Positions 1 through 64,000 of a stretch of 64,000 nt of DNA are shown here, piece after piece (within the stretch, counting starts at the first letter, position 1; each line of letters opens with the position of its first letter). Origin of the DNA: Antedon bifida. Its lineage: Eukaryota; Echinodermata; Crinoidea; Comatulida; Antedonidae. Both the position numbers and the translations under genes were made by a program. The stretch lies in NCBI GenBank assembly GCA_963402885.1, contig OY727102.1:4030001-4094000 (forward strand), read 5' to 3'. A model generated the notes under the pieces. The model was not told the origin of the DNA and did no database searches. It saw nothing but the letters and a program-made list of their open reading frames with translations.

Positions 1-112
1 TATGAACTTACATAGAAAGGAATACTAACAATGTAAGGCGTTTTGCAATTCAAACTATAATTTTATATAAATATATACTTATACTAACAATGGGATACTC
101 TGTATCGTAAGC

Positions 113-424
113 AGTACAGGGATTTTTTTCAAAAAATGGCAACATTTCTATTTCTCAACATAATTAGTTACTATATCATAATTGACATGCGCAGAATCAA
201 TTATTGTGTTCTGCGCATGTCAATTTTATAATAATATTGTCGGAAAAATAGAAAGGTCTAAATTTTGCCTTTTTAAAAACAAAAACAACCACTGTACTAT
301 TAATATAGTACAGGGAAAAATTAACAAATTTCCACCCTTTTTTTTGTTGACATTATTCATTCATATATCATACAAAATAAAACAAGTTGATTAGTGTAAC
401 ATTTTTTGAAAATGTCCCTGTACT
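113..424. repeat. MITE-like element with AGTACAGGGA inverted ends
   Basis: The left end (113-138) and the reverse complement of the right end (399-424) both read AGTACAGGGA followed by a T-rich run and CAAAAAATG, so this 312 bp stretch has terminal inverted repeats of about 25 bp. A further internal copy of the end motif lies at about 306-316, next to a small GTACTATTAATATAGTAC palindrome. No coding capacity is visible. The structure fits a short non-autonomous DNA transposon; the superfamily is not identified and no clear target duplication is seen. Confidence 0.55.
181..224. repeat. Perfect 16-bp-arm hairpin
   Basis: ATTGACATGCGCAGAA at 181-196 is followed after 12 bases by its exact reverse complement at 209-224. 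It lies inside the inverted-repeat element at 113-424 and may be a nested element or its central stem. Confidence 0.7.
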
Positions 425-955
425 AATTTAACTGTATTTTTATAATACTCTAAAAACCTTTTTAGATCATCTCCATAGTTATATTATTAAACAAAACATT
501 ATTGACAGTCCATAAAAATGTCTCCTAAACAAATTATTTAATATACAAATGCTCATTATAATTTGTCTATATCGCACTTTATACACATCTAAGATCAAAC
601 ACCCGAACTTGTTTACCATTTTTGTTAAAATATAACAAGCATCCATTAAAATAAATTAAAATTGTAAAATACATTAATAATATATAATAGACATAACTTG
701 AATATATATTTGCATAATAAACTTTCTAAGTACACAAAGCATGTTTTGTAGCTCGGATTATTGTATAGCACTATTTTAATACAATTTTAAAAATTGTATC
801 ACCCATTTGATGATTGTTCATCATCTAAAAGCAAGTACGTACAGTAACTAAATAATTTTATGCAGACTATCCATTGTGCATTATGTAGGCCTAATCGACC
901 ATGAAGTTAGGCTACGTACGGTATCTGAGTGTATTCACACTTGTTCTACTAAATC

Positions 956-1060
956 TTGGTTCCCACTTGGACGCGACTTGTTAATCGCTAGTAATTTGTC
1001 CAATTACGGATGCGATGGATAGGACCAGGGTGTGTCTTGTTGCGTCCAAGTGGGAACCAA
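956..1060. repeat. MITE, GGTTCCCACT family, copy 1
   Basis: About 105 bp with inverted ends: TTGGTTCCCACTTGGACGCG at the left and, reverse-complemented, nearly the same at the right (1039-1060). Two relatives with the same ends lie at 30623-30802 and 40131-40259. No coding potential. Confidence 0.65.
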
Positions 1061-1712
1061 TCGTTAGAGATTATATTGGTGCTGTAATTTGCCAGTATTC
1101 ACAACAAAGGCATGGATTGCATTTCTTGCATAGAAAGTAGTGCATTTGCAAATTCCTACTTCAATTTAAACGATATTAATCAAATAATTCGTCATCAAGG
1201 ATAGGCCTGTGAATATTCCCTTTTTTCACTATTATTATTTTACCATAAGACATGTTATAAAATAATTATACTTAATATTGATTGTCCATGCGTTCGACAA
1301 CACGTGGTTGAATTGAAAAGTAGTCGAGAAATTTAGCAATGGAAATACGTCGTGATGTTATTCCGAATTTATACACCTTATATCCATCTGAAAGTGCTTT
1401 TTCCCCTTTATTTTTCGGAATTATGTATACTATGGATGTGGACAAAATCAATGTAGGCTATTGTATTTATTTGTATTTTTAATTATAATGCATGTATTCA
1501 TACATGAATCCGCGTTAAACCATGGACAAATAAAATAATGTTTGTCCATATAGATTATGTGCAGCGGTGGAATTTCACCGTCTTACTTTTATTATAAATG
1601 TTTAAATTAAAAGATTATTATACAAACGATTTGAATAAACACACTAAAGATACGTCACTCAAAATTCCGTCCCATCTCATCAACCCTCTCCCTTACAAAA
1701 AAACTTTCCTCT

Positions 1713-4700
1713 TCAGTTATTCTCGTCATCTTCTCTAAAAATAGTAAAAGTTAGGACAATGGCTACAATTAAAGCAGTTAATAATAAAATAAGAATTGCT
1801 ATGACTACCTTACGACAGTTACGTCGTATATTATTTTGTACAGCTTGAGTTTCTATCTCAACGGCCTTCCTCCCACTTTTGGTACTGCTCTTGGTGGTAG
1901 ACTGCCCGTTCGTTGAATCAAACCCAGCCAATGCATTATGTGTGTTCTGCAAACAAACCGGGAACATTGTCATTATTTATTTTACCTAAATAGACTGAGA
2001 GCAAACACTTTCTTACTACACGTATTTATTACACTCATAATAATAATAATTTCAACTGTTTTGATGGCAATGTATCTCGTATTATTCATGGCATTTTCAC
2101 AATTCCATCCCATAGCCACATTAGGCCTACGTTTGTTATCTCTTTATTTCTGGCTCAGTATTGATGAAGTGGAAGAGACAAGACGGCCTAAATGTATGCC
2201 TAGATTTTTTCCCGGAAAATAAATTGTATTAATCGAACATTACAAGCCTCATGTTGTCAAGTTGAATTATTGCTGTCAAGGATGAATGGATGGATGAAAG
2301 AATTTTTTAAAATATAAAATACAAATTCAAGAACTATTTATTTATTCTTTTAGGCTGGGCGAAAAATATAGTGGTTGACAGTAAACAAAACAAGTTATAC
2401 CAAACTGAGGGACTACATACCTTATGAATTCTTGAGGGCATAACTCTTCCAAAGCTTTTCTGATACAGAAGTAAAGAAAGATACCGTAAGTATTACTATA
2501 TAGTTAACAGGGTCACTAGTGGTTAATTCAATATGAAGCATAGGTTTGACGTTCTAATATTTCAGTCATGTAACCGTTTATAAATTAATATGTGTCTGAA
2601 TTGCAGGTTTAAAGTTTCTCATTCTGATCAACTTGAATATTGATTGAAATGACCAATTGTATGTGATTTGATACAATAAATATAAAATAAATATCAAAGT
2701 TATGGCGAAGTCACACATAAAATATATCGACAAGCGTAAAATTGATCGATTGTAATTTTTGACGGAATGCCCTTAATTAGACGTGTTTATTTAAAAAAAT
2801 ATATTATATTTGTGACACTTACCACGGAACCATTTCTCTCTGTTGATACATTATTACTATTATTTTGTTTCGTCTTCTGGCTGTGTTTAAATCGGAAGTT
2901 TTTACTATATGCTATCTTGGGTTGAAGCACAACTTCTTCCGTTTCTGTGGCTGGATTTGTTTCTGAAGACAACGGTCTACAATAATAATAATAAGATTTG
3001 AATTGATGATTATTAATTTGTCATCATACAGGATATTATTATCTTCGTGCTTCTATATTTATCTTCTCGTCATCATTATGTTCTTCATTATCATCTTATC
3101 TATAACTTAACCATTTTAAACGTTCAAACGTACATAACTTGTACTACAAATAAATACATCAATCGCATTTGCTCATATGTTTTACTAATTAATTTATTAA
3201 AATAAATGTATTGATGGTGTTTTCTATCATACCGCGTTGACGAAGAATAATCACTACTTCTGGGCCTATTTTTTGGATTGTAATTTTTTGCAGACATTGT
3301 CGCTCGCCGTACTTTATCAGCTTCCTCTGGCGTCACCTCAATAGTACCATTTTTGTCGTAGAGGGGGTTAAGTTTCATAGAGCTTGGAGTTTCTTCGTCT
3401 GCAACACCAAATACTGTTACCATTTTAGCGTCATCAGCTTCGTAATCGTTCAACTTATTCAGTTTAAGCCTCTGTAAAAAAAGATGAAAGCAATGGTGAA
3501 ATAGTCTAATGAGACAATAATCAATTAAAGTTCAAAACTGAGCACATGATGTACATACAGTGCTACTCATGTTTCAAGCGTGCCGAAATATTATTGCGGC
3601 ATATATACGGTAATTACGGTATTATTTATAAACAGTATTCTACCGTATAGCACTATCAAATATTGGTGTTTGATAAAATTATGCATTTTTCTGATGAATT
3701 ATAATAATCAGGTGATTCTACTGATACATATTGTGTAAGTGATTTACCGAAACTGATCTCAATAGGCATATAATCTAAAGCTCAGTGTGACACTATAAAA
3801 CTATAGTTCGACAAAAAAAAAGTGTGATGTGCCCCAAATATTGTAGTGATATGACATCATTATGTCCATATATGGGCACATCACGTATTTTGTCACATAA
3901 AGTTTGATAGTGTAGACAGTGCTTAACTGGTCATACAGGATAATGAGTGTTTATAAATATATATTCTTTTAATTCTAAAACCTCATTTCTTTTTTATTAA
4001 AAGGTACATACACGATCCTATTGTTATATCCTAGTATTCAATACAACAACATTCCCTTGAAATAACTGGAAGCAGTAAAATTTCCCAGGCTTTAATTTAG
4101 CTGTTTTACACCTAAACACTGACTGCACACCCACTTTTTTGAAAGGCAAATGGAGGGGGTTGGCTCACTGGTTCTGCCTGTCTTCACACATTGTGCCCGT
4201 ATCGCCATTCACACTTAGAGGCCTAAGGCTACTAACAGAAACACCATTTTTTCTAAGTAAGAATTGTTGATGTCACAATTCAGTGTGATTGGTGAAATAC
4301 TGAATTCACCTTTGTTAATATTGTTCGATGTATACCTATTCAACAACAACGCAAACGAAATAGTATATGAAATAAAAACAAGTTCTCGTGATGTTATAAC
4401 CATGTAGCTTTAAAATAAGCTCCATGGTATAACCAAGGAGTTTAGTGGACACATTGGCATAAAATTATCATAATGGTTATTTAAAAGACAATCAATTTAA
4501 TATAGTGTATAATGGTGAGACATTCATGGTAACGAATGAAATAACAGGCGTGGATCTTTCGTATACCCCAGCTCACTCACCCCACACTACAGTACCTCCC
4601 CAATTAATAAATCGATACATTTTCGGGATGTTTTTTTTTCATATACGGCCCCTCCCCAATTTAGGCCTATGTATTCACACTACGTGGTCATTACATGTGA

Positions 4701-4929
4701 ATATTCGGCCGTCGTACGCTAACCAATATTTCGTTACCTGTCATCTCTATTTATCAAGCACAAAATTATTATAATTATATGAATAAGAAAATATTATATT
4801 TACCACACTTCCGTTGGTAGATCCCGCAGATAGGGCATCTTGCGTACTTTGGGGTCGAGATTGGCGTCCCCTCTTTTTTTGGTACAGTCTATTATTGCCA
4901 ACCTCATCATGCGACACATCCGCCGACAT
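1713..4929 (-). CDS. Four-exon gene of unknown function: protein with one C-terminal membrane segment
   Basis: Exons on the minus strand are 4929-4804, 3471-3233, 2976-2823 and 1946-1713. Donors are GTAAAT, GTATGA and GTAAGT; every acceptor ends in AG and the phases agree (0, 2, 0), giving 250 residues ending in TGA. The first ~215 residues are polar and disordered-looking, with basic stretches (KKRGRQSR, KNRPR) and acidic ones (DYEADDAK, TPEEADK). The most structured-looking part is near FGVADEETPSSMKLNPLYD. A hydrophobic helix (about 219-242, VVIAILILLLTALIVAIVLT at its core) follows basic residues (RRNCRK) and leaves a short acidic tail, REDDENN. This suggests a tail-anchored or type II protein with most of the chain in the cytoplasm. 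I recognise no family. No in-frame stop occurs in the ~70 bases before the chosen ATG, so an upstream coding exon is possible. Confidence 0.68.
3778..3925. repeat. MITE, AAGCTCTGTCTACACTA family, copy 1
   Basis: This ~148 bp element lies in the first intron of the unknown membrane-protein gene. The left end reads AAGCTCAGTGTGACACTATA and the right end, reverse-complemented, AAGCACTGTCTACACTATCA. The interior carries TATGGGCACATCAC, shared with the better-preserved copy at 52300-52457 and the fragment at 44431-44505. Confidence 0.6.
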
Positions 4930-7704
4930 TTGGATATTGTATTTGATTCACACAATCTGTATACGATCGAGTAAAGAACAAGATAACAAATTTAATTCTG
5001 TTTTGTTACGGAATGTCACAGTTTATAAAATGTGTGGTATATTAATACACTGAATTCTTAATTTACTAACTAGGCCTATAATTACCGTATTATAAATGAT
5101 GTCACTGTCCCGTAGTATCCAGTTGAAACTGTCAGTAAAAGCTTGTATTTAGTCGTGTTTCATCTGTTGAATCAACATCATTGTGACTAATTCACAGACA
5201 CAACGGATCACACAACTACTGGCGAATATCTATACATCCAAATTGTATTATCTTTCACTATCTCCGATCACTTCGTATACAAGGTATTCCGATTATTTTT
5301 TTTATTACTCAGACATACTATATTACACCACGCCCGCAGAATGCCGTTTTCTATACCTGATTGGGTTTTATATGAATAAGAGATGCTATTCAATAACATG
5401 TAGTCACACTGTCGTTTGAATAGGATTGTATTGACCCATTATTCTACGTAATCACAAAAGCCTTTTGAGATGCAAAACACCACTATTGTACTGATCAGGC
5501 ACTCATTGGCGGCGCTGTACAAGTTAAAGACAACGTTTCATTCCTATAACACAAACATTCCAAAGCTGGACATATTATATTCATTTTAAAATCATTGGAG
5601 ATAAAAGTTCAATATTTAAACATTATTAATTCTAAGAATAATTGATTAAATGCTTTTTAGTTTTTAATTAATTTATTTTATTCCTGATCACTAGTTTTTA
5701 TTTAAATTACATTCAAATAAATACACCCGTCCACCACTGATGGTAGACGCGGGAGGCTGCGGGATGGGTATTCTGAGAGTGTGCTCTCGGAACATGACTT
5801 TTCTTTGGCTTTAGTTGATAGAAGATTGAAATGTTTTGTTAGAGATAGAGTATACGATGTTTAATTGATTATAATAGTGTAAATAGTTTGGTAAGATTAG
5901 ATAAAACAAAAGACACTAATTATGTGTATAAAATATAATAGTAAGTATAACAATAATAATTTAACATTAAAAAAAAAAAGGTGTATAGGCCTATAGGCCT
6001 AGCCTAATAATATAGCGGTCCTACTATAAACACCACCAGATACATATCAAAGCAACAAATCCTACCACAGAGAGCAGCCACCTTCTCGGAATTATATTAA
6101 TGGTATATTACAACCTTTAAAGCATAATTCTTTTAGAAACTGAAAAAATTGAAGTTAAAAGTGAATTTCTCGCCGTCAAATTCCAGAATCGAATGCGTTT
6201 GATCATCATAATAGTAACGAAACGAACGCGTTCATTATCCGTGTCTATTGTATTCATCGGTCAACTGTGAGGCGCTACCGATGCATTTATTTGGCCCAAA
6301 ATAAATTCTTTTCTGTGCACTGTAAAATTAAAAAATAAATAACTTATTTGTTACTCAGTCAACTGCTCTCACATCATTTATTTTTTCCAATAGAATCAGA
6401 AATTCTTTTCTGTACACTATAACATTTAATAATAATAAAACTATACAACTATATGTTCACACAATTTGTCTTTTTTTTAATGAAACCATAGAATTAAGTG
6501 ATATGATCTCATCTTTCAGTATTTATTCACGAAGCGAAGCATACCAAGTATTGGGCAAAAAAAAAGTTTAGTTCCCCAAGTTGACAAACTGTAAAGAAAT
6601 CTACGGTCGGCGTTTTTTTTTTTAGGAATAAAATATCAATACTAGATTACCTGAAGGCAAAATTGTATTTTCATTAGCGGCCCGGTAATCAGCAATTTCA
6701 GACCCTACATTTTAATCAGATGGCATTTTTGACTGATTTTACTATACTCCATGGTTACACTCACCCGCGTGTTCGTTAGGATGTATTAGTTGCAAATTTA
6801 AAGTGTTATGGCTTTTAAATTTTATTTCTATATTTAATTTAAAATTCCTCAGTCATAGTCAGAAAAGATGGTTTGTTTCATTAACTGGAAAGATAAAATT
6901 AAAGAGGAGCAGGGCAGAAAACGAGTAATGTGGATGACAAGTTTAATTGATTGAGTGGTTAACATAAAACGGAGTAAAACATTGGAATTTTTTTGACAAG
7001 TTTAATAGCCTTTAATTTTCCTTTGAACGGTAAAATAATCAAATATCAACTTGTTACTTAATTAAAACAAATATATGTCGTTTACTAATATGCCTATGTA
7101 TTGTTTCATCAAACTTATTGTATTGACATAGACCACATATCTATGCATAATAATCAGAAACTTGATCGGAAAAATCATGTAGCAAGTGTATCATGTAAAC
7201 TATCTAAAATAGATATAGATAAAATATCTAAATAACATTCCACATTAAATATTACTACTAGCTTGTTTACCACAATGTTATAAAATATGTTTAAGCAACA
7301 ATTGATAACATAAACATAAATAATGTAATTATTACTCAACTAGGAATCTAGGGCCTGTTTCTGCTAAATGATTTCTAAAGAAAGATTTTTTGCTAAACCA
7401 GTTTTCTAAAAACGATCTTTTTCCTCCAAAAAAGTGCTCCAGGCAGGTTATTTTAAAACCGTATTTAAAAGTCGGTTCCCTTTATATTGATCTGTTTCTG
7501 CTGGCAAGAAAATAAATAAAAACTAATAAGAAGAACATGTTCTCTTAAAATCAGTATTAAAACTGCTTTTTTTCAATTGTTTCAGCCTACTTTATTTCAA
7601 AATGTTAAAAAAATACTAAAAACGGAACATATTAATGGCTTAATACTGCTATAATAACAGAAACAAAAGTTTAAACAACAACAACAAACACAAAAACAAA
7701 TGTG
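4930..7704. other. Intergenic, no gene seen
   Basis: AT-rich DNA between the unknown membrane-protein gene and the PKS. Short open frames exist but none shows family similarity, splice continuity or plausible composition. Two overlapping TAGGCCTA palindromes lie at about 5984-5999. The immediate upstream part (4930-5060) should contain the promoter of the minus-strand gene; I see no clear TATA box. Confidence 0.5.
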
Positions 7705-7825
7705 TGTCGTGTTTCAGTATCTGGAGTTAAACTTTGGAATAAATTATACTCAACTTTAAAGAATTTAAACAGGTTAGATCTTAAAAATGAAGAATACAGA
7801 AATATGGTTTTAAGAGCACTAACCT
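7705..7825 (+). mobile_element. LINE 3'-end fragment
   Basis: The plus strand translates as VSGVKLWNKLYSTLKNLNR, which matches the conserved end of CR1/L2/Rex-type LINE reverse transcriptase proteins, where GxKLWNSLPxxLK-like sequence precedes the stop. It is too short and isolated to classify further. Confidence 0.5.
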
Positions 7826-7867
7826 GAAGGAGACAAATAAATTAGTGGTATCTATTAAACAAACAGG

Positions 7868-8050
7868 TAACTCAATTCAAGAAACATTTATTGACCATAT
7901 TATAGCATAACATTAACAATGGTTGGCATATAATATATATATAGTCGAGAGACTACAAAATGCCCGATGGGCCTGTCGCTGTAGTCCCTCTTTACATTAT
8001 ACAAGTATACAACAAATAATAAAATACAACACTTAAGCTACTTAACATGG
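7868..8050 (-). mobile_element. Possible LINE 3' tail (minus strand)
   Basis: On the minus strand a GC-containing inverted motif (GACTACAGCGACAGGCCCAT, then GGGCATTTTGTAGTC) is followed by an AT run and AATAAA, ending near TTGAATTGA. This looks like the 3' tail of a non-LTR element. Alternatively the AATAAA at about 7886-7891 is the PKS polyadenylation signal. Confidence 0.25.
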
Positions 8051-8635
8051 GGTTGCACTTATATGATTAAATGTAGGTACAATGGTAGTAAGTATACAAC
8101 AATTGTTATATCGTGTTATGCTGCAACTATTAAGAATTAATTATCAATCGTTAACTACTAGACAGACAAGCTATACATTCATGGTTTAATAATTTCTATG
8201 GTAGGCCAAGGATGTATGCCATGATCAATATGAACAACGATTAAAAAAACATAATATATCTATTAATATGCAAATTATATGACCTTTGACATTAAATATG
8301 ACATCACAATTTTTGTTTCACTATATTTTATGTTAGTAGGCCTACCAAAGTATAAATAATATCATTTTTTTAAACGTAGGGTAAATGCTATAGCCGTAAA
8401 TCATCAAATGCAGCAGCGCATCTCTTTAAACAGTATTCTATATCTTGTTTTCCAGATGGCTTTAATAAAAGAAATGCAAGTAAACTCAGCAATTAGTTGA
8501 AGTAAGTTGTATTTAATTGAAGAAGAACGTTTATGTTCTAAATATTATTCTAAGACCAGAGGTGACTTTAGACCTTAATCAAATGATAGTCTCAAAACAG
8601 CATCAACAAGGAAAGCCTTGTATGTGTGTTGTTGG

Positions 8636-11600
8636 TTACTGGAATGTAGCTTTAAGAACTTTTTGAATATCTCGGAAAAAAGATTTCTTTCTTACATGCA
8701 TGTGACCTCCGGGCACCATTATTTTTTTGAAATGCTGATTTTCATCAATTTCATGACACCATGCATCTAATGAGTTGGGAGGAATGCACCGATCCGACTT
8801 GGCACCAAACACAGTCATGCCGCATTGAAGTTTTGTACTTTGTGTGTAATTGTACTTTTGGCAAATTTTAAAGCCAGCATTGAAGCAAGGGATAAGTCGT
8901 CTCATCAATTCAGGATTTCCCAACACGTCCTCATCAACAAAAGAAAGCGTCTCAGATTTGCTGTTGATTACTGGGATGTTGTTGTTGATATTTTGTTCAA
9001 TTTGCCTTAATATAACTGGGCCTTTTGAAAGCTCTATTGTGTTAGGATAGTCAAGCGTGGGTGCATACCAAGAACTAGTGATCATATGAGCCGGCTGTAA
9101 ACCCATAGTTTTTAGAAGGTGAGCAACCTCAAATGCGATGAGTCCACCAATACTATGACCAAACAATATAAACCTGCCTGGCAAAAGTCGTGGTGCTAGG
9201 TTCTCCGTTAATTTACTCACAATTTCTTCAAGATTTTGAAGAGGTTTCTCATTATGACGTCCTTCCCATCCGGGTAATTGTGCCATGATTAACTGCACAT
9301 TATTCTTACTCAGTTTTTCCTGCCACCATGCATATGCAGATGGACCTCCTCCATTTGGTGGAAAACAAATTAGCTGGATATTAGGAGACATAGTCATACC
9401 ATCCATTATATACCAAGCCTTCCAAGTCATGTCTTCCTCACTTTCTTCTTCACTGTTTGGTTGACCTCTCACTTCATTCTTATCCAGTATTTTTCTGTAT
9501 ATTGAAACGGACAAACTGTGCATTGTCGCGTTTGCATTAATCAATTCCATAGATGGAAATGGAACATGAAATGTTCTTTGGATGTCTCCGCTCAATTCAG
9601 TTGCAGTCAATGAATCTACTCCGAGTGAAGATGGTGAGGAGTTTGGAGAAATATCGCTAGTTAAGCCAACACGTTTGGAGATGAAACTGCAGAGTTGCTG
9701 GAAAATATAATCTTTAGCTTCATCTGGTTGTAAGTTAATTATGTCACCTGCGTTCTCATTTTGACCCACTGATCTTGTAGAAGAAAATCCTAGCATAATT
9801 GAACTTTCTTCATAGTCGTGGCGTTTAAGAATGCCTCGGTATTCCATAATAACATCATTAATTCGAAGATTTCCAGTTACACCAATGTCAGAGGTATTTC
9901 TACTAAGCATTACATCAAGTGAATTTAACACCTGCTGTGATGTCACACTTCCTATTCCTCTTCTTTCCCAAAACTCAATAATACCCGATGTTCTTGCTGC
10001 AAATCCAGTGTCTCTAATCACACCCGGACAGACGACAGTTGCAGGTAAACCTTGGTTTCTACGATACTGACCAAGAGATGAAAGGTATGTATTAGCAGCA
10101 CAATAATTTGCCTGACCTGCGTTTCCTACCATCTGAACTACAGAAGAAATCATTACAAAGTATTCCAGTTGAACATTAAACTTAATTGACGTTTGATGTA
10201 GTAGAAGAGCACCCCATGATTTGGTTGACATTATTGTCTTCCAGCTATCAGGTGTAATGCTCTCAATTAGCTTATCATCATACTGTGCAGCACAGTGGAA
10301 TATTCCTGTTAAAGGTTTAGACATATCTTTTAAAACAGTAGCAAATGCGTTTTCTATATCTGATCTGTTCGTAATGTCTGTCCTAATATGTACTATTTGG
10401 ATTCCTCGATTTGTAAGACTTCTTAATCTTTCTTCTGTTTCAAAACCTGGCACAGATCGACTTAAGATAGCAACGTATCCAGCTCCATTATCTACCAACC
10501 ACTCTACAAGACGAAGTCCAAATCCAGTTGTACCACCAGTTACAATATAAGAATTGCGCATGCTTAATCTAGTCTCTTTCCCTGAAAAGTCGTAGTTTAC
10601 ATTAACGGATTCGTTTTTTTCTACTGAGAATATAACATCATCAAATACATACTGATTTTGGATGTTTACTTCTTTAAGTAGCTTGATATGTGGACTCTTT
10701 ATATAATTCTTTCTTAAGGGTTCCTTAAAGAGATTCAATAAGGAGTTGAAAGTAGGCTTCATCTTGTGAAACTGACAAAGCAATGGTAATGTGTAGCTGT
10801 TGACCACAACCCTTACATTTCTAGGAAGACCAAGGTTATCAGTAACTGGAATGTCTTCCTTAGACTTCAGTATTTCAACTTTAGCAAACGTTGTCAATCT
10901 GTCTTTTAATCCTTCATTAACCTTTAATAATTCGCTTATGCACTGTTTATATCCTATCACACCGCCAACACTGTGTCCATTTAAGACAGACATTACATCT
11001 TTACTTTCAATGAATCTCGGAAAGGCATCTGAAACCAAACTATACTCCTCGGGAAGGTGTTTAATTACAATCAAAACATTGTGACCCATTTTTTCAGCCA
11101 CGTGTGCAACAGCTAAGCACTGTTTATCCTCAGTAGAATCTAGGCAAACAATCGTCGTACCATCTGGTTTCAGGTCACGAACAGTAAGAAACGGAACAGT
11201 GTATGACGAGACAATATCAATTACTTGTGAAGGTGAAAAGTTTGTCTCTAGCTCTAACAGTTCATTTTTGTTGCACTGTATTGTAGACTTCATTTCGTTT
11301 GAAGAACAAACACCAATCACCAAAGAAGACTTTTCTGAATTTCCACAAAACATTACAATCGGCTTTACCTCTTGAGAAGAACCTTGAGCTTCTGATGAAA
11401 CCAGTTGGAAGGATTCAATGTTTACTGTTACCAATTTGACAGAGTTGGTCTCTTCTTTGTTATAAAGGAACTTTGTCAGCAACAGTCTTCCAGTTTCAAA
11501 ACTTTGAAGAATGTTAAATTTCCAATTAGATGACGAATGATTACAAGGAAAGTAATAACTATCACGTATACACAACTGATACACATACACCTTGAAATCT

Positions 11601-14600
11601 GTTGTTTGTTCAGGTGACGACTCATTCATACGTAATGCTATAATTATCTTATCATTGTCACTGCCCCAGATGTATTTCAATAACCAATCCGCCGTTGTAA
11701 TATTGCTGATTTCTGATGGAATATCCAAAATGGAGAGCTTGAAGTCTAGATTTTCGTGTGCCGCACAAATACCAAAACCATAAGCTGAAGCCTGGCATGG
11801 ATCAACTACGTCATCATGTCTGACATAAAACCCATCTCGTGTAATCAGCCATATTTTCGGATCTATATTTTTCTGGGTTGAAACAGCTTTATAGAGATTG
11901 ATACACATTTCTGCAATACTAGATTGCAGTTCCAAAAATGTTGTCTTGGGAAGTTGGTCGTGATTTTTTTGGTCACTTGGTTTAACCGTGATTATAATAT
12001 TTAACAATGGTTCATTACCACCCATAGTTAATTGCTCTTCTTGAAAATCACTTCCATTGTAAATACCAGACTGAAGTCCAGCTGAAGTCAAGTGGTTCTG
12101 GAGATTTAACGACAACTCTTCGTCATTTCCTGTTATTAGGGTATAACCTGTTGGATCGAATGATTTCATTCCCATGTCGATTGGCACCCATTCCTTATTC
12201 CATATTTTAATGATGTTGTCTTCATTACGACCAGCAACTGATCCAAAACGGATTTTTGAAAATTGACCAATGATCTCAAAAGTTTCTGCATTAGCAACAT
12301 AAACTTCGCCATAAATGTCTGCTTCACCATCGCTCATTAATTTAAAATGAAGATATACACTGTCCGGAAATAATACGTCTTTTTTAAGGTACATTCTTTC
12401 AATAGATCTGGGAACACGACCATCGGGCTTTGATGTGGGATTTTGAACTGTATTTTTTAGACGTTCAAGGCCTGCCATAGCTTGCAAGATACCATCTAGC
12501 AAAGCGGGATGGATGTAGAATCGACTGGACTGTGCAGCAACAGTTTCAGGTGCTCTGATATAAAAAAGTGCTTCGTCAGCCAGTCTGTTGTGGTTTACCA
12601 TTTCGATACACATGAAACTTTCACCAAGATTGAAACCAACTTGCTGTTTGAAGGCATAAAAACCAGTTTGATCGAGTTCTTCGGGACATCTATTTTTTAT
12701 GTCGCTTACAGGAAGGTACGTCAAATTAGTCAGACATGTATCATGGATAGAACAAACGTGTGTTTCATTTTTTATTAATTTCATAGTTGTATGTGTTGTC
12801 CATTTATTTTCTCTTGTATTGAGTGAGCAAAATCTGAATGATGCGGTGTCTTCAGTTTCCAATTCGGTTGTTGTTTCAACGGTTGTGTCTTCATCAGAAA
12901 CAAACATAAAACGGTCGAAACGCATATCTTTTATAATTACGTGAGGTGAATTCAAAAACACTTTCTGATGCGCTGCTATTGCTGTTTCTACAAATCCTGC
13001 AGCCGGAAACACTACACTACCTTGAACCACGTGATCGGCAATCCATGGTTCCTCGTGGGTTCCAATAGTTCCTTTCCAAACCTGAAAACCTTTGTTTGAG
13101 GAAAAGTTAGCTGATGTGTCTGGTTTTCCTAAAAGGGGATGAAAAGAATTTGGATACCGCATGATAACGTTCCTTGAGGAAGTGGCTGCTGAACACTCTA
13201 TACGTTGCCATGGATACAATGGTAAGGATTCTACCTCACACTCAGATCCTAGAAAACTTGGTGTCATATCAACCGGATAGCCCCGTATAAACATCTGTGC
13301 TAATGATATATTAAAGTTGAGATTATCATTGGAAGAGTTATTAATATCACGTGGTCGTTTAAGAGAATGAGTGATAAAGTGAACGGTTGATTTGCTCGAC
13401 TTCGATGCTACAATTTCTTTAATTGCTGGTGACAGCGCTGGATGAGCTCCTATCTCTAAAAAGCTAATGTAACCGTCCCTTAGTATGGCATCTACTGCAT
13501 CTCTGAAACACACTTTCTGGCGAATATTACTCCACCAGTAAGCAGGATCATTCGCCTCTTGTAGAGTAACATAACGGTTAGTTACAGTTGACATCATTGG
13601 AACAACTGGTCTATGGTTAGTGGAAAACGTTTTCTTCTTTAGAAAATTTGTCTTCTTCAGAAATTCTTCCCTTAAACCTTCTTGGTGACGACTGTGAAAC
13701 GCATTATTAACCCTTAGTAATTTTGTCGCAATACCATCTTCATTCAGCTGTGATGTGAATTCATTAATTAACTCTGTTTTCCCTGACAATACAATTTGCG
13801 TAGGGCTGTTTATAGCTGCGACGTCTATACATCTGGGATTAAACTCCAGCTTACTTTTGACAATATCTACATCATGAAGAACTGCAGCCATTGTTCCAGA
13901 ACCACTTGTTTTTCTGAGAAGATGTCCACGTTTAAAGATTACCTTAACTGCATTTTTCATAGAAAGGAGTCCCGCTGCGTAAGCTGCTGCTACTTCTCCG
14001 ACGCTGTGACCGATTATGGCACTTGGAGTTACTCCATAATGCTTGTAGAGTTCGACTAATCCAATTTGGACGCTACAAATGCAGACTTGAGAAATTTCTG
14101 TTGAAGACAATGCAACAATATACAAATTAAAACTTGTTAAATTTTAAAGTTCAAACGACAGTGGATAAACTAGGTTGGCTTTTGATTAATAGTATTGACA
14201 CTGGTATTGCAGTAACATCGTAAGAGTAGTCTATATTATGTACTTTAGCAAATAATAATATATTTAAACACAATTTTCTTCTTCTTTCATGATCTTTCTT
14301 TCACTGTTTGTTAGAATGTGCATAAATCATTATAGATTTCATCGATTAACTTAATTATGCAATTTCATTCTGCGTTTGAACATTAGCAATACTGTACTAC
14401 AATGATTATTTTAACTTAAAAATTGTGTAAACCCGTATCGTTGCTTATCCTGTTTTTATCAGTTTCTTCTGTCAACATCTGAATTAGCGACCATCTTCCT
14501 CCAATTTGTCCAAGGTAACTGTCAATCCTCTATTTTTAAACAAAGAAGTGTTTTTAAATATTATCAATCAGTAATGTACTATAATGATTTTAAAAGTGAT

Positions 14601-17600
14601 ATTTTAGTTTTGTTCAACGTGTCATACTGTTAATTACCTGTATGACTTTTTTGAAGATCGGTTGTGTGTTCATTAACTCTCTAGCCATGCCCCACCACTG
14701 AGTTCCCATGCCAGAAAAAACAAAAACTAGTCTCATGATAACATTACCCTCTGGTGCCTTTCCTTCGATTATAGTATCTACATTTTCTCCGTTTAAGTTT
14801 CTTTGCAGTAAATTCACAAATTCCTCTCTGGTCTTGGCTAAAATAACTGCTCTAAAAACATGATTATGTGTTCTCACATTTGTAGTGTATAACGTATTTT
14901 TTAGAGAAACCGAACTTTGTGAAATAAAGTTCCCATAGTCGATAAACTTTTGCTTAAGAGCTTCTGATGTCGATGCTGAAAGTATTAACATATTTAATTT
15001 CTCGGAATTTGATGAATTACCATTCGTGATCTCGCAATGATTTTGCATTGTAGATGGCGCTGCTTCAAAAACAACATGTGCGTTAGCACCGCCGAATCCA
15101 AACGAACTGCAACCTGCGATATATTTTTAATCAGCAGGCCAAGGGATGCTTGTTGAAGGAACGGTCATTTTGAGGTCTTCAAAATTAATGCTTGGGTTAC
15201 CGCGTTGGAAATGTACAACACCAGGAATTTCACGATGATACAGTAACAATGCTGTTTTAATAACGCCTGCTATTCCAGCAGCACCTTCTGCGTGTCCTAC
15301 ATTTGATTTTACAGAACCAATATACAAAGGTGGTGTATCATCCGAACGTTGTTTGCTCATAGCTTCACCGATGGCGTTAGCTTCAGTCTTGTCGCCTACC
15401 CTAGTACCTGTACCATGAGCTTCGATGTAAACAACTTCACGTGGGTCTACTTTCGCTGCTGAACATGCTTTGTGCACAAGATCAATCTGAGCATCAAAAC
15501 TTGGGTTTGCAATACCTGGCGTCCGTCCGTCATTTGTTAGAGCGCCACCCCTTATTACTGCGTAAATTCGATCATTATCTGCTATTGCTCTTTTAAGTGG
15601 CTTTAGAAGTACTGATCCTACACCTTCACTTCGGCTGTAACCGTCAGCTGACTCATCAAAACTTTTACACTGGCCATCAGGAGAAAGCATACCAGCTTGA
15701 CAAAACCCAATTGTAACAGATGGTGTAAGTATGATATTTACCCCACCAGCAATTGCTGTATCACAGACGCCTCCTCTTAGAGCATCACATGCAACCTGTA
15801 CAGCATAGAGAGATGACGAACAAGCAGTGTCGATTGAAAAACTTGGTCCTCTGAAGTCAAATTCGTACGAAATACGATTGGATATCATGCAAGAGTTGGT
15901 TCCTGAATTTGTGTATTGACCGATGTTACTAAATGGTAAGCCGGTTAGGGCCAAATACTCATTAGCCGTTACTCCCATATACACACCAGTGTTAGAGCCA
16001 CGAAGTGTAGAAGCAGGAATACCAGCATCTTCAATCGATTCCCAGACAACTTCAAGAAGAATCCGTATCTGTGGATCCATGTGTTCAGCTTCACCTACAC
16101 AATAATTACATTGTAAGTTAGTGATTAATTATAAATGATTTAATTCATTTTATATTACACAATTCTTTCATAGCAGATTATGATTTCGCTTTATTTTTTT
16201 TATAATAAATTTCAAGCTACACGGCCACGACAAGTAACAAAAAAGCATGACACAGTTTCAAAGCTACTAATTTGTTCAGCTATTAAGGACTTATACCAAG
16301 TTGTTCAAACAGGTTTCTACAAGCCGTTGGCGGAATGTTATTGATTCAAGGTTGAGGACGTCTTCGATGTTAATAGTTGACGACAATTCGAAATGTCTCA
16401 CTTTAGTCCAAACCAATTGTTAATATACAATTTTGGGGTATTTATCAATTTTTTGTTTAAACTACCAACTAACATATTTTATTGATATTTCCAATGTTAA
16501 TATAATATATACAATAAATTACTAAAAATGTGTAATTTTATATGCAACTATTATTTCGAAAAAGTTTTTTTCGTGAATGTAATATGTTGTCTTTTTGTTG
16601 TGTTTTAAGTATGTTTATAATATTTAACAGTGTCTGTAATAAAGAAGGTTTTATTCACATTACCCCTTTCATATAATAAGTTACTTAATCACAATTCTTC
16701 AATCAATTTTCATTTAAATAAAAAAAACACTTTAAAACCATTTTAACGCATTTATTAAATTATTAATTATTTTGTTGATTGGTATGTATAGTTTAATGTT
16801 GTAACTTTTATAGTTACTACTGTGCCAATCGTTTTATGCTGTAATTAATTAATTAAAAATGTTACTGTTTAAGGCATCCTGTAACTGAAAAATATTTTTA
16901 AAAAAATCAAGAATTGTGTTCGCCGACAAATGCTATGGCTTAACGCCGACTGGCTAAATGGTTATATAAAACCGCTATTACACTAGGAGGCCGCATTCGA
17001 TCGGACATGGAGCCCTATCAAACATTGATTTAGCTATAGCGTAATCACAACGTACGAACAATTTTCAAAATACGCTGACCAACTGTACGTACGCACACGC
17101 CGGGGCATGCTGACGTAAGTACATGAGTGTGGAGACATACTCAACTATACAAAATAATGCATTTGTACAATGATAATGTCATGAGGTGAAAGATGAAAGG
17201 TTATATTTCTATGAGTGGAAATAGAACTTTTCATATTCACCGAATTAAATTAGTTGTACCATTTCACGAAAGACTGATCTCGCAATGATTTTCTGGGATG
17301 ATGTAGTATGCCATACACATAGCGTGGTCTAAGACCGTGTGCTCGCGTACCATCGGCCCAAGGTCATTAGGACGGCAAATTACAACATAAACATTTATTA
17401 AAAGCGTAGCTTACTTGGTGACATCCTGAAGAATTGTCGATCAAACATAAAAGGATCTTGCTTCAGGTAACCGCCACGTTCTGTGTACAATTTACTTTTC
17501 TTTTTATTACCAGGAAAAAAGAAAGATGATTTGTCAAATCGCTCTGCGGGATGAGATGTTGTACAGTCTCTCATCTCCTTCAACATGCGCCACATTTCCC

Positions 17601-17718
17601 GTGGACCTGCCACACCGTCTCCATATCTGCATCCAATGCCTACAATTGCAACCTTGTCATTGTCGTCTAGAGGATCGACGCACGAAGATGACGAATGTTT
17701 CATGTTTTTTCTACTCAT
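8636..17718 (-). CDS. Animal polyketide synthase, KS-AT-DH-(ER-like)-KR-ACP-TE, with an in-frame TAA
   Basis: Cytosolic multidomain enzyme that would build a polyketide from acyl and malonyl units. Exons: 17718-17415, 16094-14638, 14529-14433 and 14097-8636; the 97-base third exon restores the AT region. Phases agree throughout, giving 2,439 codons. KS (~20-450): Cys193 in DTACSSS, His328 in EAHGTGT, His369 in NVGHAEG. AT: GMGTQ 564-568, Ser651 in GHSVGE, His754. DH: His975 in DHVVQG, Asp1154 in LLDGILQ. A degenerate ER-like stretch spans ~1570-1705. KR: TGGTTGFG 1806-1813, Tyr1951. ACP: Ser2115 in LGVDSL. TE: Ser2268 in GHSIGG, Asp2388, His2418, resembling type II thioesterases. Codon 424 is TAA, so the gene is a null allele, a young pseudogene or misread. 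An in-frame TGA precedes the ATG. A 5' non-coding exon may end at 18335 (CATG|GTAAGT) and join at 17725. Confidence 0.93.
15127..15129 (-). pseudogene. In-frame TAA in the ketosynthase of the PKS
   Basis: Minus-strand codons read GAT TAA AAA TAT ATC GCA, between IPWPAD and KYIAGCSSFGFGGANAHV. Both sides are conserved KS sequence in the same frame, with no room for an intron. The stop falls at codon 424, after all three KS catalytic residues but before the end of the domain and every later domain. A single base change from CAA, GAA or AAA would create it. The context is not the known leaky UGA-CUA type. Confidence 0.85.
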
Positions 17719-19117
17719 GTTTACTCTTCAAAAAATGAATAAAGAAACGTAAAGGTAATAAAATATGACAAAAGTAGAAATTAAATTACCTCTAACCGGT
17801 TCGTTTGCAAACAGGATAAACATGGGCGCCGATAAAAGGGATTGGGGAGGGTGAAGGTTAGTTGTCCTAGGACATATTTCTCCTAGGGGGTAGTTAACCA
17901 CTTAAGAAACCAGATTGTTGAAAAGGTGAACGTTTAGCTGAGCTCTAGCGCTGCTTCTCAAAATTCTCATCAGACGTCGAAGATTAAAAAATGAAAAGGA
18001 AAAGCTTTATCATCAATAATCTATAAACCTGGTTTCCATTTAAGACGCAATACAAAGACGTACGTACAATTATGTAAGCGAGTTGATCATTGACAAGGCG
18101 CGACAGTATATAGAAAAGCATATTGCTGCTTGTGATTTTTCAAATAACTTGCAATGTGCTTACGTATATTATAAAGGGAACCAAGCTTTAGTTAGTTAAC
18201 TAATATATTTGGCTATCTTAGATTGGGCCGGGGCGCGCTATAAACACCATCAATAGGCCTACCTCTATTGTACATTACCTGGTAGTAAATATTAAATCGT
18301 TTAGTAAACTCAAAAACAAATATTAAAAACTTACCATGGTCTTATTCTTTTGGACAACTTTTCTTCTAAATAAATACAAAGTTAAACAACAGATACTTTT
18401 GTACTGTTGAGTAATGTTTTTGTCATCCGTCAGAACCAATACAAAATGCGACCGTGACCAATCAAACAAGCTAAATTTCTATCACGCTTTTAATTGCCAC
18501 ATCGTGACTAGAGAGGTGATCTTGACCAATGAAATAATGAAGCATAATGTTTGGTAAAACAAATCGGAAAATTCAAAAAGTTTGAGCTTATTTTCTTTGT
18601 TACGGTTACGAAATACGATATCAACACCCACAGCGGTAATGTTATACATGCTAAAGGTTGATTCGTACACACATTTAATTATTAGCCATGTTTTAAACCC
18701 TTATTTAGAAGGATCGGACGAAAATATAAAAAATATATTATAAAATAATAATTTGAACATAGAAGCCCAGGCATCGAGTTGTAGGCATATTACTAAGTGG
18801 CGATATAGATTGGTATCATCTCTTTAAAATGTCTATTTGAACACAATTTCAAGATAAACCATTTTAAACAAAAACATGGAATACTACTTTAATTATAAAA
18901 AAATACTACTTTTTTATAACCTTTATACAGTTGTTTTAGAATATTTGCAACGTGTTTCTTGTTGAAATATTATATTGTTCATTAAGGAAGTATAATGTAT
19001 AATATATATAAATTACAAATTGGTTACTCCCACAAAATAAAATCTACTGCAGATTTGTTGGACTTGATTTCAGGTCTGAGCTAATATAGAAATTAAAAGT
19101 AAGATTACTTTTTTATG
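17719..19117. other. PKS upstream region, no other gene seen
   Basis: Holds the presumed PKS promoter and possibly a 5' non-coding exon ending at 18335. The bases just before the ATG-bearing exon form a pyrimidine tract ending TTTTTTGAAG, a credible splice acceptor. A TAGGCCTA palindrome lies at about 18254. Nothing else is recognisable. Confidence 0.4.
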
Positions 19118-20000
19118 ATAAATGAATGTAATGTTAGGAGATTATTTTCCAAGGTAAAGATAAATGAGGGAATGGGACCAGATTGGGTCAGCAACAAGCT
19201 GTTGAAAACACGTGGCAGCAACTTGCATCTCTTAACTATTGTTCCAATTTTCTGCTGATAAATGTGAAATCTGGAAAACTGCTCATATTACTCCATTACT
19301 TAAGATTAGCAAAGTGTCTTGTTGCAATGACTATCGTCTTTGATTACTATACGACTATGAATTGCTTCGAACATTTTTAAAATTAAAATTGTTAAATACG
19401 TTATTGAATTAAAAATATATATAAGTGGAACCATTTGCGTATAGAAAGAGGAGGGTGTAGAAGATGATGGGACATACTACCTGCATAACGTAGGTATAAT
19501 AGAACATCTTGAAAGAAATCCAAAATGAATCATTATTAATAATGTAAGTGCAATTATTATTGACTTTTCCAGTACATTCAAGACAATTCAGCCGCAATTG
19601 ATAAGAAAGAAATAATTAAAGGTAAATAATAAAATCATATCATGGATACTAAACTTTCTGGAGGATCGTTCTCAATTTGTTAAAGCATGTAACCCACATG
19701 AATGTGTTCTCCCCCTGAACTGTTTTCATTGTATACAAGTGACTGTTAGTGTTAGCTCGAAATGTTAATACAGTGAAAATGCAGATGACATGGTCAAGTG
19801 TTTTCATAGGGTCTAATTAAATGACGAGGGTAGAAATGAAATAGCTAGTGCGATGAAATAGCTAGTGCGATGAAATAACTGGTGCAAAACAATTATCGTA
19901 ATATTAACATTAAAAAGACAGAACAAATTATGTTTTACTTTCGCAGAGGGAAACATAGAATTGATCCGATCACCATAAACAACACAAATGTAAAAAAAGT
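19118..20000 (+). mobile_element. Degenerate Rex1/Babar-like LINE, reverse transcriptase part
   Basis: Broken plus-strand frames give the order expected of a LINE reverse transcriptase: IWKTAHITPLLK then CCNDYRL, PFAYRKRR, IIIDFSSTFKTIQPQLI, ISWILNFLEDRSQFVKA, NADDMVKCF (decayed YADD motif) and KTEQIMFYFRR. Stops and frameshifts occur throughout, so this is an old dead copy. The DFSSxFxTI motif and the neighbouring endonuclease segment favour the Rex1/Babar group. Confidence 0.75.
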
Positions 20001-20041
20001 TAAAACTAAACTAAGTACCTACTGTATGCGGTGAAATATTT

Positions 20042-20815
20042 ATGTATGGTAACTGGACAGTTAAACAAAGATTTTGTACTCCAGATACCGAATTACTTAT
20101 CGTTGTAGGTTTGCGGCTCCATTATATTCCCAGGGATTTTAGCAACATTAATGTTAAATATACATCCAAAACGCCACAACTGAAGGACGAAATTATAAAA
20201 GAAGTAACTGTCTTGAGACAAAGTATCCCAATGCTAACATCTTATAATGATTATAAAGTGCATAATGCATTTTACTCTCCCTCGTATATGCAATATGATA
20301 AACCCACAAGAAACGACGCCATGTTGATGTTGCTATGAAAACTTCAACCAGCTGGAACGTAGTCGGTCATTTAATGATACCACTATGACTCCAACAGTGT
20401 ACATCACCTTTTGGGGTTACTCAATCGTGCCATCAAAAATGTTTTTTTAAGGGTCTTTAATGAATTAAAAAACATATTTAAATAAAAACGGCTTTCATGT
20501 ATGGCTACAAATAAAAGAATTGGGATTAACGATGAAGATAGAATTATGATAGATGAATGTAATGTTAAGTGATTATTTTCTAAGGTAAAGATAACAAATA
20601 AACGGAAACAGATGGGTTCAGCAACAGGCTGCACATATCTTTACTCGATTGTTCCAATACTATCTGTAGATAAAGGCAAAATAACAGCAAACTGCTCATA
20701 TTACCACCATTACCCAAGACTAGCGTGTCTTATTGCAATGAAAGTGGATAACAAAACTGTAAAGTTATTTTATCATGCTGTTGTACAGAGTATTTTAGCT
20801 ATTGGTTGATAAACA
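20042..20815 (+). mobile_element. Second LINE remnant: endonuclease end plus truncated RT
   Basis: The 98-codon open frame at 20042-20338 resembles the C-terminal half of a Rex1/Babar endonuclease: CTPDTELL, then a LR-Y-PRDFS block, and PTRND near the end. Downstream, 20530-20700 is a diverged duplicate of 19118-19330. The segment ends in LFYHAVVQSILAIG, a sequence from late in LINE reverse transcriptases, so the middle is deleted. Confidence 0.65.
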
Positions 20816-22540
20816 GGAATACAATTTGAAAAAAAAAAATAATAATAAAAGAAGCTTAAAAATGCATTGATATTAAAACTATTTATAATAAACTGTTTAA
20901 CTGCACAAAATGAAAACTATCATAAATGATAATGATACTCACCATTTCGTGATTGTTTTAATTTTAGTAATTTTGTTTTTGTTGTTGTATATATTATATA
21001 TTGTATATATTTATCGTATGCTAGTCAATCCGAGCGGTTACCGTACTTAAAGACCCAACAATATCGGATGGTAAAGCAATCATTTCTGACTCTGACATTT
21101 TTGAAAATGTGGCGAAAGGTCGTGGTGAAATATGGACATACACAAAGTATAGATGCGAAGGCCTCAAGAAGGAACCCATTTACCACTCCTTCCAACCAAT
21201 AGTTTGTTTGGGTTTAAAAACGCAATACCCAGGTTTCTCTATCGATATTTCTTGAAACACAAACTTGCATCATTGAAAGATTGGACAACAAAAATGTTTA
21301 AATAATTACATTATAGGGGGCCCTCTGTTTTCAAAGCAAAAACGTCTCAACATTAGGTCATATAGGGGGCCTCTGTTTTCGTTCTTAATATTACCTTATT
21401 ATAGGTAATATTAATAATATTATAGTAAAAGACCAATATTTTGGCACATATGGCATTTCATACGTATAATATTTGACCTATTTTTCCGACAAAAATCGAA
21501 ACGCTGACTGGTGGACAACATAAAAAAGACAAATAACCACTAACTGGGAAAAGTCTATTATAAAACTGTGTGTACTTAACAGATGTTATATAATACAGAA
21601 TTATATATATTATTACTTTTTGGTTAGATCTGTTGATGTAGATGATTTTCTGTGAATTAAATAAAAATCCTATAGTTCTACCTTGTTTGACCTTTTGACA
21701 ACAAAACTGAAGATGGCATCCACCCATATCGTTTTTGTCACCCCACAAAGCATACATTCAACATGGTTGCCTGCTATTAACAAAAAATGCCCCCAAACTA
21801 TAGAGTATGTATGTGTGTGTATTTGGCCTCTCTACTATATATATATATTTGACTCTACTCACGATACGGTGAGCGCCGAAGTTCTATAATGACGTCATAA
21901 AACTTTAGACGCAAAATCATCGGAGGAAATCATGATCGATCTTAATACGATCAGTAGACCTAATAGATTTTCACGATGAAGTAAGTTAGGATTACAGACA
22001 ACAAAATCCTGTTAGTGCGGTAAGTGCATTCTACTAATTAAGGCAACATTCGTAGATTTTGAAAGATTCACTCAGCTATACTCAGACGACTAGTGCAAAT
22101 AAACTATAGCCTACGTGGTTTTATTAAGCCAAGAAACTTGTATGTCATCAGAGGTACCGGTAGGCATATGTGACGTGGGGCAAAACGGGAAATTCAATTC
22201 ATAAGGTGTTCGTGACATATTTATGGATAGGCTATTTCAGGTTTTATTGTATGTCTAGCGAAGCCGAACCTATCAAGTTTATGTACGACCGGAAAATAAT
22301 CCTTAAAGTGAGCCGTCCAATGTGGTTCTCTCCGCGGTCAAATTCCGAGCGCCTTCGATATTCGGTTAGATGAAATCGGCGAATTAATTCAATAATAATA
22401 ATGAAAGCAGTTAGTTGATTAATAATGGATGATTAATTGTATTCGTGAACTTTAATTATTGAAAGCCGGACGAAAGAGAAGAATTGTGTATTTTGTTTGC
22501 AAGACACAATATACCCAGCGCAGAGGTTGTACACGGACTC
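20816..22540. other. Intergenic, no gene seen
   Basis: AT-rich. A short direct repeat (TAGGGGG followed by CCTCTGTTTTC) occurs at about 21316 and 21363. Open frames here have no supporting features. Confidence 0.4.
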
Positions 22541-23148
22541 TCCACCACAGGCACGTCCTTTATCAGTTGTTTTCGTAAACAAAAACATTATTCTTTTCTA
22601 TATTTTGTCCTAAATCTTTTTTATAATAAGGTTTCTCTACAATATTTTTCTGTTAAAAAATGTAGAAAATATATTCCTTTTAGCCTAATCATATTTTTAA
22701 TTAAATACACGAACTAATTGTTGTATATAGAATCGTGCTTATATTAAGTGTATCTTTTTATTAGTTTCTTATTGATGTCCAGCATCAACAAAAATGTGTT
22801 TTTATGAGTTTACGAGAAAATCGATAATTTAATTTTGATTAGAGTAACTAAGTACAATTTTTATAACTTATGTTATTGAATATCAGAATAAAGAACTCGC
22901 TTATTATTAAATTTATTTAATATTGCTTACTACCTGATATTGAATAGAGTTTTTTTAATATCATTATGTTCATATTTAAGAGAGCGGTTGACTACAAATA
23001 TGGACCTATTTCATTAAAAAGTACTAAAAAATAAAAGGATTTTCTTCATACTTCGGTTAATCAATCAAAAAAAAAAAATAGTTTTGGAAAAAAATTGTGT
23101 GTGATGTTTTCCCAAAAACAAACTAGCAAATGTTACCATTTTTTTTCC
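22541..23148. repeat. ~608 bp tandem duplication, first copy (uninterrupted)
   Basis: Starting at CCACCACAGGCACGTCC, this copy aligns almost base for base with 23150-23546 and then with 26912-27113. It runs through CTGATATTGAATAGAG at about 22936, the site occupied by the large inverted-repeat element in the second copy. The duplicate therefore preserves a near-empty version of the insertion site. Confidence 0.85.
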
Positions 23149-24005
23149 ACCACCACAGGCACGTCCTTTATCAGTTGTTTTCGTAAACAAAAACATTATT
23201 CTTTTCTATATTTTGTCCTAAATCTTTTTTTATAATAAGGTTTCTCTGCAATATTTTTCTGTTAAAAAATGTAGAAAATATATTCCTTTTAGCCTAATTA
23301 TATTTTTAATTAAATACACGAACTAATTGTTGTATATAGAATTCTGCTTATATTAAGTGTTTTTTATTAGTTTCTTATTGATGTCCAAAATCAACAAAAA
23401 TGTGTTTTATGAGTTTACGAGAAAATCGATAATTTAATTTTGATTAGAGTAATTAAGTACAATTTTTATAACTTATGTTATTGAATATCAGAATAAAGAA
23501 CTCGCTTATTATTAAATTTATTTAATATTGCTTACTACCTGATATAGTCCGGTGGCAGGAGGGGGGAATCACCACCCGAAAGGGGACAAATTGCCATCCA
23601 ACTTTTCTAGACTAGAATTTTCCGTAGATTACGAATATGGAAGGTAATCGATCAGGATAGGAAGCGTTTTCGAGATATAAGGGGTCAAAGTTCAAAATTG
23701 ACCAATTATAACAATGTATTATGTATATGTATTATAACAAATTTATTGAAGCACACTTTGGTCTTTTATTACATTTTTATGATTATAAGTGTCTATTCAA
23801 TCACCTTATGAAAAAAAATCCTTTTTGATTAAGGGTCAAATGTCAATATTGACCAATCATAGAACGTACCTATAAAACCAAATAAAAACTAATATTTAAT
23901 AAAAATTGGATGTTTTCTCATCCTGTTAATCAATCATACGCAATGTAAAAGAGCGAATACATCATTTCATCAGTTGACATAAGGTCAATTTCATTAGTTG
24001 ACATA

Positions 24006-24018
24006 AGGTCAAAGGTCA
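24006..24018 (+). promoter_or_regulatory. Perfect DR1 nuclear-receptor-type site
   Basis: AGGTCA A AGGTCA matches the consensus direct repeat with one-base spacing bound by RXR, HNF4 and COUP-TF receptors. Two more perfect copies lie at 24533-24545 and 26595-26607, and a one-mismatch copy at 26289-26301, all inside the 3.36 kb element. Whether they bind anything is unknown; they may simply be repeat-family sequence. Confidence 0.4.
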
Positions 24019-24959
24019 ACATTTTAATACGCGTATTAGTTAACAAATAAATGCAAAGTTGTCCAAACTATGATATTGATGGTTTTACAAGTAATCAAAT
24101 TATTTGATTAGTAAAGTTATGTTATTTCATTATAATTTTGATTAATATAATTATAATACTGTATTTAATCAAATCAGACTTCGATCAGGATAGGAAGCGA
24201 ATAGGAAGAGATAAGGGGTCAAAGTTCAAAATTGACCAATTATAACAATTTATTATATACATATGTATTATAACCAATTTATTAAAGTTCAATTTGGTCT
24301 TTTAATACATTTGTATGGTTATAGGTATTGTATGGTGTTATTCAGTCGCCTTATAAAACAAATACTTTGCAATTGAAGGTCAAATGTCAATATTGACCAA
24401 TCACACAATTTGCATTTAAAACCAAATAAAAACTAACATTTAAGACAAAATGTTATGTTTTATCATTCTGTTAAGACATCTATCAATCATACACAATCAA
24501 AAGAGCACATTTATCATTACACAAGTTGACATAGGTCAAAGGTCAACATTTGAACAAATGATATACTAAATAATGCAAAGTTATTCAAACTATGAGATCG
24601 ATGTTCATAAATGTAATCACGTTATTTGATCAGTGAAGTTATGGTATTTTTATATTTTTTCTAGTGCGCATTATAAATACTGTAAAATAAATAATAAAAT
24701 TAATATTATGACGATTAAAATGTTATGATATTAAAATGTTGCGCTGACCTTCAATGATTTGCCACTATACAGTTGCATTTATTAGGGCTACAATATTCGT
24801 TTTTGGAAAATAAACTACTATTCATCAGAACCAGAGAATAGGACATAGGCAGATCCAGGTGGCCAAACTCAATCCACAACTCACTACACAGACAGACCAC
24901 AATTTTTATATAGCCACAGATAGTTTGGCCCATACAGGAAAGAGTTTCCTGTACACAAA

Positions 24960-26010
24960 GGATTCTAAAATAACCCATATGGATTTGCCCGAATGAACCC
25001 TCTAAGGACCCTTTTGGGATCTCTATGTGGTGTGCTACATAAGGCCCTGTATTAGAAATTAATATGGGGTAAAGATGAACTATGGAATAAAACTAAATGT
25101 GCACCCTCAATCTTTAAACAACATTTATGAATGAACCCTCTAAGGACCCTTTTGGGATCTCTATGTGGTGTGCTACATAAGGCCCTGTATTAGAAATTAA
25201 TATGGGGTAAAGATGAACTATGGAATAAAACTAAATGTGCACCCTCAATCTTTAAATAACATTTATGGATTTGCCCAAATGAACCCAAGGGCCGATCCTT
25301 CATGGACCTTTCGGGGTTCTCTATGTGGGGCTACAAGAGACACTATATTGGAAATAATGTATGTGGGGTGAAAATGTGGGTTCATAAAGATATAATAAAT
25401 ATCCCTGTACACCCTCGATCATCCATAAGGAACATTTTATGGATTTGCCCAAATTACCCCAAGGGCCGGTCGTTCTCCATGGATGGACATTAAGCCCCAT
25501 AATGGAAATATAATGGGTGACACTGTGGGTTCATAATGGACAGGCAGGGCCCATGGAATAAAGCTGCCTTGCATTTTCGATCCTTAAGGAACACTTATGG
25601 ATTTGCCCAAATTAACCCAAGGGCCGGTCATCCATGGACATTAAGCCTCATAATGGATAAGGAGTGACAATGTGGGTTTATATAGACAGGCACATGGAAT
25701 AAAGCTGCCTGTGCACTCTCGATCCTTAAGGAACCGATTTGGATTTTGCCTAAAATTAAACAACAGCAGGTCATCTATTTAGACCCTTCTGTGGTTCTCT
25801 ACTGTAATTTCAGTTCTACATTTGGCCCCTGTATCAGATCAATGCATTTGGCTACATAAGTTACTGTGTTAGAAATATATCGGGTAACTAAAACTGTAGG
25901 TTCCAATATTAAGCCATGGGAAAAGCCTGTCTGTGCACCCTCAATCCTTTTAAAAGGAACCCATATGGATTTGCCAAAATGAACCAAGGGTAACTTCTGA
26001 ATTCTCTATG
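24960..26010. repeat. Satellite-like array of diverged ~138-175 bp units
   Basis: Two nearly identical 138 bp units start at about 24993 and 25131 (TGAACCCTCTAAGGACCC...). Four or five more diverged units follow. Each carries ATGGATTTGCCCAAAT, GGGCCGGTC-like and CACCCTCGATC-like blocks. The array lies in the middle of the large inverted-repeat element. Confidence 0.75.
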
Positions 26011-27770
26011 AGCCGTACATTCCATTTATTGGAGATACATGGATACCTGATTGAAATTGCTCAAATATTTCTGAAAGACATTGTACTGTATAGTAATAGT
26101 ATTATTCCCCTTCCACACCTCTTTGAATTAAATCCGCCCTGATAGGCTCTTATGTACAGGAATTCAAAGCAATAATCACACTTGTATTTTTCAAACAGTA
26201 TAATCTATTAGATTGAATAAAAATATCTATTATAAACAATTTGCCGTTAGAAATCTCTATGCCATGTCGTTATTTAGATGAGAAAAACAGGTCAAAGGTT
26301 AAAATTACAGAAAAATAGGTGTTTCAGTAACTTTTTGAAAAAAATGTTGCATTATGGCAAGTATAAACATATATATTGTGAACAATTTGATACCAACATT
26401 GGCTCCTTACGACAAATATTTATTAATTTATGTTTTTATAACCTTATTCAATTATGTCAAAAATTAATAACCACACTTTCGGTCATTTTCAAGCAATATC
26501 ATCTGTTACACTGAATATAAATGTATATCTTGGGAACAATTTGCTCCTATTTTTAATTCTCTCCGACCTGCCGTTACTTAGATATAGCAAAAAGAGGTCA
26601 AAGGTCAACATTGCTAACAATGGGGTTTCCGGTCAATTTTACAAAGAAATTTCTGTTAGAGCTAATATAAAAATATACATTGTGAACAATTTGACATCAA
26701 AATTATCTCACTACGTCCAGAATTTCCAGAGATATAGCATGTTTTTATATTGGTCAATTTTGAACTTTGACCCCTTATATCTCGAAAACGCTTCCTATCC
26801 TGATCGATTACCTTCCATATTCGTAATCTGCGGAAAATTCTGGTCTAGAAAAGTTGGATGGCAATTTGTCCCCTTTCGGGTGGTGATATCCCCCCTCCTG
26901 CCACCGGACTAATATAGAGTTTTTTTAATATCATTATGTTCATATTTAAAAGCGGTTGACTACAAATATGGACCTATTTCATTAAAAAGTACTAAAAAAT
27001 AAAAGGATTTTCTTCATACTTCGGTTAATCAATCAATCAAAAAAAAGAAATATTTTTGGAAAAAAATTACGTGTGATGTTTTCCCAAAAAAACTAGCAAA
27101 TGTTACCATTTTGGCACGTGAATTTTGCCCTTAATTAGATATGGCACCTACGAAAAACGAAAAAGAATTTGTGAATTGTTTTTGTAATATTTATCGTGGG
27201 TAATCAAGTAATTTGTGTGTAGTGTTTCTAGATAAATGGTTGAAATTTACATTTTCTAGTTATTTGTAATAATACAGATATAGGTGGTATAGCTTTTTTC
27301 AGTACAAAAAAATGGCAAACATTTTTTTAAACATAAATATGCGCTGCGTATATAGATATTCCAATATCTATCCTGAGTTGTCTATTAGTAATTCCTAATA
27401 TTCATAACACAAAATGGCTGCCATTTGAAAACTTGTTCAATTATCTCTTTAACCACTAAGTATTTTGTATAAGAATGTATTAAACATAAATGTAAACATG
27501 ATAACAAATATAATTTTGCCTATGGAGTCTAGGTCAAAAAATCACTTTGAATAATAATCCCGCCCAACCCATCTATCTAATAAACGCCCATCCACGTTTA
27601 TACACACAATATTGTATTATATTTATAATAACACAATTATACTATTTGTAGTAGTTCATCGCACTGTTATCTATAATTTACCAATCATTTGTTATTCTTT
27701 TTTACCACTTTTCATATCTACTATAGGATTTTATTTGATAATAAATGTTACCATATTATTAAAAACTAAA

Positions 27771-27934
27771 AAATTAAACATATCCCTCGAATAAGCACCT
27801 CCCTCTAATGAACCCCGTCTCCCCTTATGCACATTTTATATAAAAATGGCCGCCATTTCAAAACGAGGGAAAAAATTAAGTGTCCTAGGACACTTATTAG
27901 AGGGAGGTGCTTATTCGAGGGATATGTTTAATTT
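27771..27934. repeat. MITE with ~39 bp perfect inverted ends
   Basis: The left arm at 27771-27809 (contains CCCTCGAATAAGCACCTCCC) is the reverse complement of the right arm at 27896-27934. A palindrome, AAGTGTCCTAGGACACTT, sits just inside the right arm at 27878-27895. The total is 164 bp, with no coding potential. Confidence 0.75.
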
Positions 27935-28216
27935 TGAGTGGACTAGAGTGATCAGAAGGGATTAATTAGGGTATCTGGCTATGTTGACTGCCTCTAACAT
28001 TCCACTCCCACTAACTTGGTTTCTAAGCATCTTTTCAGATTTTTGTCCTAGACTATAGTATTATTATGTCTGTCAGCCCTTTTTAATGGTGAAGTATGGT
28101 TACTGTAGGTGATGATGAAATAAAATTCAAATAAATATCATATTAAATTAATTAAATTAAAACAATAATATTTATTATATTATTATTACTTTCTCTTAAA
28201 GTTTTGGAATGACGTC

Positions 28217-30496
28217 ATGGAGTTGAACTTTATATTTATCGTCCTTTCCCTATTGGTACAACTGGTAAAATGTGAGTATTCATTTTTCGGCTGAATATTA
28301 TTAAATATTTATCGGACAGAACAATAATATAATAATAATAAAGTCGACGTTCCTTATTGTTGGACAGCGCGTAAACAATAAGATGAGGAAATTGGGCGAT
28401 CAATATATTTCTGAGGTTGAAAGCTATAAATATCTTGGTACTTACATGTCAAGAAATATTTAAGGTCATTTTCACATCGACCAAATCATTAATAAAGGCA
28501 ATAGAGTCATTGCTTATATTAAGTCAATTATAGACCGATTTGATAATTTTAGTAGAATTTTCTATGGTGACATTCTATGGAAAACAATTGCTCTTCCTAC
28601 AATAGCCTAAATTATGCTTGTTCAGTGTGGGTCAGCCAAAGCAGGAAAGATATTGATAAAATTGAGTCACTTCAATTACAAATGGCGCGGTACATTTTAA
28701 AAGCTATTAGAAGTACACCTAAAGAGGCCTTGTATGGGGATTTAGGATGGGTTCCAATTAACGTTATTCAAGATATATCTAGAGCCAAATTTATTAATTA
28801 TGTAATGAACATGGATAAACACTGTTGGCCTAACTTTATCCTTAATACGTGTCTAAGTTTCATTAAAATGTTTTAATCTGCCGACTGATTGACAAAGTGA
28901 CAACGTGCAACTCTCATGCACGTTGTCACTTTCTATTCATATCCCATATCCAGTATTGCGCTTTCATCCCATTCAAATTATTATGGTAGACAAGACGGTG
29001 CGGAGCACGGGTTACTGCTATAGACCACAATTTAATTACAGAAGTAGCAAATACCGGTAGCTAACACATCTCCCGCACAAAAAAATTGTAAAAAACCAAA
29101 ACAATTGAAATAAAAATAAAATGTAAATGATACCTAAACAACGAACATGGCACTGTTTAAAATATCGATGAAACTAATCCGGTATGTAATTTATCATTAC
29201 TATTACTTTATTTAAAGGTCGTACATTCTGGTATAATTGTTCGCAGTACACTATTACTTTACTCGGCCAGCAGAACCTAACTTGGTTGGATGTGAAGGCT
29301 ACATGCGAGTCATCTTGTGGCTACCTTGCAAGCTTCACAACGACGACCGATGAGGTAAGCGCCGTTCTTAACCACGTGAATCACCACGAACCAGGACGGT
29401 ACGCAATCGGGTTATCTCGTCAACCAGGCCTGGACAGGGACATCGGTGCCAACTGGAAGTGGGAAACAGGGGAAGCATTTGATTCTTCTATTCCTTGGTT
29501 TGTGTCGAGCTGGACGGAGCCAAATGAACCACCATCAACACATTGCGGAATTAGAATTGACTCGACAGTTAGTCAATTACTTGACCTGAGTTCCACTTCA
29601 AACTTAAATAGTCAAACGACGGGCTACATTTGTGAACGCAGTAAGTTCAAGATTCTATGACGAATATTCTGTACCGTCTAATCAAATTTAATTTTATGAC
29701 ATTCAAAATATAAACACAATAAAATATAGGTCAATAAAAAATAAATAAAAGGGACCTAATGTTGGACCTAAGCTCTGGAGTGTTATCTCACAAGAGTTAA
29801 AAAGAACATGTACAGTCTCTAGTTTTAAATACAATTACAAAAAGCTTTTAGTTTCTGAATATAATAAATAATTAATTTTATTTTTTTTCGTTTGAACTTG
29901 AACTGTACTTAAATACTATACTACTACTATTATTACTTATGAAAATGCTAAAGTTTCAACACTTATGATTCATTTATTTAATAACTTATACTATTGTTTT
30001 TTTTTTTATTTATTTACTTTTTAATTTTTTATTTTACTTACTTACTTTTGTATTTTTACTTCTTATTTTATATTCTTACTATGTATATCTTACTCGTCAT
30101 ACTTGATTATGTTTATGTATCTTTTCTGGTGGGTAAGCCTTAAAGTTCTTTGAACTTGTTTGCCCACCAGCCACACATCTTTCTTGTATATATATATATG
30201 TTTATTGTTACTTAATTATCATATTCATTTTGTGTGGAAAATCAATAAAAACAAACAAACAAAATATGCAAGATAATTGTTTAACAATTCTTCTATTTAT
30301 TGCAGAACGGAAAACCTGTGGATTTTTCCGATATAATAATGGACTTAGAATTCCCCTTGACGCTGCTTACTTCAGATGCGCAAAGTTATGCTTACGACAA
30401 TGTTATTGCATCGGAGTTCATCTTCACGACGGCTGCCATTTTGTAACCGAATTGAATGAAGCCACAACACTTTTAAAATTAATTAAAATAGATTAA
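28217..30496 (+). CDS. Secreted C-type lectin-like protein with Cys-rich C-terminus
   Basis: Exons 28217-28271, 29218-29640 and 30306-30496 join in phase 1 at both introns (GTGAGT and GTAAGT donors), giving 222 residues. Residues 1-18 are a hydrophobic signal peptide. The second exon encodes a C-type lectin-like domain: CRTFWYNC, TWLDVKATCE, GYLASF, IGLSR, WKWETGEAF, the EPN motif in SSWTEPNEPP, HCGIRID, and GYICER at the end. EPN is a calcium and mannose-type sugar motif, but the usual WND partner and the cysteine before GYICE are absent, so calcium-dependent binding is doubtful. The last ~60 residues are cysteine-rich (CAKLCLRQCYC) and may be a small PAN/apple-like module, an inference. LINE remnants sit in both introns. 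Such proteins usually act in innate recognition or extracellular matrix. Confidence 0.8.
28335..28878 (+). mobile_element. LINE remnant (C-terminal RT region) in intron 1 of the lectin-like gene
   Basis: Translation gives VESYKYLGTYMSRN, then an ACSVWVSQSRKDIDKIESLQ stretch, and TPKEALYGDLGWVPI. This is the post-catalytic region of non-LTR reverse transcriptases (YLG block, then a YxxxVWG-like block). Stop codons and a frameshift show that it is dead. It is from a different family than the Rex1-like copies at 19-20.8 kb. Confidence 0.75.
29735..30262 (+). mobile_element. LINE 3' end in intron 2 of the lectin-like gene
   Basis: PKLWSVISQELKRTCTVSSF and then YKKLL before a stop form the classic end of a LINE ORF2. 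An AT-rich 3' region follows, with a hairpin (GGTGGGTAAGCCT with GCCCACCAGCC), AATAAA and a final AAACAAACAAACAAAA tail. Together with 28335-28878 this could be one insertion interrupted by exon-bearing DNA, but two insertions are more likely. Confidence 0.7.
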
Positions 30497-30622
30497 CGGG
30501 GCAAATGTATTTATTCCCGACACTATCGACAAATTCTTCATAGAAAGAAGTATAAATATTACCTTATCATGTGGCTTTGTTAAACATTGTCTTGTTATAA
30601 TAATGTGCGAAAATACATTCTA

Positions 30623-30802
30623 AAGCGTGGTTCCCACTAGCGACGCAACGCAAGGACGTAACGCAACGCAAGTGAATTGACCAATCACAAGCGATGGCTT
30701 ATTCGCTTGTGATTGCTAACTGTCTATAACTTCGCTTGTCATTGGTTAAAACGCTTGCGTTGCGTTTACGTCCTTGCGTTACGTTCTAGTGGGAACCAAG
30801 CT
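30623..30802. repeat. MITE, GGTTCCCACT family, copy 2
   Basis: The left end reads GTGGTTCCCACTAGCGACGC and the right end, reverse-complemented, TTGGTTCCCACTAGAACG. Arms extend ~50 bp through repeated GCAACGCAAGGACGTAA-like sequence, and the centre contains CCAATCACAAGCGATGG, also present in the copy at 40131-40259. Confidence 0.8.
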
Positions 30803-33191
30803 TAAAGGGGTATTTCCGTCCGTAATTACAATCGTCAACCGATAATAAAAATTCTTCTTCTTAAAAATTTCTTATGTAAACTTGATTGTTCTTTAAGTCA
30901 ATTTTGGTGAAAAAACTTATATTATGGCACCACTTTTTAAATATGGGCTTAGTTCTGCTTCACCGTTGTTGGAAAATAATTTGTTATTAATTACCAATGT
31001 TGTTGTAAGGGTATATATTTTATAATAAATAATAGAAATCCGGAGCTATAGCGAATTCTTCTCTGATTATACAAAAGGAAGGAAATGCAATTTAGACAGA
31101 CTTAGCTAACAATTATTTTGTATTAGTTTTCCCCTATTTTTGTTCTCCTGGAAATAAATTAAACCATTTTTTCAATGGATTTACAACGTATATTCAATTC
31201 AGAGGCCTGTAACATTAGCAATGTAAGCACCATTCTTAATTCTTGGGACGTTTGTCAAATCGACGCATTGTCACTATTTGTTCTCTATATAAAATTAATT
31301 ATAAGCACAAACATGATTCAAATTACACATTTTCATTTTGACTGTCTTTTTAGAAAGGGTATTATGCGAGTCTTTTTAATATAATGAATGTTTTTTAGTA
31401 ATAAATTTAGTCAGCAAGTTACATTTCACTTCACAATGCATTGGTAATGTACATAAGTTCAAGAGGCAATTGAAAATAATATGATTAAAACAATACTTCT
31501 TTGATAAAACCAGGGAAGAGTGAGATCTTGTGAGTTGGTTTTAACCCAGGAGAGAATTTCACCCTGGTTAAAACCACCCCTCATTGTTCCCCTGAGGATG
31601 GTAACTTTGAACAAATACAATAACTGCAAAGGTGTTATTTAAAATATGTGGAGTAAAATCAACTTTAAACTATAAGGTAGGGTAAATTCTGGTAAATTTA
31701 TTGATCCTGATGTATCTATTACTTCATCCGATTTCGAGTGTGGTGCCATTTCGCCTTGTTAGTGCATATTTTGTTTTTTCCTGCTTAATTCCAGTGTCTT
31801 TTATTTGTAATAAATACTGTGTCTTATTCACTTTTATTGTATTCTTAGTTTGCTATTATATTACTTACTAAAATATTTAATTATACAAGATTTCATTTTT
31901 TCGGAAATCATATTGGAGAAAGGTAACAAACAAGAACACAGCAGCCAAGCACAAACACCTTAAATTATATAGCGTTTGCAGCGGATATCAGATGCATATA
32001 TTAGTTTGGAGTGAAATGAATCGCAAGTGTTTGGTGTTTCACGTTCCAAAAAGATGACTCTTGTTGACACAAAGGGTTTAGTAAGGCGTCTGGATCCAGT
32101 TTAACATCCAACAGAATTCATTTAAAAAAAGAAATGTAAGATAAAGACGGAACGATCTGAACGATTAAGGACTCAATCATGTTTTTACTTATGCATACTG
32201 ATACGTTAAGAAGTAAGTATAAATTGAGTTGTCCGAATTGCATTTGAAATTTATTCTTGCATTTTTGTAACTACAATCAACTGTGATTTTTCTAAAGTTC
32301 TTTAAATTCCAACCTAAGTAATTAATGTTTTGAATAAACACTCCCTCGCAAAAAACGCCCTTTTCATTCCTCGAACGCCCACCAAACAATATTGTATTTT
32401 ATTTCTCATTTTATTGTTGCATAGTGGAATCTTCTCATACTGGGCATGATATAAAAAAACGCAGCTTCAAGCTATCGAAGTTGTATTTGATGTTCTTTTT
32501 GTAAACAATATACAGTAAATGTGGGTGGAAAGTGTTGTAAATGGTAAGGTTATTACTTGTAATGTGCACGGTTTGTAGCTTAAGATGAACCGCCTGTATT
32601 TTCGTTCCCATTTTACACTTAGCTTCTTCTCCTTTGGATCCTAAAATATATTTAAATAGATTTAGGCCTACACCTTAATACAGATAAATGGGAAAAGTTA
32701 CAAAATAAGAAAATAAACAAAAACAGTGTCAAACAAAGGTTTTTAATGAAGTGATATAAAACAATAATATATAATTATAATAAAGATTTATGCTGTAAAT
32801 GAAATAAAAACAAAATATTTTCCTCCGAAAGTGACAATTTAGAAAATAACTTATGCTCTGTCACTCAATCTACTTGATAATATTTTACTAAAATGGAGAA
32901 GATTGAGATCTGTTGTTACCAACATTAAGTCGAAATACAGTTTAGAATTAAGTAAATATTACACAAATTTACATACAAAGAAAGGTTACAGTATTTATAA
33001 CAACCAACACCCATAATATCGAAAATATATAATATCGAGATAAATAAGTTAAGGTAAATAGAGACAAAAAAAAGAATTTCTTTCTTATTCACAAATTTAA
33101 TTTGGTATGTACTGCATCATTTGTCTGTTCTTCCAGTTTCTTTTGATTTAATTGTATCCAAAGTATTTGTATTTGTAATAAATGTGGTGTT
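30803..33191. other. Intergenic, no gene seen
   Basis: AT-rich and without recognisable coding sequence. A 14-bp-arm hairpin (GGTTTTAACCCAGG at 31537-31550 with its reverse complement at 31562-31575) is the only clear structure. The right part should contain the 3' untranslated region of the minus-strand C18orf32-like gene. Confidence 0.45.
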
Positions 33192-33854
33192 TTATTCATT
33201 CTTTTTGTCTGCTTCCAATGTTGTCCCATTTGATATAGGCTTATTTTCTTTGCAGTCCTACAGGTAAAAAAAAACCGTGTAAATAAAATAAAATTTAGTC
33301 ACTAATTTACTAATTATACTAGTGTAGTAGGCTACTAGGCCTAGTACTAGTATTATCAAATAGCCTAGTATCTAATAATTAATATATAGACGTTTATTAA
33401 CAAAGTTGTACTGTCTGTAGTTGAATGGGATTTTATAATATTGCCGATTGGCTATTTCTATTGTTTGTCAAATGACAAGTCAAAGACACAATAAATGACG
33501 ATTTTTTTTATTTAATCAAATTAAAGTTGTATAGTATTCTACACACTCTCTACACTACAAAATCAATATCGTATCATTAAAGATATTAACTTTATCATAT
33601 TAATAAGATAGTATGCTTAACATTTCTAAATTGTCACTTTTGGCGCGACCTACCCCAATTACACTGTTCGTCGCCGCCGTCTCCGTTGTGCCATTTGCTA
33701 TTGTCTTGTTGTCCGAGTCTGGTTTGGTGGGCTTAGCTTTAGAAGTTAAATACGTCTGTATTTTTACCGGTAAGTAAGGTACAACGTATGGCTGAAGAAA
33801 TCGATTCCATAGCCAGAGAAACAAAGGTATTACTATACATGAAATACACACCAT
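33192..33854 (-). CDS. C18orf32: UPF0729 / C18orf32-like small membrane protein
   Basis: Exons 33854-33654 and 33257-33192 join in phase 0 (donor GTAGGT, acceptor CCTGTAG), giving 88 residues. The N-terminus MVCISCIVIPLFLWLWNRFL closely follows the vertebrate C18orf32 start (MVCIPCIVIP), and the C-terminus ends in a DKKNE tail similar to the DKKKD end of the human protein. The hydrophobic N-terminus with two cysteines is consistent with ER or lipid-droplet membrane association reported for the family. The poly-Asn/Thr stretch in the middle is variable. An AATAAA overlaps the stop codon. It lies head to head with MRPS16. Confidence 0.88.
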
Positions 33855-34635
33855 TTTTTGAGTAAATATTGAATTTTAAATACTACAAACTCTTGTTGTG
33901 AAATTTACTCGCGTGACGTGAAGGTGTGACGTACGTATATGTGAACTTTGACCTCGGCTGGCCGCAATTAATCGATACTACTCTCTCTACCAAAGAATGA
34001 TATATATTTATTCTTTGATACTACTACAACAAATACGTCGCGAGGGTTGCTTTTTCACACACAACACAGTACACGTGTGTAAAAAGGACTCCTGTAAAAA
34101 CGCTTATTTTTCCCAGAAAATTGAATTGTAAGTAAAGCTGAAATATGAGATCACTTAAATATATTAATAAGCCTGGCTTGGTAGGCCTAGGCGGCATGTA
34201 GCAGGCGGGGCAGCAGGCGGGGCAGCAGGCCAGGCCTGTGGATAGTGGCAGATAGCCTACGTGCCTAGCCTGTATTACTATTATTATTATATACTAATAA
34301 TATTTACTAAATAGGCCTATACCAAGAAAATTCGTGCGGGCGATTTCATTCGGACGATCAGGCTTTTTTAAGACGATCGGTACCAACGCGTGTGTGGACG
34401 TTCGGGCCCAACCGTGTTGTCGTTCGGGCCCATTCCCATTATAAAAATAAAGTAAGAAAACGATTTGGATTTCATTTATGTTCACCATAAAATAAATTAA
34501 ATGTGTTCTTTCCACGAGTTCGTTGTACAAAATAATGCAATAAACTAGGCGCTAGTATTAATAATTACTGTAGTTCTAGTCCATTTTCTAATCACATGGC
34601 CTGTTTTATTTGATTTAGGTAGAACTTGAGGCATA
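33855..34635. promoter_or_regulatory. Shared upstream region of C18orf32-like gene and MRPS16
   Basis: 781 bp separate the two divergently oriented start codons. The MRPS16 ATG is preceded by a possible acceptor (TTTGATTTAG at about 34609-34618), so its 5' end may include a non-coding exon. Within the region are a 15-bp GGCAGCAGGCGGG-type repeat (~34200-34235) and two TAGGCCTA palindromes. A bidirectional promoter is an inference from geometry. Confidence 0.45.
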
Positions 34636-35880
34636 ATGCCAAAGATCTACAGAAATCCACGAGTGATGATACGACTAGCCAGGCATGGATGTGCCAACCG
34701 ACCATTCTATCATATTGTTGCAATTCTGAACAGAAGAGCTAGAAATAGTGAAGCATTTTTCGAGCAGCTTGGAACGTATGACCCAATGCCAAATAATCAC
34801 AACGAAAAACTTGTTAGTTTTAACTTTGAAAGACTTAAGTACTGGTTAGCAAAAGGAGCTGAACCTACTAAACCGGTTTACACGTTACTGGGTATGTTGT
34901 AGTTTTTTTTGTTTTTTTTTTGTAAGTATTGACCTACAGTTAGTGACTAATAAAGATTGAAGGCACTGCATTTAACTCTTTCAATGTATTACTGAGTATA
35001 AACGAAGTGAAAGGGTTAATAATTATTTTGTTATTATATCATCAGAATTAGCACTTTCCGTTAAGATTCATATTTTAGACGCACTGCACTTTTACTCTAT
35101 AACACCCTACTACCACATATGGACTATGGTGCTCTTTTATGGGGCACCCAATACTCTATTGACTTCACTTAAGACCATGAGTGTGTCAGAGAGGATGCAA
35201 TACCAGCTGGGTTGTGTCGCATTCAAGGCACTACATAACACGCCTGGAATTATTTGGCATTGCCACTCTTTTTTGTAAATAATTCTCAAACTCTGAGTGT
35301 TTCTAATGGGAACCTACATGTACTAAGACTAGAGTGAAGCTTGATTGCTTTAGAAGTGCTTCTAGTTATATGGCTACTACAATTGTACTTCAAAAGACTG
35401 TTCCGAATATGAAACATTTAAATTTAGACTTAAATTATATATTTTGAATATCACTAGGTCTATATTTCATAAACTAAATTGTATTTTTATAGCCTATATT
35501 TATAAATAATGTATTTTACCATAATGTTAATATAATTGTTATGTATTTTGTTGGAACTCAAAAGGGCCCCTGAATATCAACTGGCATTAATACCCTCTAT
35601 AAATAAAGTTGAAATAAAATAAAATAGATTCCATAGACCTGAACAACCAAATGCAGCCTAGAACATAGACTAAATTCATCACAGTTTTCTGAAGCTACTA
35701 CTTTGGTTTCAAGTATCTGATTGATATTTAATTCTAATTGAATCATCTTTTACAGGTTACTCTGGCTTCCTGCCATTGCATCCAATGAGTACAGTGCTGG
35801 CAAGAAGAGCAAGACAACAACAACAACTTAATGCTGCAGCTTTACAAGAAGAAAATACAGAGTCAGAAATTGCATCTTGA
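34636..35880 (+). CDS. MRPS16: Mitochondrial ribosomal protein S16 (bS16m)
   Basis: Component of the mitochondrial small ribosomal subunit. Exons 34636-34891 and 35756-35880 join in phase 1 (donor GTATGT, acceptor TTTTACAG), giving 126 residues. The bS16 core is clear: IRLARHGCANRPFYHIV near the start, EQLGTYDPMPN, then ERLKYWLAKGAEPTKPV and LLGYSGFLPLHPM across the splice junction. All align with the human protein. The C-terminal tail is Gln-rich (RARQQQQLNAAAL) and variable, as in other species. The intron holds a LINE remnant. Confidence 0.96.
35060..35625 (+). mobile_element. Degenerate LINE 3' region in the MRPS16 intron
   Basis: YNTLLPHMDYGALLWGT is the characteristic post-catalytic block of CR1/L2/Rex-type LINEs. 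After decayed sequence there is a 3' tail with GGGCCCCTGAATATC and a closing AATAAAGTTGAAATAAAATA. Same strand as the gene; multiple stops. Confidence 0.7.
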
Positions 35881-35884
35881 CGAA

Positions 35885-36121
35885 AATAAAGTACAATATT
35901 ATGTATTAAAACATCAGAAAAAACATAAACTTTCTTTTTTTTCTTGTGGATGAAAAACAGGATTGCCACTTTTAAGAAGGATAGTGAATGAATTCGATTA
36001 TGGTTATCCTTGGCAATTTGCATAAATATATGAGGCCTGGCATCACAAAAGCGGCACAGAGTCACAACTAGCTTGAAGTTCAGAATGTAAAAAAACCTAT
36101 CAATTTTAAAATTTCAATAAA
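35885..36121 (+). terminator. MRPS16 polyadenylation signals
   Basis: AATAAA occurs at 35885-35890, immediately after the stop codon, and again at 36116-36121. The second would leave a more usual ~240 base 3' untranslated region. Which is used cannot be told from sequence. Confidence 0.45.
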
Positions 36122-38448
36122 AAACGATACTATAAACACTTATCTTTAACATATCAAACTCTTGTTCATGAAAAAATATCACAAGTGTATTTTGCAATTA
36201 TTTAAGTTGTTTCCATTGAAATCTATTAGGAATTTTTTTATGTGCTTTTGTAAACAACCCGCTAACCCGAAACACATCATGTTTGGTACCTGTCTGTTCG
36301 AAAATATATCAGCTATCATAATCCTAAAGGAAAATTTCTAACAAGGATATGTGAATCCTTGACTGATTGGCTATAAAGATAAATTACGATTATGATTATG
36401 ATTGGCTGATGCTTTTGTTTACGATGAAACAGCATCCATCGTAGTTTTTCGAATGAAGGTTTCAACACATATTTATGAATTTAATCATTATTTTTATCCA
36501 TATATTTTTTTTCAATAACAAATGTACCACATTGATATATTTTCGAGTTTTGACAGAGTCTTGTCGCGTTGATCTGCGGCGCTATTTCATTGTTGAAGAT
36601 TTCCTGAGCTAGAGAACGACTCGTATGTTTTCAATAATAACTCTTCATTAAACCAATTTTAATAAACAACCCCTCATTTTAAAGCTGATTAAATATAGAT
36701 TACGAATATTTAAAAATCTAAAAAATATTATTTCCAACACTACGCTGATTTTGTGATGCCATGCCTCATATAAACAAACAAATCTATATTAAAGGAAGTG
36801 AACAGAAGTAATAAGTGTAAATAAAGAAAATATCCAAAACATATTTACTACTTGTTTTGTTGTTTTCTGAAACATCCACGCTGCATTACACCAAATAATA
36901 TTTGGAACAATAAAATAATAGTGGTGACTAAGAAAACTGTGATTTGAAAGGGTTTTCCATAAAAAAAAATACAATTAATTTCCAAAATAAGTAAAATACA
37001 CTTTATTTACAATATATACAGTGTTTAGAAAAACAGTTAATGTATCTATTTTCAAGGAAAAAAACCTAATTTCATTTAATCCTATGTAATATATATTCCA
37101 CTAGTATACTAAAAAGTAAAGATTATTCCAGAAATACTATATTCTTTTTTTCTCTATTATAATAATAATACTCATAATTATACCATATCAATATACAGTA
37201 GAACCTATCCTTTGTCAAGTTTGTGAAACAAAGGGCAATATGTTGTTTAACTCTGTGGCTAACACATACATATTAAAGGGACACTTTACTGAATTCTAAA
37301 GTAGTTCAAAAGTGTAGTGAAACAAAAAGGGTTTTTGCCACAAACAATTGCTTAGTAAATAATACTTATACAGTAGAACTGTATTAATGTTAATGCAATG
37401 TTCAGAACTGTTTATACAGTAATATTACTATATAAATCACACTCATTTACTTCATTATATTCATTAATTGATAGAGGTGTGTACAAATTCATCATAATTT
37501 ATCACAGTTTTTGTATTTAAAAATTGACATAATAAAATGTGGTCTAGGCAGATTCAAACACCCCACTCGCAGGCTGACTGGTGTAAGGCTACAGTCACAC
37601 TACAACCCCAAGCCAGGCTTCACTGAAGCCAATTTGTAATAACTGATGTAGAAGATCGGCCACAGAAAACAATAGAAAATACTTTTCACAAACAAAGTAA
37701 TTCCCAATGTAGCATTTCAGGACTGAACAGGACCACTGATATAATTAATGTTGACATTTTGAATCCTTACACGACGATGTGTACTTATATTATACTTCCA
37801 TAGTGATAATAAAGAAACTGGTTTCCAGGCTATATTATAAACTATTTATGGTAAGGAAAAGTTTGTTTTTAAACCAAGTAAAATTGTGTAATATGCAACA
37901 AAGGTGCAGCCACTAAGGCCATTGATATCAACAACAAAAGATTGGGTCATTTTAAATATGGTGGTGATCCCTGAGTAGTAGAGGTATGGCAGATTGGTAA
38001 TTTAGGTGGAAACTAGTATTCATATCACAGGATCTGTTTTACATTCCGTTGTACAGTTTCATAACTGCACACTTATATTACATGGCTACAAGTGTATTTT
38101 AAGCAAAAGTATATACTTCCAATAAGAGGCATCATATTGGGAATCTGAAAAATAACGTTGTTCCGAGATGAAAGACACCACTGTAATTGGCAACGGAACA
38201 ATCATTAAAGTTGCCATTCTGAGTAGAGACAATAAATACCGTTTTGAACAGAGTCATTGGCCTGCCATTCTGATGAGAGATACACTGGCTGGCTATTGAC
38301 ATCGAGTACTAACACTGGTTGCCATTTTAAACAGGCATTGGCTGCCATTCTGAACAGAGGAAAAGGCTGCCATCATAAAATCCTCAGGATGTTCTCTCAT
38401 AACTGATTTCACTCTTTTATAATACCAGGTGTGTGTTCAAATGCTACT
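36122..38448. other. Between MRPS16 and INTS3; probable INTS3 3' UTR
   Basis: No coding sequence seen. A minus-strand AATAAA at 37007-37002 could end the INTS3 transcript, giving a ~1.4 kb 3' untranslated region. Within it, GCCATTCTGA-GAG-like sequence recurs about four times between 38200 and 38360 at 40-60 base intervals. Confidence 0.35.
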
Positions 38449-41400
38449 TCAATCACTGTCAGATCCTGTTGCTGCTGCTGATTTCTTCCTTTTCTTTGGC
38501 TTTGGTTTTGTCTGTTCTTCCTGTTGATAAAACACAATCTTATAAGCAAATCGCTAATTAATTTCTGTATACATTTAACAACTCGGTAAAAACAGGTTTA
38601 TCACATACTTCCTTAATAATACAATATACAAGTACAACACTCATACTCCACAGTCACACCCACAACTTTGGAGAGACCCCATTCACATCAATCCTGCAAT
38701 ACCAGAGTTTTCAATAAAACAAAAGGGAATAAATACACTAAATGTTTGACCCAAGGGTGACCTGACCCTAAATAGCACCACACATCACATTACCCTACAC
38801 ATTGGATCTCTGGTGTGTCCACAGTACGCTTCTAGAGTGCGGACTGCATTCAGCTGTTCAACTTTGGTATTTTGAATTCCAGAGTGTTGTTTTTGTTCAG
38901 GTATTTGGTGTTTGCTACATTAATGTTTAACTAGTGTTTTTAACATTAAATCACACTGACATTAAGCAACAACTGTCATTTGAGATGCTTCCTCCTGCTT
39001 AAAACGAATGCTAATTTTTTTTTACATATTATTAGTTTGGCATTAATTGGATAATGTCACAGGATAGTGACAAATTACCTCTTCTGATTCTGATGATGAG
39101 TTTTCATTATTCAAAACTTGTTTTTTACTCTTTGGACTCGTAAACCCAGGTGACCGACGGGTACCACGTCCACTTCTCGTTGACCGGCTAGAATCTTCAA
39201 TGAAGTCTACTAGAGCAAATAGATCACTGTACCTAAATTCCAAGGAAACAATAAATGAATAATATTGTGGTGTGTACCTAGCAAACCAGTATACCCAGAA
39301 AATATGCATGTAAATAGAAAGGCTTCACTATGGGATTTCTGCAACCACTAAATGTCACAAAGATGATATGAATTTACATGAAGCAAATGTGTTAACAGAA
39401 TAAATGCATAGTTCAGTGACATTAAATATAACTAAATCATATGTAGATGTTTATCCCATCTAGTACACATCATACCTTGTTTTCTGTGCATCACTACAAG
39501 CCTTCTGAATATGCTGTAGACCTTGTAATACTGGTTCTTGACTAAAAACTACAAGATTTCAAAATGTTATGCAAGGGGCAGTGCTAAAGGTACTCCTTGG
39601 TCATAGTCCTGGTGGTGGAGTGGCTTGGTGGTTATGATGCTTGGCTGCCACTCCAAGGATCCTGGGTTCAAGTCCTGTCACATGTCAGGATTTTTTCTAA
39701 GGACCAAATTACAACTCCACTCCAAAAGACTTGTAATAAGACTTTGTTTATGTAGAGCATCTTGTGTATATGTTTGTCTTGTGTACCTCTGAGGGTCCCT
39801 AATGATCAGCAATTGCTGGATGGATCACCCTCATTATATATGGTGGTAAAAAAAAAAAGAACAGGTCTTCTCAGGTAAGGAGTTCAGTGCACACATCTGT
39901 CTTGTGTGCACTGAACAGAACCCAGTGCATCTTAAAGAACTCTGCTTGCAAAATTAGTTGTGATCTGATTTAATGGTAATCAAGATCATTTGCGGTATCG
40001 ATTTTTATTGGTGAACTTTCAAATGTGATCAGATATTCTCAGTTGCTACAACTGATTGCAATGCGATATATATCTGAATAAGATTTTATTTATGTAAATG
40101 TACAATATAGTAAGCTACACAGGCTCTAAAGCTTGGTTCCCACTAGGATATAACACAAGTACGTAAGAGCAATGCGAGACCAATCACAAGCGATGGATTA
40201 TTCAAACTGTTTGTCACCGGTCAACTCGCTTGCGTTGCATTCCAAGTGGGAAACAAGTGAAACAACATGGATGTGAATTAACTACTTGTATAATTTATAG
40301 ACTTACACATAGTTTGTCTGATTCCTGCTGCTTGCCTTAAAGCATCTAGATGTGCCAAAATCTGTGGTGGTGTTGGGTTTTGTAACTTAGGATTTGTCCT
40401 GTCACAAAAAAAAATGTTTAAAAAGTCCCATGTACAGTACTACGACAAGCTGTGATGTTTTTTGTCATGTATATAAGGCAGTAGTTTTATATTTAAATTG
40501 CACTGTTGGTTATAACCATGGTGATGGAGATGAACATATCTTACCGTTGTCGTATTCGTTTGTTTGCCGTCGTTGACCTCATCATGAGTGTTTTGGTCTG
40601 TTCAGCAATGTGTTGTTCATCTTGGATGATCCAATTACAAAGGATTGCTGTGGCGAACCGGTCGCCATTTTGACCGTTCCGACACATCACAGGCCTCAGA
40701 AAGTCTAAAGAACACCTAAAGGGTAAGTCAAATTTTAAATATTTAAAATTTGACCACTTCAAAATAAAAAAACACAGAGTTCCTAAGAGGACACAATTTT
40801 TGCAATAGTACCCTGAGGGAAGTTAATCTCTTAATAGTAATTTAATAATAATAATAGTTCATTCTTATGTAGCACATATAAGCAAGCTCTCAATGCGCTG
40901 AACATTATTACCCCAGTCATTGTTTGGATCAAACACTTATGGAAACATACTCCCATAATGCAGCTAGTAATCAGCTAGTATAAAACCAATTTTATAACCT
41001 AGGTGGAGACAGGCAAACGTAAGTAAAGTGTCTTGCCTACAGATATAAGCAATGCGGCAAGAGTTGGAATTGAACCACGATCTCGCGATCAGTAATCCAG
41101 CGTCCAACAAACTCTCACAAAATTTAAAATGATAATATGCTTACCTTTCTAGTTTGAGCATCAGTAAAATACTAGCCAATGCTTCAGGATGATCTTCAAA
41201 CAATAAAACAAGTAAGAATTACAACGCAGCTGAAAAAAGTCTCTTCTATCTTTTTTTATAATATGATATTCAAAGAAAACACAATTCAATTCTTCCTAAA
41301 GTGTATGATTTACATTAACAAAATAGTAAATTATTCTTATTTGGTGCTACTTTAAAAAAAAAGTTAAATGTTAAACGCACCATGGTAGTTAAGCTTTGGT

Positions 41401-44400
41401 ACAACTGTGATGAAGTGGTCTACTTCTATCTCATGGGCTGCTAATAATTGCCACACTATGTATTGCTCAAAAGTTTCCCAGCCAAGAGTCTCCTCTGAAA
41501 CAAAAATTGATAAACAATCAACATCTTGTCCTTCAGGTGGGACACTCATAGGGATTGTGTCCCATTGTACTGAAGAGTAAAAAGAATAAACAAAAATGAT
41601 GCTCATGTAACATGATTACCCACAGAATAGGACCTACAATGACCAGAACACAGGGTTGATAAGGATTGTTTATTTCGTGCCTTTTATAATATTCAATAAT
41701 ACATATGTTTACCTTCTTGTTTACATATTTGCTTGCTCTCTTAACCTAAGGCCTTTTTTAATCACTCACATTCAGTAACACTTTATTAGTCCAAATAAGT
41801 AACTTACCTAAAACACTTGCTACAGACTCTTTCTTGAACATCTCCAGGCATCCTTCCATGATTTCACAGATAAGGTCTTGAAGCTGATGAAAATATTATA
41901 CAGGTATAAAACTATTCTAGTATATAAGTGTAAAAGGTATATTTACATTTTTTCCATGATAGTACTTAGAATATAGCACCTTGAGCATTTATTATTTAAA
42001 TATTTGCGCTTTATAAATACTATTTAAAAATATGCTAGTTATTGACTTACTTGAGAAGGGTCTAATGATCCAGCTACTATATTCAAAAGATCAATGTTCT
42101 TAATAGTTGCATCTGGAAACTATATAGAGAAATACAAGATTAATTAATTATATATATTACATAGCCTATGTAAATACGTGAACATGATTGGTTCAAACTG
42201 CATCACATGACAACTGCTGCGAGGATCGTAAATCGTATATATCCTCAAGTACGATTTTATTGATGGAGTAATTTTCGCGTAATTATCGTGTCCTTGTCAT
42301 TAAACATATAAAATCCAGCAAATTCTCGAGTACGATGATATTGACTGTGTAAACAAAAGTCATCTACTGGGACTTGAACTCGCGATGAAATTGTCACTCC
42401 ATCACAAGACAACGCTTCGTGCAATGCGCCACGGAACTTGCTTGAAGAAATTAATCAACTAAACTATTTAAACTATGCATACATAGCGCCCTAATTTGTT
42501 ATTAGTCCTCCCTAGATGTAATGAAAGACTATTTGTGCTTGGTTAATACTGACGATAGTAACCGGTTACGCGCGGCGCGCTGTGAACATCCTGTGATTCG
42601 ATCCTCGAAAAAGACGAATTATCCAGCCTAGGCTACCTACCTGATAATAATAATTATTATTGTTAATGTAGGCTTATTGATAGGCCTATATATATAAATA
42701 TTTTATTGCCAAGGAATCATTAATTAGTAATTATCTGTATATTATTCTTCGCAAGGTAAGGTGAATGCAACTAGGACACAGGCTTATTACAAAGGAGGCC
42801 TAGCTACACCCGACCCAGCTAGCAGTAGATATTCAACTTGTTGTTGGCTATGTAATATAACAGATATCGCCTTTTATATCGGTAAAATATAAGATTTGAC
42901 AACCCCTTGGGAATGATATTTTGTTTGAGGGAATATATTTCCCTTAGTGCTTCACGCTTCGGGAAATATAGTCCATCAAACAAAATATCATTCCCTCAGG
43001 GATGTCAAATCTTATATTTAACCTCTAAGCAGGCAATATCTGTATAATATTGTTTCCAATTTAGTACAGTCAATTTTATACAGTCACACTTTTTATATAC
43101 TTGGTAAAAAAAACAAAACAAAGTGTACTTACATTTGCATATACAGGTGGGATAAGAAAACACATCAGTCTAACATTGTCCTCTTGGCATGTCTAAAACA
43201 AACACAAATTAGAATTTTTAATCTAATTTACAAATAAAATTGAGTAGGAAATTGATAAGATTCATCTTTAAACATTTGTGAATTTCCTTGTAAAAAGTAA
43301 TTAACACCTAACAGGGGAGGTACAACACTGAGGATCACAAAGCTCAAACAGTGTGCTGTTTTAATAAATGTAACAGTTTACAGTACAGTATCAATACCAC
43401 CTAGAAATTACGTTATTTATTTTAAAATTAGAAATGTGTAAAATCTTCCTGACAGGGAGGGGCAAGCCACACTTAAAACATAATATTATACTATCTAGAG
43501 TGGCAAAAACTGAGAGGAAAACAATTTCGGATTTAAAAATGTCCTATGAATTTATAGCTCCATAATAACAGTGTTTGTGAACAATCCCTGCCGTTGTTAT
43601 TCTTACTCCAAAATCTTTGACTAAGCATTTTCCAAGGTCTTTGAGTTCTGTGTTCTTGCAAACTTCTTCATAGACAACCAGTTTATTTTCTGTTGTTTTC
43701 TTACTGAAATATAACATTTTATTGATTATTGTCCCATTCCAACCACCAAGAAAATAGATGTAATTAATTCACACATCATTTAACTGTATCATGGTTGATA
43801 GTGTTACAGTCATTTGACATGGTAATAACCAAATAATTATCTTAAAATGATGATGATAAAGCATCAAATAATTAAATGAAACATACCTTGCTTGAAGAAA
43901 GTATAAAAGATGGTAGCCAATTTGTTTCTGTTTCTCATACATACAACATACTAAGGTTAATAATTCTACAGGGCATAATTCATCTTCATTCTCTTGGTTA
44001 AGGTTCCTACAGACAAGGGGAAAAAATAACAGTATTAAACTAGGCCTAGCTAGGCTAGGCCTACAGACTGTCCAAGAGAGGACATTCACCGCAAGCTGCT
44101 TAGGTAGTGCATTGTTTCTCTCGTTTTATCATAATTTAACCATAAAACGTTTAAGACAAGGAATCACCTGGTTTAATGTTTTTAAAGTACTATATATGAA
44201 AACATCACAAATTGTTGGGAATGGGTCTTTAAATCTGATTCAAATGACGGGAATCTATTTTAGATGTTATATAAAACAAATAATGAATATATATTTGTGT
44301 AATGGTACAAATAATGGCATTTGGTGAATGATGAAAGGTTATATATTATTAAAATAACCTTTCATCATTCACATCATGCCATTATTTGTACCGTTACACT

Positions 44401-47400
44401 CATAAACATTCATTATTTGTATAACATATATGTAGTGATATGAAATCATTGTATCCATATACGGGCACTTCACATTTGACATCAAGTTTGATAGTGTAGC
44501 TTTAGATATGTAATGAATAAATGTGGATGACATATGGCCTAAAAAAAATTCTTTTATTTAAGAACTACTTAATTAAAATTTTAAAAAAGTTGCACAGGTT
44601 GTTAAGAGATTATTTAGAGAGTTAGGTTTTGTTTATTACAGGGTTATGTTGATTATTTAGACATTGCGTTGATTATTTAAGGGATTAAGTTGATATATTT
44701 GGCTCTTAAAATTGTGCAGCCCATAATGATGTTATGGCTGAATAGAAAATCAACAAGGCATGACTCAAGAATCAAACAAAAACAAATGAATGAAGACTAG
44801 GATCATGAATGAGCAAAGATATGATTTATTTTAAATTTCGGTACTCACCTAAAAATTACAAAAATTGGTTTTCCTATTGAGTCTTCTATTGACCTGCATT
44901 GAAAGAAAATATGAACATTTAAGTGAAATCTGTGAAAAAAAAAACAACCAAATACATTTCACCAGGCTTGAAAGTTCTTACCATTGATGGTGATTCATGG
45001 ACATAACATAAGGGTGAATGGTAATAATATACCAACAGATTGGAAGAATTATCAATTATTAGCTCAGTGTTTAACTTAGTGCTTTATGTTAATAATATAA
45101 AAACAAATGCAATTATCTTACTCTTCATTAATTTCTTGTGGTAGTAATTCGTTGGTAAAATGTGATTTATATAAAGTACAAAGAAACATAGCTAGTGGTC
45201 CCGCAGTATCAGCATCAAATGTGTCCTATAAACAGAAATAAATATAATATCATTAAATGACTTCAACAAAATAGATTCCATATTTATACAGCATCTTTTA
45301 TGTCACTTGTAATGCCACTTTTCTACACAGAACGTTCAAATTCCAAGCTCCCTTTAATGATTTTATTTAGCTCCTTATACCACTTACACATGTGTTTCTT
45401 CCAAATCATGTTCCTTGTGCCCTATATTCATTCAAAATGTTGGGTTAGGATGCTTAATACTTACAAATTCAAGAATAACTCCACACAGATTCTCCATCAA
45501 TTCACACTGCCTTTCTGTATCTGCATTCCTGATGAGGATTGACATAAAGAAAACATAAATAACATACTTTCATATAAAAACAATAATATTTGAGACAGGA
45601 TGTCCTAACCATTAGACCACTGGGGCTTTCATGGTATTGTTTAAACTTGATTGGATAGGGACTGTTTAACATTCTCGGCGTAGTATGGCGGAACAGCATT
45701 AGTTCCTCTATTGTACGCACATGTACCAGAGATATATTACCTTTGTTCATAAAGCTGCTCACAAATATCTTTAAGTTCGCCCTCAATTTGTTCTAGATAT
45801 GACTCAATGTCGCCCTCATTCTCCTCCTCTTCTTCATTTATTGGACGGAAGATCCTTTCATCAATTTTACAGTTTGCTGCAGTTTGATTATGAAAACAAT
45901 GATTGATAATGACACTACAATATATAATCATATATTCACAATTGCCTGGTGAATTATATATACTATTTATAAATACATTCACAGGCACAGAATAACTCCC
46001 AAAGTGCCCAGAAATATATAATAAAAATTAGTAATTAGCGATTAAACAGTAATGATGAGAATCTCAGAGGATAAAAGAGCCCCAACTGAGATTCAAACCA
46101 ATTGGGGGTTTTCATAGTATGGTAAAAAAATATACTGCAGTATTTCTTCTTTAACAGTAAAAAATTAAATATAATTTGATTATGAAGAAACGATACACTA
46201 ACTTTTTTCCTCCTCTTCGTCATCACTGAATTCTGGTATGGTCTCTTCTTTGTGATTTGATGAGACAGTATCATCTTCTTTCTGCATTGATGTTTGTCCA
46301 CTATCAATCAATGCTGGAGGTTCCTTGGCTGGTGGTGCTATCAAGAATTATAGCACAATCAGTTTAGTATAACAGTATTATTTATATTTATTATAGCAAT
46401 TAGCAGCAGTTCTTACATACTGAAAATGGTGATTAATGAGTAGTGTGGCAAATCCTTAGAAAAAATGATTTTAAAAAGTCTTTTATTACTATTGCTTTCT
46501 ATTTGCTAAGACCTAGGATTTGGCTGTTTTCTGAACCTATAATCCGCCAAAAGTGTTTCCAGGAATGTAGTGAGCCTGCATCATGCACACAATGAAATGA
46601 CAGCTAGTTTCTATGTTGCCAAAAAGCTTGTAACGGCTATGAGTGGTCACTGGTTAAACCCAGGGGCCACAGAGCCTAAGACACTCCACATCATGTATGG
46701 TACATATAAATACAAGAAGATCTTACTGTCTGGTGTACAAAACTCTGAAAACGTCTCCCTAATCATGGCTCGCAGTTCCTTGTCCAATTTAGAATTGTCA
46801 AACAATGGTGACAACGACCTATAAAAATGCAGAGAAATGTTGATTTATTTTTTACTTTATTTTTAACTTACACGCTCAGCCACTAGATGTTTTTGGTGTG
46901 TAGCCTAGGGGACAAGTCGTCAGGAGTTGATCGTAAATATGTGAAAGTTGGTGCGCGCCTTCGTCTCTATTCATCTTTTTATATAGCAATTGAAGAAGTC
47001 AAGCTGACAGCTAAACGAAACTGCCTTGAAACGCAAGGTAAAATTATACTGGTTTACACTCAACGAACTATCATATTAATATACCAATAGAAGCCAGAAG
47101 AAAATGTATTCACTATAAATAAATCATTAACAAGCCTTTTCAAAGGACCTTTATTCCTTAATTTATTTGATTACCAGAAACATGAATAAGTAATTCATGA
47201 ACTACTGTACTCCTAACACATTAGACAATTGGAATACTTACGAAAGAACTCTTTTTTCTAGAATAGCTCGAAGAGAACAAAAAACACCTTGACGAATCTG
47301 ACTCTCCAAAGCTGGATAAAAATTTGAAATAATCTACAACAGGAAATAAATTACGTAAGCAAATTGTACTATAAAAAATGGTTCAAATGAATTCATTTCA

Positions 47401-50400
47401 ATCACTGTTGTTTTTAGGAATGAAGCACTTGGCAAGCCTGGATACAAGCAAACCACAATCCCATTAATTCCACCGCATAATTTTCATCACATTTGACCTA
47501 GCTAGGTCCACAGTTATATACAGTAGTAGTAACTTACCCTACATAAGAAATCAAGAAGTGTAGCTGTTATTGCAGGATGAGACCTCATTGAATGGTGCAT
47601 TACAAGTATTGCTGGCTCTATCATAAATAAAAGAGAAAATAATGTTCAATAAAATAAACAAAAATATCTTATTGAAAAATTGAAAATGTGAAGAAAAAAT
47701 GTGTTTAGTATACATATATATATATATATAAGAAAAATACTATGTGTAATTTGGGACAGAGAAAGATGAGATACGAGACGATGGCCTTCTGTGCAGAAAC
47801 AATAAAACAATTGTTTTCCTTCTAAACTTACCTATATCCATAATGTTCCCCTTCGGTGAACTAAACACAAGCCAGTCATAGAAAAGAGCTAATTTGGCAC
47901 TAGATGCAGCTACATTTGACTGAAAAAAAAATACATCAAAAAATAATAATTCAGCATTTTGTTCAATTAATTTCAATTTATGTTTATTGGATAAATTTAA
48001 TGAAACATAACTAATTAAAACTGGTTAATTGCAACCCAATATGAAATGTTCATATATGCCTCATACTCACAGTACAGGTAGTAAGTAACCAACCAATCAC
48101 AGCCCATCTCTGTATCACATCTGAACACAAGATGTCATTGGACGGATGAACAACTCCACAGATATATCGTATCAGGTCACAACGCAGTGATTGACTTTCG
48201 GCCGTTGATAAGTACTGCAAGCATAAGTAAAAATGTTTTAATACTGTAAAGCCCAACATTTTCCGGGCCCTAAATTTTTGCTATTTTAAATTTCTAACTA
48301 TTTCGCGACCTTTTATTTTTGCGATTTGAGTTTCTTGTCGTCTTCTATAATTTGTCAAATGTATTTTATCTCTGCGATTAACGTCAAACAATTGAATAGC
48401 ATCACTAAAATGACTGAATATGCGATTGTAAATTTAGGAATGCAAATAAATAAACGTTTTGGCTACACAGTGGGAGAGAAACGTGCTTAATAGGCTCTTA
48501 GATAGTAAAAACCCCCATAATTAATGTACTCTACCAAATTATAGTTTGTTTCTACAACAACGAACAACGCCTGCCAGATCATGCAGTGAGGAATCTCCAC
48601 AAACACACGAGGTGCGAGGCGATGGTATTTTTGCCGTTTACTTCGCATGTGGAATAATTACTTTATAGACACATTACAGATTATTCAATGATTTAATTGA
48701 CAAAAGATTCGTCAAGCAAGTACAGTATACATTTAATAAAATACCTAAAAAATGTCGTAAGCTTTTTTATTCCAATTCTAACATTATTTTAGCGATTAAT
48801 CCTCCATGGCGCCATGCTTCTCGATCGCTGAGGAATTTCATCGTTTTGAGCGAAGCGCAATTTGAGTAGGGCCTAGCATATTCGGACGGTTGTAATTATT
48901 TTAATGTTTTAATATAAATAATATAAATAATCAAGGATTGTAAATGTTTCAAAGAATACACAATTTTATCGTAACTATTTTATATTAATTTTGTCCATAA
49001 TTCTATTGCCTAGGCCTAGACAGTAATAATAGGCCTACCTAGATAACTAAACCTAGGCCTGATCGACTCTAACATCGTGGGGAATTTCATGATTTTTGTG
49101 TGGCCTTTATTTTCGCGATCGTTCTTCAATCAAATCAAACATTTTGGGCTTTGCAGTATCTCTATTAAGAATAGCTTTTCATTTTTACTGTAAGTGAATT
49201 GGTCAGATGTCGTTCTTCCCTTCGGCTCAAATCTAACGCTAGCTATTAGTGTTAGCTCTTTGGTCTAGAGGTATAAAAGTGGTTGCAATGTTTGGAAGTA
49301 TGTTGGAAGCTTTCATTAGAGAGCATCATTGCCATTTCCAGGTATTGTTTGTGTGTTGAGTGTTCAACTAACAATTCTCCTTTTCTGTCGGTTTACCCAG
49401 GTAAAACTAGGCTCAAAATATTCTATAAGATATTTATTTAGAATTTTGTACATACCTGTTTCTGGAACCAATCTTGGTATCGTTTTTGTTGACCAAATTT
49501 CACCTTGAAAATAAACATTGTATTAAAATGTTTTGTAGTCCTGTCTAATGTTAACTTATATTTAGATTTCTAGAATGGAAAAATGTCAAAAATACCTTTG
49601 AAGTTAAAAACACCAGTTTTTTTTCCATATCAGGTGTCAACCGACACGCTAAGTACTTTGGTGATGTCCTTTGTGATAATAACTGCATAATGCCTGAAAA
49701 CAACAAACATTAGCTCTCAATGATTTTTGTAACTATTTTTATAGTTATACGAAACAAGTCTTCAATATTGAAACAGCGGTACATAAAGTTCAATGGTTAG
49801 CACTGATGGAGTAACCTCATATTTATGTGGTATTTACAACTATTTCATTTTAATGATTTTATCACACTCTCAATTAAAAGTATAATCTTTTGATTTTTTG
49901 CATTGTGATTAAATACTCTGTTTAATTTTCCCCAAGAGAATGCAGAACAGTTGGGCGAATTTGTGTTGAATTAACACTAACAGAGATGTTCAGGTAAGCT
50001 ACGGATCATGTGAAATTTATTCTACTACAGTTACTGCAGTAACAACCATCTGTTACTGCAGTAACAACCATCTGTTACTGCAGTAACAACCATCTGTTAC
50101 GGCAGTAACATGTAATTTTAGCTTGTTTCAATGTAGAAGTTGTTGAGGCAGTCACTGTTATAACAGTTGGTACGGTTGTCCTAAAAAAAGAATAATTATC
50201 AGTTGCAAAAAATGAAGTTACTGCAGTAACTACAACTTAGCTGAAGAAAGTTACTGAAGCTGAAGGGCTTTGTGTGTTGGAAAGCATATTTTATATGTTG
50301 GGATGTATGTTGTAATAAATAACCAAAAATAAAAATACCTGTAAATTGTGGGCCAAGGGATTGTGGGTTATGTAAAATATCAAACCAGAGTTTCTCAAAT

Positions 50401-53400
50401 TCTGGTATCTTAGCAACATTCTGTAAAAGCCTTAGTAAATCTCGACCAATCCTACAACATACTGAGAACTTAAAAAAGAGAAAAATAAATATGTTTTACT
50501 TCTACATTTTGCAAATAATTTAAATCTATAACTAAAATTAGAATACTTTGACAGTGTATCATTTTTTAAAATGATGTCATCATAGTAACAAAATATGATT
50601 CATTGCGGTATGTAATAATCTATATGCACCAAAGTGGTTAGCATACTAAATACACACTTTTAGTCAGTGTATGGCTCGGTGGTCTGTGCTCGCGTCTATA
50701 GCATTCCAGCTACCGAGATCGAGTCTCACCTTGAGAAACGAAACAAAATAATATTTTTTTTATATCTGTATTGTTTGTTCAATTTTATTTGTATACAGTA
50801 GATTATACGCATGATTTATAATGAAAAAATAAAAAAAAAGTAACTCTTTATTATTTATTAACAACAAGGGTGGATTATACGCGAGGGGATCTTTGACCGG
50901 ATTGTGATACCGGCTATTTGTTTTTGCATTAGCAAGATCCTATCTTTCATATATTGTAAATAATTAAAGATTCTGACAAAATCAACGAGCTAATTGTTAC
51001 ACAAATTTGTACAAAGAGATGTAAAGAAGAAGAATAAAGATTTCATACAATAACAATAGCTGATCATCTAAATGATCACCTAATTAATCACAAGTTGTAC
51101 ATGAGATAAATATGTATTCTTAAATAATTATTAACTAATCAAAGAGGCGATTTAAAAAGCATGAACTCTTTAACAATTGAAGTTTGATTACACCTCAGAT
51201 TCGAGATTGATTGACTTTGTTTTGTGATGTGTCTCCCAAGAGGAAACCATGGGCCAATCAACGGCCTAACACAGAAGTGGGTACCTCTGTTGAAATAAAA
51301 ATAAAACAGTGCCATCTTAACCTGCCATGCTTACCTTTGACCTGAGGAGTGAAATACAGAAATCAACCTCTCTCTGTTTGAGTGGTACCAGCATTGCACT
51401 ACTGTGGTCCTCAATAATTCTTAAATATGTATACAATGCCATATTTGTCAACACTGGGTACTTTTCTAACCATGACCTTAATGAAGATAAATACAGTTAA
51501 TAATAATTCAGAACATACAGAACCAAGCTCACTTCATAGAGTTTTCATTGTGATGCAATGCTAAGCAGGTTGGCCTATGAACTTATTTTATTATAGCACA
51601 ATCTTGTTCTGCTTTAAAATAGGGCATGGCTGGTTAGGGTTGATGCTTCTACAGTAGTAGGATGGTGTGTCAGTCCCTGCTTTGACTGACCACTTTTCGC
51701 ATGTCAGTATGTCAAAATTATACAATGCATACAAAGTGCAATAACGTGTTTATTATACAAAATAAATACATTTATTGGTCACATTTTTAAGGTAAAGAAT
51801 GTATCCGAATATGTTTCATGGAATATTCATTTTTACTGGAAAAATTGACGGAAAGAAAAGTAAATGGCAACAAAAGTCCAATGATTGCTAAAGACCAGTG
51901 ATTATCTATTGTAGATATTTTCAGAACTGCAGCTAATCAGATGACCATAATAAGTAAACGAAAGGACATGAAGATAATTTTATTATACCAAATATTTAGT
52001 ACAAAATCAACTTACTTGTTTTCTGTAAATATATCCAAAAGATTCTCAGCTAGCCATACATTCTTTGCAGTTACATCACCACCTACAAAATATTTAAAAG
52101 TTTAAAACAGAATGACCCAGCTGAAGACAGTTTTGGTTGAACACAACATAACCTGTATCCATAAACAGTATTTTGTTTTTCGAGAAGCAGTCACTTTTGC
52201 ATGTCTTTTTTGTTTTAGTCTTAGTAGCTATTTTCCGAGTCTCAACCTAAGCTCAAGGCTTACATTGCCGGTACCAAAATGGTCTCCTCTATTACTCTTT
52301 AAAGCTCTGTCTACACTATCAAATTTTATGTGACAACAAAATTTGATATGCCCATATATGGATACGATGAATGATGTCATATCACAACCATATTTGGGCA
52401 TATCACTACCATATTGGGGCACATCACACCCGAATATGGTAGTGTAGACAGAGCTTAAGTCGCTCTTATCTTAACCAAAACACCCTGTAAATATATTACT
52501 TGATTGAGTCACAGACAGGCACAGATTTGAAATAGATTGGTGGAAGATGGCGACAAATCAAATGCATTGCCTCTTAGCTTTTTGTTTGGTATATCTTTAG
52601 ATTGAGCATGGACCTATTTTATAGGTCCATGGATTGAGTACATGATTGTGTAAATAGTATTACTATCATCTATTTATTTACCAGCTATTTGTTTAATCAA
52701 TGAAGAACAAACGTTATCAATTCCATTGACCCCATTATTGACCATTTCTTTGGTGTACCAGACAACTTGCGTCCTTGAAGACTCTATCAGCTTAGGATAC
52801 CTTTCAATGATGATCTGATTTAATCTGGACCATGCAGTAGCCATGCCATCACGGGAAACAAGTGTTAAATCACGGTATGACTGAAAAGATTATGAAAAGA
52901 AATTTAATAAATATAAATGAATGAAAAAAGTCAAAAATGTATCATTGATGACCACACATTTCATTATTCATGTCTGTCATCTGATTCATGGGTGAATTTC
53001 AGGGGTAAGTTAAAGCTCATCTCATCTGTTTCAGGGATAAGTTCATCTCATCTGTTTCAGGGGTGAGTTCATCTCATCTGTTTCAGGGGTGAGTTCATCT
53101 CATCTGTTTCAGTGATGAATTCATCTCATCTGTTTCAGGGGTGGGTTCATCTCATCTGTTTCAGGGATGAGTTCATCTCATCTGTTTCAGGGATGAATTC
53201 ATCTCATCTGTTTCAGGGGTGAGTTCATCTCATCTGTTTCAGGGGTGAGTTCATCTCATCTGTTTCAGGGATGAGTTCATCTCATCTGTTTCAGGGGTGA
53301 GTTCATCTCATCTGTTTCAGGGGTGAGTTCATCTCATCTGTTTCAGTGATGAATTCATCTCATCTGTTTCAGGGGTGGGTTCATCTCATCTGTTTCAGGG

Positions 53401-56400
53401 ATGAGTTCATCTCATCTGTTTCAGGGGTGAGTTCATCTCATCTGTTTCAGGGGTGAGTTCATCTCATCTGTTTCAGGGGTGGGTTCATCTCATCTGTTTC
53501 AGGGGTGAGTTCATCTCATCTGTTTCAGTGATGAATTCATCTCATCTGTTTCAGGGGTGGGTTCATCTCATCTGTTTCAGGGGTGAGTTCATCTCATCTG
53601 TTTCAGGGGGTGAGTTCATCTCATCTGTTTCAGGGGGTGAGTTCATCTCATCTGTTTCAGGGATGAATTCATCTCATCTGTTTCAGGGATGAGTTCATCT
53701 CATCTGTTTCAGGGGTGAGTTCATCTCATCTGTTTCAGGGGTGGGTTCATCTCATCTGTTTCAGGGGTGGGTTCATCTCATCTGTTTCAGGGGTGAGTTC
53801 ATCTCATCTGTTTCAGGGATGAATTCATCTCATCTGTTTCAGGGATGAGTTCATCTCATCTGTTTCAGGGATGAATTCATCTCATCTGTTTCAGGGATGA
53901 GTTCATCTCATCTGTTTCAGGGGTGAGTTCATCTCATCTCTTTCAGGGGTGAGTTCATCTCATCTGTTTCAGGGGTGAATTCATCTCGTCTGTTTCAGGG
54001 ATAAGTTCATCTCATGTCTGTTTCAGGGATGAGTTCATCTCATCTGTTTCAGGGATAAGTTCATCTCATCTGTTTCAGGGGGTGAGTTCATCTCATCTGT
54101 TTCAGGGATGAGTTCATCTCATCTGTTTCAGGGGTGAGTTCATCTCATCTGTTTCAGGGGTAAGTTCATCTCATCTGTTTCAGGGGTGAGTTCATCTCAT
54201 CTGTTTCAGGGGTGAGTTCATCTCATCTGTTTCAGGGATAAGTTCATCTCATCTGTTTCAGGGGTGAGTTCATCTCATCTCTTTCAGGGGTGAGTTCATC
54301 TCATCTGTTTCAGGGGTGAATTCATCTCGTCTGTTTCAGGGATAAGTTCATCTCATGTCTGTTTCAGGGATGAGTTCATCTCATCTGTTTCAGGGATAAG
54401 TTCATCTCATCTGTTTCAGGGGTGAGTTCATCTCATCTGTTTCAGTCATGAGTTCATCTCATCTTTTTCAGGGGTGATTTCATCTCATCTGTTTCAGGGA
54501 TAAGTTCATCTCATCTGTTTCAGGAGTAAGTTCATCTCATCTGTTTCAGGGATGAGTTCATCTCATCTGTTTCAGGGGGTGAGTTCATCTCATCTGTTTC
54601 AGTGATGAGTTCATCTCATCTGTTTCAGGGATGAGTTCATCTCATCTGTTTCAGGGATGAGTTCATCTCATCTGTTTCAGGGGTGAGTTCATCTCATCTG
54701 TTTCAGTGATGAGTTCATCTCATCTGTTTCAGGGATGAATTCATCTCATCTGTTTCAGGGATAAGTTCATCTCATCTGTTTCAGGGATGAGTTCATCTCA
54801 TCTGTTTCAGGGATGAGTTCATCTCATCTGTTTCAGGGATGAGTTCATCTCATCTGTTTCAGGGATAAGTTCATCTCATCTGTTTCAGGGGTGAGTTCAT
54901 CTCATCTGTTTCAGGGATGAGTTCATCTCATCTGTTTCAGGGGTGAGTTCATCTCATCTGTTTCAGTGATGAGTTCATCTCATCTGTTTCAGGGATGAAT
55001 TCATCTCATCTGTTTCAGGGATAAGTTCATCTCATCTGTTTCAGGGATGAGTTCATCTCATCTGTTTCAGGGATGAGTTCATCTCATCTGTTTCAGGGAT
55101 GAGTTCATCTCATCTGTTTCAGGGATAAGTTCATCTCATCTGTTTCAGGGGTGAGTTCATCTCATCTGTTTCAGGGATGAGTTCATCTCATCTGTTTCAG
55201 GGATGAGTTCATCTCATCTGTTTCAGGGGTGAGTTCATCTCATCTGTTTCAGGGATGAGTTCATCTCATCTGTTTCAGTGATGAGTTCATCTCATCTGTT
55301 TCAGGGATAAGTTCATCTCATCTGTTTCAGTGATGAGTTCATCTCATCTGTTTCAGGGATGAATTCATCTCTTCTGTTTCCAGGGTGAGTTCATCTCATC
55401 TGTTTCAGGGGGTGAGTTCATCTCATCTGTTTCAGGGATGAATTCATCTCATCTGTTTCAGGGATGAATTCATCTCATCTGTTTCAGGGATGAGTTCATC
55501 TCATCTGTTTCAGGGGCGACTTTATCTCATCTGTTTCAGGGGTGAGTTCATCTCATCTGTTTCAGTTTATTATGCTACAGAATACTCAATAGCCTCTATA
55601 TTTATGGAGATGAACAGTAGAAAAAGAGCAGTAACATAAAGTGTTATTTACCTTAGGAGCGGCTGATGGGTTAGTCAAGATGCTGTAGAGAAGACCAAGA
55701 GTTATCTCCTCATGTTGTTGCATACTTTTACATGCCTGCAGTAAAAAAACAATTGAAACCTTTAGGCTTTAAATATATTCAAAATTAATTTTTTTTTCTT
55801 AATCCAGTATAGGAATTGACGTTTTTAAAAACAATTTTAGCTTGAGTTAGGAGTCTACTTTGGCTTAGCAGCATACCAATTTAATTTCTCAAAATTCAAA
55901 AAGAATAATGTTGTACCTTTTTATATTAAATACTTACCGCAGCGTTGAGAGAATCGTGAGCCTCGCGCTCTGACAGGTCTGTGGTGAGCTTTGTTAATAA
56001 CTCATAACCACGCTCCATTCTCTGAAGTTTAGAAAAATACATTGTATTGATGTACAATTAGTCACACTTATAACATATTAATATTAATAATATATATATT
56101 TCTGTTCAGTATTTTGAATAACAAATGCTTGAATATACTATTATAGTAACTGAAACAAGGGATTCCTACTAATTATATTAAATTTATCTATTCATTTCTT
56201 CTGTATACTGGGTGACCTCTTCTTAATAAGGAAGGATAACTTCAGGCATGTCCAGACATAGTGTTTAAACTCAAAATGTAATTCCTATATGAAATAATAT
56301 GTCACAACCTAAAATCATCAAGACAGGCTTAATAACCTAATCTCATTCTAAATTATCTGTCACAATCTTGTTGCCCAACTATATATGGCGTAATAATAAT

Positions 56401-56970
56401 AAAATAATGATGTAAAATAATAAATTTAATATATTAATATTAAATACACAATAATGTTACATAATCTTGATTCTTGTAATAAGAGAGAGGGAGATGTTCC
56501 GACTTAGCCTACTGTTGTAGAGTTACAGAGTGTTATTTAGTAAATAAAAATTAGAGAGACACAAAATGAGCAATGTGAATGTGTGAGTGGCTGGCATTTA
56601 TTTCCTCCAAAAACAGGATTAATCCATTCTAACAAAATCCCTATATTTTTTTCATAGGAAATGTAAATAGTAATCGCTACAGGGCACACACAAAAAATAA
56701 ATAAACAAAATGAACCGTTGTTATTATATAGGCCTAGCCTTATGACATCCTGCGTTATAATGAACGGGGACCACCGTATATTTCGCCTAGTAGGTTACGA
56801 GCGTGATACACACTTTAAGTTTATCGCCACATTCTGAGGCCTAGGAAAACATATGCTCAAAACTAACATAAAATGATAATATTTGTTAATACCTCTTCGA
56901 GTTCATCTTTAGTGTCTATTATTGTTGAAATGAACAGTTTCGACTTGGCTAGAGCTTTTTTCTCTTCCAT
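38449..56970 (-). CDS. INTS3: Integrator complex subunit 3
   Basis: Helical-repeat scaffold of the nuclear Integrator complex (snRNA 3' processing) and of the SOSS DNA-repair complex. 31 exons, all GT-AG with matching phases, give 1,018 residues; human is similar in length. Exons: 56970-56893, 56021-55938, 55735-55652, 52880-52682, 52082-52016, 51476-51335, 50468-50339, 49693-49596, 49503-49456, 48214-48071, 47919-47832, 47617-47538, 47333-47242, 46818-46727, 46337-46203, 45876-45741, 45528-45465, 45225-45122, 44893-44849, 44006-43887, 43703-43607, 43192-43133, 42119-42051, 41883-41808, 41494-41381, 41193-41145, 40715-40545, 40398-40307, 39548-39476, 39232-39079, 38520-38449. Signature blocks include [49 protein letters not shown] and [12 protein letters not shown]. 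An acidic linker (EEEEEN) spans the middle; the tail has a basic KKRKK signal and ends GSDSD, as in human. Confidence 0.97.
39605..39853 (+). mobile_element. tRNA-derived SINE in an INTS3 intron
   Basis: A tRNA-like head carries an A-box-like TGGCTTGGTGG (39621-39631) and a B box matching consensus, GGTTCAAGTCC (39665-39675). A non-tRNA body and a short A run (~39847-39857) follow. Orientation is opposite to INTS3. Confidence 0.75.
40131..40259. repeat. MITE, GGTTCCCACT family, copy 3
   Basis: GCTTGGTTCCCACTAGGATA on the left and CACTTGTTTCCCACTTGGAA (reverse-complemented right end). The interior shares CCAATCACAAGCGATGG with the 30.6 kb copy. It lies in an INTS3 intron. Confidence 0.7.
40846..41115 (-). 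mobile_element. tRNA-derived SINE, minus strand, in an INTS3 intron
   Basis: On the minus strand a tRNA-like head (TTGTTGGACGCTGGATTACT and B box GGTTCAATTCC at 41076-41066) leads into GCAAGACACTTTACTTACG. The tail is AGCGCATTGAGAGCTTGC followed by TATGTGCTACATAAGAATG and a TATTATTATTA end. This head-body-tail layout is typical of widespread marine-invertebrate SINEs. It has the same orientation as INTS3. Confidence 0.8.
42355..42440 (-). mobile_element. tRNA-like SINE head, minus strand
   Basis: The minus strand reads TTCCGTGGCGCATTGCACGA and then GCGAGTTCAAGTCCCAG, resembling A and B boxes of a polymerase III promoter. No good acceptor-stem pairing was seen, so a real tRNA gene is unlikely. 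Confidence 0.45.
42883..43020. repeat. Long imperfect hairpin (~60 bp arms)
   Basis: The arm at 42883-42952 (TAAAATATAAGATTTGACA...) is complementary to 42960-43020, with a short GC-containing loop (GTGCTTCACGC). It fits a foldback MITE in an INTS3 intron. Confidence 0.75.
44265..44426. repeat. Long near-perfect palindrome (~75 bp arms)
   Basis: Left arm 44265-44342 and right arm 44353-44426 are reverse complements with few mismatches (core ATGATGAAAGGTTAT / ATAACCTTTCATCAT). About 10 AT bases separate them. It lies in an INTS3 intron and probably derives from a foldback element. Confidence 0.8.
44431..44505. repeat. MITE fragment, AAGCTCTGTCTACACTA family
   Basis: GTAGTGATATGAAATCATTG, then ATACGGGCACTTCACA and AAGTTTGATAGTGTAGCTTTA, match the right half of the element at 3778-3925. 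The left end is missing and the fragment abuts the palindrome at 44265-44426. Confidence 0.55.
45595..45640 (-). repeat. tRNA-like 5' half
   Basis: On the minus strand CCAGTGGTCTAATGGTTAGG resembles the D-arm and A box of tRNA-Glu or tRNA-Asp. No T-arm follows, so this is a truncated SINE head or tRNA relic. Confidence 0.35.
48242..49158. mobile_element. 917 bp inverted-repeat element in an INTS3 intron
   Basis: The ends read TACTGTAAAGCCCAACATTT and, reverse-complemented from the right, TACTGCAAAGCCCAAAATGT. Subterminal TTTATTTTTGCGATTT-type sequence recurs in inverted form near the other end (TTTATTTTCGCGATC at about 49117). No reading frame for a transposase is present, so it is a non-autonomous DNA element. 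Confidence 0.6.
50030..50109. repeat. 22-bp tandem repeat of a 14-bp palindrome
   Basis: GTTACTGCAGTAAC, a perfect palindrome, recurs four times (the last with one change) at 22-base spacing, separated by AACCATCT. A fifth copy stands alone at 50217-50230. It lies in an INTS3 intron. Confidence 0.8.
50661..50720 (+). repeat. tRNA-like SINE head
   Basis: ATGGCTCGGTGGTCTGTGCT resembles an A box region and CCGAGATCGAGTCTCACC a degenerate B box. It is followed by an A-rich segment. Probably a short SINE; a functional tRNA is unlikely because the stems do not pair well. Confidence 0.4.
52300..52457. repeat. MITE, AAGCTCTGTCTACACTA family, best copy
   Basis: Ends AAAGCTCTGTCTACACTA and TAGTGTAGACAGAGCTTAA are inverted repeats. 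Interior blocks (TATGGATACGATG, GGGCATATCACTACC, GGGGCACATCAC) are shared with the copies at 3.8 and 44.4 kb. It lies in an INTS3 intron. Confidence 0.8.
52990..55565. repeat. 26-bp minisatellite, about 99 units, filling INTS3 intron 3
   Basis: The unit is GTTCATCTCATCTGTTTCAG followed by six variable bases (GGGTGA, GGATGA, GGATAA, TGATGA and others), repeated head to tail for ~2.58 kb with very few length changes. Higher-order copies are visible: a ten-unit block starting near 54677 recurs ~260 bp later, and a block with CTCGTCTG and CTCATGTCTG variants near 53930 recurs ~338 bp later (13 units). It occupies most of the 2.77 kb intron between exons 3 and 4. Confidence 0.97.
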
Positions 56971-57450
56971 TTTTTAATTTACAAAAACAACACAAACACC
57001 GACAGCCTCACAACCTTACCGCTGCCTTCGAACCTGACGATTGAGCGCAGAAAACAAATCACATCGATTTTTACCCGATTTGATGTTTATGCATGATTGG
57101 GGCGGGTTTATAATTCGCTATTATGATTGGTTGAAATTCTTTTAGACCGTCTCATGGTTTCAGTCCGGTATCAAGTATGAACTAAAATTAACAAGGCCAT
57201 ATATACACAAAGATTACATATAGCGCTGCGTTGCTGTTGCTAGAGTCCCATTCTACAAAACTACGCTCAGCTCCCTATAAAATCCCATGGACGCCATTCG
57301 AGCGGGCGCTATCAATCTTTTATACAGTACATGGCTCTGCAGTCGCGTGCCCTTAATGTTTACCGACCGACCGACCGACATAGTGAGCTACAGTCGCGTT
57401 GCATGCGACTAATGCATGCGAATAAAAACTGTCCAGTCCGATAACTTTGG
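56971..57450 (-). promoter_or_regulatory. INTS3 upstream region
   Basis: More GC-rich than the surrounding DNA, consistent with a housekeeping promoter. No TATA box is obvious. An (ACCG)4 run at about 57362-57377 is flanked by CAGTCGCGT-type repeats. Confidence 0.35.
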
Positions 57451-60400
57451 GGATGGGAGATCTTCAAATTATGAATTTTATTTTAGTAGGTTCATATATG
57501 TAAAACTAAAAGCAACTACTTGATCATGTAATTTTTATGGGTTTTTTTATTTTTATAGTCACTTCTTACCATGGTTTCAAGCTTATATATTCAAAACTTC
57601 TTCTAGGCGCTGAAATTAAATTCATTCATTTCATGTTCTAAGCGTGCATAATTTATTTTTAAAATCTATTGAACCATGGAGATATAATATAATCACCTAA
57701 TGTGTTTTAATGAGCACGCCCTCTGTCACTGGGAAGTAACGCGAACACATTAATTTATTGATTTGGAAACATTTTTTTAAAATAATTATTATAGATCAAG
57801 TCAGAGTAATTGTTTTATTCATTCAGTCACACATTCCGATCTATAGCCTCCTAATCTTAGCTAATTTAATTAAGTTTATAAAAACACATCTTGAACAAGG
57901 CTATTGCAATAATCAATTTCATTATCTTCACTAATAAATAACAGAAAATCATATTTTAGTGTAATTTTCCGTTTTGTATGTTTGTTGTATAATATATGGA
58001 ATTGTGAAATAAGTGATCAATCCAGGCCTAATGTATACATGGGCCTATTTTATGGAAATGACAAAAAGTGTTTGGTCGGGGAGAGTGAAATTAGAGAGTG
58101 AAATTTAACTTTTCCCATAATATAAAAAGGATGGGATAACAATATCTGCACTGGCACGGTCCCGGCCCAACACCTATAAGTTGACCACTTTGGTTGCTAT
58201 TGAATATCTTTATCTAGATTCAATATCCATGTTATGAGTTTTTCTTTGCATCTTAAAACATTATTGTAAAGTATACAATCATTCCTATAAAAACGACAGA
58301 AATTAATACTTATATTATTAATACTAACTAATATAAGTGATCAATTAGACCATGGACCTATAAATTAATAAATTATAGGTCCATGAATACAAGGTAATAT
58401 TTTTAAAACATGCATAGCGCCCTCTCATTTCAACGAGAGGCGATATATAAATACGTTTACACATGTTATAATAATAAATAAGTGCATGTTTACGATATCA
58501 ATATTTATAAAATCAGATTGCAATCATTCTCAAATGAACTTTTTGCAGTTTTTTTGACATTATAGCTAGTCCTCGAGTGGCAACAATATAGAGATATTTC
58601 TATACATTTTGAACGTGACGTCACGTAGTGAATGTTCGCGATATCTATATTTATGCAAATTAATGTCGCATGTCATATCGCTACTGCTATTTCAAATGAG
58701 TCGATCCGTAATATAGTGGTAGTATACTTTGCTTGCTACGTTAAATAACATCGATGGAGTGAGTGGGCCGGCTGTGTATTGATTCAACTTTAATAATGTG
58801 ATACGAAAATACAATGTAAGAAGCCAGTTAAATGCTTCAAATATTTGTCTATGCTATGCACGAACAATATTTTCTTATATCCTCATCATTATCATTATAA
58901 CAATGTAATTTGCTTTTTTAAATTTAAAACATGCAATATATCCAATGTTTGTGTTAATTCTAATGTATGATTAACAAATGTTATTACATTGGAAACATAT
59001 GAGGTAATGCAGGTAGGCCTACTGTATGATTAAGACATGTAGTTTGTGGTCTACTAAAAGTAAGATAATGGCTAAGTACACTACCATTGCAAAATGATTT
59101 AATTATATGCTCGATTCTGCAGGGCAGTTAGCTAATGTTTATCGCCCGGGGAAAATATACCCTGGATAATAATAATATTCGCGGAGTGCCTGGATCGATG
59201 AGTGAGAACATTCCATTTTAATGCAGGGATATGAATAAGTAATATCGTATGGCACTGCATGCTATGTATTTAAATGTGCATAATTAATTTAGTTGATATC
59301 TCCGGGGGTTTATATCCTTTATGAGGTTAACTTAATAGCAAAATTAAGAATACCTTAATTCTTTACTTAGTAAATAGTTGTATATTGATGATATTCTATT
59401 TTCTCAACGCCCTTGTTGATTTCGAATAAGTTACTTGTCCAGCTTGACTGAAATGGATGAGTAGGCAATTCGGTTATTATTCATTAACAATATTGAAAAT
59501 GGAGTTTGTTGGCAAAAAAGGAAATATGACCTATTATTTAGAATTTTAATTTACACTGTAAAAAATCATTATTAAAATAGTGATCTATGAGTATGATTTT
59601 TTTTTTTTTCAATTGTTTATGGGCCAACCGAAATGATATACAACAATATACCTTGTTGGAATTATTATTACCTTCATATTAATTATGCTATAGGATACGG
59701 CCACTCCTAACAATAATGGCACATTCCAGTTTCTAGGGAAACCGATACAATTTTCCCGAATTTTCTGGGATCGTTTTAAATAAATCAGTAGCAGATCACG
59801 TGATGGCACAATAGACAAGAATTATGCAATCTTGACATTACCGAAGATGTTTTATAAATATACCTTGCATTCTATCATAGTCAATAGAAAGTATCTATTG
59901 ACATCAATTTATAGTTCATATTTAATGTACTGATAATAACTATTAGGAAAAAATATGACGCAAGCAGCTAGTAAGACGTCAGAGATGTTGTCAAGTTTGT
60001 TTACAGCGAAATTATAGAGAAGCCTTTTAAAGCTGATAATGATATTCTGCTCTTAGCAACTAAACAGCAGTATAAATGTACCATTTGTCACATGATGGTT
60101 GAAGTAATGTGAAAATAACAAAATAATTAATTTAAAATTAAAATTGCTCATTTTCAAACAAATCAACAACTTGAGAATAAACAATTTTTTTAAACAATAT
60201 TTTACCCTGGTAAAAAATTATAATAAATGTACAATCATGTGTGCTAGCAATTGTTACAATTTAATAATTTTTAGATATTATTTTTGATCATTTGGTCGTT
60301 TTTTATATGGGCATTTTTCATCAGAAATACAATCATAAATGTGTAACAGTGATTAATAACTATTCATTGTCGCAGTATATTTAGCACTGAATTGTATTTA

Positions 60401-63400
60401 CGTCATATTTTAATCTATTTGGCAAATTTCCACAGAAAAAAAACCAGAATTAAATAGATTTGGTAAAAGATTGGTGAAAATGCATCTAGATTGAATCTGC
60501 CATATTGTCACGTAATATGATAGAATAAATAATAGAGTACAGTAAAACCTTGACAAGAATAAAGCCATGGGCTTCTGTTTTTAGGACTCTTCTTTAAGAC
60601 TCTTTCTTTTCGAGATGGGCTTCTTTTTTATTATTATTTTTGCAAACTGAAGAGGGGGCTTATTTTCAAAATGAATGCTGTAAATTGTGTGAATTGCTAC
60701 AATAATACGATTTTTGAGACATTTGACAGATTTGATTTTCTCACCTTTAGGACCTAATAACATCCTCTACAAGTGCTTGATAGTGTGTCAAAACTTATAT
60801 TTCCACTCTTCACTGGAAAGTGTCCCCAATAGCGTTGTCCCCTGAATAGGAATGTCCTTTGTATTAGATTAACGTTGTAACATTGACCTGCATGAAATAT
60901 GATTTGTTTGTTTAGTATTGTGTACTAATGAATGATTGGTGAATGGAATTATGTATTTTTGGCGGATTTAGCTTTCCATAAAATACACATCGTACATTTT
61001 AATTTGGAACATAAGTTTATTGCGCTATTCAACAGACATGTACAAAATATCACAAAAAAATGTATTGACAAATTTGTTTTTGTTAAGCACATAAATGCTC
61101 ACACCTGAAATAACATAATTATTAGCCAATCTAAAAATAAATCTTATTTTTGTAATGCTTGAAGCATTTAATAGAGAAAAGATGTAACTACTGTACTTGG
61201 TATACATTTTTTTTTCATAATTCATAATAAAACAAATATTTAACACATTATTGATTAAACAGCAGCAATATCGGAAAACTTGTTTAAAAAAAAAAAAACT
61301 GCATATAAAAAAATGGTGGTACAGTATTTTAAACAAAACAATTCATAGAAAAACTCATGCGTGAACATTTTTTTAAATAATTACGGTATAACTTATAAGA
61401 AAACATTTAATTTTATCCATGCAAATTGGTGTAAATTGAAATGCTGTTTGGGACGACGGTGATTAGGTTGAAATTTGGATCATACAACACTGTGATAGGT
61501 TTAATGAGGGCAGGGTGGATTAAAGGTTCTATAACAATGATGCTATCTACACTTCTTCAAAGGGAATGAATTAGTCTCACTTACGGATTACATACATTTC
61601 AAATAAGGGGTTGGGGGAGAGGGGGTCCATGATATAAAAAACGGGAAAATGTAGAAACAATGATATTAATAAAAATGTGTACTATTAAGAACTTCTAGCA
61701 TTCAGAATTTAAGTAATTGCTTGAGTGAAACTTAATTATAATATTATAGGGGGAGGGTGCGGAGGATGTAAATAAAGATACTCTTATATACCAGGGGGGG
61801 GGGGGGGAGTCCTCCTCACAGCCACTAATAAAGAAAAAGAACCCCTGGCCTCTCAATGCATCTTTGTTGCATGACATTTGAGTTGGTGGAAAGAAGTTTT
61901 AATTACCAGTTGGTATATCTGATGTCATTATACTACACTACCCACCCACCCCACCCACACACATACATTAATGCACAAAACTACTATTTCACATTCAGTA
62001 TCAATCAATGCAAACTATAAATAAACATTGTACATGGTTTACAAATACAAATTTATCAACATTATTTTTGAATGCAATTTACATTAATAATCATAGATTC
62101 AATAATGATTAAAATATACTGCCGTGTAAGAAGATAAAAATAATGCATACATTTTCTATATTAATTTTAAGTTGATAAAAAAATGAATAAAACACCAATT
62201 TTTTAACAAACTTGTGTGTATAACATAACTTTAATTTGGCTGCCAGACATTTATTAAAATATCTGTAAAAACATTTTTAACTTCTGCTGAAAATGTGTTA
62301 TAGTCTCTCTTTAAATGTTAGTGGCCACAAACTTTTTAAAAAAAACACCACACAAATAAAACAATTTTTTTTTTTAAAGAAAATTATAGAAAGTTTTTCT
62401 GGTTAAAATAACTAATAAACAATCTGTGTTTTCTAAAAATTGAAAATAAAATAAAATTAATAATAAACATTGATTCGTTTATCAAACTTAAATAAAATAT
62501 TATTATTCAACATTTGCATGTGAATATGGAGATTTTAAATGTACATAAACCTAAAGATTATTTGTTTGTTGTTACCATGCATACTTTACATAATGAAATC
62601 CGATATTGTTGATTTATAAGCAATTTTGCACAATCTCTTGGCAAGGTTCCTACTGGACAATAAATCATTACAGGCAGATACATGTTATGTTGTCTCTAAT
62701 TCCAACTGGAACATTTTCCCATGACAAAATTTAAATAAACAATACTTAATAATATAGCATTTTCATTATACACATAGAATACTACTCTATTCAGATGTGC
62801 ATCACACTTAGTGGCGTAATGGGTATGAGTGGCTAAGCCTTTTCCCCCTGCGTTACGCCACTGATCTCACTGTGATCTAGTGTTGTTTAGTAGTAGTAAT
62901 CTAAATTCACTCACAAACAACATTCCTTGAAATAATGCTGGGCTACATCATTTGGAATATTAAATTTTGTCAATTTTCTTTACCGCATATCAATTTTGTG
63001 TATGGCTTGAAATAAATGATTAAGTATTAAAACTATGCTCATCTAAATTAACTCCCATTTGACTGCAACTCTCAATTCCGATTCAATAGGGGTGGGGGAC
63101 GTGCCAATTAATACCGATAATGCTTTGTGATTTGTTAAGATTGTAGCACCCATTAGCAATATTGATTATTATTATTATCATCATCATCATCATCGGTAAG
63201 TTTCACGCACAACTATGCACTGTGTGTGAATACTGTGTTGAATTGAATCACACTGCAATGGACGTCTCAATAAAGTATAAAAAGATATAAAAATTTACAT
63301 TAAACAAAAATATGTCAACACCCATCATATCACAACCCCACCCCCTTGGACTCCTTTAATCCGGATACTTTTATACATAAATATGAAATACATTTTCTTA

Positions 63401-64000
63401 CAATAAATTTATATAAATAGATTTCATATTGGAAGTAATAATATTGTACATAAAATAACAAAATACAAATAGAAAAAAAATGTATATTAAAATTCCTCTT
63501 CTTAATTAAAAATTAGACATTGTTATACTTGCTAGGTATACATTTATAAGCAAGATCTCAAATATACATAATACATCACTTATTGGTAGGGTTGAAAGGT
63601 ACTGTACATCTGTATGTGCCAATCATCGTCTCTTAAGATATATTGTTCCCCAAAAACATGAATAATTTTATTAAATAAAATTAAATGTTGAATAGGCCTT
63701 TTTGTAAAGTTATTCACTTTCTTTAAAAAAAATTAAGAAAAATAATTATTTTGCTTATAAATTTAACATTTAACCAGAAACATATTGTCTACCAAACAAT
63801 GGGTTGGCTATATTTTAAGGTAATTTATTTAAGTTTGGTAAAAGAGAATAAGTATTAAATAACATTAAATTGGCCTTTTCAAAAAGTGTTTCAAGGGGAC
63901 AATATAACTATTTTGTCCATTACCACATATCAATTTTAAGTACGGTGTAAACCAAAATATTAAGCATTAAAATTATGCTCATCTAAACAATTTTACATTA
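57451..64000. other. Gene-free stretch
   Basis: About 6.5 kb of AT-rich DNA with no supportable coding exon on either strand. It holds a small hAT-like element (62809-62863), a diverged direct repeat (62980-63050 and 63920-63990, sharing ATCAATTTT and TATGCTCATCTAAA), a 16-base G run (about 61793-61808) and an ATT/ATC trinucleotide run (about 63165-63195). It could be 3' UTR or intron of a gene beyond the window. Confidence 0.45.
62809..62863. mobile_element. Tiny hAT-like MITE (55 bp)
   Basis: Ends TAGTGGCGTAA and, reverse-complemented, CAGTGGCGTAACG are the CAGTGGCGTA type common in hAT elements. Flanking ATCACACT (62801-62808) and ATCTCACT (62864-62871) match at 7 of 8 positions, as expected for an 8-bp hAT target duplication. 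Confidence 0.65.

Follow-up and report, generated by a model that had tools for sequence, protein, structure and literature searches.

A polyketide synthase gene of Antedon bifida shares a premature stop codon with a decayed sister copy and appears to have evolved under constraint since the two separated

The DNA analysed here is a stretch of 64,000 nucleotides from the crinoid Antedon bifida (the window; C15:4030001-4094000 in a searched genome of 315.6 Mb on 27 contigs) carrying a polyketide synthase (PKS) gene, W, whose long reading frame is interrupted by one TAA codon; the same TAA is present in P, a decayed pseudogene on another contig. Contig C27 of this genome is mitochondrial and bears COX1; set by eye against echinoderm sequences, its COX1 and ND1 translate sensibly under code 9 (AAA=N, AGR=S, TGA=W), in keeping with an echinoderm source. 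Comparison of the two indicates that the coding sequence of W has been under purifying selection after the split, while P decayed freely. A silencing stop inherited by both copies is contradicted by this pattern, since W would then have decayed too; because W kept evolving like a working gene, either the stop arrived there recently or the gene works despite it. We lean, tentatively, towards the former, in which the stop would have reached W recently by a short ectopic gene conversion from P or by repeat mutation. The weights given to the explanations below are matters of judgement, driven by the presumed rarity of functional stops.

W is a minus-strand gene of four exons and 2,439 codons plus the final stop (Table 1); its introns, placed by homology and by eye, are of the GT...AG type and span 1320, 108 and 335 bases. 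The sole internal stop in this frame is the TAA at codon 424 (minus strand 15129-15127), and the four-exon model thereby confirms the single in-frame stop in a 2,439-codon PKS that had been reported in the initial annotation. The two accompanying claims hold as well: ketosynthase (KS) blocks continue across the stop, as the translation reads ...STSIPWPAD, then the stop, then KYIAGCSSFGFGGANAHVV..., with KS sequence in the same frame on either side, and the rest of the frame is uninterrupted, with no frame lesion in W other than the disabling TAA. A Pfam scan, in which the pre-stop and post-stop pieces were run apart and exon 1 was left out, gives the domain order KS, KS C-terminal extension, AT, DH, KR, ACP and thioesterase, the last (PF00975, 8.4e-29) in the terminal part of exon 4; no separate enoylreductase is found by Pfam between DH and KR. 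The catalytic motifs of KS, AT, DH, KR, ACP and thioesterase look intact by eye when set against their usual forms. Read as one DNA frame, W would qualify as a type I PKS, with KS, AT and ACP in one chain. A chance open frame is of no concern, since exon 4 by itself stays open over about 1,820 codons and the TAA recurs at a second locus, C9:10.18 Mb.

Table 1. Coordinates of gene W, of the stop codon and of related features (positions in the window).
Feature	Position	Strand	Remarks
W exon 1	17415..17718	-	start codon plus N-terminal ketosynthase segment (codons 1-102, the final one split); copies A and B each have a counterpart
W exon 2	14638..16094	-	remaining ketosynthase, KS-AT linker, start of AT
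W exon 3	14433..14529	-	97 bases, AT
W exon 4	8636..14097	-	remaining AT, DH, KR, ACP, thioesterase, stop codon
Domains in W exon 4	DH 13141-12284, KR 10552-10016, ACP 9697-9524, thioesterase 9376-8660	-	Pfam, positions converted
In-frame TAA, codon 424	15127..15129	-	common to W and P; sense codon in the other 9 of 11 KS places
Codon 427, L to I	15118..15120	-	amino-acid change nearest to the stop that is common to W and P relative to A and B
Stretch identical in W and P, 35 bases	15100..15134	-	maximal recent conversion tract unless P changed later
Part of W alignable to pseudogene P	10960..15180	-	post-stop exon parts: 13 frame-breaking indels and 9 stop-making changes in P, 0 in W
Upstream DNA	19113..20986	-	common only to the P locus (C9:10184370-10186583) among the matches listed, the best 40 of 1,418 candidates
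Upstream stretch	18299..18580	-	79% like intact copy A

A DNA search with exon 2 finds W itself and, on C9, copies A (95%), B (95%) and P (95% and 92%, in two pieces); more distant copies are found on C9 and C10. A and B have 86-95% DNA identity to W. Copy A retains a complete frame of 2,434 codons without a stop; copy B (C9:10234501-10244500) has lost one base near the start of exon 2, at the counterpart of window position 16014, and four bases at its very end, while its exon 4 is open, and both lesions are its own relative to W and A. These two are the exceptions among the indels in exons 2-4 between W and A or B, which are otherwise all multiples of three. With a post-stop branch dN/dS of 0.28 and almost no damage, B is either very recently broken or affected by an assembly error. 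P, at C9:10.18 Mb, has many indels and no exon 1, and the final 2.3 kb of the gene is not found near it; it sits in an array on C9 that is home to most of the PKS family. Among 11 KS places (a subset, W and P included, of the 13 into which 24 KS matches were grouped), only W and P have TAA at the codon-424 site; the other nine have sense codons, six of which are serine. Use of TAA as a nuclear sense codon is not supported, as TAA terminates both W and copy A.

A tree with copy C as outgroup, built from 2,876 columns (only those with all five sequences present and good local W-P identity), groups W with P and A with B, each with an ultrafast bootstrap of 100. Derived sites number 77 in W+P and 52 in A+B, with 41 unresolved and 2 + 2 conflicting, and over the aligned gene no other informative pattern comes close in frequency to the split of W,P from A,B. 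W and P are thus sisters that share the stop; they differ at 192 of 4,075 sites (4.7%). Since the W and P loci have upstream DNA in common, the two arose by segmental duplication between C9 and C15, and C9 to C15 is the likelier direction because the C9 array holds P and most of the family. The dS of the W+P stem is 0.016 in KS codons 103-423 and 0.116 in later codons, which suggests an older exchange among the copies in the KS region; the P counts for codons 103-423 include badly aligned edges.

Downstream of the gene, the likeness between W, A and B ends within a few bases of the final stop codon (window 8635-8350), though the introns still align; by eye, the 3' side of W has a seeming insert before a short stretch that resembles the 3' region of A. 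Past the 3' end lies a dispersed repeat of about 177 bases (7869-8045), found at 85-93% identity in at least 34 other places among the best 40 of 125 candidates. Elsewhere in the window, a DNA element some 3.4 kb long and bounded by inverted ends of roughly 170 bases (23543-26916) recurs as long copies on numerous contigs, most of them 85-99% identical among the best 33 of 3,484 candidates, and looks like a recently active TIR transposon. An open frame at 29190-29657 has a C-type lectin domain (Pfam 4e-06), and a tandem array of 26-base units at 53017-55565 comprises about 98 copies that are 93% alike and show strong strand skew.

The dN/dS of the codons after 424, to which the initial annotation had looked as a measure, was compared here with that of the in-genome copies. 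In an ML analysis of 1,147 of the 2,015 post-stop codons (P stops and poorly aligned P codons excluded), dN/dS is 0.29 for W, 0.81 for P and 0.32 for the other branches, and the neutral branch lengths of W and P are alike (0.087 and 0.099). The value for W is significantly lower than 1 (2dlnL 13.1), that for P tested against 1 gives 2dlnL 0.68, and equality of the two is rejected (2dlnL 5.87); a coarse profile (3.89 at 0.15, 2.76 at 0.5 and 4.83 at 0.6) sets 95% limits of about 0.15-0.55 for W. Over the 1,195 codons of 425-2439 that can be aligned to P, nonsynonymous and synonymous changes number 24/19 in W, 40/28 in A, 35/35 in B and 87/29 in P, where there are also 9 stops, each a single change that would create a stop in the codon of W; the contrast between W and P has a Fisher p of 0.011 with stops counted as nonsynonymous (24:19 vs 96:29) and of 0.031 with stops left out (87:29). 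The post-stop exon parts of P contain 16 indels, 13 of them frame-breaking, whereas W has none that is frame-breaking relative to A; the chance of all 22 lesions (13 indels and 9 stops) landing on P is about 1e-6.

The introns serve as a control of 418 bases. With B as outgroup, they have 17 changes in W and 10 in P, whereas the exons have 44 and 107 (Fisher p = 0.0016); when agreement of A and B is required, the W:P counts are 9:6 in introns and 40:103 in exons. As the introns changed about equally and the exons unequally, the exons of W were protected, not merely slow-mutating. The 95% upper bound on the unprotected share of the W branch is 17% for the shared region and 10% for the whole post-stop frame, bounds that treat the P lesion count as a fair neutral yardstick; protection of W would accordingly extend over no less than about 83-90% of its history after the split from P. 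Neutral evolution since the split does not fit the W branch as a whole, although its last 10-17% could be neutral, and the earlier argument, that a long-dead gene would be more heavily damaged, is upheld, with P now putting a number to it. Before the stop, the KS of W has 3 nonsynonymous and 20 synonymous changes relative to A and B in 320 codons, a count that includes pre-split time; the 3 amino-acid changes of W relative to A and B fall in 729 sites. A relaxed first exon in W was also considered and set aside, as the counts over the 88 codons compared show no clear relaxation (W N4 S8, A N3 S4, B N2 S7).

In the tentatively favoured reading, P in the C9 array died and decayed and carries the same TAA, from which a short tract including the TAA would have been copied recently into W through interlocus (ectopic) gene conversion; recurrent mutation of that site in W is a much less likely means of entry. 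W would then be freshly silenced and perhaps still polymorphic. A paralogous donor with the same lesion does exist in P, and since W and P differ at 15135 (6 bases before the stop) and at 15099 (28 after it), the tract would measure at most 35 bases unless P changed later. A second amino-acid change common to W and P, three codons past the stop in an otherwise very strict KS, lends mild support to a co-copied tract. A review gives its own estimate of the mean conversion tract, on the order of 10-100 bases, and mean tracts of 200-300 bases from yeast and rodent experiments (PMC3924818); the experimental values exceed the 35 bases permitted in W. No conversion footprint is seen around the stop, where W-P divergence is 3.6% against an average of 4.7%, and the 35-base identical run is not unusual, 52% of identical sites being in runs of at least 35. 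Also counting against conversion, W and P sit on separate contigs at only about 95% identity; counting against recent arrival in either form, inheritance of the stop by both copies requires no coincidence. The chance of an independent identical mutation is roughly 1% (10 stops in P per 1,014 possible stop-making changes in W). PKS copies do seem to get lost, given the lesions of copy B in an otherwise constrained gene. A very recent knockout or a segregating null, as had been proposed for W, fits the absence of other damage, but either must now explain an identical stop in the older pseudogene P. That W died and was later mended through conversion by A or B is unlikely, as sites that set W+P apart from A,B occur in nearly all 250-base segments; they are dense in exon 4 and sparse in exon 2 (0-3 per segment), and there is one in segment 11350-11101.

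The main rival, less likely yet to be taken seriously, is that W and P both inherited an old stop from their common ancestor and that W is a "pseudo-pseudogene", which would function most simply through read-through of the TAA in whichever tissue needs the enzyme, or else through splicing. An old stop is the simplest reading of the tree, in which both sisters carry the TAA; it agrees with the lesion-free frame and the dN/dS of 0.29 of W since the split and with the absent conversion footprint, and the frame of W was conserved while the stop was present if the stop is shared by descent, not if it is recent. There is a precedent in IR75a of D. sechellia, whose premature stop is reported to be read through (PMC5615767). 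Read-through had been among the earlier suggestions, and it gains from the constraint on W and from the stop in sister P, but no special RNA fold is found 3' of the stop in W (z -0.01 and -0.05); the fold after this site is ordinary in intact copy A as well (z -0.45). TAA read-through is, moreover, usually inefficient in animals, and P went unprotected with the same TAA. That W is a read-through-dependent megasynthase, with the TAA in the W/P ancestor and a full-length working PKS long made from it, is likewise a less likely reading; we know of no animal megasynthase that depends on read-through, from a literature search that was not exhaustive, and a search for animal PKS with a pseudogene and a stop codon turned up only a mosquito fatty acid synthase. 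With regard to splicing, 279 in-frame GT...AG combinations of 60-600 bases span the stop and none stands out; an 87-base candidate intron picked by eye (15200-15114) is nothing special, its donor matching 5 of 9 consensus positions where the inferred introns of W score 7, 8 and 4, and it would remove a conserved part of the KS. Editing of the site, also suggested earlier, is rejected by reasoning, as A-to-I editing would have to convert both A of the TAA to give a sense codon.

Long-lived functional and null alleles at W, with the sequenced animal showing the null and P copied from it, would account for the common stop and for the absence of other damage if null haplotypes keep recombining with functional ones; certain marine invertebrates do have very high diversity. 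This is nevertheless improbable, as such a null would have to persist over 4.7% of W-P divergence in a gene under purifying selection, and the position of P in the C9 array makes C9 to C15 the likelier direction of copying. The explanations beyond recent arrival, function despite the stop and a long-lived null allele together carry only a small part of the weight. A base-call or assembly error, as the initial annotation had allowed, is very unlikely: there is one assembly only, and exon 2 of copy B likewise carries a single 1-base lesion, but P has the identical TAA and the neighbouring change on another contig, and reads from P would fit W poorly, with differences 6 bases before and 28 after the stop. 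The suggestion of a stand-alone ketosynthase of about 423 residues, whether or not another protein is initiated further along, is hardly credible, for although the three catalytic residues precede the stop in a strongly conserved part, the last KS strand, with the motif SSFGFGGANAH, falls after it, the counterpart in copy A aligns through that stretch to the solved KS chain 7zma_A, constraint on the 2,015 post-stop codons is that expected of a complete gene, and codons 425-447, a short stretch before any downstream start, contain no W-specific amino-acid change.

A conserved gene with the lesion of its sister pseudogene is a situation of a known kind. In CYP21A2/CYP21A1P, SBDS/SBDSP1 and VWF/VWFP1, gene conversion by a pseudogene has produced disease alleles in which, as in W, a conserved gene carries the exact lesion of its decayed sister; unlike these, W and P are on different contigs and 4.7% apart, a tract could not exceed about 35 bases, and divergence does not fall there. 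An ordinary duplicated pseudogene, such as P, also has a premature stop in a duplicated gene, but W has not been neutral since the split from P. The olfactory "pseudo-pseudogene" IR75a has, like W, a frame that is intact but for one premature stop (PMC5615767); it is a receptor, however, whereas W is a large multidomain enzyme for which read-through is putative and whose sister with the same stop decayed.

Among echinoderms, SpPks1 and CrPKS are pigment synthases described as animal type I PKS with KS, AT, DH, KR and ACP, domains that W also has (PMC11414698). SpPks1-type enzymes are said there to have no thioesterase, whereas W ends in one, so W is not of the SpPks1 type. Two more PKS/FAS-like genes, at C8:7.217 and 7.246 Mb, have open frames of 2,285 and 2,316 codons and are possibly the pigment-type PKS of the animal.

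The decayed sister with the same stop provides both a clock and a neutral yardstick within one genome, and "recently dead" and "alive despite the stop" thereby become separate, testable claims. Should the stop have moved, W and P would be a natural example of a pseudogene that silenced, across chromosomes, a sister that still worked; should it be old, annotation pipelines may be throwing out functional enzymes when they reject a gene for a single stop.
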